Source: a virus. From it: a DNA stretch of 55,715 nt. Shown piece by piece: positions 1-55,715 of this stretch. A program made the translations under genes and the position numbers. Numbering within the stretch: the first letter of the stretch is position 1; each line of letters starts with the position of its first letter. The DNA is taken from IMG/VR virus record IMGVR_UViG_3300020193_000027, positions 1 to 55,715 of that record. One strand, given 5' to 3'. The notes under the pieces were generated by a model. The model had not been told where the DNA came from. It worked only from the letters and a program-made list of their open reading frames with translations, and searched no databases.

Positions 1-236
1 ACACTGCACACAATTGATAAATAAGGAAAAATTACTGCACACATACAACTTTATTGCAGCACACATACCCTGTTTGCTGCACACACTTGACCGTTCCCTG
101 CACACACTACTGGTTGTATATCCAGTAGTTGTACCATTTTTATACTAGTGGCCACAAACCACCAGCCTTAAACCACGAACCACGGTCAGTGGTCATTTAT
201 GCGCATAAACTCACATGTTCATAGGAATAACTAACC
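1..236. promoter_or_regulatory. Non-coding control region at the left end
   Basis: No gene is seen before position 237. The region holds five GCACACA repeats (annotated separately), an 8-bp inverted repeat ACTACTGG/CCAGTAGT at 106-129, a 5-bp inverted repeat ACCAC/GTGGT at 179-193, and a perfect 14-bp palindrome TTTATGC/GCATAAA at 196-209. A near-consensus -10 hexamer TATACT lies at 141-146, without a convincing -35 box. This density of repeats and dyads suggests a replication origin or an operator cluster for the rightward early genes. That role is inference. Confidence 0.55.
4..107 (+). repeat. Five direct GCACACA iterons
   Basis: The heptamer GCACACA occurs at 6, 37, 59, 79 and 100. Four copies are preceded by CT (CTGCACACA); the third is preceded by GCA. 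Start-to-start spacings are 31, 22, 20 and 21 bases, so the last four copies lie close to two helical turns apart, on one face of the DNA. Such phased short repeats are typical of initiator or repressor binding arrays. Confidence 0.7.
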
Positions 237-473
237 ATGAAATTCATATCCAGAACTTACGGCTATAACAAAAACATCCATCGCGTGTGCCTCGAGCCAC
301 ACGAGATGGCGTACTCGGACTATCGCATTGTCACCCTTGTCGACAACAACGGTGAACTGACCGATGACCAGTGGGCATCGATCGAGAAAGGCGAGAAACA
401 TCCCGGCCACTTCGGTGGCGAGGTCCGCGCGTTTGCCAACGGCGAACTCGAAGTCACCGTGTACACCGACTGA
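237..473 (+). CDS. Small hypothetical protein (78 aa)
   Basis: This is the first rightward gene after the left control region. An AGGAA Shine-Dalgarno-like stretch lies about 10 bases before the ATG. The product is soluble and mixed-charge, with no signal peptide or membrane segment. The C-terminal half is acidic (GELEVTVYTD). I do not recognise a family. Position next to the control region suggests an immediate-early host-takeover or regulatory protein, which is inference. A 113-aa reading frame on the opposite strand is its shadow. Confidence 0.75.
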   Translation: MKFISRTYGYNKNIHRVCLEPHEMAYSDYRIVTLVDNNGELTDDQWASIEKGEKHPGHFGGEVRAFANGELEVTVYTD

Positions 474-483
474 GGTAACAACA

Positions 484-762
484 GTGTTCAAAAACCAAAC
501 TATAGACAGCCAAGCACAACGCGACCTGGTCAACCTGCGCGTCTCACTCGCAAGGCTTGCCCAGATCGCCAATGTAGAAACCGATGAGCTATCCGTCCTT
601 GGAAAGCCCTACGAAGTTCTCTACAAGATGGCTTGTGACAACCGAAGAGGTTGGCACAGGCTCATCGTCCGAATATCCGATGCCATCGAACCAATCAACG
701 TAACCAAAAAGGCGGAGCCAACCAATGTTCCCGATAGGACAAATCGCCCCAACAGCTTCTAG
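484..762 (+). CDS. Small hypothetical protein (92 aa), GTG start
   Basis: The start chosen is GTG 484, 7 bases after a GAGGT ribosome-binding site that overlaps the stop of the upstream gene. The frame stays open further upstream to an ATG at 364, but that would overlap the previous gene by 110 bases. The product is probably mostly helical and basic at the C-terminus, with no recognisable motif. It overlaps the next gene by 38 bases, as usual in a compact early operon. Confidence 0.6.
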   Translation: MFKNQTIDSQAQRDLVNLRVSLARLAQIANVETDELSVLGKPYEVLYKMACDNRRGWHRLIVRISDAIEPINVTKKAEPTNVPDRTNRPNSF

Positions 763-1060
763 CATCATCTATTACGACGACGTTCCTGCCACTACCATCG
801 CTGAGTTCTACGAGTACGTCCTTGATAACATCAAGGACCCTGCACCAAACTTCTGTGCAGTTAGCCCAGAGCTGCCCATGAAAAGCGGAGCAGGTTGGTA
901 CGTAGGACGCTGTTGCTACAACTACGACGCTTTTTGCGGGCAATGGCGGTACGAGCCATACGACCGCACGTCGGATTACTTCTTGACCGAAGACGATGCC
1001 GCAGACCACGCGTCCTGGGCACGATGGACATTTACCAACAAGGTGGAGAAATCTCCATGA
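725..1060 (+). CDS. Hypothetical protein (111 aa), aromatic-rich
   Basis: The ATG follows a GGCGGAG ribosome-binding site inside the end of the preceding gene. The protein is acidic and rich in Tyr, Trp and Phe; its centre has the cluster GRCCYNYDAFCGQWRYEPYD. No known domain is recognised and no membrane segment is seen. The stop overlaps the next start as ATGA, implying translational coupling. Confidence 0.7.
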   Translation: MFPIGQIAPTASSIIYYDDVPATTIAEFYEYVLDNIKDPAPNFCAVSPELPMKSGAGWYVGRCCYNYDAFCGQWRYEPYDRTSDYFLTEDDAADHASWARWTFTNKVEKSP

Positions 1061-1260
1061 ACCCTTACGAAAAAGAGTCGATTATTTCTCACTACGAAGC
1101 TTTAGTAGCTTCTAACCACGCCGAAATAACCCGCCTCAACAAAACCATAAGTGATCTAAATGATAAGAAGTTCAAACTAGAAAACACTTTAATACTTGCA
1201 GAAATACTTGTATTTTCTATTGGCATAATTGTAGGTCTCTACATAGCTCGTTGGACATAA
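1057..1260 (+). CDS. Small coiled-coil/membrane protein (67 aa)
   Basis: The start is ATG 1057, overlapping the previous stop as ATGA and preceded by GGTGGAGAAA. Residues about 10-45 are charged and helical with a heptad-like pattern. Residues about 44-64 form one hydrophobic transmembrane helix (LAEILVFSIGIIVGLYIA). A long N-terminal helix before a C-terminal anchor suggests a cytoplasmic domain tethered to the inner membrane. Early-expressed membrane peptides of this type often act in host takeover or superinfection exclusion; that is inference. The stop lies directly before the hairpin promoter. Confidence 0.7.
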   Translation: MNPYEKESIISHYEALVASNHAEITRLNKTISDLNDKKFKLENTLILAEILVFSIGIIVGLYIARWT

Positions 1261-1291
1261 CGCTCGACGCTTCGCGTCTCGCGGTCAGTAT
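1261..1291 (+). promoter_or_regulatory. N4-type hairpin promoter candidate 1
   Basis: The element reads CGCTC, then the hairpin GACGC-TTC-GCGTC (1266-1278), then TCGCGGTCAGTAT. The same flanks surround a different but equally paired hairpin at 55186-55216. The complementary (template) strand contains GCGAAGC, a very stable DNA mini-hairpin. With the loop centre (1272) as -11, +1 is G1283 and the RNA would begin GG. This geometry matches coliphage N4 virion RNA polymerase promoters as I recall them. The downstream gene starts at 1324. Confidence 0.65.
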
Positions 1292-1323
1292 TATTTTTGT
1301 TCTTTAATCAAGGACTACTAACT

Positions 1324-1491
1324 ATGAAGCAGCTACCACTACCCATTTCACAATCAACCTTCGAACAACTATTCAACAAAGCTAAACAGTTTACTAACTA
1401 CTGTCTTCAACATCCTTCAGACGTATTGCTCGCAATCACACTTATCCTACTAATCGATATAGAAAACGACATCGACGAACTTGGAGAATAA
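1324..1491 (+). CDS. Small protein with hydrophobic segment (55 aa)
   Basis: The ATG at 1324 is chosen because AAGGA lies about 10 bases before it; the open frame could also begin at TTG 1297. It is the first gene after hairpin promoter 1. Residues about 32-46 are strongly hydrophobic (DVLLAITLILLID) followed by an acidic tail, so it may be a membrane peptide or an amphipathic helix. No family is recognised. Confidence 0.6.
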   Translation: MKQLPLPISQSTFEQLFNKAKQFTNYCLQHPSDVLLAITLILLIDIENDIDELGE

Positions 1492-1493
1492 CC

Positions 1494-1658
1494 ATGCGTG
1501 AGCGCAATCCACTCAATTTCAACACTGTCAACTGGGACTTGTTCACTGACTACGAACACCAGCTGACGGATCACGAATCATCGGACGTAGATCTCGAATC
1601 TACGCTCGAGGATATTAGTCGGACTAACGACCTGACTAACGAAACTAAGTACTACTAA
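1494..1658 (+). CDS. Small acidic hypothetical protein (54 aa)
   Basis: The ATG lies 2 bases after the upstream stop, with GGAGAA as ribosome-binding site. The product is strongly acidic (many Asp/Glu in the second half) and ends in KYY. No domain is recognised; small acidic early phage proteins are sometimes DNA mimics or inhibitors, but nothing here proves that. The coding sequence contains a 7-bp perfect inverted repeat, CGTAGAT/ATCTACG, at 1586-1604. Confidence 0.6.
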   Translation: MRERNPLNFNTVNWDLFTDYEHQLTDHESSDVDLESTLEDISRTNDLTNETKYY

Positions 1659-1677
1659 TCAACCACAGGTAACTCAA

Positions 1678-2322
1678 ATGACTGTTAAAGACCAAACCTT
1701 CATCCCCAATGTCATCGGCTATATGTCCGAGAAAAACACAACCATTGGCACCATCGCCAAGTTCGTCGAGTCGCAGCAAGCAAACGACCCGCTCGAGCGT
1801 ATTGCTCTTGCGTTCTTCAGCTTGCAGCGTCAGCGCCAGGCCGCAGTTCGTGCGGAACTGGAGCAGGGCGTCCCGGTCGAAGGACCTCCGTTCAAGCCGG
1901 AGCGTCTTCTCACCTTCGTTCAGTCCGTGATGAACGGCGTCTGTTGGGCAGCGCGTCGTCTGTACATTGCAAACGACAAGCCTGACCTCGGCAACGGCAT
2001 CGACTTCTCGCAAGACGTCGGTGACTGGGTAGGTGTCTACGCCAGCAACGAGCACATTCCGTCGCTTGTTGACAGTGACTTCATGGCACTGAACAAACTG
2101 CAGTCACTTCTGGCTGCCAAGATGGCGTATCTCACCGACATCAGCCCGCTCTACGTGTTCGAACAACGCACACGTGACGAGCACGGCAACTGGTACGTGG
2201 ACAAGACTTGTGAAAACTTCCACGAAGCCATGCCTGTTATGGACTCGATTGTCTCCCGTCTCCAAGAGGAACAGGAAGCAAACGAAGTGAGTAACTTCAT
2301 GAAGCAGCTCCGTGCTGCGTAA
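1678..2322 (+). CDS. Hypothetical protein (214 aa)
   Basis: The gene begins at ATG 1678, about 8 bases after AGGTAA, and ends upstream of a strong terminator. The predicted product is soluble and helical, with several amphipathic helices (FVESQQANDPLERIALAFFS near residues 30-50) and a C-terminal charged helix. I recognise no catalytic motif. GC-rich codon use, unlike the AT-rich small genes that follow, and the large size for this region suggest a well-expressed conserved protein. Confidence 0.75.
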   Translation: MTVKDQTFIPNVIGYMSEKNTTIGTIAKFVESQQANDPLERIALAFFSLQRQRQAAVRAELEQGVPVEGPPFKPERLLTFVQSVMNGVCWAARRLYIANDKPDLGNGIDFSQDVGDWVGVYASNEHIPSLVDSDFMALNKLQSLLAAKMAYLTDISPLYVFEQRTRDEHGNWYVDKTCENFHEAMPVMDSIVSRLQEEQEANEVSNFMKQLRAA

Positions 2323-2381
2323 TTAACCAACAACCAATGAGGTTGAGGGAAGGCCGGTTGTTGCCTTGACACAAAGCAACC

Positions 2382-2423
2382 AAAAAAGCCTCCTACTCCT
2401 GAACCGGGTAGGGGGCTTTTTTT
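2382..2423 (+). terminator. Rho-independent terminator
   Basis: A 9-bp stem GCCTCCTAC/GTAGGGGGC (one G-T pair), extended by A/T pairs, encloses an 11-base loop and is followed by seven T residues. It closes the first early transcription unit (to 2322) before an AT-rich gene group. Confidence 0.9.
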
Positions 2424-2454
2424 ATGTAACTAGTTTAGAAAATAGGTAATTGCT

Positions 2455-2775
2455 ATGTACCAAACCCAACATGACTTTGAAGAGGATAAAATACTTAGAG
2501 CTAATACTAGCTACCGTGCCCTATGGGCCAGTGTTCTTTTACAAGCTATACGAGACGTAGACGACAAAGAAGAAAGGTACGAAGCCTTAAATTACTTACA
2601 CAGTTTTTCTGAAAAAGAACGTTCATTTAATTGGATTTGCGACATGCTTGACCTAGACACAGAGCGCATCCGCACACTGACACTAACACACACAGGCCGC
2701 CGTAAATTATTAGGCGGCAATGTAGGCAATAGAACTCTTGGTGTAAAAAGATACAAACCACAGGATACAAAATAA
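2455..2775 (+). CDS. Hypothetical phage protein (106 aa)
   Basis: The ATG follows AGGTAATTGCT. The protein has a helical N-terminal half (YRALWASVLLQAIRDV) and a segment FNWICDMLDLDTERIR that resembles a short helix-turn-helix seen in many uncharacterised phage proteins. The C-terminus is basic (Arg/Lys rich), consistent with nucleic-acid contact. I know the pattern from phage genomes but no proven function. The stop overlaps the next start (TAATG). Codon use is AT-rich. Confidence 0.75.
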   Translation: MYQTQHDFEEDKILRANTSYRALWASVLLQAIRDVDDKEERYEALNYLHSFSEKERSFNWICDMLDLDTERIRTLTLTHTGRRKLLGGNVGNRTLGVKRYKPQDTK

Positions 2776-2948
2776 TGTCTTCCTTCTATACTGAATACGA
2801 TGTAGGAAAACTTAAATACCAAATCAAACAACTAGAAGAAGAACTCAAACAGCAACTTTCACCAGACCCCAACTTTATGGTTTTTGAAATTTTAATATGC
2901 ATAACCTGCACTTTGGCCGGTTATGTCTTAGGTGTTATTACTACTTAA
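2775..2948 (+). CDS. Small coiled-coil membrane protein (57 aa)
   Basis: The start overlaps the preceding stop as TAATG, so translation is probably coupled. Residues about 10-28 form a charged coiled coil (LKYQIKQLEEELKQQL) and residues about 36-56 a single transmembrane helix. The design matches the 67-aa protein at 1057-1260: cytoplasmic coil then C-terminal anchor. No function is recognised. Confidence 0.6.
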   Translation: MSSFYTEYDVGKLKYQIKQLEEELKQQLSPDPNFMVFEILICITCTLAGYVLGVITT

Positions 2949-2970
2949 ACATGTAAACGTCCCTTAGTTT

Positions 2971-3396
2971 ATGCAAACTTTTTTACCATATCCCAACTAC
3001 GCCCAATCAGCACTAATCCTAGACCGCCAACGCCTTGGAAAGCAGCGGGTAGAGTGCAAACAAATCCTGCTCGCTATGCCAAAGACCACTGGCGGATGGC
3101 GCAATCACCCAGCTACCAACATGTGGCGCAACCACGAAATAGAGCTATGTCGGTATGGAGCCGCCATGTGCCGTGAATGGATATCTCGTGGGTATAACGA
3201 CTCACTGCTGCCGTTCTTCGAAGACGCAGCAGATCAGTACAGCTCCGATGGACGCAATGACGCACCGCCCGCCTGGCTAGGCGAAGACGCATTGCACGCG
3301 TCGCATCGCAGCAACCTATTGCGCAAAGACCCTGTGTATTACGCTCGCTACAACTGGATCGAACCATCAAACTTACCCTACGTGTGGCCCGTATGA
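2971..3396 (+). CDS. Pyrimidine-dimer DNA glycosylase-like (MSMEG_6728/T4 EndoV-type) protein, 141 aa
   Basis: The N-terminus MQTFLPYPNYAQSALILDRQ and the later HASHRSNLLRKDPVYY segment match my memory of the MSMEG_6728 family, which is related to T4 endonuclease V-type pyrimidine-dimer glycosylases. In T4 the enzyme binds UV dimers, cleaves the glycosylic bond with the N-terminal amine and nicks the backbone. Here the N-terminus is MQT rather than T4's MT, so chemistry may differ. Length equals the T4 enzyme (about 138 aa). The stop overlaps the next start (ATGA). The fold assignment is more certain than the activity. Confidence 0.7.
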   Translation: MQTFLPYPNYAQSALILDRQRLGKQRVECKQILLAMPKTTGGWRNHPATNMWRNHEIELCRYGAAMCREWISRGYNDSLLPFFEDAADQYSSDGRNDAPPAWLGEDALHASHRSNLLRKDPVYYARYNWIEPSNLPYVWPV

Positions 3397-3641
3397 ATCT
3401 TGAAAAACATGTCAAAGCAGCCATTGAAAACCTAGTTTCAGATGGCTTCAATCCAGAGAAACTCGACAATTTTCTCAAGAACTTTACGCTAGCAATAGCG
3501 TACGTGCTTGGTTCAGTACGAGCATCAACTAATAACCAAATCACCCAAGAAGAAATAGATTATTTAATCGACGGACTAGGGGACTTCATGAAACGAACAT
3601 CACGAGACATTGAAAACGAATTTAAGTCCAACGTTCACTAA
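3393..3641 (+). CDS. Hypothetical helical protein (82 aa)
   Basis: The start is ATG 3393, overlapping the glycosylase-like gene stop by four bases. The product is acidic and apparently all-helical (LEKHVKAAIENLVSDGF, QEEIDYLIDGLGDFMKR). No catalytic motif, zinc ligand set or membrane segment is seen. Tight coupling suggests co-expression with the repair-like gene, without showing a shared job. Confidence 0.65.
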   Translation: MNLEKHVKAAIENLVSDGFNPEKLDNFLKNFTLAIAYVLGSVRASTNNQITQEEIDYLIDGLGDFMKRTSRDIENEFKSNVH

Positions 3642-3643
3642 TC

Positions 3644-3850
3644 ATGAGCACTCTATGCGTTGAGTGCCAGGAACGCAGCGTGCCCAACGCACGAAAAGCG
3701 CTCGGCTACGAGCTCTGTCTACAGTGCGGCGAAGCGTCTGCTCGCAGAGTCAAACACACCATACTGCCATTACATAAAAGCAACTACATGGTCCCAGCTA
3801 ACCGGGAAGAAATCAAAGGCTTCAATAATAAAGGAGGCTTTCACCGATGA
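3644..3850 (+). CDS. Small zinc-finger protein (68 aa)
   Basis: Two CxxC pairs are visible, CVEC near residues 5-8 and CLQC near residues 25-28, separated by about 17 residues. That is a treble-clef or DksA/TraR-like zinc ribbon. The remainder is basic. It could bind DNA, RNA or RNA polymerase; the sequence does not decide. The start lies 2 bases after the previous stop. The end overlaps the next gene as ATGA and carries that gene's strong AAAGGAGG ribosome-binding site. Confidence 0.7.
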   Translation: MSTLCVECQERSVPNARKALGYELCLQCGEASARRVKHTILPLHKSNYMVPANREEIKGFNNKGGFHR

Positions 3851-4080
3851 GCATCATTTGGCTTGTTAAAGGAACTAAAGAGTTTGATCCTGGAGAATAC
3901 TCAGAAATATTCGAATGGGGATTCACAGACGTAACGTCTGCCGAAAGAACTAAACGATACTGCGAAAGAATTTACCCATCCGCTAGATGGGAAACTACCG
4001 TACTTCGTGTCGATAGCTACAGCGAACTTGACATCACTCTTGGGTATTTAATCAGCCAACAACAAGCAGAGGAGATCTGA
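3847..4080 (+). CDS. Hypothetical protein (77 aa)
   Basis: A very strong AAAGGAGG precedes the ATG. The product is a small acidic protein beginning MSIIWLVKGTKEFDPGEYSE, with mixed alpha/beta character and no known motif. It is overlapped by four bases with the zinc-finger gene and followed after 2 bases by the next gene. Confidence 0.7.
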   Translation: MSIIWLVKGTKEFDPGEYSEIFEWGFTDVTSAERTKRYCERIYPSARWETTVLRVDSYSELDITLGYLISQQQAEEI

Positions 4081-4082
4081 CT

Positions 4083-4352
4083 ATGGTTTGGAACCTTCGC
4101 TTTATTCATTTCGAAGATCCGTTTACCGACGATAGTTATATCGAACTAAGTGAAGTCTTTTACGACTCAAACGAAAACCCTGAAGGATACGCTCGCCCCC
4201 ATCTTGTATTTGACTCAGCTGACGAAATCGAAATGTTCATTGAACGAGTTCGTGCTGCTGCCACAAAACCGTTTCTTACCGAAAACGAATTCCCAAAACG
4301 AGAAGACTTAGGCGATGAACAGATCTTCTACGACACTCAAACCGAAAACTAA
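4083..4352 (+). CDS. Hypothetical acidic protein (89 aa)
   Basis: GAGGAG sits about 8 bases before the ATG. The protein is strongly acidic throughout and looks alpha/beta (beta strand MVWNLRFIHF, then a helix near DEIEMFIERVRAAA). No family is recognised. Small acidic early proteins can be inhibitors of host DNA-binding proteins, but nothing here identifies a target. Confidence 0.7.
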   Translation: MVWNLRFIHFEDPFTDDSYIELSEVFYDSNENPEGYARPHLVFDSADEIEMFIERVRAAATKPFLTENEFPKREDLGDEQIFYDTQTEN

Positions 4353-4524
4353 GTACTTTGGCTGGGACTACCGCAAAAACGTCCAACTACGTATGACAGG
4401 TAAAGAATGGCATATCTATACAAAACGAGAGCGTTTCAACTATGAACGTGGGAACGACGCCGTCACAGGAAATGCTTGCGAGATCTGGCTTGATGGTACA
4501 GACATCAATCACAAAAAACCTTAA
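4315..4524 (+). CDS. Hypothetical basic protein (69 aa)
   Basis: The frame is open from ATG 4315 to 4524 and overlaps the preceding gene by 38 bases. The product is basic with several aromatic residues (KYFGWDYRKNVQLRMTGKEW). The first 12 residues may not be translated if a later start is used; the ribosome-binding site at 4315 is weak. No family is recognised. Confidence 0.5.
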   Translation: MNRSSTTLKPKTKYFGWDYRKNVQLRMTGKEWHIYTKRERFNYERGNDAVTGNACEIWLDGTDINHKKP

Positions 4525-4636
4525 TAAATCTTGGTACTGGCGCTTAATAAACGTAATGTTTGACACACCTTACGATTGGCGCTGGGTTCCACCGCCAAAC
4601 TGGCGTGCCAGTCGAGGCCACCGAGATTACTGGTAA
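4493..4636 (+). CDS. Possible small Trp-rich protein (47 aa)
   Basis: An open frame continues to 4636 past the end of the upstream gene. Its C-terminal part is distinctive (DTPYDWRWVPPPNWRASRGH) and not typical of random frames. Starts at ATG 4442, 4493 or 4556 are all possible and none has a good ribosome-binding site; 4493 is a compromise. No function is recognised. Confidence 0.35.
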   Translation: MVQTSITKNLNKSWYWRLINVMFDTPYDWRWVPPPNWRASRGHRDYW

Positions 4637-4657
4637 TTATCTATATAGGACACATCA

Positions 4658-4924
4658 ATGAAATATTCAGAAAAGGAAACTAAAATAATCATTGAAATTA
4701 CCCGTGCTTTATCTGTAGAACCAGAGTTCGACGGATCTAAAATACTCTGGCGCAAAAACAAATACAAAAACCATGACGTACTGATTGACTTTGAGAAGGA
4801 TGAACTTACCGTCGACAACAGTGACGGCATGTACATAAGCTATTCAAATTCACTTCTCTATCAGATAGCTGGGATTGCTCTTTTGAACGAACTTGCTTTC
4901 GTAAACAATTCTATTAACAATTAA
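4658..4924 (+). CDS. Hypothetical protein (88 aa)
   Basis: The gene starts at ATG 4658 after TAGGACAC. The product is an acidic alpha/beta protein (KYSEKETKIIIEITRALSVE at the N-terminus), AT-rich in codon use and without known motifs. It lies in a run of small early genes with short gaps. Confidence 0.65.
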   Translation: MKYSEKETKIIIEITRALSVEPEFDGSKILWRKNKYKNHDVLIDFEKDELTVDNSDGMYISYSNSLLYQIAGIALLNELAFVNNSINN

Positions 4925-4949
4925 AGAACCCTACAGGATCTAACTAACT

Positions 4950-5252
4950 ATGGGCATATTAGAAGGCGCACTAGCCGCCATCGCAATAATATTTCTATTA
5001 CTAAAGCTCAACCTTAAACGCATCGCTAAACACGACATTTTTCTTGACATCTGCCTGACGTTCTTTTTCATCTGGATATTCGCCGGCACTTTCGCTGGCA
5101 TGATGGTAGGCCTTTGGGCCGGTGCCTTCATCTCAATATTCCTGTTCATTGCAAAACGACACGTCAAACACGAGGAACTGCGTTGGGTTCGCATACGCAG
5201 TTTCCCGTACCGCAAACTTGCTTGGGTCGAAGTAATCGACACCCAGAAATAA
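4950..5252 (+). CDS. Inner-membrane protein with 2-3 TM helices (100 aa)
   Basis: Three hydrophobic stretches are visible: residues about 4-20 (LEGALAAIAIIFLLLKL), about 28-50 (DICLTFFFIWIFAGTFAGMM) and about 52-68 (GLWAGAFISIFLFIA). A basic C-terminal tail follows, consistent with a cytoplasmic end by the positive-inside rule. It is not in the lysis cassette, so holin is unlikely; superinfection exclusion or membrane remodelling is possible. It is the last small early gene before the structured intergenic RNA candidate. Confidence 0.7.
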   Translation: MGILEGALAAIAIIFLLLKLNLKRIAKHDIFLDICLTFFFIWIFAGTFAGMMVGLWAGAFISIFLFIAKRHVKHEELRWVRIRSFPYRKLAWVEVIDTQK

Positions 5253-5279
5253 CGCGCCGCCTAATCAGCAGCTAGTCTG

Positions 5280-5459
5280 ACCCGGACGATGAGAAGCGCC
5301 ATGATAGGCGCGGGTGGTTCGGCAACAGCTTACCCGTAGCAATACGGATAGCCAATGATGCCTAGGCAGTAATGCTTACCGGCTAACCAACCGGGCGTTG
5401 GCAACACGACAGTCTCCTGTGGCCGTGAAGCGGATGCAAAGTTACCGCCGCACAGGGGA
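5280..5459 (+). ncRNA. Candidate structured RNA upstream of the MoxR operon
   Basis: The 238-base gap between 5252 and 5491 has no credible ORF but a chain of perfect stems: GCGCC/GGCGC (5296-5311) inside ACCC/GGGT (5280-5315); CCGTA-GCAA-TACGG (5334-5347); AGGCA-GTAA-TGCTT (5364-5377, one G-T pair); CCAAC/GTTGG (5387-5401); and a 9-bp closing stem TCTCCTGTG/CACAGGGGA (5413-5459) enclosing GCGG/CCGC. Two loops are GNRA tetraloops, typical of folded RNAs. It could be a cis leader for the MoxR operon, a trans-acting RNA or a ribozyme. I do not recognise a known riboswitch or ribozyme consensus. Confidence 0.6.
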
Positions 5460-5490
5460 AGCACCCTAATTCACAACAAAGGACCAACTA

Positions 5491-6489
5491 ATGCGTACTA
5501 TTCGTCCCTCTCAACTCAAGTCAGAACTCCGTGCCAACGCGCTTGCTCGCGTGCCAACCATGATCTGGGGTCCTCCAGGTCTGGGTAAGTCGCAAATTGT
5601 TTATCAGTTTGCTGAAGATCTTTTAGCTAAAGTCTTTGAGCTTCGTGCCAACCTGTTTGATCCTGTCGACGTTCGCGGCGGCCTCAAGGTAGTTGAGCAA
5701 GCCGATGGTTCATACCGCACAAGATACGGTGTGCCCGAGGATTATCCGGAAACCAACTACACCGGCACGGTAGTGCTGCTTATTGACGAGTTGCCCAATG
5801 CTCCAAAAGCCACACAGAACGCACTGCTGCAATTAACTCTTGATCGCAAGATTGGCACGTACGTCCTTCCGGAAAACACCATCATTGCAGCAGCTGGCAA
5901 CCGAGCGCAAGATCGAGCCGCGATCCACGAAATGCCAACCCCGGTCAAGAACCGGTTTGCGCACTACACTCTCGAGCCGAACATCGACGACTGGGTAGCC
6001 TGGGCTTTGCAACGCAACATTGACGACAGCATCGTGTCGTTCTTGCGTTACCGCCCTGGTCTCCTGCACAGCATGGACAACGCGGACTACGCGTTTCCGT
6101 CGCCCCGTACCTGGGAGATGGTCAACCGCAAACTGCCGTTCATGGAAGACATGTTCTACGGCGTTTCGTCTTTGATTGGCGACGGCCCTGCAGGCGAGTA
6201 CCTCGCACATCGTGCAATCCGCAAGGATCTGCCGGACATCGACGATCTCATGCAGAACCCGTCAACCACACGCGTACCTGGAGATCCTTCGACGCTTTAC
6301 GCCATTGCTGGCGCACTGGCATCGAGGGTCGATCAAGGCAACTTCGACGCCATCATGCGTTACAACCGACGCATGCCTCGTGAGTTCCAAGTTGTATTGA
6401 TTCGCGACTGCATCGCAAAAGAGCGTCAGCTCCTGAATCACCCGGCGTTTAAATCATGGACGTCTGCCAACGTAGACGTTGTTATCTAA
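5491..6489 (+). CDS. MoxR-like AAA+ ATPase (332 aa)
   Basis: Walker A GPPGLGKS lies at about residues 26-33 and Walker B VVLLIDELPNA at about 92-102, followed by a sensor-like AAGN segment near 131-134. This is the layout of MoxR/RavA-type AAA+ proteins, which act as ATP-driven remodelling chaperones, typically with a VWA-domain partner. A VWA protein lies two genes downstream (7180-8310), which supports the call. AAAGGACC precedes the ATG, directly after the structured RNA candidate. The target in a phage is unknown; virion assembly, host-protein remodelling or DNA-modification support are possible. Confidence 0.85.
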   Translation: MRTIRPSQLKSELRANALARVPTMIWGPPGLGKSQIVYQFAEDLLAKVFELRANLFDPVDVRGGLKVVEQADGSYRTRYGVPEDYPETNYTGTVVLLIDELPNAPKATQNALLQLTLDRKIGTYVLPENTIIAAAGNRAQDRAAIHEMPTPVKNRFAHYTLEPNIDDWVAWALQRNIDDSIVSFLRYRPGLLHSMDNADYAFPSPRTWEMVNRKLPFMEDMFYGVSSLIGDGPAGEYLAHRAIRKDLPDIDDLMQNPSTTRVPGDPSTLYAIAGALASRVDQGNFDAIMRYNRRMPREFQVVLIRDCIAKERQLLNHPAFKSWTSANVDVVI

Positions 6490-6500
6490 CGGAGAACCCT

Positions 6501-7178
6501 ATGGCTTCAGTAAGAATGACCAATGACTTACGTGACACAATTTATAACAAAGCTATGGAAGCTTTTAATTCGGCGCGGCCAGAGCCTAAGCCAACTACAG
6601 AGCTTACTAATCTTGTTAGAGATGCTATATTATCTTCGGAACCGTACAAAGCGTTAAAAGATCAATTTGATCGACAACACAGCTACTCTTTTAATTCGTT
6701 TGGCGGACCAACAAAAGGACTCTCTAGGGAAGACTGCGCCCGTTTGTATCTCAGCAGCAAAACAGGATTCCACTTAAATACCACCGAACAACTCGTATTC
6801 GAGTTTGTTCCAGCTTTTTCTATTTATAGGACAAACAGCTGGAACATGCCCGAGTTCAACTTTGACGAACTTGGGCCACAAGCTCAGTCTCAACTGTTAA
6901 ATGGCTGCAAACAAGCAGCACTCGACAAGCATCAGTACAGCATCGAAAGAGCAGACTACTCCACCAAGATTCGAAGCTTGCTCAAGCAATGTTCGACAGT
7001 AAAGCAGCTGCTACTTGCCTGGCCTGCTGGTGAGTCTTTCGTTCCTCACGAAGCCAAGACTCGCATGTACGAGCGCATCACCCGTGTTGCGCGCGCACAA
7101 CAAATCAAGGAAGAAGTTCAGTTCGACGACGCATTTGTCAACGAAGTAGTACTCACAGCAAAACTCATAGGAGGTTGA
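6501..7178 (+). CDS. Hypothetical protein (225 aa) between MoxR and VWA genes
   Basis: ATG 6501 is chosen because CGGAGAACCCT precedes it; the frame runs further upstream into the MoxR gene. The N-terminus (ASVRMTNDLRDTIYNKAMEA) recalls phage proteins annotated as Nmad5, a putative nucleotide-modification-associated domain, but I cannot confirm that by reading. The rest is helical, with no clear catalytic motif. It sits 11 bases after the MoxR gene and 1 base before the VWA gene, so the three are probably one functional set. Codon use is more AT-rich at the start than in its neighbours. Confidence 0.65.
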   Translation: MASVRMTNDLRDTIYNKAMEAFNSARPEPKPTTELTNLVRDAILSSEPYKALKDQFDRQHSYSFNSFGGPTKGLSREDCARLYLSSKTGFHLNTTEQLVFEFVPAFSIYRTNSWNMPEFNFDELGPQAQSQLLNGCKQAALDKHQYSIERADYSTKIRSLLKQCSTVKQLLLAWPAGESFVPHEAKTRMYERITRVARAQQIKEEVQFDDAFVNEVVLTAKLIGG

Positions 7179-7179
7179 T

Positions 7180-8310
7180 ATGTCTGCCGAAGGCGCGCTA
7201 GTCAAAGCGCGTTCGCAGCTGTTAATGGACCAGCCGTTCTTCGGAACGTTGGCCATCCGTCTTCGCCCTGTGCAACGTGAAGATATTAAGACCGCAGCTA
7301 CAGATGGTATTCATCTGTACTACGATCCTGCTTATATCCTTAAGCTAGATCCAATGCAGCTTCGTGGGCTCCTGGCTCACGAGGTTCTGCATTGTGTATT
7401 TAACCATCAGACACGTAGACAAGAACGTGATCACCAGCTGTGGAATATTGCTTGCGATTACGCAATCAACGACCACCTGATCGAATCAGGATTCATCCTG
7501 CCAAAAGGCGCTCTTTTAGACCCTGCCTACAAAGGTATGGGCGCGGAAGAAATTTACAACCTTATCAACAAAGAGCCCAGCAAACGCCCCAAGCCCTGCG
7601 CCTGGGGTATCGTGCTTGACGCAACAAGCGGCAGCCTTGAAGCAGGCTCTGCTGCTGAACAAGAATCCAACTGGCAGATCGCCGTAGGCGAAGCTGCTGC
7701 TGTAGCCAAAGCACGTGGCAAACTCCCTGGTAACATCGAGCTCTTTATCTCGGAAATACTTCAACCCAAGGTTGACTGGCGCACGGTCCTCTGGCCGTTT
7801 TTCACGGAACTTAACCGAGACGACTATTCGTGGCGCAAGCCTCACCGAGCATGGATTTCAGAAGATGAATATCTTCCGTCTATGTACCAAGAGATCTGTG
7901 GCAAAGTTGCAGTCGTCAACGATTCTAGTGGATCCATTACAGACGAGCAGGGCGCTCAGTTCATCTCTGAAGTAGATGCAGTCATGGCTCAGGTCCAGCC
8001 GTCATCAATTGTCTGGATCCAAGCAGACGCCCAAGTCCAAGACGTAAAAGTTCTTGATACGGGTGAACGCCTAAAAGCGTCACAGCTTCCTTCGTTCAAA
8101 GGGCGTGGCGGTACAGCGTTTACGCCAGCGTTTGAATATTTGCGCGACAACCACCCGGACGTACAAGCTATTGTTTATCTTACTGATTTAGAAACAGGCG
8201 CAGAAGACTTTGCGTCCGCTGAAGAAGCAGCATGCGCTCCAACGCTATGGGTATCCGTCAGCAAAAACCTTGTAGCACCATTTGGCGAAACAGTTTATTT
8301 GTCTGCTTGA
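7180..8310 (+). CDS. Metallopeptidase-like/VWA protein (DUF2201 type, 376 aa)
   Basis: The N-terminal domain contains HEVLHCVFNH at about residues 66-75, an HExxH zinc site as in the DUF2201 N-terminal putative metallopeptidase domain. The C-terminal part has a VWA-like MIDAS sequence NDSSGSI near 246-252 and later VYLTDLETG, matching the DUF2201 VWA-like domain. Such proteins pair with MoxR ATPases, as here. GGAGGTTGAT precedes the start. The MIDAS binds a metal and a client; the HExxH could be catalytic or structural. It closes the MoxR module. Confidence 0.8.
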   Translation: MSAEGALVKARSQLLMDQPFFGTLAIRLRPVQREDIKTAATDGIHLYYDPAYILKLDPMQLRGLLAHEVLHCVFNHQTRRQERDHQLWNIACDYAINDHLIESGFILPKGALLDPAYKGMGAEEIYNLINKEPSKRPKPCAWGIVLDATSGSLEAGSAAEQESNWQIAVGEAAAVAKARGKLPGNIELFISEILQPKVDWRTVLWPFFTELNRDDYSWRKPHRAWISEDEYLPSMYQEICGKVAVVNDSSGSITDEQGAQFISEVDAVMAQVQPSSIVWIQADAQVQDVKVLDTGERLKASQLPSFKGRGGTAFTPAFEYLRDNHPDVQAIVYLTDLETGAEDFASAEEAACAPTLWVSVSKNLVAPFGETVYLSA

Positions 8311-8361
8311 ATCTAATCATCAGCACTATTAACCTACAAAACTCAGGAAGGAGTCTTTGAT

Positions 8362-8580
8362 ATGCCACGTATCAAAAAAACCTATATCTTTCCAAGGTCT
8401 CACACGACTAACGAAAAGATTAACATAACCAGTTTAACAATTGCCATGGGCACAGTCTCCAAAGACAAAACGTTCCAGAAAATGGGCGTCGAAATGGTAA
8501 ATTCACTTTACACCAAATCACAGATGCAAGTCATGCGTCGCGCCAATGCGCTACTTGCTGTGCTCCGAGCCCATCAATAG
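8362..8580 (+). CDS. Small basic hypothetical protein (72 aa)
   Basis: GGAAGGAG precedes the ATG by about 10 bases. The product is basic, with an N-terminal Lys/Arg cluster and a C-terminal helix (QMQVMRRANALLAVLRAHQ). No domain is recognised; nucleic-acid binding is plausible from charge. Its last codons lie inside a terminator-like hairpin, and its stop TAG overlaps a possible GTG start of the next small gene. Confidence 0.6.
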   Translation: MPRIKKTYIFPRSHTTNEKINITSLTIAMGTVSKDKTFQKMGVEMVNSLYTKSQMQVMRRANALLAVLRAHQ

Positions 8581-8591
8581 TGGGCTTTTTT
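8568..8591 (+). terminator. Terminator overlapping a gene end
   Basis: The stem AGCCCA/TGGGCT (8568-8573 with 8581-8586) is followed by six T residues. It overlaps the stop codon of the 72-aa gene and the first codons of the next small gene. It may attenuate transcription between the MoxR module and the polymerase gene. Confidence 0.6.
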
Positions 8592-8735
8592 GAGCCCGAC
8601 GATTTCAAAGTCCTCGAACTTCTTTCATCCGGCTATCCAATCCAAGAGATAGTCGAAAAGCTCGAAGTCTCTGAAGAATACGTACGTCAGATCATAACCA
8701 TTATAGAAGACACGGTGCATGACTACCAAGGCTAA
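8580..8735 (+). CDS. Small helix-turn-helix protein (51 aa)
   Basis: An open frame runs from GTG 8580 (overlapping the upstream stop as TAGTG) to TAA 8735, overlapping the DNA polymerase start by 17 bases. The residues VLELLSSGYPIQEIVEKLE then VSEEYVRQIITI follow the spacing of a LuxR/sigma-like helix-turn-helix (LLSSG...I..KL.VSE..V...I). This is a plausible tiny DNA-binding regulator placed directly before the polymerase gene. No upstream ribosome-binding site is clear, so coupling to the preceding gene is assumed. Confidence 0.5.
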   Translation: MGFFEPDDFKVLELLSSGYPIQEIVEKLEVSEEYVRQIITIIEDTVHDYQG

Positions 8736-10548
8736 AACTCTGCTGACCCTCGACTTCGAGACTTATTACGACGCCAAGGTCAGCCTTACTAAAATGACCA
8801 CAATGGAATATGTCAAGCACCCCATGTTTAAAGTCTGGGGTGTTGGCATCAAAGTCAACGACGAGCCTGCTGAATGGTACAGCGCAGACGAAGCCGAAGA
8901 CGCCTTGCAGCAATTCGACTGGAATGACATTCAGCTGCTGTGCCACAACACGCTCTTCGACGGTTATATCTTGGCCATACACTACGGTATTACACCGACG
9001 TACTACCTGGACACCGCTGCAATGGCACGCGGTTACTTCCCTGGTCTTAAAGCTTCATTGAAAGACACCAGCATTCGCCTTTTTCCAAACGACGAGTCAA
9101 TGCGAAAAGGCGACGATCTGATCAAAGCCAAAGGCCTGTTCGATCTCCCACCAGAAATTGAAGCTGACCTGGCCAAGTACTGTTTACAGGATGTCGAACT
9201 TACCCACGCTATCTATCACAAGATGCTCGAGGGCTATCCAAACTCTGAGCTTGATCTCATCGACCTTACTACGCGCATGTTCTGTCGGCCAGTCTTGAAG
9301 ATAGACCGAGAACGATTGATCGCGTACTACGATCAAGAAACCAAAAGCACTGAAGATCTGATTACAAGCTCCGGTGCAACGCGCGAGATTCTCGCCAGCA
9401 ACGATAAGTTTGTAGCTCATCTGGCTACGCTTGGCATTACTCCACCAACCAAGCGCAGTCCAACAACCGGCAAACAGATCCCGGCGTTTGGCAAAAACGA
9501 CGCAGGCTGGAAACAACTACGAGCGCTGTATCCACAGTACGAGTCCCTTTGGAACGCCCGTGCAGCTGCTAAGTCCCGCATCAACGAAACGAGGTCCCGT
9601 CGGTTCCTCGATGCAGTCCATGAAGACAACACAATCAGTGTTCCGCTGCGCTATTACGCAGCTCATACCGGTCGTTTTGGCGGTACCGAAAAGATTAACC
9701 TGCAGAATCTACCTCGAGGTAGCGAGCTACGCAAGTGCCTAATCGCACCAGACGACCACTTCCTTTATGTTGCTGACCTGTCCAACATTGAAGCGCGAAT
9801 GCTTGCTTGGTTAGCCGGAGAAACGTCGCTGCTTGAGCAGTTTAGGATAGGTGATGATATATACAGTAACTTCGCTAGTCGTATTTACAACAAGCCGATT
9901 AATAAAAAAGACAACCCAACCGAGCGATTTGTAGGCAAGACCGCAATCCTCGGTCTTGGTTATGGCATGGGCCATAACAAATTTAAGCTGACATTAGAAT
10001 CAGGTGCATCAGGTCCAACTACACAGATCTCCGAATCAGACGCAATTAACATTGTGTTCACCTATCGATCTACTTACTCCCAGATTACACTGCTTTGGGC
10101 ACGGCTCGAGAACCTTCTGAAACAGTCACTTCATCGTGACAATCATGGAACTAGATACAGAGACATCCTTACCGTTACAGATCGGGCGTTGGTTTTGCCC
10201 AACGGGATGTCGCTTAAATACCACAACCTCGAACCGTCCCCCACGGGCCTGACCTATCAGACCCGCAATCAGATGCAAGAAGCGACATACGGCGGCCGAA
10301 TAACCGAGAACGTTATCCAAGCATTGTCCAGAATAGTAATTACCGACAGCCTACTTAGGCTAAGCCGCTCCATTGACGGCGGCCAAATAGCGCTCACCGT
10401 CCACGACGAAATCGTCATTGTAGCACCGGATAAAGATCCTGATGCTACAATGAAGTTGATCATTAAGGATCTATGCACACCTCCGCCCTGGGCACCAGAT
10501 TTACCTCTAGCAGCCGAAGGCGGATACGACAGGAAGTACAGTAAGTAA
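8719..10548 (+). CDS. Family A DNA polymerase with 3'-5' exonuclease (609 aa)
   Basis: Exonuclease motifs are intact: LTLDFETYY (Exo I, D12/E14), CHNTLFDG (Exo II, about 75-82) and YCLQDVELT (Exo III, about 154-162). Polymerase motifs follow: YVADLSNIEARMLAWL (motif A, Asp near 352), KTAILGLGYGMG (motif B, about 407-418) and VHDEI (motif C, near 561). The protein is the phage replicative polymerase: proofreading, no 5'-3' exonuclease domain. At 609 aa it is a little shorter than T7 gp5. The stop overlaps the csrA-like start (TAATG), so the two are translationally coupled. Confidence 0.95.
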   Translation: MTTKAKTLLTLDFETYYDAKVSLTKMTTMEYVKHPMFKVWGVGIKVNDEPAEWYSADEAEDALQQFDWNDIQLLCHNTLFDGYILAIHYGITPTYYLDTAAMARGYFPGLKASLKDTSIRLFPNDESMRKGDDLIKAKGLFDLPPEIEADLAKYCLQDVELTHAIYHKMLEGYPNSELDLIDLTTRMFCRPVLKIDRERLIAYYDQETKSTEDLITSSGATREILASNDKFVAHLATLGITPPTKRSPTTGKQIPAFGKNDAGWKQLRALYPQYESLWNARAAAKSRINETRSRRFLDAVHEDNTISVPLRYYAAHTGRFGGTEKINLQNLPRGSELRKCLIAPDDHFLYVADLSNIEARMLAWLAGETSLLEQFRIGDDIYSNFASRIYNKPINKKDNPTERFVGKTAILGLGYGMGHNKFKLTLESGASGPTTQISESDAINIVFTYRSTYSQITLLWARLENLLKQSLHRDNHGTRYRDILTVTDRALVLPNGMSLKYHNLEPSPTGLTYQTRNQMQEATYGGRITENVIQALSRIVITDSLLRLSRSIDGGQIALTVHDEIVIVAPDKDPDATMKLIIKDLCTPPPWAPDLPLAAEGGYDRKYSK

Positions 10549-10754
10549 TGTCGCGCTTGGTTCTAACAAGACGTCTTGGGCAATCAGTCGTTATCCATCA
10601 CGACAACAAAACCATTGCCACTGTAAAAGTATCCCGCGTAGATAGGTATAATGTACGACTGGCCTTTGTCGCCGAACCTACGATCGTTATAGATCGACAG
10701 GAAATATTCGACGAAGAAAATCCCTGTACCATCAAGGAGAAAAAGCAAGACTAA
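10548..10754 (+). CDS. csrA: CsrA/RsmA-like RNA-binding regulator (68 aa)
   Basis: The sequence follows CsrA strand by strand: LVLTRRLGQSVVI at the N-terminus (host consensus LILTRRVGETLMI), a central VKVSRVDRYNVRLAF, then IVIDRQEIF in place of VHREEIY. The N-terminal Leu-Thr-Arg-Arg and the late Arg (R before QEI), which form the RNA-binding surface, are kept. CsrA dimers bind GGA motifs near ribosome-binding sites to block or protect mRNAs. The gene overlaps the polymerase stop (TAATG). It could retune host Csr circuits or time phage translation. Confidence 0.88.
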   Translation: MSRLVLTRRLGQSVVIHHDNKTIATVKVSRVDRYNVRLAFVAEPTIVIDRQEIFDEENPCTIKEKKQD

Positions 10755-10772
10755 TGCTTTTCCGGAGATTTT

Positions 10773-13319
10773 ATGAAGGTTACGTTTTTGGAAGCCACAA
10801 ACGGCTTCTCACTGAGTAAACATTACTTCACCAATGGTGACACAAGACCTTATCCGTATGTCAAAGACGTAACTTCACACGAGCATTCAATACAGATTTC
10901 TCAAGCTGGCTTGGTCCAGCTGGAAGACCTTATCCGCACGCATTCAAACTCTGGGCACTGCATGCTCAAAGGGGCGCTTAAACGCCCACTTGCCTCTGAA
11001 AGCCGCGCACAAAAAAGCGATCGGCTTGCCCTAAACGGTTTGCTCGTTCTTGATTTCGACGCAATCACATTGCCACGTCGCACCATCAGATCAACAAACC
11101 TCACAGCAAACGACGTCCAGTTAATTGCTGAGCAGATCATTGCTGACCTGCCAACGCAGCTGCACGACGTAAGCTACATAGCACAAGCATCAGCTAGTCT
11201 CGGCCTCAAGAGCGAGCGCATATCGATGCACATCTTTATGTTGCTAACCGTGCCAATACCGCCTAAGTCAATCAAGTTTTGGCTGCAACACGTTAACTAC
11301 ACGTCTGACCTTTTCAAGACGCAACTGACGCTCAGCGCCAACGGCCAGTCGCTGCGGTATCCGCTCGACGTATCAGTTGCAGACAACAGCAAGCTGATCT
11401 TCATTGCGCCGCCAACATTTGAAGATCCACTGCAGAACCCGTTTGTTTCTGATCAAGACCGTATTGTTCGTGTCGATCGGGCAAATGCGTCATTTGACTT
11501 GGCAGCCTTGATGACATCTCTGAATCCAGAGACAACGTTTCAAACTGGTCAAGCATTGAAAGATGAGCTGCGGCAGTTCAGCGGCATCAAGAAAAAATCA
11601 GCAAAGCTGCAGACAATGACCATTGACCATCAGACTCAAGAGGTCTTGCTTAATCCGGACAAGATGTCTATCAGCATTGCCGACTCTTCGGCTATGCCAT
11701 GGATCCGATGCAATATCAACGGCGGAGACAGCGGCGGGTATTACTTCAATATCGAACGTCCAACCTACATGTTCAATTTCAAGGACGAGCCGATATTCGA
11801 AATCGAAAGAGCCGACAAAGAGTTCTACAAAAGCATTTTCGAGCTCTTTAAGACGCACCTCGAAAAATCTGGTAAGTCCAACTACCCGATTGTGCTTCGC
11901 GACTACTACACAGACGTTTACTACAACGGCGTGTACGACCCTAACCTCAACCAGTTCACGGAAGAGTTCCCGCTCGTACCGACCAGCAAGACCAGTATCG
12001 AAGGTTTTATGCTGAGCCATGGACGGCCAGCACCCGACTTTGTCCGGGACGCACGTGTTGTCTTTAATCCAACATCAAACAGCGAATCGATCGATTTCGA
12101 GAACGTACCGTATTTCGTCAACATGTACCGCAGGACCAAGTACATGCTTGACCAAAAGATCCCGAACAAGCCACTAGAATATGGCCACGCAAAACTGATC
12201 TCGAACGTCTGCCCACGTGTCTACACGTTGGTACATCACGTACTAGGCAACGGCGACGCCGAGTTCGAGCACTTCATCAACTGGCTGTCGTACATCTTCC
12301 AGACCCGCCAAAAGGCCAAGACCGCTTGGGTCTTTGGCGGCGTACCCGGTACAGGTAAAGGTCTGTTCTACAGCAAAGTGCTTCGGCCGCTGTTTGGCAG
12401 CGAGCACGTACCCATGAAGGCGCTACAGAACATCGAAGAGCATTTCAACCTGTACATGCGCAACGCGCTGTTCCTAGTTGTCGACGAGTTCCACATGTCG
12501 TCGTCATCAATCGGCACAATGAAGATCGCCGACAAGCTCAAGAACCAGATCACGGAAGACACCATCACGATCCGCGCAATGCGGACCAACCAAGTGGAGA
12601 TTCCGAACTACACGAATTTCATCTTCCTAACCAACAGGAACGACGCCATCAAGATCGAGGACGGCGATCGGCGGTACAACATCCCGCCCCGCCAGGAATG
12701 CAAGATCGAAGAGGCGTACCCCAAGCTTCTTAAAGAGCTCGACCTTATGACTGAAGAGCTCGACGCATTTGCTGGTTATCTGCAGACCTTCAAGATAGAC
12801 GAACGCATGGTTCAGACCTGCATCGACAACACTGCCAAAAACCAAATGCGGCATGTATCGATGTCTATCATGGAAGAGTTTGCCGAAGCGCTAAAGCGAG
12901 GAGATTTGTTGTTTTTTAGCGACATCCTCGAGATTAACATTTCTAACGCGCAAAACATGAACGAAGTATCTACTGCGCAGCGCATCGTCAAAGGCTGGAT
13001 TGCCTTAGCCAAGTTCACATATATGGTAATCCCAATGGAGCATTTGCGTACGGTTTTTCACGTACAAACCGAAGCAAACCCCCGTTTGTCACAGCGAGAA
13101 TTCGCCAAGCAAATGAGTAAGTTTGGGATAGTGCCTGGCCGTAAGCGTATGCCAGGAGCCGGCCGAGAAACGCATCCTGTTACAGGCGTTATTGTAAATT
13201 GGCAACAAGACGAGCTTGAGATTCATAGACTAATCAAAGTCTACTTTGATGCAACAGACGAACGACAACTGTTGCAAAATCCAGACATTGGCTATACTAA
13301 TACCAGTAATTACAACTGA
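10773..13319 (+). CDS. PrimPol-SF3 helicase (primase-helicase), 848 aa
   Basis: The N-terminal third resembles an archaeo-eukaryotic primase/PrimPol: LLVLDFDAI (metal-binding DxD, about 90-98), ISMHIFML (about 150-157) and LRYPLDVSV (about 193-201). The C-terminal part is an SF3/D5-like helicase: Walker A FGGVPGTGKG (about 520-530), Walker B LFLVVDEFHMS (about 565-575) and a sensor region FLTNRNDAIKIEDGDRRYNI (about 615-634). One chain would thus prime and unwind. GGAGATTTT precedes the ATG. Together with the family A polymerase it forms a compact replisome; no separate primase is seen. Confidence 0.85.
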   Translation: MKVTFLEATNGFSLSKHYFTNGDTRPYPYVKDVTSHEHSIQISQAGLVQLEDLIRTHSNSGHCMLKGALKRPLASESRAQKSDRLALNGLLVLDFDAITLPRRTIRSTNLTANDVQLIAEQIIADLPTQLHDVSYIAQASASLGLKSERISMHIFMLLTVPIPPKSIKFWLQHVNYTSDLFKTQLTLSANGQSLRYPLDVSVADNSKLIFIAPPTFEDPLQNPFVSDQDRIVRVDRANASFDLAALMTSLNPETTFQTGQALKDELRQFSGIKKKSAKLQTMTIDHQTQEVLLNPDKMSISIADSSAMPWIRCNINGGDSGGYYFNIERPTYMFNFKDEPIFEIERADKEFYKSIFELFKTHLEKSGKSNYPIVLRDYYTDVYYNGVYDPNLNQFTEEFPLVPTSKTSIEGFMLSHGRPAPDFVRDARVVFNPTSNSESIDFENVPYFVNMYRRTKYMLDQKIPNKPLEYGHAKLISNVCPRVYTLVHHVLGNGDAEFEHFINWLSYIFQTRQKAKTAWVFGGVPGTGKGLFYSKVLRPLFGSEHVPMKALQNIEEHFNLYMRNALFLVVDEFHMSSSSIGTMKIADKLKNQITEDTITIRAMRTNQVEIPNYTNFIFLTNRNDAIKIEDGDRRYNIPPRQECKIEEAYPKLLKELDLMTEELDAFAGYLQTFKIDERMVQTCIDNTAKNQMRHVSMSIMEEFAEALKRGDLLFFSDILEINISNAQNMNEVSTAQRIVKGWIALAKFTYMVIPMEHLRTVFHVQTEANPRLSQREFAKQMSKFGIVPGRKRMPGAGRETHPVTGVIVNWQQDELEIHRLIKVYFDATDERQLLQNPDIGYTNTSNYN

Positions 13320-13330
13320 GTATAGTCACT

Positions 13331-14080
13331 TTGAAAAACTTAACGCAGAGCTCCAGGCCGGACTCTGACGACGCTTTCCAAAAACCCGACAAATTCGGCC
13401 CTGTTTCTACGTGGTCTTATTCGGCTCTCAAGACTTTCGAAGAGTGTCCGTACAGGATCTTCATCCAACGCGTTAAAAAAATCCCTGAGCCCCCAAGCTC
13501 AGCAGCTGATCGCGGTACCGCGATACACAAACTAGCTGAAGAGTTCATAAAAGGCGAGATCGGCGAGCTTCCGCCAGAACTGGCCAAATTCGCAGACGAC
13601 TTCCACGAGCTCCGCCACCTGTTTAGCGAAGCCAAAGTAGAAGTCGAAGGCGAATGGGGATTCAGCATAGAGTGGGAAGCTGTAGGCTGGATGGTGCCGC
13701 AGACCTGGGCACGCATCAAACTTGACGCAATAGTGCATCAGGACGAGACCAGCGCCCGAGTCATCGACTTTAAGACAGGCAAAAAGTTCGGCAACGAAAT
13801 ACATCATTCACAGCAATGCTTGTTGTACGCTATTGCCGCTTTCTTCCGATTTCCGCTTATCGAGCTTGTGCAAACCGAGCTTTGGTATCTGGATAAAAGA
13901 GAGCGGACTGTTCGCGCGTTTACTAGAACAGAAGCTATGCAGTTCGCACCAAGCTTCCATCGCAGGGGCGTCATCATGACAACCTGCGAAGACTTTGCCC
14001 CGACGCCTAGCAAAGACTCATGCAAATGGTGTCCGTACAGCAAAGGTGAGCACCCTGAGTGTACTTGGGGGATTAAATAA
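13331..14080 (+). CDS. PD-(D/E)XK nuclease with Fe-S cysteines (Cas4/RecB-like), 249 aa
   Basis: Motifs occur in RecB/Cas4 order: RGTAIHK (His near 66), RIKLDAI (Asp near 138), VIDFKTGKK (D-x-K near 145-147) and a QxxxLYA helix (near 160). One Cys near residue 39 (EECPYRIF) and three C-terminal Cys (CKWCPYSKGEHPEC, about 230-243) match the 4Fe-4S cage of Cas4/AddB-type nucleases. The start is probably TTG 13331; no ATG is in frame until the middle of the gene. A strong terminator follows. Its likely role is end resection in phage recombination. Confidence 0.85.
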   Translation: MKNLTQSSRPDSDDAFQKPDKFGPVSTWSYSALKTFEECPYRIFIQRVKKIPEPPSSAADRGTAIHKLAEEFIKGEIGELPPELAKFADDFHELRHLFSEAKVEVEGEWGFSIEWEAVGWMVPQTWARIKLDAIVHQDETSARVIDFKTGKKFGNEIHHSQQCLLYAIAAFFRFPLIELVQTELWYLDKRERTVRAFTRTEAMQFAPSFHRRGVIMTTCEDFAPTPSKDSCKWCPYSKGEHPECTWGIK

Positions 14081-14091
14081 GTTCTCCTTTT

Positions 14092-14118
14092 AGCTCCTCT
14101 AAATGAGGAGCTTTTTTT
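14092..14118 (+). terminator. Rho-independent terminator
   Basis: The perfect 8-bp stem AGCTCCTC/GAGGAGCT with loop TAAAT is followed by seven T residues. It separates the polymerase-primase-nuclease unit from the gp88/SNF2 unit. Confidence 0.92.
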
Positions 14119-14155
14119 GCGGGTATACATAGCCCACGTAGCCCAAGGAGAACTT

Positions 14156-14332
14156 ATGGCTCTTTTCATGAGGTTGCTTGCAGCCTTAGAAATAGTTTTA
14201 TTTCTCAAAAAGTTACGAGAACAAAATGACTCAACTGCAAATTATCAACGTTCAACTTCTATCCAATCGAACAAGATACCGCAAGAGCATCAAGCCCCCC
14301 AACGGCAAGATGCTCAAACCGGGAAGCAGTAA
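14156..14332 (+). CDS. Small hypothetical protein (58 aa)
   Basis: ATG 14156 is preceded by AAGGAGAACTT, a strong ribosome-binding site. The N-terminus is a short hydrophobic helix (ALFMRLLAALEIVLFLKKL), possibly a signal-anchor or amphipathic helix; the C-terminal half is Gln/Lys-rich and looks disordered. It overlaps the following gene by 107 bases if that gene starts at 14226, which suggests that one of the two starts is wrong. No function is recognised. Confidence 0.5.
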   Translation: MALFMRLLAALEIVLFLKKLREQNDSTANYQRSTSIQSNKIPQEHQAPQRQDAQTGKQ

Positions 14333-14909
14333 TAAAAAACTCGGGGCCCTCGTCCGCAAAGGAATGTGGCGGGGGCTCCCGATCTTTTCCCTAACTCTCG
14401 AAGAACGTAAAACCTGCCCATCGCACTGCGAACAGTGGATGAACTGCTACGGCAACAACATGCCATTCGCTCATCGGTTTGACCACACCAATCCGTGGTT
14501 CGAGCTTTCTCTGACCAATGAACTCGTTCAACTGTCCGAGAAACACAAACCAGGGTTCGTGGTCCGTTTGCACGTACTCGGCGACTTCTACTCCGAAGAG
14601 TACGTACGCTTCTGGCTTGGCATGATGTGCTCACTGCCACAGATCAAAGTATTCGGCTACACGCACCATCGCCACGACAGCACGATCGGCAGACTGATCG
14701 GCAACTTAAACCACACGTTCCCTCAGCGCTGGCGCGTCCGCTTCTCGGACGACCCCAACATGGAGTTTCGCTCCCAGGTTGTTGCGTCCGAGCAACACGC
14801 CGGTAACGACGGCATCGTCTGCCCCGAACAGCTCGGGCTCACGGAGTCCTGTGGCGACTGCGGCTACTGCTGGCATAGCGAAAAACCGGTTTATTTCCTT
14901 GAACATTAG
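14226..14909 (+). CDS. Gp88-family protein (227 aa)
   Basis: The segment LEERKTCPSHCEQWMNCYGNNM, with RLHVLGDFYSEEYVRFW and the C-terminal Cys-rich ESCGDCGYCW, matches my memory of the mycobacteriophage gp88-like family, which is widespread in phages and of unknown activity. The conserved Cys positions suggest a metal or Fe-S site. The start is uncertain: ATG 14226 gives strong overlap with the previous ORF, while ATG 14309 (MLKPGSSNKK) would keep the conserved core. It sits in the recombination block. Confidence 0.7.
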   Translation: MTQLQIINVQLLSNRTRYRKSIKPPNGKMLKPGSSNKKLGALVRKGMWRGLPIFSLTLEERKTCPSHCEQWMNCYGNNMPFAHRFDHTNPWFELSLTNELVQLSEKHKPGFVVRLHVLGDFYSEEYVRFWLGMMCSLPQIKVFGYTHHRHDSTIGRLIGNLNHTFPQRWRVRFSDDPNMEFRSQVVASEQHAGNDGIVCPEQLGLTESCGDCGYCWHSEKPVYFLEH

Positions 14910-14951
14910 TATTAGTTCCGCTAATATCGAAACCTTACTGAGATATTTCTA

Positions 14952-16301
14952 ATGCTTAAACAGTTCGATCATCAAGTTAAAACTACTAATTTCCTACTTA
15001 AAACACCGCGAGCTCTCATCACGTCCGACCCTGGTACGGGTAAAACTCGCAGCGTTCTTGACGCCTACGTTAAGCGTAAAGAAGGGCGCATGCTTGTTCT
15101 TGCGCCGCTATCAATCTTGTCTGCCTCCTGGGCAGACGACATCAAAAAATTTCAACCTGGTCTTACGCATGTAGTTGCGTATGCCAAAAACCGAGAAGCC
15201 GCGTTTCTTGGCAACGCTGACGTTGTAATCACAAACCACGACGCAGCCAAGTGGCTCGCAAAAAACGAAAAACTCCTGAAAGGATTCTCAACGCTTTGCA
15301 TCGACGAGTTCACAGCGTTCAAGAACAAAGACAGTCAGCGCAGTAAAGCAGTTGCCAAAATAGTTGCTAAGTTTCCGTACCGCATCGCCATGTCAGGTAC
15401 GCCAAACAACAACACCATCCTAGACATCTGGCATCCGACATTCATCGTGGACGACGGAGAACGGCTCGGAAAACGTTTCTATGGTTTCCGATCAGCGGTC
15501 TGCACTTCACGATTCAATGGCTTTGTCAACGAATGGGTCGACAAGACTGATGCCCAACAGATCGTTGCTGCAGCAATCAAAGACATCAACATTCGCTACC
15601 GTCTTGAAGACTGCATCGACATGCCAGAGCAATCTGTACATACAATGTGTGTACAACTAACGCCAGCCATCATGGAGCAGTATAAGCTTCTAGCCGAAGA
15701 CTCTGTTCTTTACACCGGCAAAGCAACAATTAATGCAATCAACGCCGGTGCCCGCGTCAAGAAACTACTTCAGCTTTGCACTGGTGCCGTTTACACAGAA
15801 GACGGAATAGTTGCTGGAGTCCATGAAGAGCGTTACGAACTGGTGATGCAGCTCGTAAGTGAGCGCAAACACTCACTCGTAGCGTTCAACTGGCGGCACG
15901 AACGTGAGCATCTTACTAAGCTAGCCGACAAGATGAAGATAGAGTACGGCGTAATTGACGGCGACACGCCTGCCAATAAGCGCAAAGACATCGTCGATCG
16001 AATGCAAGCCGGGCAACTCCAGGTTGTATTCGCTCATCCTCAGTCAGCCAGTCACGGGTTAACCCTGACCACTGCTACCAGCGTTATCTGGGCGTCTCCA
16101 ACGTACAACGCAGAACATTACCAACAGTTCAACCGCCGCATCTACCGCACCGGTCAGACCCAAAAGACCGAGGTTATACATATTGCTGCCAGCGATACCT
16201 GGGAACCAGACGTCTACACCAAGCTCGAGGGCAAGCTCGAGCGTATGGATGAGCTCCTTTCGATCCTAAACAAACTAACCCCTATGAGGAAAGCTTCGTG
16301 A
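14952..16301 (+). CDS. SNF2-family DEAD-like helicase/translocase (449 aa)
   Basis: Walker A SDPGTGKT lies at about 25-32, motif II CIDEFTAFKN at about 115-124 and motif III-like AMSGTPNNN at about 146-154. Motif V region HGLTLTTATSVIWASP and motif VI QFNRRIYRTGQ lie near 375-402. QxxRRIxRxGQ is the SNF2 signature. Such phage proteins are dsDNA translocases thought to help replication, recombination or anti-host functions. The stop overlaps the next gene's GTG start by four bases. Confidence 0.9.
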   Translation: MLKQFDHQVKTTNFLLKTPRALITSDPGTGKTRSVLDAYVKRKEGRMLVLAPLSILSASWADDIKKFQPGLTHVVAYAKNREAAFLGNADVVITNHDAAKWLAKNEKLLKGFSTLCIDEFTAFKNKDSQRSKAVAKIVAKFPYRIAMSGTPNNNTILDIWHPTFIVDDGERLGKRFYGFRSAVCTSRFNGFVNEWVDKTDAQQIVAAAIKDINIRYRLEDCIDMPEQSVHTMCVQLTPAIMEQYKLLAEDSVLYTGKATINAINAGARVKKLLQLCTGAVYTEDGIVAGVHEERYELVMQLVSERKHSLVAFNWRHEREHLTKLADKMKIEYGVIDGDTPANKRKDIVDRMQAGQLQVVFAHPQSASHGLTLTTATSVIWASPTYNAEHYQQFNRRIYRTGQTQKTEVIHIAASDTWEPDVYTKLEGKLERMDELLSILNKLTPMRKAS

Positions 16302-16720
16302 ATACAGCTGAAGTACTTGTCCCTTATGAAGTAGAGCAAGACCTGCTGCTCTCGCTCAGCATCAATGCTCTTATCGAAAAGCGCGCTGACTTCAAGCGCC
16401 AGATCGACAAACTAAACAAACAACTCAAGGAACTAAACGCATCACAAGACGAAATCGATCTTGCGCTGCTCAAGAAAATGGATAGCGAAGGGTTATCCCG
16501 GACTGCCAACGGCGACTATTCGGTATCCATCAATGAAGACACGGTCCCGGAAGTGGTCAATTGGGACGCCCTGTATGACTACGTCGTCGAGACCCGTGAC
16601 TTCAGTTTGATTCAACGGAGGATTAGCTCAACGGCTTACCGAGAGCTGCTGAAGCTCGGGGAAGGAGTCCCCGGTCTTTCGCCCAGGGTCATTCGTAAAA
16701 TCAACTTTCGTTCACTTTAA
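16298..16720 (+). CDS. Coiled-coil protein coupled to the SNF2 helicase (140 aa)
   Basis: The gene begins at GTG 16298, overlapping the helicase stop, with GGAAAGCTTC as ribosome-binding site. Residues about 25-65 form a strong coiled coil (RADFKRQIDKLNKQLKELNA). A compact C-terminal part ends PRVIRKINFRSL. Similar small proteins accompany phage SNF2 helicases and recombinases; a helicase partner or DNA-binding accessory role is inference. Confidence 0.7.
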   Translation: MNTAEVLVPYEVEQDLLLSLSINALIEKRADFKRQIDKLNKQLKELNASQDEIDLALLKKMDSEGLSRTANGDYSVSINEDTVPEVVNWDALYDYVVETRDFSLIQRRISSTAYRELLKLGEGVPGLSPRVIRKINFRSL

Positions 16721-16734
16721 CTAAAGGAAAATAC

Positions 16735-17457
16735 ATGTCTAAAACATCAAATGCTGTCGTCAATGAAGAGCCGTCTACTTCAATCGTAATGGCTTCCAGT
16801 AGCGATTCATTACCCGCCCACATTGCCGAAGATGGTGGCACTGGCCTTGGCAACGAAAACGTCGGTCAGCACGTCACCATCCCTCGCGTCAAACTTCTTC
16901 AGAAGATGTCGGACGAAGTAGACAAGTACAACTCCAAGTACATTCCTGGAGCTGAGCCTGGTCATTTCCTCAACTCGCTGACCGGACACAACTACGGCGA
17001 AGTGCTGTACGTAGTCAGTCTGTTGTTCAAAAACGAGTACGTCGTATGGCGTACACGCGACGCTGGCGGCGGAATCCTTGGTTCGTTTACTTCTCAGTCC
17101 GCTGCGCAAGAAGCCATTAAGAAACAAGACAAACCGCAGGATTACACTATCACGGATACGCATTCGCACGTCCTACTGGTCAAAAATCCAGAAACCGGTG
17201 AGCTTGACCGTACGCCTGTAATCATGGACTTCTCAAGCTCAAAAATGCGCATCTCGCGCAATTGGAACTCGATGATTGGCCTCAAAGGCGGCAACCGTTT
17301 TGCCGGTCTCTGGAAGCTAAAGTCTGTATCCGTAACCAACAAAGCCGGAGCGCAGTTCATGAACCTCGAGGCAGAGTGGGTCGGCTGGGCGACTAAAGAA
17401 GACTACGAGTACTCCAAAAGCGTTTACCTCGCACATGCCGGGCGCAACGCTGCCTAA
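16735..17457 (+). CDS. Putative ssDNA-binding protein (240 aa)
   Basis: The first 40 residues are Ser/Asn-rich and disordered. The core from about residue 45 is beta-rich with aromatic patches (NYGEVLYVVSLLFKNEYVVWR), as in OB-fold proteins, and ends in FMNLEAEWVGWATKEDYEYS. Placement between an SNF2 helicase and a VRR-NUC nuclease in phages often marks a single-strand binding or annealing protein, but no signature proves it. AAAGGAAAATAC precedes the ATG, suggesting good expression. Confidence 0.55.
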   Translation: MSKTSNAVVNEEPSTSIVMASSSDSLPAHIAEDGGTGLGNENVGQHVTIPRVKLLQKMSDEVDKYNSKYIPGAEPGHFLNSLTGHNYGEVLYVVSLLFKNEYVVWRTRDAGGGILGSFTSQSAAQEAIKKQDKPQDYTITDTHSHVLLVKNPETGELDRTPVIMDFSSSKMRISRNWNSMIGLKGGNRFAGLWKLKSVSVTNKAGAQFMNLEAEWVGWATKEDYEYSKSVYLAHAGRNAA

Positions 17458-17466
17458 CATTGGCGA

Positions 17467-17880
17467 ATGAACGAGCACGGTTTTATTCGAGCCGTGCACG
17501 CGGATCTTCCACCGGAAATCTTCCGGTGGAAGATTCACGACACATTTGCTGGCGGTGTCCCCGACGCATTCTACGCGGGGCCTGCCAGCACACTCTTTGT
17601 CGAATACAAATACATAAAATCCCTACCTAAACGCAAGTCAACGCCAATAAAAACTTGCCTTACACCTCAGCAAAAACACTGGCTAAACACGTTGTACGAC
17701 TTGTCACAACCTGTTGCGCTAGTGGTTGGTGTTAGCAATCAAGCGTTAATACTATTAGACAAACGTTGGAATGCTAATATTTTTAAAACCAACTTCCTTC
17801 AAGAAGCTGCGCCACGAAATCAAATAGCCTCTTGGATAGTACAGTTTTGCACGTTTAAAGATAAACAAAAGCCAAGGTAA
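17467..17880 (+). CDS. VRR-NUC-type PD-(D/E)XK nuclease (137 aa)
   Basis: The motif GGVPDAFYAG (catalytic Asp near 33) is followed by LFVEYKYI (E-x-K near 48-50) and LTPQQKHWL (Gln near 69-70). This is the standard VRR-NUC layout, a Holliday-junction or flap-type nuclease found as a single domain in many phages. It starts 9 bases after the putative SSB gene. Its probable role is resolving branched DNA before packaging. Confidence 0.85.
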   Translation: MNEHGFIRAVHADLPPEIFRWKIHDTFAGGVPDAFYAGPASTLFVEYKYIKSLPKRKSTPIKTCLTPQQKHWLNTLYDLSQPVALVVGVSNQALILLDKRWNANIFKTNFLQEAAPRNQIASWIVQFCTFKDKQKPR

Positions 17881-17894
17881 TCTACCGAGGATTC

Positions 17895-18092
17895 ATGCAG
17901 TACGATAAAGAAAGTTTGCCAGGCTCCTGGCAACGAGAAATCGACTATAAACTTGACACCCCACAGAAACTGTGGGCTGAGATCTACGAACTACGCAGTC
18001 GCATCCGTGCTTACCTTTACGAGATCGACCAGCTAAAAACACGCATCGACGAGCTTGAGTCGCCTAACTCGCACTGGCTAAAAGAGCCCTAA
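17895..18092 (+). CDS. Small coiled-coil protein (65 aa)
   Basis: The ATG follows CCGAGGATTC. The residues LWAEIYELRSRIRAYLYEID form one long charged helix with heptad spacing, probably a dimeric coiled coil. No further motif is seen. It is the first of three small genes ending the rightward arm. Confidence 0.65.
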   Translation: MQYDKESLPGSWQREIDYKLDTPQKLWAEIYELRSRIRAYLYEIDQLKTRIDELESPNSHWLKEP

Positions 18093-18103
18093 GAAGTTAC
18101 GTT

Positions 18104-18328
18104 ATGAAAACAATCATCCACGTTAACCAACACGCCATACGCCGTAACGTCAAACTGACCACAGACCACGAACCGGTGCTAACGGTCAAGACTTACAAGT
18201 CAAATGTCTACGGTCACTCGGTCGCCATAAACGGTCCATCCAAGATCGTCTATTCTCCAAACAAACCTTTGTCTTGCGGCGCTCGAGTGTGGATTGAAAC
18301 TGAAGCCGAAGTAGAGATAACAGCATGA
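18104..18328 (+). CDS. Hypothetical beta-rich phage protein (74 aa)
   Basis: The product reads like a small beta protein: TIIHVNQHAIRRNVKL, then PVLTVKTYKSNVYGHSV and PLSCGARVWIETEAEVEI. I know this pattern from other phage genomes as a conserved unknown; I cannot name a function. The stop overlaps the next start as ATGA. Confidence 0.7.
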   Translation: MKTIIHVNQHAIRRNVKLTTDHEPVLTVKTYKSNVYGHSVAINGPSKIVYSPNKPLSCGARVWIETEAEVEITA

Positions 18329-18648
18329 GCCACATCAAATACCCAAAAACCGTCCTTGAAAAAGTTATGGGAAAAACCCGTGCTATGAAGATACAACAGC
18401 GCCAGCTCACACCAGCGCTGCAAAAACTAGACGAAGGTTTTTCTGAGTTAATAGACGAGCTAATCGAACCCTTGATGGTAAAGCGAATGAAAGATGCTAT
18501 TGCCACCTTGCAAAAAGATCGCAAACTACGAGCCAAAGGCCGGGGAACCCCAGTCTTTTTTATCGACAAAGACGATGACGTCCAAAAGATTGACGAATAC
18601 GTAAAAGCACTGCAGACTGTCGTCTCTTACTACTCCAGTCCGTTTTAG
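18325..18648 (+). CDS. Hypothetical helical basic protein (107 aa)
   Basis: The start overlaps the upstream stop (ATGA). The product is Lys/Arg-rich and mostly helical, with a long central helix (EGFSELIDELIEPLMVKRMK). It ends directly before the convergent terminator. It may bind nucleic acid judging by charge; no family is recognised. Confidence 0.7.
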   Translation: MSHIKYPKTVLEKVMGKTRAMKIQQRQLTPALQKLDEGFSELIDELIEPLMVKRMKDAIATLQKDRKLRAKGRGTPVFFIDKDDDVQKIDEYVKALQTVVSYYSSPF

Positions 18649-18650
18649 GG

Positions 18651-18736
18651 GAGCCGGGTGTGGCCAGCAGCAATGTGTGGCCTCCACCGGATGCCTAGAG
18701 TGAGCAAACCCAACTATCTCACCCGGCTCTTCTTCT
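18651..18736 (+). terminator. Terminator with a branched stem at the convergent junction
   Basis: A perfect 10-bp stem GAGCCGGGTG (18651-18660) / CACCCGGCTC (18720-18729) is followed by TTCTTCTT. The 59-base interior holds a second hairpin GGCCA/TGGCC (18662-18682) and a competing GTGAG/CTCAC pairing. It begins 2 bases after the last rightward gene. The remaining gap to 18837 holds only a weak 65-aa frame that I do not accept as a gene. Confidence 0.7.
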
Positions 18737-18836
18737 TACTCTTATTTTGTTTTATATCAGAACAGCGTGCCGTGCCAGCACTAATACGCAAGCGCGCAAG
18801 AGGCGGCTGGCTGCGCTTTTACAATCTGCGTCATAG

Positions 18837-19085
18837 CTATTTGCGCCAGCCATAATCATTTTTTAACTCCTCCTGCAACCTAGCTAGGTACCACGCTGCC
18901 TTATCAACGTCTTCGGCTGGCTTGCCCTTATAGTTGTATCGCCACAAGTACTTCAGGATATTCCCTTTCAGATAACCCCTGAACTCAATAGGAGACATGC
19001 TAGCTTTTATAGCTTCGATACACTCGATCTCACCAGTGTTGTAATGCTTCGGCTTATTGACCACATCTTCCATAAGCAAACTCAC
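18837..19085 (-). CDS. DUF3310 family protein (82 aa)
   Basis: The motif VNKPKHYNTGEIECIEAIKA, followed by FRGYLKGNILKYLWRY and EDVDKAAWYLARL, is the DUF3310 signature; T7 gp1.7, a nucleotide kinase, contains a related domain. This stand-alone copy probably binds or alters nucleotides. ATG 19085 is supported by ATGA overlap with the upstream gene. It is the last gene of the long leftward unit, an odd place for a nucleotide-metabolism gene. Confidence 0.85.
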   Translation of the reverse strand: MSLLMEDVVNKPKHYNTGEIECIEAIKASMSPIEFRGYLKGNILKYLWRYNYKGKPAEDVDKAAWYLARLQEELKNDYGWRK

Positions 19086-19393
19086 TCCATCGATATCAAC
19101 ATGTGATGCAACAGATGCGACACTCGATCCACGAGCGGCTCGTCTGCTGAAAGTTCGTAGTAACCGGCCACGTCAAGAATTGCGTGGACCGCCTCGTGCA
19201 GAAATATCTGCTGCCTGTATGTTCCTTTAAGTGACGCCAGTAACTCAATCCTGTACTGCTCTGGCAGCCACATTCCTACGCAATCTTCGCCGTGCTTCCA
19301 TTTCTTGCGGGGGATATTAACTATTTCAACGTTATGCCCAGCTAGGCTAAACGCCTTTGGGATTCCGTCACTAATCCGCTTAACACCAGGCAT
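19082..19393 (-). CDS. Small HExxH zinc metallopeptidase-like protein (103 aa)
   Basis: FLHEAVHAILDVAGY (about residues 63-77) carries an HExxH zinc site in a helix, as in ImmA/IrrE- and SprT-like domains. The third ligand is probably the Asp/Glu of SADEPLVDR. The family includes repressor-cleaving proteases, but many phage copies are unstudied. It overlaps the DUF3310 gene by four bases. A host target is possible but not shown. Confidence 0.75.
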   Translation of the reverse strand: MPGVKRISDGIPKAFSLAGHNVEIVNIPRKKWKHGEDCVGMWLPEQYRIELLASLKGTYRQQIFLHEAVHAILDVAGYYELSADEPLVDRVSHLLHHMLISME

Positions 19394-19423
19394 ACCGCCC
19401 CCCTCACTTCATAGACGGTAATT

Positions 19424-19528
19424 TTACCCTTTCTTTTTAGGGGCAGAGTAGCCTTTAGACGGCTTCTTTTTTTCCATCTTAATTGGCTTAACCGGAGCAT
19501 TAAGCACGCATTTCTTACCCTTGTGCAT
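19424..19528 (-). CDS. Small Lys-rich protein (34 aa)
   Basis: The leftward frame starts at ATG 19528 and encodes a Lys/Pro-rich peptide ending KGYSAPKKKG. It resembles other tiny basic proteins beside phage structural genes, such as that at 47913-48041. The start overlaps the upstream 59-aa gene by 14 bases. The bias to Lys and lack of hydrophobic core suggest a nucleic-acid-binding or unstructured peptide. Confidence 0.5.
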   Translation of the reverse strand: MHKGKKCVLNAPVKPIKMEKKKPSKGYSAPKKKG

Positions 19529-19694
19529 TGTCTTCTCCAACTGGTTTAGGGAACTTTTCTTTAACGGCGGCAATCTTGCGAGCCATTTCTTCAAGAGCCG
19601 CGCCGCCTTTCCATAAGGCGTCAAGCTGATCCTTGACGTCCGGATACGCATTCCGCCGTAGCTCGGCGTAGTCCTGCTTAACCCTGAGCTTCAC
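19515..19694 (-). CDS. Small conserved phage protein (59 aa), GTG start
   Basis: The frame from GTG 19694 encodes KLRVKQDYAELRRNAYPDVK, then DQLDALWKGGAALEEMARKI. This YP..DQLDALWKGG pattern is one I recall from small proteins encoded in phage tail regions. It overlaps the upstream gene by 17 bases and the 34-aa gene by 14. It is short enough to be missed by length cut-offs. Its role is unknown; tail assembly or chaperone is a guess from position. Confidence 0.7.
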   Translation of the reverse strand: MKLRVKQDYAELRRNAYPDVKDQLDALWKGGAALEEMARKIAAVKEKFPKPVGEDNAQG

Positions 19695-20049
19695 ACGGCA
19701 CCTCCACGGTTCTGTCTAGGTGACGTACATTCAGCAGCGTCGCAACAACCGTCTGCGTGTAGTCCACCTCAAACTCAATCGAGTTCTCGTTCATTACTAC
19801 TAACTCCGAGCCGACATAAATCACGGTCCCGGCTGGTATCCTTTCAATCTTGTTTTGCCCAATGGATACCCTGAACGGAGTACGCGGCAGCATCTTGCTA
19901 GCGGTGTGGTCATACCACACGTCGTTCGGGTTGATCCTTTCGTCCATGTAGACAACAGCCGCTTCACTGCTGACATCCACAGACTCTGGACTGCCGTCGA
20001 GTACGTACTTGCATCTACCGTCTGTATCAAACACAGCCATGAAACTCAT
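19678..20049 (-). CDS. Tail-region hypothetical protein (123 aa)
   Basis: The start overlaps the stop of the large tail protein by four bases (ATGA). The product is acidic and beta-rich (AVFDTDGRCKYVLDGSPESV), with no signal peptide. No domain is recognised. Coupling to the 947-aa gene suggests a tail accessory or assembly role. Confidence 0.65.
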   Translation of the reverse strand: MSFMAVFDTDGRCKYVLDGSPESVDVSSEAAVVYMDERINPNDVWYDHTASKMLPRTPFRVSIGQNKIERIPAGTVIYVGSELVVMNENSIEFEVDYTQTVVATLLNVRHLDRTVEVPCEAQG

Positions 20050-22889
20050 CTTTTTGCACCCAGCAGCGAGATAGTGCTGTTACGCAGCCAGCACGGGTTG
20101 CTTCCGTTTCCCATTGACAAATCTACACGACGACTACCAGTCAAAATTTTTATTCTTGCAGTCGTAATGTTTCTTGCCGTAAAGGTCATAGCAATCGGAA
20201 GAGAAGCCATTGTGTCTGCACCACTGTCGGTCCTCAATCCTACTTGCTGTTGCGCGACTAGTCGATACCCAGCGCCGGTATCCAAGAGCATAAAAAGATG
20301 CTGCCCAGAGTCGTTGTACGCGTAGTGTGATCCGTCGTGCGTTGCGTAGTACACAATCTGCACAGCGGCGGTAGCGTCAACGCCCACAGTTACCGTTGGG
20401 GTTTCTATGACGGTGATCGCGTTTTCAAACGTCGGCGCGCTATAAGTGATAACCCTAACGAAATCACCATTCCCTGACCCTACAAAGACGAAGCCGTATA
20501 TCGGGATATTATACTCGTCGTAGTAAAGAAACTGATACGCGTAATCACCGTTATGTGGACCAACGAAGTTGTAGCTTGTATTTACCCCACTATTCGTCAA
20601 AATGATCGCAGACGCGGTCGGTATGTATACATCATTCGCTGTGTACACCTCGGGCTGCGTGATTGCGTTGCCAGCAATCTTTAGCGTGCTGACAGCGAGA
20701 TCACTAATCTTTGCTGTCGTGATAGCAGCAGTATTGATCTGAGCCGCGTCAACGCCGAGATCGCGGATCTTCAGCCGGTTGCGGTCAATGCTTGGATCAT
20801 AAACCGAGTCGAGCGTGACGTTGTCGATCGTAAGACGAGCAGTATCAATTGAGCCCGCCGTGATCTTGTTCGCATTAATACTGGCAATCTTGGCGTCATC
20901 GATCGCAGCGATGCCAATTTTGGCGTTCGTGATCGTACCGTTGCGAATGAACGCGTCGCTGATGTAGACACCAGCTGGTACTGCAACTCCGTTGATGGTG
21001 GTAGCAGAAGTTTGAACAATAAAAGGAACGATTGTCGCCTGACCGGGCGACGCAATCGAAAACCGATCAGCACGGACAATAAACTCAGAACTCGGCGCTG
21101 CGTTGTTAAGCGTCGAAGCAAGTCCAAAACCAGATACATGCCCGTTTAGATCAACCTTTACGGTGAACTGCCCGAACAAAGTACCATCAGCAGTTGCACG
21201 CGTCGTAGCTTCAGCCTGGATAGCCGCTGTGTTAGCGCCAACTGTAGCGTTAACTTGGTCAATGTACGAAGCTTGGGCTGTACCGTTAGGAAATATCTCG
21301 GTGTTTAACAGACTAACAGCGTTAGCTGTGGCCACAACACCAGTTGTAGCATTATTTACGGTACTCTGAAGAGCCGTAATTGAGCTACCTTGGGCTGTTA
21401 TCGTACCTTCAGCACTAGTCACACGGCTATCCAAAGCACTCAACGCCGTTGACGAAGCTCTGGTAGCAAGTCCAGTAGTGGGGTGACTAATAGTATTTTG
21501 CAATGACGTAATAGACGTCGATTGCGAAGTGTTTACTTCTTCTGCTGCTGTTACACGGCTATCCAAAGCACTCAACGCCGTTGACGAAGCTCTGGTAGCA
21601 AGTCCAGTAGTAGGGTGATCAATAGTATTTTGCAATGACGTAATAGACGTCGATTGCGAAGTGTTTACTCCTTCTGCTGCTGTTACACGGCTATCCAAAG
21701 CACTCAACGCCGTTGACGAAGCTCTGGTAGCAAGTCCAGTAGTGGGGTGATTTACAGCATTGCTCAACGAAGTGATCGATGAACTATTTGATACTATGTT
21801 TCCTTCTGCAGTTGAAACTCTAGTAGTTAATGCCCCAAGCGCAGTAGAAGTAGCAACTACCCCCGTCGTCGGATTCTCTACGGTACTTTTTAACCCCACA
21901 ATAGCTTGCGCTGCTGCAGAAGTACTGTCCGATGTAACCGTATTAATCTCAACGATTTTAGAACCGTTGTTTTTTACTATGTCGCCTATGCTTGTATAGC
22001 TACCTAAAAGTGTCCAAAACGTAGTGTTAGTTGGCAAGTTACTAGTAGTCGAGCTTTTAGCTTCATACAGATTTGCGTTGTAAACAACAATGTCGCCTTT
22101 CTTGTAGGCAGTAGCATTGTCGTACTCCATAGCGTCATCGAGTAAAGCAATTGCAGCTGCACGAGCAGTGGCTTCTAAAGCAATTGCAGCTGCACGAGCA
22201 GTGGCTTCTTGCGCTACACGCCATGCAACGGAGTTTGTTACTAAAGCGCTGGCATCAATCAAATTGATCCGTTCGCCTAACGTAGTAAACAACTGTGACT
22301 CAGTTATAGCCCCGGTCAAAACGGTAAGCAGCGCATCGACATCCGCTGCCGTTACTGCTTGATCGCCGTTGGCCGAGTGGAACGGGCCAGCAATATCGTA
22401 CGTAGATACGTGGCGAGCCCAGTAGTAGTACGTCTTGCTCTGCCCAACCGGGTCAATGAAAGAAATACCAGAGCTAATGCCGACCAGCTGAGCATTACCA
22501 ATGACGTTAGATGTATGTCGCCAGATTTCCGTGTGAGAGTGCGGCCCGTAGTTCGGGTAGTCCCAGAAGCAGGTAATAATCGAGTACCCGCCGGTCGCCG
22601 AGAAGTTTGTCGGCGCAGTGGGCGTACCGTTCGCGGGAGGATCTGGGTCAGGATCAGCGGGCGGTTTACCAATTTGATACGGGTTGCTGCCGAGCTCTAT
22701 AGCAAGACCAGAGTCCAGCAACTCACGAAACGTGATCGCTCGATCGCGGGCATCGCCGCGTTGACCGAGGCGAATCTGCAGAGCCTCAGAGATACTTTCC
22801 AGGTACCTACGAAGCGCCGGAGAAATATCCGCCGGCGGTTTACCTAAACCAGGTATCTCGGTCGCGTTTGTTGTACGCGCTTTGGTCAT
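20046..22889 (-). CDS. Large tail protein with tip-like C-terminus (947 aa)
   Basis: Residues about 90-190 look like a fibronectin-type III domain (APTNFSATGGYSIITCFWDY). A long helical middle follows, with repeated ATRASSTALSALDSRV units of 44 residues and earlier TARAAAIALEA repeats, probably a trimeric coiled coil. The region TINGVAVPAGVYISDAFIRN with IDDAKIASINANKITAGSI is typical of the C-terminal region of lambda J-like tail-tip proteins. The end is a beta domain that could contact receptor. I infer a tail spike or tip. It overlaps the upstream 572-aa gene by four bases. Confidence 0.8.
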   Translation of the reverse strand: MTKARTTNATEIPGLGKPPADISPALRRYLESISEALQIRLGQRGDARDRAITFRELLDSGLAIELGSNPYQIGKPPADPDPDPPANGTPTAPTNFSATGGYSIITCFWDYPNYGPHSHTEIWRHTSNVIGNAQLVGISSGISFIDPVGQSKTYYYWARHVSTYDIAGPFHSANGDQAVTAADVDALLTVLTGAITESQLFTTLGERINLIDASALVTNSVAWRVAQEATARAAAIALEATARAAAIALLDDAMEYDNATAYKKGDIVVYNANLYEAKSSTTSNLPTNTTFWTLLGSYTSIGDIVKNNGSKIVEINTVTSDSTSAAAQAIVGLKSTVENPTTGVVATSTALGALTTRVSTAEGNIVSNSSSITSLSNAVNHPTTGLATRASSTALSALDSRVTAAEGVNTSQSTSITSLQNTIDHPTTGLATRASSTALSALDSRVTAAEEVNTSQSTSITSLQNTISHPTTGLATRASSTALSALDSRVTSAEGTITAQGSSITALQSTVNNATTGVVATANAVSLLNTEIFPNGTAQASYIDQVNATVGANTAAIQAEATTRATADGTLFGQFTVKVDLNGHVSGFGLASTLNNAAPSSEFIVRADRFSIASPGQATIVPFIVQTSATTINGVAVPAGVYISDAFIRNGTITNAKIGIAAIDDAKIASINANKITAGSIDTARLTIDNVTLDSVYDPSIDRNRLKIRDLGVDAAQINTAAITTAKISDLAVSTLKIAGNAITQPEVYTANDVYIPTASAIILTNSGVNTSYNFVGPHNGDYAYQFLYYDEYNIPIYGFVFVGSGNGDFVRVITYSAPTFENAITVIETPTVTVGVDATAAVQIVYYATHDGSHYAYNDSGQHLFMLLDTGAGYRLVAQQQVGLRTDSGADTMASLPIAMTFTARNITTARIKILTGSRRVDLSMGNGSNPCWLRNSTISLLGAKR
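21421..21751 (-). repeat. 132-bp tandem repeat in the tail gene
   Basis: Copies begin at 21421, 21553 and 21685, exactly 132 bases apart (44 codons). The first two copies are nearly identical; the third is homologous for about 66 bases. Being in frame, it lengthens the coiled-coil shaft without breaking the gene. Near identity suggests recent duplication. Confidence 0.9.
22143..22208 (-). repeat. 33-bp perfect tandem duplication
   Basis: The 33-base unit at 22143-22175 is repeated directly at 22176-22208. It adds 11 residues (ATARAAAIALE) to the helical shaft of the tail protein, in frame. Confidence 0.9.
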
Positions 22890-24604
22890 AAGCCAGCTAT
22901 CTCATCCATGCTCTGGGCAAGGCAGACTTCATCGATCTCAACGGCCCCCGACACCTGGACCTCCCACACCTGAGCCAGCTTTGCAGGAAGACGCATCACA
23001 GGCTCACGTAATGATCCGGTCATAGCGCCGTTTGGTACGGTAACGGTCTGGGTGTAAGTGTTGTTTGCAAACGACAAACTGTAGTGGGCGATCAACGTAC
23101 CGTCCGCCCAGACCTTCACTGCAACCGGGTAAGCCTGAGCGTGCACGGACACCCAGCTCATGCTGGTTGGCTTCGGCAGAACGAGCTGCTTAGACTTCCA
23201 GGTGAGAGTGCGTTTTGTGCTACTGCCACGGTACTTGGCAATTTTGTTGTTGACGATTAGGTAAAGCTCACCGTCCTTCGGATTCATGTACCCGCCGCGT
23301 ACCGCGTTAGCCGTGGTCAGTGTCGAGAGGGCTGCTTCCTCGGCCCGTGGATCGTATACAAAGCCCTTGTTGACCCCGCCCTCAGTCCAGAACGCCACGT
23401 AGGTGTTCTCGTGCCTAAAGGCACGGTAGGAGGTCGGAGCGAAGATGTCAGACCACTGCCTGGACGAGATCAACCCTTCGGTGACCACGCGCCCATCACC
23501 ACTGCTCACGGCGCACAAACCGTCTGGTCCTGCGTAAAACAGGACCAACCCCATGTCGACCACGCTGTTCACGTTGACACAGGCCTGTGGCAGGTCAACA
23601 CGAATCGCGGTCATCGCACTGGGGTCAGTTCCCGTGATGAAGTAGGGGGTGCCGTTGGTCAGAGCGACAACACCGTTGGCCACGGCCCCGATGGCCACGA
23701 TGTCCTCCTCGACCGTGATCCGGTAATCCACCGGCCAGGCATGCGGGAGGAACGGTTCACTGACACAGAACCGTTTACCGGTGAACCCGGCAAACACGCC
23801 GTTTGCCACGGCTATCAGACCCTTCATCGGGCCGTCCGGGTACAGCGAGACGTTGTCGTCCGGGGGGCCAATCCAGGTCCCGCTTGGGAGCACTTCCCCA
23901 AGACCTGCTGACGGGGTCGTGTCGGCGTAGGTGGTAGTAGCCAAAGACACTTGGGCCAGGAACTGAAACGCCGTATTCGTGGAGCCGGTATTGGACCGGT
24001 AGATACGCTTTAACGAACCGTTGCCGAAGTTGTAGTTGCCACTCGGCAGCTGGTTGGCGGGCATCGTAATCGTGACCGTCTCGGTGTCCGTGCGCTCAAT
24101 CGGCGCGGTAGCCGGGCTCGGAGGCCCTTCCTCGCCGAAGGCTGTTACGAAGGTGTAGACATAAGAGACATCGTCTGGAGTCTGATTCGGGTCTGCCGTA
24201 CCGGTTTTAACTATGGTCGGCGCGTCGGCAGGGGCCGGAACCCCCAGGCGATAACTGTTGGCCGGGTACCCGGCGTTGCCAGATATAAGCGTACTGACCG
24301 TGCCGTAGCGCGGGTAGTCGTCGCCAGTAAAGTACAGGCGTGCCAGGGTGTCCCCTGGAATGGGACCAGGTACGGCCTTGACGCCGTCCTCGTCCCACTC
24401 AAGCCAGTTGGTATCTCGATAGTAGTAGATCGACCGGCGAAGCCCACTCTGTAGGGTGTAGACCTCGGTGTCGTTCGTAGTCGGAGTCAGTCGCCCGGAT
24501 TCAAAATCAATATTCTCAGCGGTCTGAGCAAACTGGTCATTTAAGAGGCGGGGGGATACGCCCGGTGCAATTCCGCTAAACCGGTCGCGTTTAAAGTAAG
24601 CCAT
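22886..24604 (-). CDS. Virion tail protein (572 aa), possibly nozzle/hub
   Basis: The N-terminus FSGIAPGVSPRLLNDQFAQ followed by AENIDFESGRLTP is typical of large beta-rich podovirus tail proteins that prepare or close the head-tail channel. Central repeats of beta segments (RIYRSNTGSTNTAFQFLAQV) suggest a propeller-like or beta-sandwich fold. I consider T7 gp12-like or P22 gp10-like roles possible but cannot separate them. The stop overlaps the tail-tip gene start. Confidence 0.65.
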   Translation of the reverse strand: MAYFKRDRFSGIAPGVSPRLLNDQFAQTAENIDFESGRLTPTTNDTEVYTLQSGLRRSIYYYRDTNWLEWDEDGVKAVPGPIPGDTLARLYFTGDDYPRYGTVSTLISGNAGYPANSYRLGVPAPADAPTIVKTGTADPNQTPDDVSYVYTFVTAFGEEGPPSPATAPIERTDTETVTITMPANQLPSGNYNFGNGSLKRIYRSNTGSTNTAFQFLAQVSLATTTYADTTPSAGLGEVLPSGTWIGPPDDNVSLYPDGPMKGLIAVANGVFAGFTGKRFCVSEPFLPHAWPVDYRITVEEDIVAIGAVANGVVALTNGTPYFITGTDPSAMTAIRVDLPQACVNVNSVVDMGLVLFYAGPDGLCAVSSGDGRVVTEGLISSRQWSDIFAPTSYRAFRHENTYVAFWTEGGVNKGFVYDPRAEEAALSTLTTANAVRGGYMNPKDGELYLIVNNKIAKYRGSSTKRTLTWKSKQLVLPKPTSMSWVSVHAQAYPVAVKVWADGTLIAHYSLSFANNTYTQTVTVPNGAMTGSLREPVMRLPAKLAQVWEVQVSGAVEIDEVCLAQSMDEIAGL

Positions 24605-24611
24605 GCGTACC

Positions 24612-24869
24612 TCATTTTAGTAGCAAGGTAGCAAGGATACCCGCCATGCTACAGATCAGTGTGAACCCAATCACGATTCCCCAGTGGTTAATATTCTCGA
24701 TACCATCTTCTATCTTCTCTAACCGTCCATCGATGTTTTTAGACCGTTCTTCACACATCGCTTCATGGGCAGCGAGCTTAGAAGCGACCGCCCAGTACCG
24801 TTCGTCGGTAGGGGGTGAGCTTTCCAAGTAACGCTGATCAGCTGATCCGGCAGAGGAAGTGATATCCAT
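24612..24869 (-). CDS. Small coil + C-terminal TM protein (85 aa), XhlA-like
   Basis: The N-terminal half is charged and helical (ERSKNIDGRLEKIEDGIENI) and residues about 62-84 form one transmembrane helix (WGIVIGFTLICSMAGILATL). This matches XhlA/hemolysin-type proteins linked to lysis, or a tail-associated membrane peptide. It is not beside the main holin-lysozyme pair, so an auxiliary lysis role is only a possibility. Confidence 0.65.
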   Translation of the reverse strand: MDITSSAGSADQRYLESSPPTDERYWAVASKLAAHEAMCEERSKNIDGRLEKIEDGIENINHWGIVIGFTLICSMAGILATLLLK

Positions 24870-24897
24870 TATGTTACCAAAGCTAATATTTGCAACA

Positions 24898-24925
24898 AAG
24901 CCCCGCCCCCATTGGGACGGGGCTT
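24898..24925 (-). terminator. Leftward terminator
   Basis: The stem AAGCCCCG/CGGGGCTT lies between the 54-aa and 85-aa genes. On the leftward transcript it is followed by TTTGTTGC. It would partly reduce expression of the tail genes downstream. Confidence 0.7.
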
Positions 24926-24932
24926 ACCTGGT

Positions 24933-25097
24933 CTAATTGACCTTATTATCACCCTCCACCGGCGGCGGTGGCAGCTGACCCTGCGCCTGCTGCTGAAGCT
25001 TGTTGATCAAGCTAGCCACAGCCTCAAAGGGTTGCTTGGCAAGCGCTGCGATTAACAAGTTGCCTTCTTCCATCGTTACTTCAAACTTGAGGTTCAT
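24933..25097 (-). CDS. Small hypothetical protein (54 aa)
   Basis: ATG 25097 is chosen because AAAAGGTATCCT precedes it; the frame extends upstream to 25121. The product begins MNLKFEVTMEEGNLLIAALA, has a helical middle and a Pro-rich, acidic tail. I recognise no function. It lies just before a leftward terminator. Confidence 0.65.
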   Translation of the reverse strand: MNLKFEVTMEEGNLLIAALAKQPFEAVASLINKLQQQAQGQLPPPPVEGDNKVN

Positions 25098-25171
25098 AGG
25101 ATACCTTTTGATGTTGTACAACGCCCCATAGTATTACTCTGCGGCAGCAGAATACCAAGGGGGAATGCTAG

Positions 25172-25333
25172 TTATGGATTCAGAATTTCGGAAAAATCTT
25201 CTTTGTCTGCGTCTTGCGCTTCAGAGGGCAACCCTCTAACACGGCTGCTCTCTGTTGGTGGCACCCTCTGCGGCACAGGAAAAGACGACGGGTCTAATAA
25301 ATCTACTTCCGGTGGGTGTTCTGTGTTACTCAT
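25172..25333 (-). CDS. Possible small acidic protein (53 aa)
   Basis: A leftward frame from ATG 25333 to 25172 encodes a Pro/Glu/Asp-rich, probably disordered peptide (MSNTEHPPEVDLLDPSSFPV). It fills the gap between the adhesin gene and the 54-aa gene and starts 12 bases after the adhesin stop. The ribosome-binding site (TTGGTGA) is weak. Confidence 0.5.
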   Translation of the reverse strand: MSNTEHPPEVDLLDPSSFPVPQRVPPTESSRVRGLPSEAQDADKEDFSEILNP

Positions 25334-25345
25334 AGTTATCACCAA

Positions 25346-26695
25346 TTAAGCAAGAATTACAACGACTCGTCCACCAAACCCGTTGTTGCCGGATTTATTT
25401 GGGTTGCCACCGCCATTATTACCGTATGAGCCGGTGCCACCATATCCCACCGAGCCGGTTGGGTTTATTGGGACATGAGTGACTCCACCGGTTCCGGTTG
25501 ATCCATTGCCGAGATAAACCTTATTTGCCCCGCCACCACCACCTCTACCGGTGTTGCCGTAACCACTCCCTATCGATCGCGATCCGCAAGCTCCCATAAA
25601 TACTCCGCCGCCACCACCAGCAACCCAAGTAAAAGAACTTAAATCTTGATATCCCGCTAATGTGATGTCTTGCTTCACCGTAATTATCAAGTTTCTGGCG
25701 CTAGCTTCTGGCATATATACCAATGACCCAGAGTAATAACCAACCATTCCCCCGGCGGCTCCAGCACCTAGATCTGCGTTGGGACCAACACTTTGCGACC
25801 CGTGCGCTGCACTGCCTCCCGATCCTGCCCCCGCACCTGAACCGCTGATCTGCCCCGTATGATTATTGCCGCTCGAATGCCAACCTCCAGCACCGCCGCC
25901 GCCGGTGCCTCCACCACTATATATGTTTGTAGCCCCGCCGCCGCCGCCGCCACCCGCGCACAAAACAATATTAGAAGACGAAACCCCTAGCAGCTTATTG
26001 TAAGTGCTTAAAGCACTTATGTTGCTGTTGGTCTTCCACGCAAAAGATGCCCCGCCGCCATATCCACCATACCAGAGAGCTGCTGCACCTCGTCCACCAT
26101 GCCCAGCCACAACGTGTATCCAATCGTTCGTGGAAAAATGCCCACTGCTTCTACTCAAAACAGTGGTTGCATAACCCCCTGCTCCGCCCGGACTATTGGC
26201 TGATGTTGCCCACGCCCCGCCAGAGCCGCCACCACCGCCCCAAGCAGTTATTGTGACTGTATTGATATTTGACGTCAGTAAATATGACGCCACAGTAACG
26301 TATGAACTCCAGTACGACAGCGTGGTTTGGTAGCCGGTCGAATTGTCGTATAGCCAGCTTGCATTATCTGCAGGAACTTCAGTTGCCGGGGGTGCCCAAC
26401 CAGAAGATGGAGGTGTGCGGCGTACAGAGTAATCGGGACCAGTCGACATATTCCCAGTAAACAGCACGGAAGTATTATTAGTGGTGTAGGTGCCTGTCGG
26501 AGTCGCGTTCGCCGTGCCGTAAAAGTTTTGAATACTGATCGTCCCGCTGCTGGGCACAGCACCGTAGGTGCCTGAAGTGCCGGAAAGCACCAGCGCGCCG
26601 CTTGCGTAATACTCGCTCAAAGAGTGCGGGGTCGAGCCGCCGAACTCTCCGGCGATGTCGTTCATGCTCAGTGCCCCAGACGATGGCAACGGCAT
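25346..26695 (-). CDS. Glycine-rich tail adhesin (449 aa)
   Basis: The N-terminal 75 residues contain phage structural motifs (LPSSGALSMNDIAGEFGG, SGTISIQNFYGTAN) common in fibre-tip proteins. From about residue 155 onward the chain is packed with Gly runs (GGGGGSGGAW, CAGGGGGGGATN, AGGGGGVFMG), like the polyglycine-II lattice of T4-like gp38 adhesins. Those loops contact host receptors. The gene starts 33 bases after an assembly-like gene and lies next to the S74 fibre. It is likely a variable host-range determinant. Confidence 0.75.
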   Translation of the reverse strand: MPLPSSGALSMNDIAGEFGGSTPHSLSEYYASGALVLSGTSGTYGAVPSSGTISIQNFYGTANATPTGTYTTNNTSVLFTGNMSTGPDYSVRRTPPSSGWAPPATEVPADNASWLYDNSTGYQTTLSYWSSYVTVASYLLTSNINTVTITAWGGGGGSGGAWATSANSPGGAGGYATTVLSRSSGHFSTNDWIHVVAGHGGRGAAALWYGGYGGGASFAWKTNSNISALSTYNKLLGVSSSNIVLCAGGGGGGGATNIYSGGGTGGGGAGGWHSSGNNHTGQISGSGAGAGSGGSAAHGSQSVGPNADLGAGAAGGMVGYYSGSLVYMPEASARNLIITVKQDITLAGYQDLSSFTWVAGGGGGVFMGACGSRSIGSGYGNTGRGGGGGANKVYLGNGSTGTGGVTHVPINPTGSVGYGGTGSYGNNGGGNPNKSGNNGFGGRVVVILA

Positions 26696-26727
26696 CAGTG
26701 CGCTCCCTTTAGTGCGGCGACTTTAGG

Positions 26728-27114
26728 TCAGACAGAATCAGTCGGAGGAGTCGGAGGAGCCGGATCGGTCGGAGTCATCGGAGCAGCTTCAACAACTGGT
26801 TGCCACGGTAACCGCTTGTTCTCTAAAACAAGCTTCGACTTCTCTTTTTCCACGACCATTGCAACGTGATCTTTTATTGCGTTCGTAGTTGTGAGGTTCT
26901 CGACCCACCCTATGATCTGCGCTTCAGTCAACTGATCAAAAGCCGTGAAGTTATTCGGGTCAGCATCTGCCAACTCGCAACTTGTCGGCAAACTAAACTT
27001 TGCCCCGTCGTCTTCGCCGATAACGGTGAAGTTCACTTGTTTAATAACATCGGTCAAGTTTCCCTGCGATGCAGACATCGCATTGTTCACTTGATATGAA
27101 AACTCAATAGCCAT
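26728..27114 (-). CDS. Tail-fibre-associated hypothetical protein (128 aa)
   Basis: The protein starts MAIEFSYQVNNAMSASQGNL, has beta-strand character (VNFTVIGEDDGAKFSLP), a helix and a Pro/Thr-rich C-terminal tail (MTPTDPAPPTPPTD). It lies between the fibre and adhesin genes. By location it may join or fold the fibre, but no chaperone family is recognised. Confidence 0.65.
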   Translation of the reverse strand: MAIEFSYQVNNAMSASQGNLTDVIKQVNFTVIGEDDGAKFSLPTSCELADADPNNFTAFDQLTEAQIIGWVENLTTTNAIKDHVAMVVEKEKSKLVLENKRLPWQPVVEAAPMTPTDPAPPTPPTDSV

Positions 27115-27128
27115 TGCCGTCTCCTAAG

Positions 27129-30100
27129 TTAATGAACTTTTTTGCTGACAGATTCAATCAGCGCCCGAAGTAAACCAATCTCTTCTTTTAACATTACAAT
27201 CTCTTCTTCGTGAATGTTTACGCCCTCTACAAGTAGCGGCGTGATCTTGTCGTAGTTGATCGTTAGGTAATCAAGTTCATCTTGAGTACCGTCTGGATTA
27301 ACTTTGTTTGCAGACTTGTTAACAACTACCGCGTCGGGCAACACTTTTTCAACGTGTTGAGCAATCAATCCGACCTCTTCTTTTCCGACCGCAATAGGTA
27401 AATTGTACTGCTCGACCTTTTCGTTCCAATTAAATCGGTGTGCGCGGAACTGTCGGAGAATATCTAAGGCTTCACGATTGACTCGTCTGATATTTGTCTT
27501 GAGTCTTTCGTCAGACCAGTACGCGGTGACGTTGCCGGGGAAATAGCCGTTTCCGCCTTCGACATAGAATCCCCACCCGCCGCCCACGTTACGATGAAAT
27601 CCGTATGTGCCGTCATTCATCATTAACGAGCTGTTGCCCTCGAATTCAATTCCTCTCCATCCGTTACGACTGCCGTCTATTCGCCACGACCCATACGATC
27701 CGTTGTTCGGATAGAAATGCGCGTTGTTAGTACTCGAGTAAAAACCGTAGTGACCGCCTAGATGCACCCAACTGTTAAAGTTTCCGTAGTTGCTACCACC
27801 TTTTGTGATCTCAAATCCATTGTCGAGCCGCAAGTACCCCGCGTTGAAAAGCGCGTTTCCATTCAGGTAAACGGTGCCGTAAAGCCAGTTGGTGCCGGTG
27901 CTGTATACGCCAGCGGGGGCGTAAATTGCCTCGCCGGTTCCAGCGACGTTGCCATTGCCACGATAGGCGTAGGAAGTGACGTTTCCGTCAGAATACACAG
28001 CTGAGTGCCGCGTCGTTGCGCCGTTTGTCGTGAAGTTAAGATAAGTTCCGTCCCAATACATCCCACGACGACCGCCCCACGTATTGTCGCCGGATAACGA
28101 CCAGAACCCGTTGTTCTCGCCAGCGACGTAGGCTCCGTCGATCAGAACGCCAACCTGCCCAGCGTTCGGCAAGCCGTTTCCAAGCACAAACTCGCCGCCG
28201 CCGACGTGTACGCCATACGCCCGATATCCGGGCATCCCAGATCCGTACCAGCCGCCGCCAAGCGGGAGGGTGTAGGAGGTGTAGTTGCCAGCGTGGAGGA
28301 CTTGGTTACCGCCCTGCTGAAGCCCTTGTGGAAAATTGGCGACGCCGTTCGTTCCGATGTCAACCGCGTTCGTGCCACCATCACCACCGACATCAATGCG
28401 AAGTCCAGCGCCGATAGACTTGATAGAGCTGTAGTTGTAGTTCGTACCATCTGGTGGCGTGAGATGTAACATCCGCGTTGCGGCGTTGTCCCAGATTTCA
28501 ATCGTTGAACGCCACGAACCGGCATAGCTGCCGAAGGATGCCGGGTTGCTGCCGGACGGGCCGATGCGGAGTGCGCGTGCAGCTGATCCAGAGCTGCTGG
28601 TGCCGACGTAGATAGCGCCGGTAAGCGTGCCACCGGTCAGCGGCAGGGCGTAGCTGCCGAAGTTGCCGGCGTGTAGCATGACTCTCTCAGTACCGCCACC
28701 ATGCGTTCCGGTATATATGTAGGCGGCATCAGCAATTACTCTAAATCTCCAACCGTAACTATTGGCATGGAATCCACAAGTGTCGGCATTAACCATCAGC
28801 GAGGTATTACCAGCGCCGCTGTCAAACTCAAGTCCGACCCAACCATTTCGGCTACCGGCAATACGCCAAGAGCCATAACTGCCGTTATTCGGGTAAAAAT
28901 GTGCGCCGTTATGCGGAGAATACAAGCCGCTGTGATTTCCGAACTCAATCCATTCGTTCGAGTAGTTTCGCCCGCTGGTTGTCCAGCCGGGAGAGATAGT
29001 GAGGCGACCCGACATCGTCCCGCCGCCAAGCGGAACGGCGTAGCTGCTGAAGTTGCTGCTATCGAGAACCGTGCGCCATGACTGCCATGTACCGTTGTTC
29101 TTGCCGCGCAAAGCGATCTGCCCGGACCGATAGTCGGCTGCGATCTGATGCTGCCAACTTGTACTGTACATTTGTGAGTACAGGGCACCGTCGGTTGAGT
29201 TTCCAGAAAAGTTTGGAACACCGGCGGTGTAATAAGTAATTCCGTTGCTTTCAATAGTGTCGGCGTTGACACTAGAGTTTGATCCGGTGTTTCTAAAGCC
29301 CCATCCGTCGATCTGGTCAGCACTTGTCGCCGTCGCCGCGTTGCCCGTGATGTTGATGCCCCATGTGCCGCTCGCGCCGCTGCCGGTAAGCGAGGGGCTG
29401 TACGAGGTGTAGTTGCCGGCGTGGAGGACTGTATTACCGCTCCAGTTAATACCCGATCTCGTGATGCGAGCCACTTCCAAATAGGTTCCCGGTTCCGATG
29501 ACTTAAAGAACCATCCGGTAGAGTCGCCTGCCTGTGCGTATTCGACAAAACACATTTGATGTCCGGGTGTGTAAGTCGGAGTACTGGTAGAGCCGGTAAT
29601 ATTGGCGCGGAACGTCGTCAAATGGTTGAAGTTCGGATATCCGCGTATCAATCCATAGGTATTAACACCGCCAGTATTCAGTAATAAATCAGCGTTATTT
29701 ATTGTAAGCGCACCAGTCAGCGTCCCGCCGCTTAGAGGTAGAGCGTAGCTGCCGAAGTTGCTTGAATCGAGGATTGGCTTCCAAGACGTCCACACATTGC
29801 CCGATTGATCAACGGACCGGACGTGGAGACTTGTGCCTCCGTAGTTGGTCCCATGCCCCATGTAAAGCTGAAAGTTTCCGCCGGGGTCAGCCGGGACTCT
29901 TCCCATCACACTTAAAACGACGCCGTAGTGCGGGAACCCCTGACCGGCAGAAACAAACGACGTTTCCACACCGGAGTTATAGCCAGATGGTAGGGTTGCG
30001 TTGCTCCATTGATACGCAGGGACTCTGTCGATCCACTTGGAATATCCGGTGACGTTAATACCCCAAGTACCACTAGCTCCCGAGCCAGTTAGCGATGGGG

Positions 30101-31457
30101 CGTAGCTGTTGTAGTTACCGGCGTGCAAAGCGAACTGGCTATCGATGCGGATTCCGCTACCGTCACGAACATCAATCGTATTTGATGTGTACCCTGCGCG
30201 ATGAAACGCGATCGCGACGGTTCCCGCGTCTGTGTTTTTTATCTCAAGCTGACTGTTGTTCCACGATGGGGTGGTTGACCCGATGTTCCCGCCAACAGCG
30301 TTAAGGGACGACCGACTCTGATTGCCGATTGACATATTAGGAGCCGTCAACTCACTCGTATGAGTTCCGGGGTGGCTTCCCGTTATGTTGATCCCCCAAG
30401 TTCCACTCGCGCCGCTGCCAGTCAACGACGGGCTGTAGGAGGTGTAGTTACCAGCGTGGAGAATTACATGGTTGGACGTTGTCGCGTAGTTATTTGCACT
30501 TTGCAAATAAGTCGCGCTGTAGCTCTCACCTATTTGAAGTTGTGCGCCGTTCGTGCTGCCCTCCATTGCACGATAGCCGCTAAAATAGAGTCGATTGTTC
30601 CCGCCAGTAAAATAAAGCCCATTGCCGTTGCCCGAAATCGTCGCGCTGCCAGTCAGCGTCCCGCCAGACAGCGGCAGCGCGTAGCTGTTGTAGTTTCCAC
30701 TATGGATGACCGTGTCGCCGTTCCAGTAGAGGATGCCGTTGGTACGCATCTCAAGGAACTTGCCGACGTTACCGCTGATGTGAAACGCAATGCCGGTGGC
30801 GGTGTTGCCATACGACTCTGTCCAAAGAGCAGCCGTCGTATAGTCGCCAGCGGTTTGGTTTTTCTGGAAGCGACCTGTCGTCCCGGTAAGAGTGCCGGTA
30901 AGCGTCCCGCCGCTTAACGGGAGATAGCTCGACAGCGACGAGCTTGTGATATAGCCGCTCGGGTTGCTGCTGTTGTACGGCGTGAAGCCAAGTGCAGTCG
31001 TAACATCGCTCGAAGCAAGTGACGAGCCGGTGGTGACTCGACCCTTCGCGTCAACCGTCACCTTCGTGTAGGTGCCAGCGGTCGCTCCGCTGTTTGCAAG
31101 CGTCAAAGCGGTACTTGATCCAGTATTGCCTGAGCCTGTGACATCACCGGTAAAAGTCAACGAGCCAGACGGAATCGAAACGGCTGAAGTTGAAACGGTC
31201 GTAAGCCGACCCTTTGCATCAACCGTAATTACAGGAATGGCGCTTGCCGAACCGTAAGACCCCGCCGTCACACCGGAATTTGCAAGCGTAACCGCAATAG
31301 CAGTCTCACCGGAGCCAGTCGCGTCACCGCTAAGAGTGACTGTCTGATTTCCGGTGAGCTTCTGACCAAGCTCTGAGTTGATGTTCGTAAAGTTTGCATC
31401 AACTTCAGTGTTGGTCAGCGGAGACCCTTTGCCAGCCCGAGTAGTAATCGTTGCCAT
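27129..31457 (-). CDS. Large tail fibre with S74 intramolecular chaperone (1,442 aa)
   Basis: The shaft is made of repeated modules: YALPLSGGTLTGALTI, HAGNYTSYSPSLTGSGASGT and WGINITG occur many times, with VTVDAKGRVTTG near the start. The C-terminal about 125 residues, beginning YWSDERLKTNIRRVNREAL and including GLIAQHVEKVLPDAVV, are a peptidase S74/endosialidase-type chaperone. In that family the Ser of S-D-x-R-L-K and the Lys form a dyad that self-cleaves after trimer folding, so cleavage is expected near residue 1,315. This is the main receptor fibre. Confidence 0.9.
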   Translation of the reverse strand: MATITTRAGKGSPLTNTEVDANFTNINSELGQKLTGNQTVTLSGDATGSGETAIAVTLANSGVTAGSYGSASAIPVITVDAKGRLTTVSTSAVSIPSGSLTFTGDVTGSGNTGSSTALTLANSGATAGTYTKVTVDAKGRVTTGSSLASSDVTTALGFTPYNSSNPSGYITSSSLSSYLPLSGGTLTGTLTGTTGRFQKNQTAGDYTTAALWTESYGNTATGIAFHISGNVGKFLEMRTNGILYWNGDTVIHSGNYNSYALPLSGGTLTGSATISGNGNGLYFTGGNNRLYFSGYRAMEGSTNGAQLQIGESYSATYLQSANNYATTSNHVILHAGNYTSYSPSLTGSGASGTWGINITGSHPGTHTSELTAPNMSIGNQSRSSLNAVGGNIGSTTPSWNNSQLEIKNTDAGTVAIAFHRAGYTSNTIDVRDGSGIRIDSQFALHAGNYNSYAPSLTGSGASGTWGINVTGYSKWIDRVPAYQWSNATLPSGYNSGVETSFVSAGQGFPHYGVVLSVMGRVPADPGGNFQLYMGHGTNYGGTSLHVRSVDQSGNVWTSWKPILDSSNFGSYALPLSGGTLTGALTINNADLLLNTGGVNTYGLIRGYPNFNHLTTFRANITGSTSTPTYTPGHQMCFVEYAQAGDSTGWFFKSSEPGTYLEVARITRSGINWSGNTVLHAGNYTSYSPSLTGSGASGTWGINITGNAATATSADQIDGWGFRNTGSNSSVNADTIESNGITYYTAGVPNFSGNSTDGALYSQMYSTSWQHQIAADYRSGQIALRGKNNGTWQSWRTVLDSSNFSSYAVPLGGGTMSGRLTISPGWTTSGRNYSNEWIEFGNHSGLYSPHNGAHFYPNNGSYGSWRIAGSRNGWVGLEFDSGAGNTSLMVNADTCGFHANSYGWRFRVIADAAYIYTGTHGGGTERVMLHAGNFGSYALPLTGGTLTGAIYVGTSSSGSAARALRIGPSGSNPASFGSYAGSWRSTIEIWDNAATRMLHLTPPDGTNYNYSSIKSIGAGLRIDVGGDGGTNAVDIGTNGVANFPQGLQQGGNQVLHAGNYTSYTLPLGGGWYGSGMPGYRAYGVHVGGGEFVLGNGLPNAGQVGVLIDGAYVAGENNGFWSLSGDNTWGGRRGMYWDGTYLNFTTNGATTRHSAVYSDGNVTSYAYRGNGNVAGTGEAIYAPAGVYSTGTNWLYGTVYLNGNALFNAGYLRLDNGFEITKGGSNYGNFNSWVHLGGHYGFYSSTNNAHFYPNNGSYGSWRIDGSRNGWRGIEFEGNSSLMMNDGTYGFHRNVGGGWGFYVEGGNGYFPGNVTAYWSDERLKTNIRRVNREALDILRQFRAHRFNWNEKVEQYNLPIAVGKEEVGLIAQHVEKVLPDAVVVNKSANKVNPDGTQDELDYLTINYDKITPLLVEGVNIHEEEIVMLKEEIGLLRALIESVSKKVH

Positions 31458-31483
31458 GCTGCTTCCCTAGCGACTAGTGACGG

Positions 31484-31509
31484 AAAGGAAGGGCGTGAGA
31501 GCCACGCCC
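31484..31509 (-). terminator. Leftward terminator before the tail fibre
   Basis: The perfect 7-bp stem GGGCGTG/CACGCCC (31491-31509) is followed on the leftward RNA by TTCCTTTCC. It lies between the 153-aa gene (stop 31515) and the fibre gene start, and would set lower fibre expression. The T run is imperfect. Confidence 0.65.
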
Positions 31510-31514
31510 CGCCA

Positions 31515-31976
31515 TTAGACTGCGGACAGAGTGATTGTCCACGTCACCGTCATCGCATCGTCTGCAGCCTTGTTGACAACTGCGAACGCGGTACGGCAGA
31601 GCATGTCACCAGCAGTCGAGGCGTTGAAAATGCCCGCTTCGGTTACAGCTCCGGTCGCGTCCCCCGCCTCAAACGACGAGACGTACACAACTTGGTTGTT
31701 GTTCGCGCCAGCAATCGTGGTCGAGTCAAGGGCTTCGCGAGCGCCGAGCAAACTGACGAGGTCAGTCTGACCCGCAGCTGCAGCGGTCGTACCGGAGCCG
31801 AGCGCCATGTGCGACATGACGGACTTCGCCGTGCCAACCATGCGGCTGATGATGTACGCAAGACCGGCGTTAACGACAAGGTTATCGACCTCGCGCTGAT
31901 CTTTGATGTTGCCGTCCTTGTCGCGCAGAACGATATTCAGGCGACCCTTTACCTTCAAGTCTTCGAGAGTTTTCAA
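31515..31976 (-). CDS. Virion structural/tail protein (153 aa)
   Basis: The product begins MKTLEDLKVKGRLNIVLRDK and continues with MALGSGTTAAAAGQTDL, ALDSTTI and ending TVTWTITLSAV. That alternation of beta strands and a GxGxT(A)nGQTxL loop is common in phage tail-collar or fibre-connector proteins. It sits between baseplate-type genes and the fibre, with a terminator after it. Exact role is unknown. Confidence 0.7.
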   Translation of the reverse strand: MKTLEDLKVKGRLNIVLRDKDGNIKDQREVDNLVVNAGLAYIISRMVGTAKSVMSHMALGSGTTAAAAGQTDLVSLLGAREALDSTTIAGANNNQVVYVSSFEAGDATGAVTEAGIFNASTAGDMLCRTAFAVVNKAADDAMTVTWTITLSAV

Positions 31977-31991
31977 TTTAAGATCCTCACA

Positions 31992-33215
31992 TCAAGTGAA
32001 TGAACGGGAATCGCCAACATAATCTTCTGCGAAGTATGAGAACTCGCAATAGCCCTGAGAACGTAGCGTTCCCGAACTCGCTACGCTCGCAAGATTTGCC
32101 TTTACCAAACCGGCGCTTTTGACAATCAATTCTGATGCAGCAAATGCATCAGACGTTGGTTTAGAGAGACTTGACGCTATCGCGTCTGCTGCCGATGCCG
32201 AATCGCTCGGGTTTCTTAAAAATATAAGAACCCGTTGAAAGTCATCACTGAAAGAAGCCGTGTCCGATACAGTTTTGCCAACCGAGATACTGTCCGTATC
32301 CGTCAGCGAAACTTCATTGGAAACTGGCTTAGTAGACGACTTTTCTGCGAGGTCAATTGCCGAGAAAACTTCTGACAAGATTTTCTCAGACGATTTAGTC
32401 GCGCTGTCTGCAACCTGCAGCGACTCGGTAAACGGCTTTTCAACAGCCCTCACCTGAACATCAGCGAGAGAGCCATCGTCGTTGAAGTAACGGACGTAGT
32501 CGACTTGCCGATAGAAAACATCGCTGACGCCAGCCATTTCGCTGGTCGTCTTGAAGTAGATCATCTCCTGATCATCTTCAATCGTGGCAGCGCCATCGAG
32601 GTCGTCTGTCGCGCTAACACTATCTTGGAGCGGCTTGCTGATGTTTCGATGGGCGAAGTCCGCCGTGACAGCGACATCCGCCAACGTCTTGGCAAACTGT
32701 GTATGCGCCTCATCGATCAGCTGGGCAGCGTCAGATGCGCTCTTGTACACACCTAACGCAGCGTTCTCTGCCACCGTTCCAGCGTCTAACAGCGCCTTTG
32801 CGAAAGCATGTTGCAGGTGATCTGCAGCGCCGGAGTTGTCCTGCAGTGCCTTAGCAAGCAAGTACACGCGGGTTTCTGCCAAGACCGCGCTGTCATGCAG
32901 GTGCTTGGCAAAGCTTAGGAACTGATCATCTGTGATATCGGCGGCATCCGCAGCTGTCTTTTCAAAGTGTGATACGTACCGATCGATTGCGCCAAACGCA
33001 TCCGAGAGCTTTTTGCTCAAGTCACGACGCATCGTGTCGCTGACATCGAATTGGTCAGAGCGCTCCAGATAAATCAGGAATAGACCAATCTCATAGACGA
33101 GCTTGAGCGCGGCTACCTGAATCTTTGCCGATAGAACGCCAGCCGAGGACTTAGCCGCAATCGTGGAGGCTATAACGGCGCTCTTGAGCGCTTGCCATGC
33201 AACGGTCAGTTTCAC
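31992..33215 (-). CDS. Repetitive tail protein (407 aa)
   Basis: After a hydrophobic N-terminal about 50 residues, the chain repeats units of about 25-35 residues with variations of K-x-x-x-D-x-x-x-A-x-D (SKPLQDSVSATDDLDGAA, GKTVSDTASFSDDFQ). The C-terminus SQGYCEFSYFAEDYVGDS is one I recall in other phage tail proteins. The repeats suggest a long fibrous or helical stalk. It overlaps the BppU-like gene by four bases. Confidence 0.7.
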   Translation of the reverse strand: MKLTVAWQALKSAVIASTIAAKSSAGVLSAKIQVAALKLVYEIGLFLIYLERSDQFDVSDTMRRDLSKKLSDAFGAIDRYVSHFEKTAADAADITDDQFLSFAKHLHDSAVLAETRVYLLAKALQDNSGAADHLQHAFAKALLDAGTVAENAALGVYKSASDAAQLIDEAHTQFAKTLADVAVTADFAHRNISKPLQDSVSATDDLDGAATIEDDQEMIYFKTTSEMAGVSDVFYRQVDYVRYFNDDGSLADVQVRAVEKPFTESLQVADSATKSSEKILSEVFSAIDLAEKSSTKPVSNEVSLTDTDSISVGKTVSDTASFSDDFQRVLIFLRNPSDSASAADAIASSLSKPTSDAFAASELIVKSAGLVKANLASVASSGTLRSQGYCEFSYFAEDYVGDSRSFT

Positions 33216-33550
33216 CCAATATCCTCACGGACGCGGAACTTGAGCAGGTCGTACACAGTCTGGCGGGCACCGGTAGAGGACCAGTACACCTCTAATTCTC
33301 CCTCGTAGTCACCGGCATCGACGTTTAGGTCGCCTGACTGCCAAACAATAACTGCCTTGCCAAGCGTAGCTTCTTCAGGATTCACAATACCTTGTCTGGA
33401 GAACAACGGCGTTGTGCCACCTACCGCTCGAAAGTGCAGCGTGACCGTGGCACCTGTGAGGTCAATAATCTCACCCGTGTTTTCATCGGTCAGCGTGACC
33501 CTCACCTGCGGGCGGGTATCGCCCTGAACTAGTTTTATCTTCTCAGCCAT
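33212..33550 (-). CDS. BppU N-terminal-like baseplate protein (112 aa)
   Basis: The sequence LVQGDTRPQVRVTLTDENTG with LTGATVTLHFR and DAGDYEGELEVYW matches the small beta-sandwich of the BppU_N family, which anchors receptor-binding proteins to phage baseplates or tails. Here the domain stands alone. It is followed by the repetitive stalk protein with an ATGA overlap, so the two may form one appendage. Confidence 0.8.
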   Translation of the reverse strand: MAEKIKLVQGDTRPQVRVTLTDENTGEIIDLTGATVTLHFRAVGGTTPLFSRQGIVNPEEATLGKAVIVWQSGDLNVDAGDYEGELEVYWSSTGARQTVYDLLKFRVREDIG

Positions 33551-33625
33551 CCTAACCTCTGGTTGTATAGGTTGAGGTGCCCCGCTTGATATTAGCAGGA
33601 CTAATGTCTAGGTGCACGGAATTGC

Positions 33626-34114
33626 TCATGCCGCCCCCGATAAGTACAGGGCTCTTTCGTCCCGGCGGCGCTTGACTAACCCCGGCAGGACCCGACCACC
33701 GGCCTTGGTCCATTTCAAAAATTCTTCTGCCGCCCCTTCAAAGTCGCCCCGGTTGGTCTTCATACGCAACCCACTGCGCTGCAGATTGCCGAGCCCCACG
33801 TTGAAACTGAAGGAAACCATAGCGTCGAAGATGCCTTGGCGACCAATAGAAGCAGGGCAAAGTCTGGCCACGCCTCGCTCAAACCGCGTAAGGTCTTGAG
33901 CAAGGATAGCGTCCACCTCTCCCATCGTAAGGACGCGATCCCAGCCAGGGGGTATCGGTATATTACGCCGTTCCTCATACTTTATCCTCGTATGGGTTGG
34001 GTCAATTACATGGCCCACGCCCACCGTCCAAAGCAACGCTGGACAGCGGTAAGGCTTAGTCCTCACCCCTTCGTGATGCTTGATCGTTCTAATAACAGCG
34101 GGGGAAACTTTCAC
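33626..34114 (-). CDS. Endolysin, GH24 lysozyme (162 aa)
   Basis: The active-site region HHEGVRTKPYRCPALLWTVG gives Glu15, then 8 residues, Cys24, then 5 residues, Thr30. That is the GH24 triad with Cys replacing the usual Asp, a variant known to remain active in T4-type lysozyme. Later FDAMVSFSFNVGLGNL and LVKRRRDERALYLSG are standard GH24 parts. No signal or anchor is seen, so release should depend on the holin gene directly upstream. Length is normal. Confidence 0.9.
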   Translation of the reverse strand: MKVSPAVIRTIKHHEGVRTKPYRCPALLWTVGVGHVIDPTHTRIKYEERRNIPIPPGWDRVLTMGEVDAILAQDLTRFERGVARLCPASIGRQGIFDAMVSFSFNVGLGNLQRSGLRMKTNRGDFEGAAEEFLKWTKAGGRVLPGLVKRRRDERALYLSGAA

Positions 34115-34596
34115 TTTTTATTAAACGCCTGCGTCCCGAACCAGAAAGCGATAATCGAGGACAGAATTAACATCTCATCATCAGAGAACACGTTCTCCAT
34201 TGCCGTGGCGAACGGGATTCCAGTCGTGTACGCATACCAAACACCTGCAACATTCAGCGCGACTAGCTCCAGCACAAAGATGTAGGTGACGACAGGGCGC
34301 ACCGAGGCGCGTAGGTTAATCATCCATTGGGATGCGCCTTTGCCAATCTCCGTGTCGTGCTGATACAGAGCGACCCGCTCCTCAGCAGAGGTCTCGGTCT
34401 GGATCTGCTCGAGCTTTATCTCCTCGACCTTGGCTTGCGCGATGAAACCGCGTTCGGCCAGGGCGAGCTCCCGCTCCTTTTGCGCCATGACTAGCGCGAG
34501 TTCATGCTTCTTATCTTGTCGGTCTTGAAAGAGGGTCAGTATTTTTGGCAGTCCCCCTGCTAAGAACGAAAGAAATGTACTAACCATGGTCATCAT
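34111..34596 (-). CDS. Holin, 3TM type (161 aa)
   Basis: ATG 34596 (preceded by GAGGGCCTCAAA) is chosen over the longer frame from 34620. An N-terminal hydrophobic stretch (VSTFLSFLAGGLPKILTLF), a long charged coil (residues about 30-85), then two TM helices (PVVTYIFVLELVALNVAGVW and LILSSIIAFWFGTQAF) give the layout of GTA-type 3TM holins. It overlaps the lysozyme gene by four bases, forming the lysis cassette. Confidence 0.85.
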   Translation of the reverse strand: MMTMVSTFLSFLAGGLPKILTLFQDRQDKKHELALVMAQKERELALAERGFIAQAKVEEIKLEQIQTETSAEERVALYQHDTEIGKGASQWMINLRASVRPVVTYIFVLELVALNVAGVWYAYTTGIPFATAMENVFSDDEMLILSSIIAFWFGTQAFNKK

Positions 34597-34609
34597 TTTG
34601 AGGCCCTCA

Positions 34610-37600
34610 CTACATAACAATGTTGTACAACGGCGCGACGTTTTTGATGGTCCTATCTACGGTGAACCCTTGCCCAAACATCTTGTCGACCATTTCAGCT
34701 GTAGGTCCAAGCGCTGTGGCGACGGGGTTTCGCCCCCATTCAGCGCTTTGGTTCATGCTTGACACAATAGCCAATGGACCAGTTAACCCGGTGCGATTAA
34801 ACGCTTCACCAAGATACTCTGGCCAGTCCATGCGGTCTGTTCTAAAGAACCTTTGATTTGCGTCAACACCTGGTAGCAACCAGGCCAAGCCGTACTTTGC
34901 GTACTCACGCAGTTCCATACCGAGCATTGCCAGCGGCAACGTGGCGGCAAGTGGTAGCGCAAGCATCAATAGCATTTGCGCGTTTCTGTCCGCCGTTGAA
35001 TTAGCGGGGTCTAAAACCCCACGAGCGATCGCCTCTCTGCGTATACCGCCAATAATTACCTTGCCGACTGAGTAGAAGTAACCCTTTAACTGCCACACTA
35101 GCGCCCATCGAGGGTCTGAAGCCCACGGCGGACGCTCAGCTGCATTAGGACGAAGAGTAGAAGACTCAACAAACCGTGTGACGGCCTGTGCGACCTTTAT
35201 ACCCTCGGGTGTTGTGAGTGGTCTCCCACTATTAACCCAGGTCATAACCTCGTCGCGCGTCACCCCAAACTCCGCTAGGTACCGCTCTGACCGAGGGTTG
35301 TTAGTCGTGTTCTGCGCATGCGTGATAAGAAATTGAACACCCATGTTAGCTGCAAAAGCACGAGTGAAGTTCGTGAACCAAGTAAGACCGATGGCTTCAA
35401 AGAACTTATCCATGTACCCGCGCACCTGCGGAGTCATAAAGTCCATTTCGGACGAAGACACATAGGCGTTAGCGGCGCTTTCAGATGTAATTACACCAAG
35501 CTCCTTGGCAAAATTTAATGCTTCTTGGCGATTGTTAAATGTCGAAACAAGCTCTTTTAAAGCCATACCGAAAGCTGCAAACTCACGAGAGTTAATCAAC
35601 GGCCCGGCAAGGTCCGTCAAAGAACCAATAAGAGCAAACGGCAAAATAAGAACGATCTGAATGAGTTGCCCCCAGCTGTTAAGCATCCTCATATGAGGAG
35701 AAAGCGGCGGCCGGTACCCGAGGTACATTTCGACGAGCTCAGTCACCCGCGCCTTGTCCTCTGGATTCAAGGTGTTAAGTTGCGCCTCAAGCTTGCTGTT
35801 ACCTTCGTCATCGAGCGTTGCCCGATCAAACTCAACGCGTTTTACGGTGTGGCGCACGTACTCCCAGAAAGACTGCTCTGGCGGAGATAGGAAATCTCCT
35901 AGCTGATCACGGGTAAGATTCTTTGTCAGCTCGAGAGCTTCGACGGCACGTTTAGAAGGCTCAAGAATATCTGCCTGCGGCGCTATGTCATTTTGAATGG
36001 CCGTTTGGATATTCGTGAGGCTACTAACAGAACGTTCTGCTTTGGAACGAGATACGCCGCTACTAACCAACAAGTTGATAAATTCCTGTGGTCGGTTAGC
36101 AATCTCCTGAAGATTAAGTGCGCGAGGGTAGTAGTTTGCTATAAACCCTATTTTCGTCTTCGACGGAGTGATGTAGTCCCGATGCATGTCCTCTAGGAAC
36201 TTTCGAATGGCTAAGGATCTACCACTCAGTGTAGACGTCGGCGCATCACTAGCCGCTTCCGCCCATACATCTTCATTACTACGGGCGTCCTGCACGGACA
36301 TAACATTTTTTTCAAACTTATTATTCAGTTTATTCCAAGCAATCGTCCTGGCCTGGACAAACCCCAACCTAGATTCTGTTGCAGATTGAACGTAGAACAT
36401 GTCAGCAATAACATCGTTGCCAAACGTTCGGATAATTCCGTCTGCAGTACGTATAATGCTAAGTAATGGGCTGAGCTTTGGGTTACGAGCGGCACGCTGC
36501 GCACCGTTAGCTAATCGTTGAACAAGGCTCGGGGTGCCCGCGTTCGTCGTCATGTCATCTAGCTGATAAGCGAATAATCTTTCTGGGAAGCTCAACCCGT
36601 TCTCTGCCACCTGAGTGCGGCGAGACTCGAGCACTGCGTCCATAAACTCCTGAAAGCTTTGATCAACCGCGCCTAACTTACCGCCGAGTCGTTGGCGCAG
36701 ACTCGCGCTAGTCGTTCTCCAAAGTTGTTCAAGACGAGAGACGAACTCCTTAAAGAATCTCTCAACAAGAGTCTTGGGTTGGCTCTTGACCTGTCTTCGA
36801 TATCGTTTGTTTGCCCATAGAGCCACTTGGTCTGAGAACCACTCCTCAAACCCTTTCTCAAAGCCATACTTTTCGCTAAGTCCCTTGAACGAGGATGAGT
36901 TCTTAAAGGCCTTAATCAAACGATCGCGAAGGGCCTTGTTTGTCAGCGCTTTGTCACGCTCCTCTTTGTAGAGGCTATGACCAATTTCGTGCGCAACAAC
37001 CAGCGCGTCCTGCAGAGTGTTCCCGGATTCACGGTAAATGATGACCTTCCCAAGCTCACCAGAAATATGCCGTCCAAGTTTAGAAGGCCTATCTCTCATC
37101 TGATTTAGGCTAAGACGAACTAACGCTAGTCCTTTCGGAAACTCCGCTTCAAGCTGTTCTTGAGACATAGAGCTGAGTTGATCAAACGTGTATATGCGCG
37201 GAGGGTCCTTTAGATTCAGCGTCTTTAAAAGATCATCTATGATCTCTCGAACCATGCTGTTGATTGAGTTTGACACCTGCTCGCGCATGGTGCGCTCTTC
37301 GGCTGCAGGACTAAAAGTGCTCGGAGCCGCACCGCGACGGAGATCGATTGCTGACACAGGCGTGTCAATATTCATCTGAGTAAGCAGCTCATCGCCGCGT
37401 ACTCCTGACTCAATCATTCGGTCAATCTCAGAACGACCGTCAGAAACTTCGTCCGGTCTGTCCAAAAACTCCCTAGCTAAACCGGCTTCGCGTTGTTCTG
37501 CCGTAAGCGGTTCAAACTGCGCCCCCCTAAATAGATCATTTAAAGAGACACGGTTGGTACCAACAACAGCCGCTGTAACATTGCCAAGCTTTTTAGGAAT

Positions 37601-40378
37601 CACTGACGCAGCGGCAGGATTTCGGTCAGGGGTCAACTGGAACCCTGGAAACAAAGACTGCCCATCTATCTGAACGTCGTATCCTTCGATAGCTAGATCA
37701 GCAAGAATTTCAAGCAAGCCTGCACGCGCTGCCGCTTCAGGAGCTAAGAAAGTAGCGCCAGTACGCGGATCTTGACGCATCTGAAAGCCAGCGCCTTCGC
37801 GGCCTTCTACTAATCGCTGACCAGCAGCGGTGAGGTCAACAAGGTTTACTGCAGACTTCTTACCATCCGGCCCGACTACTGCAACGCGAGAGTTGCGAGC
37901 GTACTTACTCTGCCGTGCGCGTTGAACAGCTGCTTGCAAGAACGTCTGCACGTTTACGCGTGTTTCAGTGCCATCTGTGCTTATTGAACGGAAAAGATCA
38001 CCGAAGTCATCGCGAACAATCTGAAAGCCACCATCCGGTGTGTCTTCAATGGATACAGCTGAGTCAGGGTTAGAACGCTGCTCGTTAGCAGCCACGTTCA
38101 ACATGCGTTCATGCATCGCACCAAAGCGACGGTCGTTCCAGTTAGTTTCGCCGAACACGCTCTCAAAGTTAGCGCGGGCCTGAGCGGTGTTATCGAACGT
38201 ACGCGTTGGATCAGCCTTGCGGCCATACGTACGAACAATCGTACGCTGGCCTTCAATAGTCTGAGTACCTGTGGCAAACGTATCTACATCAGTCTGGTCT
38301 TCAGTTCCATCCTGATCAAAGAGCTCCATATCCCGTATCTCAGGCTTCTGCTCAGCCATGAACCGCTTCCGCCGTTCCTCGAGCGCTTTTTCTACAGTGG
38401 TTACGTTGACTCTGTATTTATCTGACCGAAACGTCTGCTGCGCTTTAGCCGTTGCCGCGCCAAGAGTCTGTTCGTTCGTCACCTCTTCCGAGACGACGTT
38501 GCCATCGCTATCTATTACCTGAACAACCTGATCACCTGGCGCAGAATAATCTTTCGTGGCGCTGTAACCGAGAGCTACTGCAAGGGCTTCGTCCGTCGCT
38601 CCGGCTTTAACGACTTCATCGACAATGTCCGCATAGGTAGAAACAATCGTACCTCGGCCGGGAACAAAAGCGATGTATGCAGTTTTACCTCCGAGCGAGT
38701 TCGTCTGCATGATACGGCCGGGTACCGCGCCGTATTCTGGTTTATCCCCCGCAATCCAAACCGCGTTTTTGCCGGTCTCGTCGTCAAACATCGCGCGAAG
38801 TTGCGCGTTGATATCGCGCTGAGACTCGGCGGCTGTAGTTCCAGGGGAAGGTTCGCCAAACTGTTCGGAGTTAACTTTATTGCTTATGAACTGCGACTTA
38901 GCGTCTTCAACCAAACCTTTGGCACGGTCGACAACACTAGACACAGTGTTTTTGAGTCGTGAACTCTGAACAGCGTCCAAAGCCCCACCGATAGCTCCAC
39001 CACCAGCGCCAGGAGCAGCACCGCCAAAGAATCCAACGAATGCTGCTTCAGCAAGACGGAGTTGTGCATCTTGAGCCGTGAACAGCGGGTCAAGATCAGC
39101 GCGGTTAGCAACCGCGATACCTTCCTGAGCTAGTTCAGTCGTTGATTCAATAGCGCCGCCTTTCAGCCCGCCAGCACCAAAGCGTTTAGCGAAGTTCGCA
39201 AACAAGCTTCCTTCGACAGCCGTCCGCTTTGTGGCCTGTCTGCCGAGAAGTTTCAACAGCGCGACTTCGCTGCCTACGCCGATAACAGCCTGCGGCACAC
39301 CCACTGCAGCAGCGCGAAGAGCACTAGCTTCGTCTAGTGGTTGCCCAGAATCTAGCGCCTCAGACAAGTTGCTACCTGACATAGGCGCGAACTCAGCACC
39401 AAATGCACCAGCAACTCCGCCGCGCTTCGCAGCCTGACGGAGCGATCCATATGCAATTTCGGCAATCTGCTGCTCGACGGGGTCAGCCACTCCTCTTGCG
39501 GAGCGCTCGACCGAATCCTTAATGATCCGCTTGGCTACTTGGCGGTTGACCTGGTTAAGTACGCCGCGTCCGACTGTTGCCGCAATCGCACCGGTGCCAG
39601 CGCTAGCAATAGACATAACAGCGGAGGGCAAGACTTGGCCTGTGCCTCGAACCGCTTGGCTTATAAAACCGCCGAACGTTGGTTCGTTGAGGAACTCGGC
39701 GAATGTTTCTAGCCCGGCAAGCGGAGCCGCCGCATCTTCTTCAGCTAAACGGGCGCTGCGTATGTTTGCCGCTGCAGCTTTCTCATCCCCACTGATGGTA
39801 TTCGCAAGGCCTTTGAAGTACTCAAGATCGGACTGAATGCCGATAGCGCCGCTTTGCACAGCAGCGCCAAACTCTTCAGACAGAGTCCCAGGAACTGCCT
39901 TCGGCATCCAAGTTTCGTCGGCGAATAGCTGCGCCTGCCCAGGAATCGGATCTTGGTCAACGGCTCCAGCAAGAAACGCCTGTTGCTGAGCGCGTTGCAT
40001 TGGGGTGCTCGTTGCGGAATCAAACGAGGGCCTTCTCGACGAAGCCGTCTTTGGTGAGACCTGAGTGAGCCGCCGATCAATAGCATTGTCCAACTGGGTC
40101 GGCGTCAAGTTGACAGCGGCAGTCGTAGGCCGACCAACCTCTGTTCGGCCAGCGCCACCTTGCGACTTCTCCCAGTCTTCCTGTTCGAGAAGCTCAACAA
40201 CTGAAAAAGGAGGCGGTCCTTGGTAGTTTGACGGGGCCCTCCAGGTTTTGGCTTTTTCGTAAGGAATCGACCCTGTCCACCTCGGTCGTCCCGTGCTGGT
40301 GTTCTGCTGCGTTGCAGACGGAGCAGGAGGCACCCGCACTCGCTGCCCCGAAAGAAACAACTGGAGCGCATCAGCCAT
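34610..40378 (-). CDS. Giant internal virion (ejection) protein with metallopeptidase (1,922 aa)
   Basis: The largest gene of the window. Near residues 1,125-1,135, VVAHEIGHSLYKEE is an HExxH zinc site, followed about 50 residues later by FEEWFSDQVALWAN, whose Glu is a plausible third ligand. Gly/Ala-rich segments near residues 250-300 and 430-460 (GGAAPGAGGGAIGGAL) are membrane-active-like. The C-terminal end has further hydrophobic segments (MLLMLALPLAATLPLAMLGM). Position just before the lysis genes and after other internal proteins suggests an ejected protein that helps cross the envelope. I looked for T7/N4-type RNA polymerase motifs and found none. Confidence 0.75.
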   Translation of the reverse strand: MADALQLFLSGQRVRVPPAPSATQQNTSTGRPRWTGSIPYEKAKTWRAPSNYQGPPPFSVVELLEQEDWEKSQGGAGRTEVGRPTTAAVNLTPTQLDNAIDRRLTQVSPKTASSRRPSFDSATSTPMQRAQQQAFLAGAVDQDPIPGQAQLFADETWMPKAVPGTLSEEFGAAVQSGAIGIQSDLEYFKGLANTISGDEKAAAANIRSARLAEEDAAAPLAGLETFAEFLNEPTFGGFISQAVRGTGQVLPSAVMSIASAGTGAIAATVGRGVLNQVNRQVAKRIIKDSVERSARGVADPVEQQIAEIAYGSLRQAAKRGGVAGAFGAEFAPMSGSNLSEALDSGQPLDEASALRAAAVGVPQAVIGVGSEVALLKLLGRQATKRTAVEGSLFANFAKRFGAGGLKGGAIESTTELAQEGIAVANRADLDPLFTAQDAQLRLAEAAFVGFFGGAAPGAGGGAIGGALDAVQSSRLKNTVSSVVDRAKGLVEDAKSQFISNKVNSEQFGEPSPGTTAAESQRDINAQLRAMFDDETGKNAVWIAGDKPEYGAVPGRIMQTNSLGGKTAYIAFVPGRGTIVSTYADIVDEVVKAGATDEALAVALGYSATKDYSAPGDQVVQVIDSDGNVVSEEVTNEQTLGAATAKAQQTFRSDKYRVNVTTVEKALEERRKRFMAEQKPEIRDMELFDQDGTEDQTDVDTFATGTQTIEGQRTIVRTYGRKADPTRTFDNTAQARANFESVFGETNWNDRRFGAMHERMLNVAANEQRSNPDSAVSIEDTPDGGFQIVRDDFGDLFRSISTDGTETRVNVQTFLQAAVQRARQSKYARNSRVAVVGPDGKKSAVNLVDLTAAGQRLVEGREGAGFQMRQDPRTGATFLAPEAAARAGLLEILADLAIEGYDVQIDGQSLFPGFQLTPDRNPAAASVIPKKLGNVTAAVVGTNRVSLNDLFRGAQFEPLTAEQREAGLAREFLDRPDEVSDGRSEIDRMIESGVRGDELLTQMNIDTPVSAIDLRRGAAPSTFSPAAEERTMREQVSNSINSMVREIIDDLLKTLNLKDPPRIYTFDQLSSMSQEQLEAEFPKGLALVRLSLNQMRDRPSKLGRHISGELGKVIIYRESGNTLQDALVVAHEIGHSLYKEERDKALTNKALRDRLIKAFKNSSSFKGLSEKYGFEKGFEEWFSDQVALWANKRYRRQVKSQPKTLVERFFKEFVSRLEQLWRTTSASLRQRLGGKLGAVDQSFQEFMDAVLESRRTQVAENGLSFPERLFAYQLDDMTTNAGTPSLVQRLANGAQRAARNPKLSPLLSIIRTADGIIRTFGNDVIADMFYVQSATESRLGFVQARTIAWNKLNNKFEKNVMSVQDARSNEDVWAEAASDAPTSTLSGRSLAIRKFLEDMHRDYITPSKTKIGFIANYYPRALNLQEIANRPQEFINLLVSSGVSRSKAERSVSSLTNIQTAIQNDIAPQADILEPSKRAVEALELTKNLTRDQLGDFLSPPEQSFWEYVRHTVKRVEFDRATLDDEGNSKLEAQLNTLNPEDKARVTELVEMYLGYRPPLSPHMRMLNSWGQLIQIVLILPFALIGSLTDLAGPLINSREFAAFGMALKELVSTFNNRQEALNFAKELGVITSESAANAYVSSSEMDFMTPQVRGYMDKFFEAIGLTWFTNFTRAFAANMGVQFLITHAQNTTNNPRSERYLAEFGVTRDEVMTWVNSGRPLTTPEGIKVAQAVTRFVESSTLRPNAAERPPWASDPRWALVWQLKGYFYSVGKVIIGGIRREAIARGVLDPANSTADRNAQMLLMLALPLAATLPLAMLGMELREYAKYGLAWLLPGVDANQRFFRTDRMDWPEYLGEAFNRTGLTGPLAIVSSMNQSAEWGRNPVATALGPTAEMVDKMFGQGFTVDRTIKNVAPLYNIVM

Positions 40379-40387
40379 AAAATGTCT

Positions 40388-42814
40388 TTACCTGGCGTTT
40401 GGATCGTTTGATTGTCTAGCAAGCTCACTTAGCTCAACCGCAGCTACAACCGTCTTGTAAATTTCTGGATCCATGCCGTCCTGTACCTGCTTCGCAGTAA
40501 AAAACCTTCCCGATCGTTGGCCGCCAGCCGAATACACCCGAAATCCCGTGATGTTGCCGTTGTCATCTCTCTCAGCACGAACTCGCTCCAAACCAAAATC
40601 AGTGCTTGCTCCGATTATCTGATCGGGACTCGGATTCCCCCAGCTACCAACCCAGTTCCAAAAACTTCCGGTTCCGTCTTTCGCGAGCGCCATAAGAGCT
40701 GTGCTAGTCATCGCATTAAGGGTCTGAAGATGACGTTTTCCATGACCCTCTTGTAAGGCTTGTCTAGTGTCCAAAACGAACCGTGAAAGATGGTTTTGCA
40801 CAGCAGCTGTTACGCGTTCTGATCTTAGCTCTAGACTGTACCCCTGATGCTTCGGATTCCTGTCTATCGGCTTACCATCTGGGCCTGTTCCACTACGGAT
40901 CATAGTGGTCATGTCGGTAAGAGTTTTTGTAGCGGCTTCGCGCCAGTAGTCGTTGCGCTGAAGAGAAGCGCTTAAAGCTGCTGAATTATCTTTTGCCTGT
41001 TGATAAAGGAACTTGGCTCGTTCGAGGTCGAGGTTCATGCGACTCGTATATGCGTTAAACCAGTTGATTTGAGATGTGTCAAGCTCCTTTCGCGACATAG
41101 AAAGGATCCCAGTCTCTGCGAGATTGGTCATCTCTCCACGAATGGACTCACGCTCCGCTGCGTTATCAGACCAAGAGTACATAATTGCTCGCAAAGCTAT
41201 CTGTTCGCGTCGAGGGAGTCTCTTTATCTGCGCGTTACTGGTTACTCCGGCTTCTTGCGCTCTAACTCGCATAGCGGCCATGTCCGCTTCCGAGAACTGA
41301 ATGCGGCCGTCTGCGACAAGCTGGAGCGCTTGATCTCCAGTGAGACCGTCGATCTTCGACAAAACATTAGTCTCAAGCGACTTATATGCGTCGCTCTCCA
41401 TAGATGCCGTTCTATAGCCCGCCTTTATATAGAGATCTCTTCGCGTCTTAAGCTGAGCGATTTTTGTATCAAACGCACCACGTCTATCTGACTCAGCGTT
41501 GTTTCGGCTGGCCTCTAAAGAAGCAATATCCGAATTGATTTTCTCAAACTGACGGACGTTTATATTGTTTACAAGGCTGTATCTTTGCTGCTGTAACTTA
41601 GACAGCTCTTGCTCAGCAGCAATTCGAGCGTCGCCGGTAGCCTTATTAGCCTTGCTAGTTGCATCAGCTATCTTTGTATCAAGACGCGCTAAAGGATTTG
41701 ATCCGCGGATCCAAGTTGGTGTGCCGTAAGCAGCAAAAGGATCCACTGGAGCGCCTGGCGTTAGCAGAAAGCGTACACGGGGGGTAGTATCAACATTCGG
41801 CCCTTGATTAGAAGAACCAGGCTCAATAATATTTTTATCGCGCTTATTCTTATCTACAGACGTAGTAAGGATAGAAGGAATCTCAATATTAGCTCCGTTC
41901 TTGTTTAGGGTCTCAGTAATCCCGAGAAGAACCTTACGATAGGCGTTCGGATCGCCCGACTTCTCGGCCTCGGATAGTGCTGCGATAACCGCCCGCTTTC
42001 CCTCGCGTCCGAGAATTGGACCGACGCTGCTCATAACAGCAGTGGTTACTCGATTGGTTGCACCAACTCGATCGCCACCCCCGCCACCCCCGCCACCTGC
42101 ATCGGCTTCGGTTGCCGCATTTGCAATAACTGAGCGTGCGTACGCGCTGCTCGCACCCATATTAGAGCCACGGTTCAAAACGGATCCCTTAAAGTAGACC
42201 GATATGTCATTCGCAGCGTCAGTAAAATCGCGAGAATAGACGGGGTCATCCGGCTCATTAGTACCTCTTACGGTGCTAACGCCAGGCGCTCCAGTGGAAC
42301 GGTACTTGCCAACAGCAACGACCCGCCCGTTAGCTAACGCCTGTTCATCAAGATTATCAAAAGAGAAATCATCGTCTTCGACGTTTCCTTCTTCAAAACG
42401 CCCCATCATACGCTCATGGTTAGCAACTCGAAGCACAAACCGTCGCGCCTGTGCCTTTCGATATGGGTCTGATCCCTGTAGGTCAGCTATAAGCTTTGCT
42501 TTGTCAAACGGATTTACAGTATCAGTCGGCTTGTAATACTTAGAGGTAAATGCATCCGCTAACAAGGAGTCGCCTTCTTGCTTTACCCGTGTATTAGCTT
42601 CGGTCAAGCGAAGCGTTCGTAACTCGGATGCTTGTTTATCTTTAGCGAGCTGGAATTGCCCCTCCATAAGTCCGAGCTGTCGATCCTCGCGTACGCCACG
42701 TTGGCGCGCGAGCTCAAGTTCTGCATTAGCCAAGCGATTACGCTCTGCTTGCGCAGACATCTGCATGAAGCCCTGAAGAGTAGCGTCTAACCCACCAAGA
42801 ATGCCAGTTGCCAT
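40388..42814 (-). CDS. Internal virion protein (808 aa), coiled-coil-rich
   Basis: The N-terminal about 100 residues are a charged coiled coil (LANAELELARQRGVREDRQL). A Gly-rich linker (EADAGGGGGGGGDRVG) lies near residue 240 and further long helices follow (LDTKIADATSKANKATGDAR). No enzymatic motif is recognised. Its place between two small Ala/Gln-rich proteins and the giant protein resembles T7 gp14-15-16-like ejection sets. It starts 12 bases after the upstream gene. Confidence 0.75.
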   Translation of the reverse strand: MATGILGGLDATLQGFMQMSAQAERNRLANAELELARQRGVREDRQLGLMEGQFQLAKDKQASELRTLRLTEANTRVKQEGDSLLADAFTSKYYKPTDTVNPFDKAKLIADLQGSDPYRKAQARRFVLRVANHERMMGRFEEGNVEDDDFSFDNLDEQALANGRVVAVGKYRSTGAPGVSTVRGTNEPDDPVYSRDFTDAANDISVYFKGSVLNRGSNMGASSAYARSVIANAATEADAGGGGGGGGDRVGATNRVTTAVMSSVGPILGREGKRAVIAALSEAEKSGDPNAYRKVLLGITETLNKNGANIEIPSILTTSVDKNKRDKNIIEPGSSNQGPNVDTTPRVRFLLTPGAPVDPFAAYGTPTWIRGSNPLARLDTKIADATSKANKATGDARIAAEQELSKLQQQRYSLVNNINVRQFEKINSDIASLEASRNNAESDRRGAFDTKIAQLKTRRDLYIKAGYRTASMESDAYKSLETNVLSKIDGLTGDQALQLVADGRIQFSEADMAAMRVRAQEAGVTSNAQIKRLPRREQIALRAIMYSWSDNAAERESIRGEMTNLAETGILSMSRKELDTSQINWFNAYTSRMNLDLERAKFLYQQAKDNSAALSASLQRNDYWREAATKTLTDMTTMIRSGTGPDGKPIDRNPKHQGYSLELRSERVTAAVQNHLSRFVLDTRQALQEGHGKRHLQTLNAMTSTALMALAKDGTGSFWNWVGSWGNPSPDQIIGASTDFGLERVRAERDDNGNITGFRVYSAGGQRSGRFFTAKQVQDGMDPEIYKTVVAAVELSELARQSNDPNAR

Positions 42815-42826
42815 TTCAGTTCACCT

Positions 42827-43495
42827 TTAGAAAAGGGCCCACGCCAATATCGCTGTAGAAGCCAAACTACCAACGGCTTGATATGTCTGAGCCTTTGAAG
42901 CAGCTTTTGCCTGTCTATACGCGTTTTGTCTTGCACTTGCGTCTTGCGCTGCGGATCCAAGTTGCTGCTGAGACGAGCGATTTACACCCTGTCCGATGTT
43001 AATTAGGTCTGCCATCAGCTGAGTATTAGCTTCGCGCTGCGCAATTCTAGCGTCGCTAACTGCTTGAATACCGCCGAGAGTATTCGCGCGTTGAAACCGA
43101 AGCTCCTGCTGCTGTCGCATCTCTGGCGTTAGATTCACGCCATAACGTTGTGCATTTCGCTCAGCAACGCCAGTTGAGAGAGTAGAAGCAAGACCTACAT
43201 CTTTACGCGCTTCGTCTATCAAAGACTTATCAGTGCGAGCTTTATTTATCAGCCCTTCTTCAAAGCTGCGGTAATTCTTTATGTAATCAAGATACTCCTG
43301 CCTCGTCAGATTGGCATACGCCTTTTCTGGATCAGTCACAGTCGATAGGCCAGAAGACGCCCCAGAGTAAGCGGTCGCTCCATAAGGAGAAGCAAGACTG
43401 CCCCCCATAACAGGACTCCCGTTGCCATAAAAGGCCATATTTCTGGCCAGATAGTTTTCTGGCATAACGGCTGCTCTACCGATATCAGGTGCCAT
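42827..43495 (-). CDS. Small internal virion protein (222 aa)
   Basis: The C-terminal half is helical and Gln/Ala-rich (SSQQQLGSAAQDASARQNAY) and ends with a hydrophobic stretch (VGSLASTAILAWALF), as in small ejection proteins such as T7 gp14. The N-terminal part is Gly/Ser-rich. It starts 2 bases after the preceding gene. Function is inferred from composition and order. Confidence 0.7.
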   Translation of the reverse strand: MAPDIGRAAVMPENYLARNMAFYGNGSPVMGGSLASPYGATAYSGASSGLSTVTDPEKAYANLTRQEYLDYIKNYRSFEEGLINKARTDKSLIDEARKDVGLASTLSTGVAERNAQRYGVNLTPEMRQQQELRFQRANTLGGIQAVSDARIAQREANTQLMADLINIGQGVNRSSQQQLGSAAQDASARQNAYRQAKAASKAQTYQAVGSLASTAILAWALF

Positions 43496-43497
43496 AT

Positions 43498-44259
43498 TTA
43501 CCGTCCAGGTCTAAAACGTGGGTTATATATAGAGGTCTGTTGCCCCAACGAAGGTTGATAAGAAGGGCCGGGGGGTCTCTCTATCGGCGTTGGATATCGC
43601 GTTGACACGAAGTTCTGATTAGTAGACGCAGAAGGCGTAAACCCCATAGAGAATCTAAACCTATCGCCAATACTGCTCGCTAACGTGCCGTCGTTATTGG
43701 TCGGAGTCATCATCTTGCTGAGCGTGCTTCTCGTATCGCCTGGTTTGGCGGACGATAAGTTTCTAAGTCCGGACAAAACCGCAGCAGATCCGATCTGCAT
43801 AGCGGCACCGGCTCTCGCCTCAGCGACCTGCTGTTTCGCTTTTGCTCGCTCCAACAAGTTAGACGTAGCAAGCCGACTGGCCTGCGCCATGCCTGTCTGT
43901 GCATCTGCAGCCTGCCCACGGGCTGTGCCGAGCACGCCGGAACCCATAGTGTTCTTAACTGTGTTTGCGGCTTCATCAGCCTTTGTAAGCTGCCCACTAA
44001 TTGCTCCAGACAAGTCTCCAGACGCATCACTTCTAGAAACTTCTTGATACGAGGGCGTAGACAAAGACTGCATAACATCCGCGTTAGCTCTGCCTCGCAG
44101 ACCAGACCGAAGGTCTTCTTTGTTCACCTTGTCCCGCATTTCCTGCAGGAGCGGATCGTACTTCTGCTTAAAATAGTCGTACTCCGCCTGAGCAACGGCT
44201 GCCGACGCCTTTTCAGACTCGCTTGCTTGGTAGTCCTGTTTCTTAGGCTTACTACTCAT
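43498..44259 (-). CDS. Internal virion protein (253 aa)
   Basis: ATG 44259 (MSSKPKKQDYQASE) is chosen because GAGGGAGCT precedes it and it overlaps the upstream stop as ATGA; the frame extends 12 codons further. The first about 70 residues are a charged helix, the middle Ala/Gln-rich, and the last about 70 Pro/Ser-rich and probably disordered. It shares helical, Ala-rich composition with the 222-aa protein. An ejection or core role is inferred. Confidence 0.7.
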   Translation of the reverse strand: MSSKPKKQDYQASESEKASAAVAQAEYDYFKQKYDPLLQEMRDKVNKEDLRSGLRGRANADVMQSLSTPSYQEVSRSDASGDLSGAISGQLTKADEAANTVKNTMGSGVLGTARGQAADAQTGMAQASRLATSNLLERAKAKQQVAEARAGAAMQIGSAAVLSGLRNLSSAKPGDTRSTLSKMMTPTNNDGTLASSIGDRFRFSMGFTPSASTNQNFVSTRYPTPIERPPGPSYQPSLGQQTSIYNPRFRPGR

Positions 44260-44699
44260 AGCTCCCTCGTATAAACTACAGTATCTATAGCCCAACCGTG
44301 ACTCTCTAGATACCCCATCAACCCAAGAAAGGGAGACCGGGTTTCCAAATAACTATACCCCGCTTCGCGGGCAGCCTTCTCAAAAAACAACTGGTACTTT
44401 GCCACTAAACTATCACCTCGTTTCTTAGCCCACGCGAGCCAAAGAAACATCGTCTTCCGGTCCGTGAAGGGGTCAATCTCCGTAGTGGAGATCACGAACC
44501 CTTCACTCGTCGTCCACAAAACGGCTTGCTTGTTCACGCAAGCCGCATAGACATCCTCCGGCCGGTAAGTGAGTGTTTTCGCGTTGCGAATAATCTCCTC
44601 AACCCCGTGCCGTACCCAATCCCACTCCCGGCGAATATCAGAGACAACCGGCTCAATAGCCGTTGCTGTACCTGTTTCTCCGCTTTGAAAATGGGGCAT
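44256..44699 (-). CDS. GNAT-like phage protein (147 aa)
   Basis: ATG 44699 (MPHFQSG) has GGAGGAG 5 bases upstream; the frame runs on to 44711. The pattern WDWVRHGVEEIIRNAKTLTY, then YAACVNKQAVLWTT, GFVIST and LFLWLAWAKKRGDSLVAKY resembles small GNAT-fold proteins often found beside podovirus adaptor genes. The acetyl-CoA loop is not clearly conserved, so it may be structural. The gene overlaps the adaptor gene by 47 bases. Confidence 0.65.
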   Translation of the reverse strand: MPHFQSGETGTATAIEPVVSDIRREWDWVRHGVEEIIRNAKTLTYRPEDVYAACVNKQAVLWTTSEGFVISTTEIDPFTDRKTMFLWLAWAKKRGDSLVAKYQLFFEKAAREAGYSYLETRSPFLGLMGYLESHGWAIDTVVYTREL

Positions 44700-45339
44700 A
44701 GACTCCTCCATACGCTACCTTCCTGGCGATGCCAACGTCGGCGTGACGCGCGCGTCGATCGGCAGCAGCAATGCCTTCATTAAAGATCGATCCGTACACC
44801 GAAGCACCGGACAGGTCTGTCCATTCTTTACTCGGTAAACGTAACAAACGAAACAATGCTCCATTGACGATAGTGTCGCGGTAATCGGACATCAGCTCAT
44901 CGTCGGCCGACAAAGACGTTTGCGTTGGCTTCAGCTGAACGCGCAGAACCGTGCTCGATACCTTCGTAACGTTCGGTACGGGTACGAGCCAGAACAATGA
45001 CTGACTGACCTTCACGAAGTACTCAGGGTTCCCGCGATTTGCGGCATCACGCCAACCAGGCTTGCGCTGTTCCAAAAGGTTCGTGCTTATCGGCTCGAGA
45101 TCGTTGCCGTTGTACACGGCCCACATGATCTTGTGAGCCACGGTGTCGGTCGGCGGCTCGAGGTCGTACTCAAACGTCCCAACGCGTGTGGTAACTGGAT
45201 CAAGCTCCGCCTGAAGGACTGGTGCTTTCTCGCACAACTCGATGACCGCTGATCGAATGTTGTTTTCGATGAGCGTGTCCGGACAGCCCGGCACCATCGG
45301 GATGATCTCAGGCAGCAACGACTCGTACAGAGTTGCCAT
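44653..45339 (-). CDS. Head-tail adaptor/tail tube-like protein (228 aa)
   Basis: The N-terminal YESLLPEIIPMVPGCPDTLI and helical IRSAVIELCEKAPVL recall T7 gp11-type gatekeepers and other podovirus adaptors. A beta-rich middle follows, with SDYRDTIVNGALFRLLRLPS near residues 155-175 and a basic C-terminus. It lies directly after another adaptor-like gene. The assignment is by order and secondary structure, not by a specific signature. Confidence 0.65.
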   Translation of the reverse strand: MATLYESLLPEIIPMVPGCPDTLIENNIRSAVIELCEKAPVLQAELDPVTTRVGTFEYDLEPPTDTVAHKIMWAVYNGNDLEPISTNLLEQRKPGWRDAANRGNPEYFVKVSQSLFWLVPVPNVTKVSSTVLRVQLKPTQTSLSADDELMSDYRDTIVNGALFRLLRLPSKEWTDLSGASVYGSIFNEGIAAADRRARHADVGIARKVAYGGVYAPFSKRRNRYSNGY

Positions 45340-45345
45340 ACCTTG

Positions 45346-46050
45346 TTACCCCGCTGCTACAGCAACCGGACGTTGTCTAGCGTCGTAGTTAGGGGTCACC
45401 ATTGCGTCCACCTGACCTTTACCAGTAATAGAAGTCGTGAACAGTTGATAGTGCGACGCTGCACGCTGCTGGTTGCCCGCGTACTCGGCGTCCTTCATGT
45501 ATGCCATGTAGAGCACATAATTCATCACCGCGTTTGCATAGATGTCTGGGATGTCCAGGTTGCCGTTCTGCGCTACGGTGGTAGGATTCGCCGAATATAT
45601 AATCTCGACGAACGCGGAATTAGCGGTCGAGACCCCAGGATAAACATAGAAGTTGCGCGGGTTCTGCTCGTCGTAGACGTAGTGTTTGACTACGGTTCCA
45701 TGAGCGGCGTCGCCCGTAACAGACGGGTTATGCCAATCAGGAGTTTGCGCGTCGAGGATTTCCCGTTGCACGATGCGCACTGCGCGACGGCCGAGTCCGC
45801 TAGAAGCGGCCGACATGTTACGGGTAACCCGCAACAAACCGTTGCCGTCGCTAGGGATATCCTGCTTAGTGCCAACAACCAAAGTGACCGTCGTATTCTT
45901 TGCCGAAGCGTCAGGCTTGAGCAGCGCGATCTCACGCTGAGCGTCGTTGATCCAGAGTATAAGCTCTCCGACTACAGGCCAGCGAACCCCGGTTGTGTCT
46001 TGAAGGGTTGTTTGGATTCTGTCGATAACACTTTGTACGGTAACGGCCAT
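45346..46050 (-). CDS. Head-tail adaptor (DUF6682-like), 234 aa
   Basis: The residues RWPVVGELILWINDAQREIA, with NPRNFYVYPGVSTANS and ANAVMNYVLYMAYMKDAEYA, match my memory of the DUF6682 phage adaptor family. Such proteins sit below the portal ring. It lies after the decoration-like gene and before a second adaptor. A 440-aa frame on the opposite strand across this gene is a shadow. Confidence 0.75.
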   Translation of the reverse strand: MAVTVQSVIDRIQTTLQDTTGVRWPVVGELILWINDAQREIALLKPDASAKNTTVTLVVGTKQDIPSDGNGLLRVTRNMSAASSGLGRRAVRIVQREILDAQTPDWHNPSVTGDAAHGTVVKHYVYDEQNPRNFYVYPGVSTANSAFVEIIYSANPTTVAQNGNLDIPDIYANAVMNYVLYMAYMKDAEYAGNQQRAASHYQLFTTSITGKGQVDAMVTPNYDARQRPVAVAAG

Positions 46051-46058
46051 GACCTACC

Positions 46059-46436
46059 TCACGATTTGATGAATATATCCCAAGCTGCTTCCCGATCTTC
46101 AATGCTAACGTTGCGCCCGACAGCGCGGTTTACTGCCGAAGCTTTGGGAGTTCCATCCGCTTTGAAGTCTTCTGGGTCGCCCTGTTCACAGAGCTTCTCA
46201 ATACCAGCGACTACGTCATCGAGGTTCTTTACGTCCTCGAATTCTTCGATCTGGGGGGAATCTTTGACCGCAGGAGGAGGCGCTTTCGGCGCTTCAAACC
46301 CTACCTGTCGGGCTCCCATTTGCAGCGCAAGAATGCCGATCTCGTCGGCTACTTCGCACTCTTCCCCTGGGAAAAACAAAACCACTGCGCCACTGAGTGT
46401 GGCAACGCGAATTTCTTTATCCGAGACAACCTTCAC
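46059..46436 (-). CDS. Hypothetical head-region protein (125 aa)
   Basis: The first 40 residues are beta-rich (ATLSGAVVLFFPGEECEVAD) and the last 45 resemble a HeH/LEM-like helix pair (DFKADGTPKASAVNRAVGRN then EDREAAW). The two parts are joined by a Pro-rich acidic linker. Related proteins accompany capsid genes in prophages, but function is not known to me. It starts 59 bases after the coat protein stop, beyond a strong hairpin. Confidence 0.65.
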   Translation of the reverse strand: MKVVSDKEIRVATLSGAVVLFFPGEECEVADEIGILALQMGARQVGFEAPKAPPPAVKDSPQIEEFEDVKNLDDVVAGIEKLCEQGDPEDFKADGTPKASAVNRAVGRNVSIEDREAAWDIFIKS

Positions 46437-46459
46437 GATTGCTCCTGGAGTAGAGAGAT

Positions 46460-46487
46460 GGGGGCCCCCTCCGAAGAGAGGGCCCCC
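46460..46487 (-). terminator. Strong hairpin after the major capsid gene
   Basis: An 8-bp perfect GC stem GGGGGCCC/GGGCCCCC encloses 12 bases and lies between the capsid stop (46496) and the next start (46436). No T run follows, so it may be an RNA-stabilising or partial-termination hairpin that raises capsid mRNA over downstream genes. Confidence 0.6.
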
Positions 46488-46495
46488 TAAGCGGC

Positions 46496-47638
46496 TTACT
46501 GCGCCGTGTCGAGAGCAACCACGCCGAAGTCCTGCGTGTCTGCCGTCACGTCGCTGTTGTACTTCGGCTTACGGAGACCGAAGATCTTACCAATCGAGAT
46601 ACCAGCTTGGTTCTGGTAGTCGAAGTTATCTTCAACGATATCCGGAAGACCGATGTCAGCCATAGCGAGAGCCTGCGCACCGCAGAAGAGCGCACGAGCG
46701 CCCGTCACGTTTGCGTTTGCACCCCACTTGTAGCCAGCTGCGCCAGCGTTCGCCGAGGTACCAGTCGTCGCGCCAGATGTGTTGAACACATGGCGGAACT
46801 CGTGGACCATGACGCCGTCGACCATCAGCGAGCTCGAACCAGCAAACAGCTGGTTGCTCGGACCACGGATGCCAGCGTTACGCACGTTGGCAAGGAAGTC
46901 CGAATCGAGCTTGAGGGAGGCCATCTGCTGCGGGGTCACGAACATGTGGAAGACCTCATCGTTGCCAGCAGAGCGAACGCCACGGATGTATTGATCCTTG
47001 GCATAGGCCTTGATGTCAACGATATGACGGTACTTCAACTTGTCCGTCGCAGTAACAGACGTAGTCGAACCAGCAGCGATAGTGTCACCGGAAACACGGC
47101 GATGCCGCGCTGCGGTAGGAGCCGTCACGTCAGAAGCGAACTCAAGGTTCGACAGGTTCTGACCAGACGCCAAGACCGTGCGCAGAGCGCCGTTGGTCTT
47201 GTGCGTGTAGGCCACACCCGATAGCGTCAAGAACGCCAGCTGGTCGCAACGATCAGCCAGCGCATACGCGAGGGCGTCACGGCTCTGCTCACGGAAGTTC
47301 ACCACGCTCTTCTGATCCGCGAGGCGACCGGCAATGCGGTTCGCGAAGCGGAGCTGGTCGAGCTCGATGGTGATGTCGTAAGCGCGGAGCGCCTCTTCAT
47401 TACCTTCGAGGGTGCTATCGCCAGTCACGCCGTCGCCGGTCATATCGGCAAGCAGAGTGATGACGGCCTTCGTGCCCTTGTCTGACTTGGTCAGCTCAGT
47501 GACACGCGTAATCATCGCGTTCGAACCTGAACCAGCGAACTGGTTCACAAACGACATATTGCGAGCGACGCGCCAGAAATCACGGCTCCATGCCGTAAGT
47601 TGATCACTAGTCAGCGCCGCAAAATTAGTAAGAGCCAT
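46496..47638 (-). CDS. Major capsid protein, N4 gp56-like (380 aa)
   Basis: The sequence ALTNFAALTSDQLTAWSRDF, then KAVITLLADMTGDGVTGDST and ALAYALADRCDQLAFLTLSG, is the pattern of N4 gp56-type (HK97-fold) coat proteins. It has a typical length and ends in a region (GKIFGLRKPKYNSDV) usual for the family. AAAGGAGAAGCC immediately precedes the ATG, the strongest site in the head region. A hairpin-rich 274-base leader lies upstream and a GC hairpin downstream, consistent with special control of this most abundant protein. Confidence 0.92.
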   Translation of the reverse strand: MALTNFAALTSDQLTAWSRDFWRVARNMSFVNQFAGSGSNAMITRVTELTKSDKGTKAVITLLADMTGDGVTGDSTLEGNEEALRAYDITIELDQLRFANRIAGRLADQKSVVNFREQSRDALAYALADRCDQLAFLTLSGVAYTHKTNGALRTVLASGQNLSNLEFASDVTAPTAARHRRVSGDTIAAGSTTSVTATDKLKYRHIVDIKAYAKDQYIRGVRSAGNDEVFHMFVTPQQMASLKLDSDFLANVRNAGIRGPSNQLFAGSSSLMVDGVMVHEFRHVFNTSGATTGTSANAGAAGYKWGANANVTGARALFCGAQALAMADIGLPDIVEDNFDYQNQAGISIGKIFGLRKPKYNSDVTADTQDFGVVALDTAQ

Positions 47639-47912
47639 TTGGCTTCTCCTTTAAATTGCGTTTCAAATCTAGTAATGCACACGCATTACTAAGCTACAGC
47701 CGACTTTTGGTGCGGCTAAACCGTTACCCCGTATCGTGGGGTCACGACTTAGCGCGGGTTAACGAGGCGCGACCTCGGCGGGTTTTACGCCTACGCAGGC
47801 GGGTCCGACGTTTTTTACGTGTCCGACACGGCTGAATATCGTTCCAGCGGACGAGTTCAGTTGCAAAATAGCAACATTAATACAAATTTGCAACTAGTTA
47901 ATGCGAATATTA
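47639..47912 (-). promoter_or_regulatory. Hairpin-rich leader upstream of the capsid gene
   Basis: No ORF is credible here, yet six perfect stems stand in a row: AGTTGCAAA/TTTGCAACT (47859-47895), CGCCT/AGGCG (47788-47801), CGAGG/CCTCG (47763-47777), ACCCC/GGGGT (47726-47742), AGCCG/CGGCT (47698-47717) and the 9-bp TAGTAATGC/GCATTACTA (47670-47691). The last ends about 20 bases before the ribosome-binding site. It could be a late promoter with a structured 5' leader, an mRNA-stability element or an independent RNA. I see no clear sigma-70 promoter in it. Confidence 0.6.
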
Positions 47913-48041
47913 TCAATAAGGGTATCTAGGCTTGGTTGGCTTCTTAGCCGACTTTTTAGCCTTATGGCTTTTTCCAGGCATCATGGTGCCATCCGGCATC
48001 CGATGCATAGGGCCCTTTCCGCCTTTCTTCTTCATCTTCAT
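47913..48041 (-). CDS. Small Lys/Met-rich basic protein (42 aa)
   Basis: ATG 48041 follows AGGAGATAAGCGT. The peptide begins MKMKKKGGKGPMHRMPDGTM and continues SHKAKKSAKKPTKP: 15 Lys among 42 residues. Such tiny KKGGKG-type proteins are common next to phage capsid genes; they may bind DNA or the capsid interior. Too short for usual gene cut-offs, but the ribosome-binding site and composition argue it is real. Confidence 0.75.
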   Translation of the reverse strand: MKMKKKGGKGPMHRMPDGTMMPGKSHKAKKSAKKPTKPRYPY

Positions 48042-48058
48042 ACGCTTATCTCCTGTGG

Positions 48059-48127
48059 TTAACGGTACCGCGCGGTCGGCTTGGTGTAATTACCAGCGGC
48101 ATTGACCTTTGACTTAGTTTTAGCCAT
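48059..48127 (-). CDS. Micro-protein (22 aa)
   Basis: Starts at ATG 48127, overlapping the upstream stop as TAATG, and reads MAKTKSKVNAAGNYTKPTAR then YR. It is basic. The tight overlap and the similar composition of its neighbours support translation, though 22 codons could occur by chance. Confidence 0.5.
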   Translation of the reverse strand: MAKTKSKVNAAGNYTKPTARYR

Positions 48128-48411
48128 TACCACTTCACCTTGTTTGCCCAATACGCCGCAGACATCTTGCCCTTGGAAATATTATTAGCGTGGCGGGCTT
48201 TGAAGGACTCGCGGCGGTTACGGTATGAGTCGGACTCCCCTTTTTTACGGGGGGAGCCCCTGACGCCCTGTTGGCCAAACCGGATAGTTTTCACCTGATC
48301 CCCCGACTTGGCCACAACTACGTGGCTTTTGGTCGGATGGCTTGGTGTACGCTTAGGTTTGTTGTAGCCAGAGACACCGGCTCGGGCTAAACGTGAATCG
48401 CGACCGGCCAT
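48127..48411 (-). CDS. DUF5872-like basic head protein (94 aa)
   Basis: The core VKTIRFGQQGVRGS, then GESDSYRNRRESFKARHANN and SKGKMSAAYWANKVKW, matches my memory of the DUF5872 phage family. It is very basic, with a Pro/Lys/Ser-rich N-terminus. Its start overlaps the scaffold stop (TAATG). A DNA-binding or capsid-interior role is suggested by charge and place only. Confidence 0.8.
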   Translation of the reverse strand: MAGRDSRLARAGVSGYNKPKRTPSHPTKSHVVVAKSGDQVKTIRFGQQGVRGSPRKKGESDSYRNRRESFKARHANNISKGKMSAAYWANKVKW

Positions 48412-49430
48412 TAGAGAATATCTCCGCGCAAACGCTTAAGGGTAGCGGCAGGAAGAGCGTTAAACTCGTCTTCTGTCAGCGTAGAAAGATCGATCGCTTT
48501 CTCGCCGCGTGCTGCAGAGCTCTCTCCCGGCATTTCGGGGGGTTGAGATTCAGCAACTTTTAGTTTGCGGGCCACCTCTGCGCGCTTTTTGGCCACCTCA
48601 TCGACGCTAGGTGCCTTCGGAGTCGGGGCGACAGCCAGGGAAGGAGTGGTGTCTCCGCTCATATCGATTAGATCATACTCCCGCAGGACAAATTTCGCTG
48701 CCTTAGACAGGGCCGCGACCGGGTTTTCGCCCTTAACAATGAAGGCATCGCGCAGGTCGATGACTTCCTGCGTGTACTTTTCGTTGAAGTCGGGGCTAGC
48801 GCGGTCAAAAACAGGGAAATTGGCCTCCAGATCAGCTGCGGCCTGCTGCAAAGCAGACATCTGCTGGCTCTGAGTGACCTTCTGCTCCACTTTCTGCGTC
48901 AACTCGAACTCGAGCTGTGCGCGTTCCGCCTTGCGGATCTCGGCACGAAGGGCCGCAGCCTTCTCATGCTGACCGTCGAGCACCATATTCTGGTACTCCA
49001 CCTCTTTTACCGCGAAATCGTAGCTCTCAGGAGCCGTTTCGGCAGCGGTTTTAGCCGCCATGAGGTCGTCGAGCTGCTTCTGCAGCGCTTTCTGCTTGGC
49101 CAACACCTCGTCTAGGCGCGATTTCGGCACCATCTTCTGCTTCGGCTCCGGTTCTGGGGCTTTTTTCGCCTCCGCTTCCGGAACAACCGGAGCAACTTCC
49201 GGCGTTTCAAGCGGCGTCGGTTCGATCACCGGTTCAACTTCCGCCTTTGCCTCCGAAACTACTGGCGCTTCTGCCTCCTCGATGGCCGGTTCCGTGGCCG
49301 GTTCCGCAACTGCGGCTTTAATTTCTTCGCCGAGCCCAAAATTAAAGTCGAACTTCTGCTCCGGGGCCGCCTCAACGGGATCGGCACCGGGCATCACATC
49401 AAACGTCACGTCCTTCTTGTCGTCAGCCAT
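48411..49430 (-). CDS. Capsid scaffolding protein (339 aa)
   Basis: The N-terminal 100 residues are Pro/Glu/Ala-rich and probably disordered (EPAIEEAEAPVVSEAKAEVE). The middle is a long coiled coil (RLDEVLAKQKALQKQLDDLM). The basic C-terminal end (ATLKRLRGDIL) would contact the shell. This composition, between portal and coat protein genes, is typical of scaffolds. No protease domain is seen. Confidence 0.85.
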   Translation of the reverse strand: MADDKKDVTFDVMPGADPVEAAPEQKFDFNFGLGEEIKAAVAEPATEPAIEEAEAPVVSEAKAEVEPVIEPTPLETPEVAPVVPEAEAKKAPEPEPKQKMVPKSRLDEVLAKQKALQKQLDDLMAAKTAAETAPESYDFAVKEVEYQNMVLDGQHEKAAALRAEIRKAERAQLEFELTQKVEQKVTQSQQMSALQQAAADLEANFPVFDRASPDFNEKYTQEVIDLRDAFIVKGENPVAALSKAAKFVLREYDLIDMSGDTTPSLAVAPTPKAPSVDEVAKKRAEVARKLKVAESQPPEMPGESSAARGEKAIDLSTLTEDEFNALPAATLKRLRGDIL

Positions 49431-49452
49431 GTATCAAACTCCTATTGGATAC

Positions 49453-51597
49453 TTATTGCCGCATGTTTGGGATATTAACAGGGCGCGGCGGGCCCTGATT
49501 CTGCGTCTTGGCAGCGGTCTGCATGACTGTCGCAGCAATACGAGTCGCTGATGCAGTCTGATGCTGATTACGCCGCGTTTCATTAGTAAGCGAAGAAAGC
49601 TCACGCCGCAGCTCGAGCTCGCGCTCCTTGATTGCAATCTGCGCCTGGAGCTCCTGCATCTTGAGCTGGGGCTGAACGTCGGCGACATCCTGCACCTTGG
49701 CAATGTTGACCGCCGCTTCCGACTGCAACTTCTGAACCTCTGCCTGCAGTTTGACCAGCGTGAGCTGAACCTGCTGCATCGCCAGCTCCGCCTGCATAGC
49801 GTTGGCTTCCATCTGCTCCGGAGTCTGCTCGACACCCGTCATCATGCGGATACGCTTCGCAAGTTCTCCCTTACGGGCGAGGTGGCTGTACTCAATAATA
49901 GCGTCGTCCGGTATGGCTACGCCAACCTGACGAAGATTAATCGCCTCGGCAAACTGCATCTCATCAAACGAGTCACGCGCAGGCGCGGTGCCGACGATTA
50001 CGTCGTACTCGCCTAAAGTCAAATCATTGATCACGCGACCTTCCGGCGTCATTTCATTGACGACCATAGGCTCGCGCGGCTTCATTGGATCATCTTCGTT
50101 GGTGATCTGAATGACGCGCTGCTCGGTGTAGAACCTCTGCACAAGATTAAGAATCTTCTCAGCAAGGTACTGTCGAGTCTTACGCAGATTGTCGAGCGGC
50201 ACCTGAATCATGATGACGCCGCGATTCTGCTTCGCCTGAATGGCGATGCCGGAGACCTCTGCGCTGTCCGACCCGAGCATCGAGTCATTCACACCGCTGA
50301 TAGTCTTGATGTTGAGCGCCGCCTTCTGACTGATGCGATCGAGCCCGGTCGGAATCTGATTAGGCTGAATCTTGGTCGGCGGTTGCGAACCACGGTTGTA
50401 CTCAAGTATCAGGCCCGTCTCTGCGCCGTGCTCCTCTAGGTCGTCCGTCGTCATGCCGACGAGTGAGCCACTCTCAACCATCCAGCCACTGTTGGCGGTG
50501 GTGTTGACGATGTGCAGCTCCTGGCTCGCGATCTTGTTCAGCTGCTCCTGCGGAGACAACAGATTACGCACCATACCGAACGGACGGCCGCGACGGAAAT
50601 ACGCGAAGTAAGGGACGAGAGTGAAGTCTTCGTACGGCGACCAGTCGTCATGGAGCACGACCTTGTCGCACGTCACTGTCCAGCGCACTTTGCGCTTAAT
50701 CTTACTGATGATCCCAAGGCCGTACTGCTTGGCGAACTTTTTCGTCTTCTGCTCGCCCCACTCTTCGGGGGCCTCGCGCTGATCCCCCGTGTTGGGATCA
50801 ACAAAGAAATCTGCACGCCCCATCTTACGGTACTGCCGCTCGATGACACGTAGCGCCTTTACGTTTCGGTATTCTTCACTGCCAGGAACCGACGCTCTAA
50901 GATAGTCCTGCGTCGAGTCAGTCTTGCCGTAGCGAGTCTCTTCGTATTCGATTGAGTCGCGTCCGAATCCGTTGCCATTCTCGGCGACGAACCGTAGCGC
51001 TTCGGCTTTGTCTTCGCCGTACAGTTCCTCGATCTCGTCGAGGGTCATCCATTTAGTTTCAAAGACCTCGTTCCATGTCTTCGGATCATACTCCTTGGCA
51101 TCCGGGTCAACCAGGATATCAATCGGGTCCTTGGCCGTGATGCGTACCTCACCTTCTACGTGGTCACTAAAGTCCATGCGGACATCAAAGTAACCACGGC
51201 CGTCCATGATGAGGCCGTCGCTGAACACCTGCTGCTCGACCCAGTCGAGCTTGTTGTTGTCGGCGATCTGCATGTACAGCTTGGTTAGGACGCTTGCAAC
51301 GTCCTGGTCACCGCCACGGCGTGGCTTGAACTGAATATCAGCACGGCGCGTGGACTGTTCTCCGAGGATCGTGTTCACGGTCGGAAGAATAGTATTGATG
51401 GTCAGTGCTGGACGGCCCTCGGCCTCCAGAACTGCAAGAGCAGACTTGTCCCACTGGTCGCCGCGATAGAACGCGTCGCATTTCTTCGCCATCTCAACGT
51501 ACTGCAGATGCCCGTTATCGCGGGCGCGCACGTAGCGCTGCCACTGCGTGTGGGCGAGCTGTTGATCTTCAATAGACTGTGGTTTGATTTTAGGCAT
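49453..51597 (-). CDS. Portal protein, P22-like (714 aa)
   Basis: The N-terminus with AKKCDAFYRGDQWDKSALAV, LTINTILPTVNTILGEQ and the later DPIDILVDPDAKEYDPKTWN are those of P22_portal-family proteins. The C-terminal about 120 residues are a long Gln-rich coiled coil (QLTLVKLQAEVQKLQSEAAV), the expected barrel that extends into the capsid. Length (714) is close to P22 gp1 (725). It forms the dodecameric DNA gate and docks the terminase. The gene lies 6 bases after the 137-aa gene. Confidence 0.92.
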   Translation of the reverse strand: MPKIKPQSIEDQQLAHTQWQRYVRARDNGHLQYVEMAKKCDAFYRGDQWDKSALAVLEAEGRPALTINTILPTVNTILGEQSTRRADIQFKPRRGGDQDVASVLTKLYMQIADNNKLDWVEQQVFSDGLIMDGRGYFDVRMDFSDHVEGEVRITAKDPIDILVDPDAKEYDPKTWNEVFETKWMTLDEIEELYGEDKAEALRFVAENGNGFGRDSIEYEETRYGKTDSTQDYLRASVPGSEEYRNVKALRVIERQYRKMGRADFFVDPNTGDQREAPEEWGEQKTKKFAKQYGLGIISKIKRKVRWTVTCDKVVLHDDWSPYEDFTLVPYFAYFRRGRPFGMVRNLLSPQEQLNKIASQELHIVNTTANSGWMVESGSLVGMTTDDLEEHGAETGLILEYNRGSQPPTKIQPNQIPTGLDRISQKAALNIKTISGVNDSMLGSDSAEVSGIAIQAKQNRGVIMIQVPLDNLRKTRQYLAEKILNLVQRFYTEQRVIQITNEDDPMKPREPMVVNEMTPEGRVINDLTLGEYDVIVGTAPARDSFDEMQFAEAINLRQVGVAIPDDAIIEYSHLARKGELAKRIRMMTGVEQTPEQMEANAMQAELAMQQVQLTLVKLQAEVQKLQSEAAVNIAKVQDVADVQPQLKMQELQAQIAIKERELELRRELSSLTNETRRNQHQTASATRIAATVMQTAAKTQNQGPPRPVNIPNMRQ

Positions 51598-51603
51598 GCT
51601 AGT

Positions 51604-52017
51604 TTACCGTGTGGAACGGGGTAAAACAGGCAACTGTCCAAGTGACAATTGTTTAGGAAGCACGAGTTTTACCCCAGGCTCGTTCTTTTCCCACCAAGCT
51701 CGATATTGTTTCTCGCCGCCGAGATTTTTAATGTTTTGAGGGCTGGCGTAGAACGTCCATCCCTTTTCTTCGCTACCTTCCCAACGTCCTGCTGGAGGCG
51801 CTCCTTTTGATCTTGAATAGTCACTGTCTGTCGAATAAGTAGGGTGAGTCGGCAGCTTGAACCGATCTGATAAGTGGAACTTGCCATCTCCCGAGTTCAT
51901 CTCCGGATCTAGTCCGGCTTCAAACGCAGCCTTCAAGTTATAGTCCGGGCTCTCCTGAAACCCGTACTTACTCTTCCAATCTTCGTAGGAAGTAACAGTG
52001 ACTTTAGGTGTTGCCAC
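51604..52017 (-). CDS. Hypothetical protein between terminase and portal (137 aa)
   Basis: The N-terminal SYEDWKSKYGFQESPDYNLK then AAFEAGLDPEMNSGDGKFHL is a conserved pattern in phage genomes placed next to terminase genes, function unknown. Aromatic and polar composition, no TM. It begins 2 bases after the TerL stop. Might assist packaging or be a minor virion protein. Confidence 0.7.
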   Translation of the reverse strand: MATPKVTVTSYEDWKSKYGFQESPDYNLKAAFEAGLDPEMNSGDGKFHLSDRFKLPTHPTYSTDSDYSRSKGAPPAGRWEGSEEKGWTFYASPQNIKNLGGEKQYRAWWEKNEPGVKLVLPKQLSLGQLPVLPRSTR

Positions 52018-52019
52018 GG

Positions 52020-53681
52020 TTAAGCACTCATCGCGGACTTTTGGCGCGGTCCACGAGCAATAGCTATGAGCCTATCCCGCCAAGAGGGCTCGCGAACAAC
52101 AGGAGCTTGATACGTAGTAAACTCTGTCATCATGAGACCAATCCACGCCAACGCGTCGACTTGGTCATCATGCATACCATTTGGGAACCGCAGCAACTCA
52201 GCGATGAGCGGCCCAGAGAATGCTGCTTCCCTCGGGAAGAACACCATGCCCTGCTGCATACGTCCCTGAATGGCTCGGGCTCGAGCCTCCTTGTCACGCC
52301 GCCCAGTCTTCAGATCTTTGAAGTACGCCTCATAGAGCCCGCGCTCACGCACGCGCTTCTCGAGGAACGGACCGAGGGCCATTTCGATGTGACCTTTTTC
52401 AATGCCAATGATCGACGGCTTCCACTGCTCGTAGAGATCGAGTATCCGCTCGACGATCTCGAAGCCATCCCAACGACCACGGACGCAGTCCATTACATAC
52501 ATGTGATCGTCTTCGTCGATACCAACGACAAGGCCGACGCTGTAGTCGTTGCGGTCATTCTTACCGATCGCGAGGTCCCAGGCACAGTAGTACCGCATCT
52601 CTTCGCGGTCGATCTCGTCGGCATCGTAGTACTGCACCATCGTTCTGGTGAAGTACTGACCGTCGTCGGCGACAGGATTCTGCTGATAGAGCGCAGACCA
52701 GTCTCGAGGACCTACCGCGTTTTCGATGCGGCGGAGCGAATCGACGTCGTACCTTTCCGGGTGGAGCGCTTCACCGGTTTTTCGGAACTCTTCGTCGTCT
52801 TCGGCGATGGCGGGATATCTAACGACTTCCCACTCGTCTCCACCTTGAATACCCGCTTTAAGAAGTCTTCCAGCCAAGTCATCATCGTGCCACCTCGTAA
52901 GAATGACGAGCACACCGCCGCCTGGCGCGAGACGTGTGTACGCGGTTGATGTATACCAATCCCAGTTCGCGTCGCGATTGTTCTGGCTTTCAGCGTCTTC
53001 GCGGTTCTTGACGGGGTCGTCGACCACAAGAACGTGCGCGCCTTTACCCGTGATACCGCCGCCGACACCTGCTGCGACGTAACCGCCGCCAGCAGTAGTC
53101 AGCCACGCTTCCGCGCTTTGACTATCCGGATCCAGACGCGTCTTGAATATCGCTTTATAGGTAGGCTCACGTAATACTTGACGAACCTTCCGAGAAAAAC
53201 CCATCGCAAGCGAGCCTGAATACGAACAACTAATAAATTCGTGGTCAGGATTACGCCCCAGATGCCAAGCCGGAAATGCCACTGACGCAAGTGTCGACTT
53301 TCCATGACGCGGCGGCATAAAGAGCATAAGGCGCGGCGACTTTTGGTCCACCACGTCCCGAGAAAATTGTTCAAGTCGTTTACAAACATCTTTGTGCACC
53401 CACCCTGCAACGTAGTCTGTATTGTATTTTTCGACGAAGGGCAGTAATCTCTTTCGAGCGAGTAACCGGAACGCTAGTTCCCGTTTTGCCCTTTCTTCAA
53501 CGCTAAGCTCCACCTCCCCCATACTTCTGTGCGTATCTTTATGCAAGGCGGGGTCCGGTAATGCTTCTGCACGATCAGCTTTACAATAGACACATATCCC
53601 CTCCACCTCGCTCGCAAACAAGGTTACAGGATGCAGGTTCCTGCACCGTCTGCACTTGCGAGTTGGAATCTCTTCTATCAA
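52020..53681 (-). CDS. terL: Terminase large subunit with N-terminal zinc ribbon (553 aa)
   Basis: Walker A PPRHGKST (123-130), Walker B HVLVVDDP (216-223) and nuclease acidic residues in YCAWDLAIGKND (Asp369), GIEKG (Glu428) and DDQVDA (Asp505-Asp509) give a complete ATPase-nuclease motor. Unusually, residues 10-33 form a zinc ribbon, CRRC then 16 residues then CVYC, before the ATPase; many TerL proteins lack it. A similar Cys-rich ribbon begins the HNH protein at 54441-54923. The start overlaps the TerS stop by four bases. Confidence 0.95.
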   Translation of the reverse strand: MIEEIPTRKCRRCRNLHPVTLFASEVEGICVYCKADRAEALPDPALHKDTHRSMGEVELSVEERAKRELAFRLLARKRLLPFVEKYNTDYVAGWVHKDVCKRLEQFSRDVVDQKSPRLMLFMPPRHGKSTLASVAFPAWHLGRNPDHEFISCSYSGSLAMGFSRKVRQVLREPTYKAIFKTRLDPDSQSAEAWLTTAGGGYVAAGVGGGITGKGAHVLVVDDPVKNREDAESQNNRDANWDWYTSTAYTRLAPGGGVLVILTRWHDDDLAGRLLKAGIQGGDEWEVVRYPAIAEDDEEFRKTGEALHPERYDVDSLRRIENAVGPRDWSALYQQNPVADDGQYFTRTMVQYYDADEIDREEMRYYCAWDLAIGKNDRNDYSVGLVVGIDEDDHMYVMDCVRGRWDGFEIVERILDLYEQWKPSIIGIEKGHIEMALGPFLEKRVRERGLYEAYFKDLKTGRRDKEARARAIQGRMQQGMVFFPREAAFSGPLIAELLRFPNGMHDDQVDALAWIGLMMTEFTTYQAPVVREPSWRDRLIAIARGPRQKSAMSA

Positions 53682-54190
53682 GTGGAGTCAGGCTCCAGAT
53701 ACTTCTCGTCTCTACCGACCAGCTTCAGCAGATCCTCATCAGACATCCGTTCCATGTGGGCCGGTGTCACGTTGATGTTGATCTGCGTCGCGTGGTCCGG
53801 AGCCGCCAAACCGTGGAGCTTGACTAATGAGTCGGTCGCGTTCTTCATCTCGGTAGACGTCGCTGCAGAGTTGTACGCGTCCAGATACATCGAGTGCGCA
53901 TGGACTCTGGTAAAATGCACCTCTTCACGGAACTGCTCCCTAAAGTAGTTCAACGCTTTGACCACGGCCGGGCGCTTCGCCGCATCGTATGCGGCTTGCG
54001 GAGTCGTATACCCCGCAGCACGACCGGCCGCTGCCGTCGTCATGCCACGAGACATATAAAGAACAAGACGCTCCTGCTGAGCAGTTAGCTCCCCCAGTGA
54101 CAGCCCCATGTAGGGCATGAACGACTGGAGTTCTACCTGTTCAGTGGACTGGAGTTCCTGGTTCTCTGACGGAGTCGGTAATGTCTCCAA
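53678..54190 (-). CDS. terS: Terminase small subunit (170 aa or 146 aa)
   Basis: The segment LTAQQERLVLYMSRGMTTAA followed by GRAAGYTTPQAAYDAAKRPA is the helix-turn-helix of phage TerS proteins that bind the packaging site. A coiled oligomerisation region and a C-terminal acidic tail follow. The start is uncertain: TTG 54190 gives 170 aa and a 50-base overlap with the upstream gene; ATG 54118 gives 146 aa and keeps the HTH. It directly precedes terL with a four-base overlap. Confidence 0.88.
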   Translation of the reverse strand: METLPTPSENQELQSTEQVELQSFMPYMGLSLGELTAQQERLVLYMSRGMTTAAAGRAAGYTTPQAAYDAAKRPAVVKALNYFREQFREEVHFTRVHAHSMYLDAYNSAATSTEMKNATDSLVKLHGLAAPDHATQININVTPAHMERMSDEDLLKLVGRDEKYLEPDST

Positions 54191-54419
54191 CGTTTGTTAC
54201 ATCCAAGAACACGAAAACTGGTGCCTTATCTCCAAGCTTGCCGAGCTCAATCTTCATTAAATACTCTTTGAGGCTAGCGGCCTTAGGCTCCAGACCGAGG
54301 GCAATGGCCTCGGCCAGATAACCGTCGTACACCAGCACCTCGTTCCCGCCCCTAATGGCGGTACCAATAACGGCCGCTTCAAAGCCCTCTATAGCAAAGA
54401 CCTGGACTTTTTGCAGCAT
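54141..54419 (-). CDS. Hypothetical protein upstream of TerS (92 aa)
   Basis: The product has a beta/alpha pattern (VQVFAIEGFEAAVIGTAIRG) and a helical middle (YLAEAIALGLEPKAASLKEY). No motif is recognised. It lies between the HNH and terminase genes, which suggests a packaging accessory role; this is inference from place. Confidence 0.65.
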   Translation of the reverse strand: MLQKVQVFAIEGFEAAVIGTAIRGGNEVLVYDGYLAEAIALGLEPKAASLKEYLMKIELGKLGDKAPVFVFLDVTNVGDITDSVREPGTPVH

Positions 54420-54440
54420 TTATATTAGCCCCCCTAATGC

Positions 54441-54923
54441 TCAATCACAAGAGTATTGGTAAATTGTCTTAACCCACCAATAAAGCATGTCGAGCCCAAG
54501 GTCGTTTTTTAACACATTCGCACGATAGGCAACGAGCTGAACGTTACCAGGGACGTAGCCTAGCTGGCTATCTATCCGGTCGATGCTGGCGTTGAACTCC
54601 TTACGCCCCGTTCCGTCCAGGTGATGGGTAAGGATGACGCCGGATATTGCGCACTTACCCCCCTGCTTCTCCCACAGTTCTTTCAAGGACTCCACCGTGA
54701 TCGTGTAATCAGAGATACCACGTTCCGTGCTCGAGGACTTGTTCTTACGAATTAAGTACCGGAGATAGGTTTCATAGCCAGAGGACCGTGTTTTACGGTC
54801 GAGGGCCTTGGCACAGGCGCGACAGTAGCTGCGTTTGATCTCGCCCCTGTTACGCGAGTGCCTATTGAACTGGTCCGGTGGCAACGACTTCTTGCACCTA
54901 ACGCACGTTATGGGGTTCTCCAT
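54441..54923 (-). CDS. HNH endonuclease with N-terminal zinc ribbon (160 aa)
   Basis: Residues about 7-37 contain CVRC and CRAC pairs (zinc ribbon). The C-terminal part has GGKCAISGVILTHH and then SIDRIDSQLGYVPGNVQLVA, an HNH site of the type that ends in NVxxV. HNH enzymes beside terminases are needed for site-specific packaging in several phages, so this may be a packaging partner rather than a homing enzyme. It is the first gene of the leftward arm. Confidence 0.85.
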   Translation of the reverse strand: MENPITCVRCKKSLPPDQFNRHSRNRGEIKRSYCRACAKALDRKTRSSGYETYLRYLIRKNKSSSTERGISDYTITVESLKELWEKQGGKCAISGVILTHHLDGTGRKEFNASIDRIDSQLGYVPGNVQLVAYRANVLKNDLGLDMLYWWVKTIYQYSCD

Positions 54924-55251
54924 TCGTGGTTCGTGGTCTGTTGAAGAGTCGATTGCCGACCCCCTGCGTCAACAGAGTCGCCAGAGTATGCCAGAAAAAA
55001 TTTTGCAAAAAAATTTTTGGATTTCACTTTTCGATGGTGGGGAGGGGGTGACTCAAAAACCCTATCTATACTGCTCACACATTCTCTCCCCTCTCCCAGA
55101 GCTAGGACCCCCGATCCCCGGAATCCAGATCTTGGAACCTTGTTTTCATCGTGTTCTTGGAACCTTGTCGCCCAGTAACCCCGGACGCTCATCGCTTCGC
55201 GATTCGCGGTCAGTATCTATTATGTATCTACACTAACCAGGAACAACTACC
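54924..55251 (+). promoter_or_regulatory. Divergent control region
   Basis: These 328 bases lie between the first leftward gene (start 54923) and the first rightward gene (55252). They hold a 13-mer CGTGGTTCGTGGT (54925-54937), whose complement occurs at 172-184 before the left-end early genes; A/T tracts near 54995-55022; a G/C-rich part; a direct repeat CTTGGAACCTTGT at 55131 and 55156 (25 bases apart); and the hairpin promoter at 55186. It probably drives both arms. A 94-aa leftward frame here is not accepted. Confidence 0.6.
55186..55216 (+). promoter_or_regulatory. N4-type hairpin promoter candidate 2
   Basis: It reads CGCTC, hairpin ATCGC-TTC-GCGAT (55191-55203), then TCGCGGTCAGTAT. 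Compared with the site at 1261, the flanks and central loop are identical but two outer stem pairs differ while pairing is kept. The template strand again carries GCGAAGC. With loop centre 55197 as -11, +1 is G55208 (RNA begins GG). Three rightward genes follow from 55252. Confidence 0.65.
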
Positions 55252-55395
55252 ATGAATGAGAAAGTTTTCTACAATGTCGACTCTTGCTACGACGAAGTCG
55301 GTCGCGAGTTAGTTTTTGATTTTCCAGAACCTCAGGAAGAAGTAGAGGTGACCTGGGAAGAGCTCGAAAAGGAGTTTGAGGCTATGGGAATTTAG
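55252..55395 (+). CDS. Small acidic protein (47 aa)
   Basis: ATG 55252 follows AGGAACAACTACC and lies 44 bases after the predicted start of hairpin promoter 2. The product is strongly acidic (FPEPQEEVEVTWEELEKEF): about 16 of 47 residues are Asp or Glu. A short early acidic protein may inhibit a host nucleic-acid-binding enzyme; no family is recognised. Confidence 0.65.
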   Translation: MNEKVFYNVDSCYDEVGRELVFDFPEPQEEVEVTWEELEKEFEAMGI

Positions 55396-55397
55396 CC

Positions 55398-55535
55398 ATG
55401 CATAACGACCCACACGCAGACGCTCGCAATATCGGCTACGTCATCGGTCGCATCATCGGGATCCCACTTGCCATAGTGTTTGTCCCCCTAGTTTTCATCG
55501 TCATTGCCTTCAAGACCTTACTAATCAAGGAGTAA
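55398..55535 (+). CDS. Small membrane protein (45 aa)
   Basis: The ATG lies 2 bases after the preceding stop. Residues about 13-40 form one hydrophobic helix (YVIGRIIGIPLAIVFVPLVF) ending in Lys/Glu. A short hydrophilic N-terminus precedes it. It is probably an inner-membrane peptide expressed early; function unknown. Confidence 0.65.
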   Translation: MHNDPHADARNIGYVIGRIIGIPLAIVFVPLVFIVIAFKTLLIKE

Positions 55536-55540
55536 CTATC

Positions 55541-55715
55541 GTGGATAACGTCAACCAAGCCACCAACAACCAGACCACTACCAACGAGCAACAGGCCACT
55601 GAGCCCAGCACAATGGATAAGGTGCAAGCTCAAGCATCCAACCTCGTGACTACTGCCAAGGAGAATCCGCAGCACACGACCAACATCCTTCTCGGCTTAC
55701 TCACTCTTACATCAA
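55541..55715 (+). CDS. Partial early gene, runs off the window
   Basis: A GTG at 55541 follows AAGGAGTAACTATC. The frame is open to the window end (58 codons) and is Asn/Thr/Gln-rich at the start with a hydrophobic stretch at the end (TTNILLGLLTLTS). If the two window ends were joined, it would stop at base 17, giving about 63 residues. Unknown function. Confidence 0.55.
   Translation, partial: MDNVNQATNNQTTTNEQQATEPSTMDKVQAQASNLVTTAKENPQHTTNILLGLLTLTS

Follow-up and report, generated by a model that had tools for sequence, protein, structure and literature searches.

Candidate template-strand hairpin elements in front of early genes in a group of freshwater phages

The window analyzed here is the entire 55,715-base stretch of an IMG/VR record that derives from a podovirus-like phage. 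It encodes a P22-type portal, a terminase, a family A DNA polymerase, a DUF5906 primase, an SNF2 helicase and a MoxR ATPase. The late genes are oriented leftward, and the early and replication genes are oriented rightward. A near-identity search of window bases 1-25000 against named phages returned no match. At the protein level, the DNA polymerase reached at best 34% identity with named phages (Rhizobium phage RHph_TM3_14A and the Pseudomonas phages KPP25 and phiR18), and the portal reached 41-42% (KPP25 group and Acidovorax phage AP1). Close and moderate relatives within IMG/VR, identified by their DNA polymerase, amounted to 43 loci, and the members that bear the hairpins described below are freshwater phages. 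The genes for the MoxR ATPase, a DUF2201 metallopeptidase/VWA protein, DNA polymerase A, the DUF5906 primase and the helicase occupy window positions 5491-8310 and 8719-16301. This order from MoxR to helicase resembles the middle region of N4, whereas the virion module differs. A pyrimidine dimer DNA glycosylase (Pyr_excise, E 1.6e-23) is encoded within the early block at 2971-3396.

Blast comparison with a near-identical relative record of 56,112 bases (G001) revealed that the two window ends lie next to each other in the genome, separated by about 1.2 kb that the window lacks. Since the ends are adjacent in G001, both elements described here belong to one early region, in which site 2 comes first and site 1 follows about 2.7 kb downstream. 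Both ends of G001 map to overlapping window positions (10485-10800) and, hence, the window and G001 together appear to span the whole genome.

The original prediction had pointed to two matching 31-bp elements, at 1261-1291 (site 1) and 55186-55216 (site 2). Both were recovered letter for letter on the plus strand, and a search for CGCTC-N4-CTTCG-N4-TCGCGGTCAGTAT that allowed for 3 mismatches at most found only these two places in the window (100 shuffles gave a mean of 0.01 and a maximum of 1). Their stems, GACGC/GCGTC and ATCGC/GCGAT, are indeed paired at 5/5 positions each and differ by two compensatory pairs. The prediction had further described a CGCTC flank and a 13-base tail next to this stem. 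The letters were right, and the view of a separate flank had to be revised, since CGC of the flank and GCG within the first five tail bases can pair with each other across a TC/TC mismatch. Because this outer stem is paired at 3/3 positions in all listed contexts with five inner pairs (see below), stem and flanks form one 23-nt hairpin, CGC-TC-N5-TTC-N5-TC-GCG, followed by GTCAG, in place of a 5-bp stem flanked on both sides. The hairpin is composed of 3 bp, the TC/TC mismatch, 5 bp and the TTC loop.

At site 1 the hairpin CGC-TC-GACGC-TTC-GCGTC-TC-GCG (1261..1283, plus strand) starts immediately behind the stop codon of the preceding ORF; read on the template strand it is CGC-GA-GACGC-GAA-GCGTC-GA-GCG. 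The GTCAG tail (element positions 24-28) follows at 1284..1288 and a weaker downstream motif, TNTGT (element positions 36-40), at 1296..1300, both on the plus strand. The start codon of a 55-aa early ORF (1324..1491, plus strand) lies 40 nt after this hairpin. The ORF has no Pfam match, is present in all 6 hairpin-bearing relatives compared and is absent from 4 sister genomes and KPP25. Site 2 has the same layout on the plus strand, with the hairpin CGC-TC-ATCGC-TTC-GCGAT-TC-GCG at 55186..55208, the GTCAG tail at 55209..55213, the downstream motif as TATGT at 55221..55225, and a 47-aa early ORF (MNEKVFYNVDSCY...) at approximately 55252..55395, the start codon of which lies 43 nt after the hairpin. 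Upstream of site 2, also on the plus strand, we found a conserved block (approximately 55132..55178) that contains TGGAACCTTGT two times, with CGCCCAGTAACCCC after the second copy. At the divergent leader in both clades, two direct TGGAACCTTGT repeats are spaced by about 25 bp, and CAGTAACCCC comes after the second one. Right behind site 2, blastn found no counterpart of about 325 bases (window 55241-55564) in G001, a record that is otherwise near-identical, and early genes seem to have been exchanged just behind this hairpin.

The place of a third hairpin, present in G001 (10609-10639) as a degraded copy, lies at 181..192 on the plus strand of the window, where a 21-nt gap is found and the GGTCAGTG tail remains. 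The gap would be consistent with loss of a palindrome. Since the window lacks a hairpin that a close relative keeps, at least one copy is dispensable. Without the hairpin, the GTCAG tail combined with TNTGT was not enriched in the window (4 matches versus 6.29 expected), nor was CGCGGTCAGTAT with up to 3 mismatches (48 versus 46.1 expected). The folding energy of the elements is unremarkable (DNA MFE between -5.6 and -6.8 kcal/mol; compared with shuffles, z is around -1.0 to -1.1), and the case for the hairpin, as built from sequence comparison, stands on covariation and not on energy.

Loss of the stem in related phages had been named as one finding that would refute the prediction. We ran this test and the outcome favors the stem. 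A stem-free pattern, CGCTC-N5-TTC-N5-TCGCGGTCAG, matched 49 viral stretches. Across all viral loci compared, eight stem types (GACAC, ATCGG, ATCGC, GCCCC, GACGC, CGCGC, GTACC and GCTCC) were present in 33 contexts and all were paired at 5/5 positions; the remaining 2 viral matches had 0 and 1 pairs. As a control, the same pattern matched 30 times in 84,980 bacterial and archaeal genomes, with 0, 1, 2 and 3 pairs in 9, 11, 8 and 2 matches, so that the 32 non-hairpin matches (2 viral, 30 bacterial or archaeal) reach 3/5 pairs at most. A pattern with freer flanks gave 113 contexts among the matches listed, of which 83 had fewer than five inner pairs and 30 had all five. The outer stem was paired at 3/3 positions in every one of these 30 listed contexts (27 as CGC/GCG, 3 as CGT/ACG), and the 69 contexts with fewer than three inner pairs, again among the matches listed, had 0, 1, 2 and 3 outer pairs in 35, 20, 11 and 3 cases. 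Inner and outer stems thus covary.

We then merged near-duplicates, which left 15 distinct hairpins, the degraded L003 site included. Among their 120 cells 98.3% were paired, compared to 70.1% in shuffles, and none of 500 shuffles reached this value. Two-sided changes were found in 32 cells (8.6 in shuffles) and a one-sided change in 1 cell. Two of the five covariation measures were only modest, being reached by 60 and 35 of the 500 shuffles. The GTCAG tail is kept, letter by letter, in 14, 15, 15, 14 and 15 of the 15 distinct hairpins, and the TNTGT motif at T36 in 11/15, at T38 in 13/15 and at G39 in 12/15. Variants of the stem are found in one relative, G005: CGTG-TC-CCCC-TTC-GGGG-TC-CACG, with the mismatch displaced by one, CGCGC-ATCCT-TTC-AGGAT-GCGCG, a fully paired 10-bp form without mismatch, and CGC-TC-GCGC-TTC-GCGC-TC-GCG, with a 4-bp inner stem. 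On the sequence evidence, the 10-pair frame with its GAA triloop (template strand) is conserved as structure and not as sequence, which supports the view of the original prediction that the hairpin itself is selected.

These data also bear on an operator for an ordinary dimeric repressor or activator, which would be a palindrome recognized in double-stranded form. An inverted repeat upstream of genes is what such a site would look like. A dsDNA operator keeps the sequence of its half-sites, yet the 15 distinct hairpins keep their pairing and change their letters, and a fixed mismatch lies within the palindrome. We therefore regard an operator as highly improbable. A blind scan for template-compatible 10-pair hairpins did not discriminate, as most genomes showed no surplus relative to their reversed sequence (real/reversed: window 6/8, G005 5/2, KPP25 5/1, AP1 3/9, N4 7/3). 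In these scans no element was seen in the more distant relatives L073-L075, and none was found in G006, a record that begins inside terL and may lack the early leader.

The elements are located where the early gene block begins. In a list of 42 sites from both clades, compiled by hand, 40 are followed within 95 nt by an RBS-preceded ATG that opens an ORF of at least 30 aa. The distance is 37-53 nt at 39 of them and 8 nt at one. Among random positions on the early strand, 16% are followed by an ATG of this kind within 95 nt. A second type of sister site, kept outside this list (L062+755, L064+1874, L066+2916, L076+2502, L077+1587 and L078+2469), did not show an RBS-preceded ATG within the stretch of about 70 nt that was examined. 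A covariance model, built partly from these same sites, gave 25 matches in 10/35 records at E <= 1e-4, on a single strand within each record, and at this threshold no match in N4, KPP25 or AP1. The more complete records carry 2 to 4 copies per genome. No sigma-70-type promoter was found on the plus strand at 53500-55715, and the sole match on the plus strand of 1-8000 lies at 4658, with none near site 1; both scans used the E. coli consensus, which may not be that of the host. An intrinsic terminator was considered and rejected, as the sites lack a T-run behind them and are both missing from the lists of terminators.

The hairpin could instead serve replication, as a single-strand initiation (ssi) or nicking site for a primase, a primosome or an HUH nickase. 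Single-strand initiation and relaxase sites are typically ssDNA hairpins with a conserved 3' tail, a layout that the elements would share. Furthermore, the phage encodes a DUF5906 primase-helicase and two mapped sites adjoin the divergent region. However, a replication site would need neither several copies per genome nor a narrow distance to a start codon at each of them, and a general scan of the proteins turned up no HUH enzyme. We consider a role in replication unlikely.

Further evidence came from a sister clade with DNA polymerases 62-64% identical to that of the window. The same upstream block (TGGAACCTTGT ... CAGTAACCCC) precedes the first early gene there, and the sister form was reached solely via this shared block. 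It consists of arms around the core TC-G-TTC-C-TC, with 7 arm positions per side, which gives 23 nt again. A de novo search of the sister genomes for repeated hairpins with a shared tail yielded no family, because the inner stem is a single pair in this clade. An argument against a virion polymerase that took the sister clade to be hairpin-free was withdrawn, since the sister clade has hairpins.

A scan with free arms gave 29 stretches; the early-leader context was judged by eye, and further distinct sites were added. We left out L066-9055, L073-8403, L078-4842, L241+6987 and L241+9033 (5/16 rows), as well as a repeated context of the L263 type with L280, L264, L272, L275 and L287, as these are not early leaders. 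Duplicates and L242, which has a 2-pair inner stem, were also omitted. The resulting 15 distinct sister arm pairs comprise 105 cells, 74 of them Watson-Crick (permuted mean 48.5; 0/20,000), in sites that are related by ancestry, were typed by hand and were picked by context with the arms already visible. In the coding-strand reading the other cells are T.C (12), A.C (12), G.A (2), G.T (0) and other (5); G.T would be expected in 9.65 cells. On the template strand, T.C becomes A.G and A.C becomes T.G. Allowing for these pairs, the template strand fits in 98/105 cells (permuted mean 74.1; 0/20,000) and the coding strand in 76/105 (permuted mean 63.7; 1 in 20,000). Mismatches of the template type (G.A or G.T on the template strand) account for 24/31 (0.77 versus 0.45 permuted; 0/20,000) and the opposite type for 2. 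The difference between template-type and coding-type is modest, as 2% of permutations reach the observed value. In the window's clade, 28/29 non-Watson-Crick cells are T.C and the remaining one is a G.T in the degraded site.

Together, these patterns point to selection acting on the template strand, and thus to a DNA hairpin rather than a hairpin in the mRNA leader. A sense RNA hairpin, acting in the leader on stability or translation, would explain why every site lies in a leader, and as far as Watson-Crick pairs go the coding strand could form the stem just as well. RNA helices usually pass through G-U intermediates. Against this reading, coding-strand G.U is missing from the sister clade in the numbers given above, with A.C and U.C taking up 12 cells each, and the single G-U among the 120 cells of the window's clade belongs to the degraded site, next to the 1:32 ratio of one-sided to two-sided changes. 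Rfam also returned no family match to the elements. A sense RNA hairpin therefore appears extremely improbable. An RNA hairpin of the opposite strand, formed in a leftward antisense transcript, would fit the bottom-strand G.A and G.U pairs and the GAA loop. It would need neither the conserved letters 3' of the hairpin on the coding strand nor the fixed rightward distance to a start codon, and we regard it as very unlikely.

Tandem G.A pairs are stable in DNA. The heptamer GCGAAGC, which the original prediction had noted, is present on the template strand in both window stems, and the GAA loop is of the d(GCGAAGC) type, described in a portion of PMC6582339 as an extraordinarily stable mini-hairpin with a sheared G-A pair. 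This likeness concerns a structural motif and not a system. Moreover, the closing pair varies in relatives and the full heptamer is not required.

Template-strand hairpins in front of early genes are known from N4, and the original prediction had classed the elements as promoters of the N4 type, which in N4 are read by the virion RNA polymerase (vRNAP). For N4 promoters, sections of PMC4496689 report conservation from -17 to +1, a template-strand hairpin, a required loop-closing pair and loop bases, contacts at -8 and -11, and the participation of gyrase and SSB. Hairpins of 4-5 bp with 3-nt loops are given for LUZ7/LIT1 and Pectobacterium N4-like phages in parts of PMC3715699 and PMC6027278. 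The same filter that we used here recovered N4's own promoters in NC_008720 at 90, 559 and 4548. Our elements share with N4 P1-P3 the template-strand hairpin and a GNA-type loop of three purines, and N4 P1 has the identical GAA loop. The C-G closing pair of the window sites, their place in early-gene leaders and the 11 nt from the loop centre to GG are further similarities. In this respect the predicted geometry was correct: with the loop centre at T1272, +11 is G1283 and the GG is in place, as in N4's promoters. The prediction of G1283 as +1 fared less well. G1283 is the pairing partner of C1261 and lies inside the outer stem, and GG is not kept in the sister clade. In N4, by contrast, four bases are unpaired before +1. 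The N4 stem has 5-7 bp, whereas a 23-nt, 10-pair frame with a template-strand G.A mismatch pair is found here, with 1 inner pair before the mismatch in the sister clade. Both window sites have -8G and the C-G loop-closing pair, but among the 15 distinct hairpins these are kept in only 6/15 and 10/15, respectively. Finally, the genome has about 56 kb rather than 70-75 kb.

An N4-type vRNAP system was not borne out by the search for a polymerase. A profile built from 11 Schitoviridae vRNAPs found none in 15 virus records of the group; the three positive controls that it did find (N4, a Litunavirus and pYD6-A) had also been used to build it. A search with PF00940, which covers T7-like RNAP and the heterodimeric RNAPII (gp15/gp16), gave matches in 0/15 virus records, with N4 RNAPII above and N4 vRNAP only below the cut-off in the controls. 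RNAP beta domains, beta-prime domains and sigma-70 region 2 were each found in 0/10 records, several of which are fragments. Comparing seven large window protein sets to the vRNAP profile with hhalign gave probabilities of 0.2% or less, a motif-B-like regex returned nothing convincing, and a regex for the DPBB-type RNAP motif returned nothing. Small early ORFs make up the proteins that are present in hairpin-bearing relatives and missing from the sisters; since the sisters also carry hairpins, this is not a list of reader candidates. In AP1, a 119-aa ORF (OM049504 5665-6024) is annotated as virion-encapsulated RNA polymerase, which looks like a wrong label, judged by its length.

A true N4-type system would require a virion-borne single-subunit RNAP that reads the hairpins and has diverged beyond recognition. 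The template-strand hairpin with its GAA loop, the N4-like spacing from loop to GG and the location at early genes would all suit such a system. A potential candidate is a 1922-aa ejection-type virion protein with a HEIGH zincin motif (window 34610-40378), which is common to both clades and is encoded among the virion genes, a position like that of vRNAP in N4. Its C-terminal part is shared with structural proteins of the KPP25 group. An AlphaFold model of residues 480-1320 was poor (pLDDT 53.7) and had no PDB match at E <= 0.001, which is weak evidence against a polymerase. In light of the negative profile searches, the variable closing pair and the absence of -8G from most hairpins, we consider an N4-type polymerase decidedly unlikely.

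Our best reading of the sequences is that the elements would be hairpin-dependent early promoters that work like those of N4 and are read by host RNAP or by an unrecognized enzyme. Since neither a phage nor a cellular-type RNAP was found, host RNAP is the most likely reader by elimination. We hold it about evenly balanced that the element is a template-strand 23-nt DNA hairpin that marks, or is essential to, the start of early transcription without belonging to an N4-type vRNAP. The more specific proposal, that host RNAP, alone or with a hairpin-binding factor, starts at a template-strand hairpin made of Watson-Crick, G.A and G.T pairs and that no virion RNAP is involved, is put forward tentatively, as a possibility that falls short of probable. 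We envisage that negative supercoiling of the incoming DNA might extrude the hairpin and that a single-strand-binding protein could keep the coding-strand arm open. RNA polymerase would then use the template-strand hairpin together with the GTCAG...TNTGT stretch and start early mRNAs slightly downstream. The reader would be host RNAP, perhaps with a hairpin-binding factor from phage or host. Overall, the elements appear to constitute a variant of hairpin-type elements for early control.

The nearest analog with host RNAP is provided by the Frpo or ssi promoters of conjugative plasmids. Passages of PMC11541004 describe Frpo as a folded single strand that lets host RNAP start the early genes of incoming DNA, with stimulation by SSB, and state that the fold presents -35, -10 and UP elements. 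Unlike in Frpo, no -35, -10 or UP elements were seen by eye in the 23-nt hairpin, the separate linear sigma-70 scan being the only other search for them, and these phages presumably inject double-stranded DNA. The promoter early stem-loops of T4-type phages are cassettes of stem-loop and promoter between small early genes that are gained and lost. Our elements resemble them as cassettes that are repeated among small early genes and show gain and loss. They differ in that the stem-loop of the T4-type cassettes sits beside an ordinary sigma-70 early promoter.

The hairpin promoters of N4-like phages are tied to the giant vRNAP in PMC4496689 and PMC12633501, and a passage of the latter terms vRNAP unique to Schitoviridae. 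Searches of open-licence PMC papers listed no phage that has such promoters and lacks vRNAP. A group with template-strand hairpins and no detectable phage RNAP separates the promoter from the enzyme. If the proposed reading is true, hairpin promoters would not be confined to the N4 vRNAP, and early genes would have a second, independent way to sense supercoiling. The resulting, testable question is whether an extruded DNA hairpin can serve as the start signal for host RNAP, or for which other protein. In addition, the restriction of G.A and G.T pairs to one strand offers a sequence-based way to tell selection on a DNA hairpin from selection on an RNA hairpin.

Two hairpins also precede the first early gene of KPP25, phiR18 and YMC17. 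They are identical across the three phages and, hence, give no covariation signal. In KPP25 (L233 6023-6072; record approximately 24022-24071), one of them has a fully paired 9-bp stem and a GGA loop, and the other, a 10-pair TTC hairpin with T.C mismatches, overlaps the RBS.
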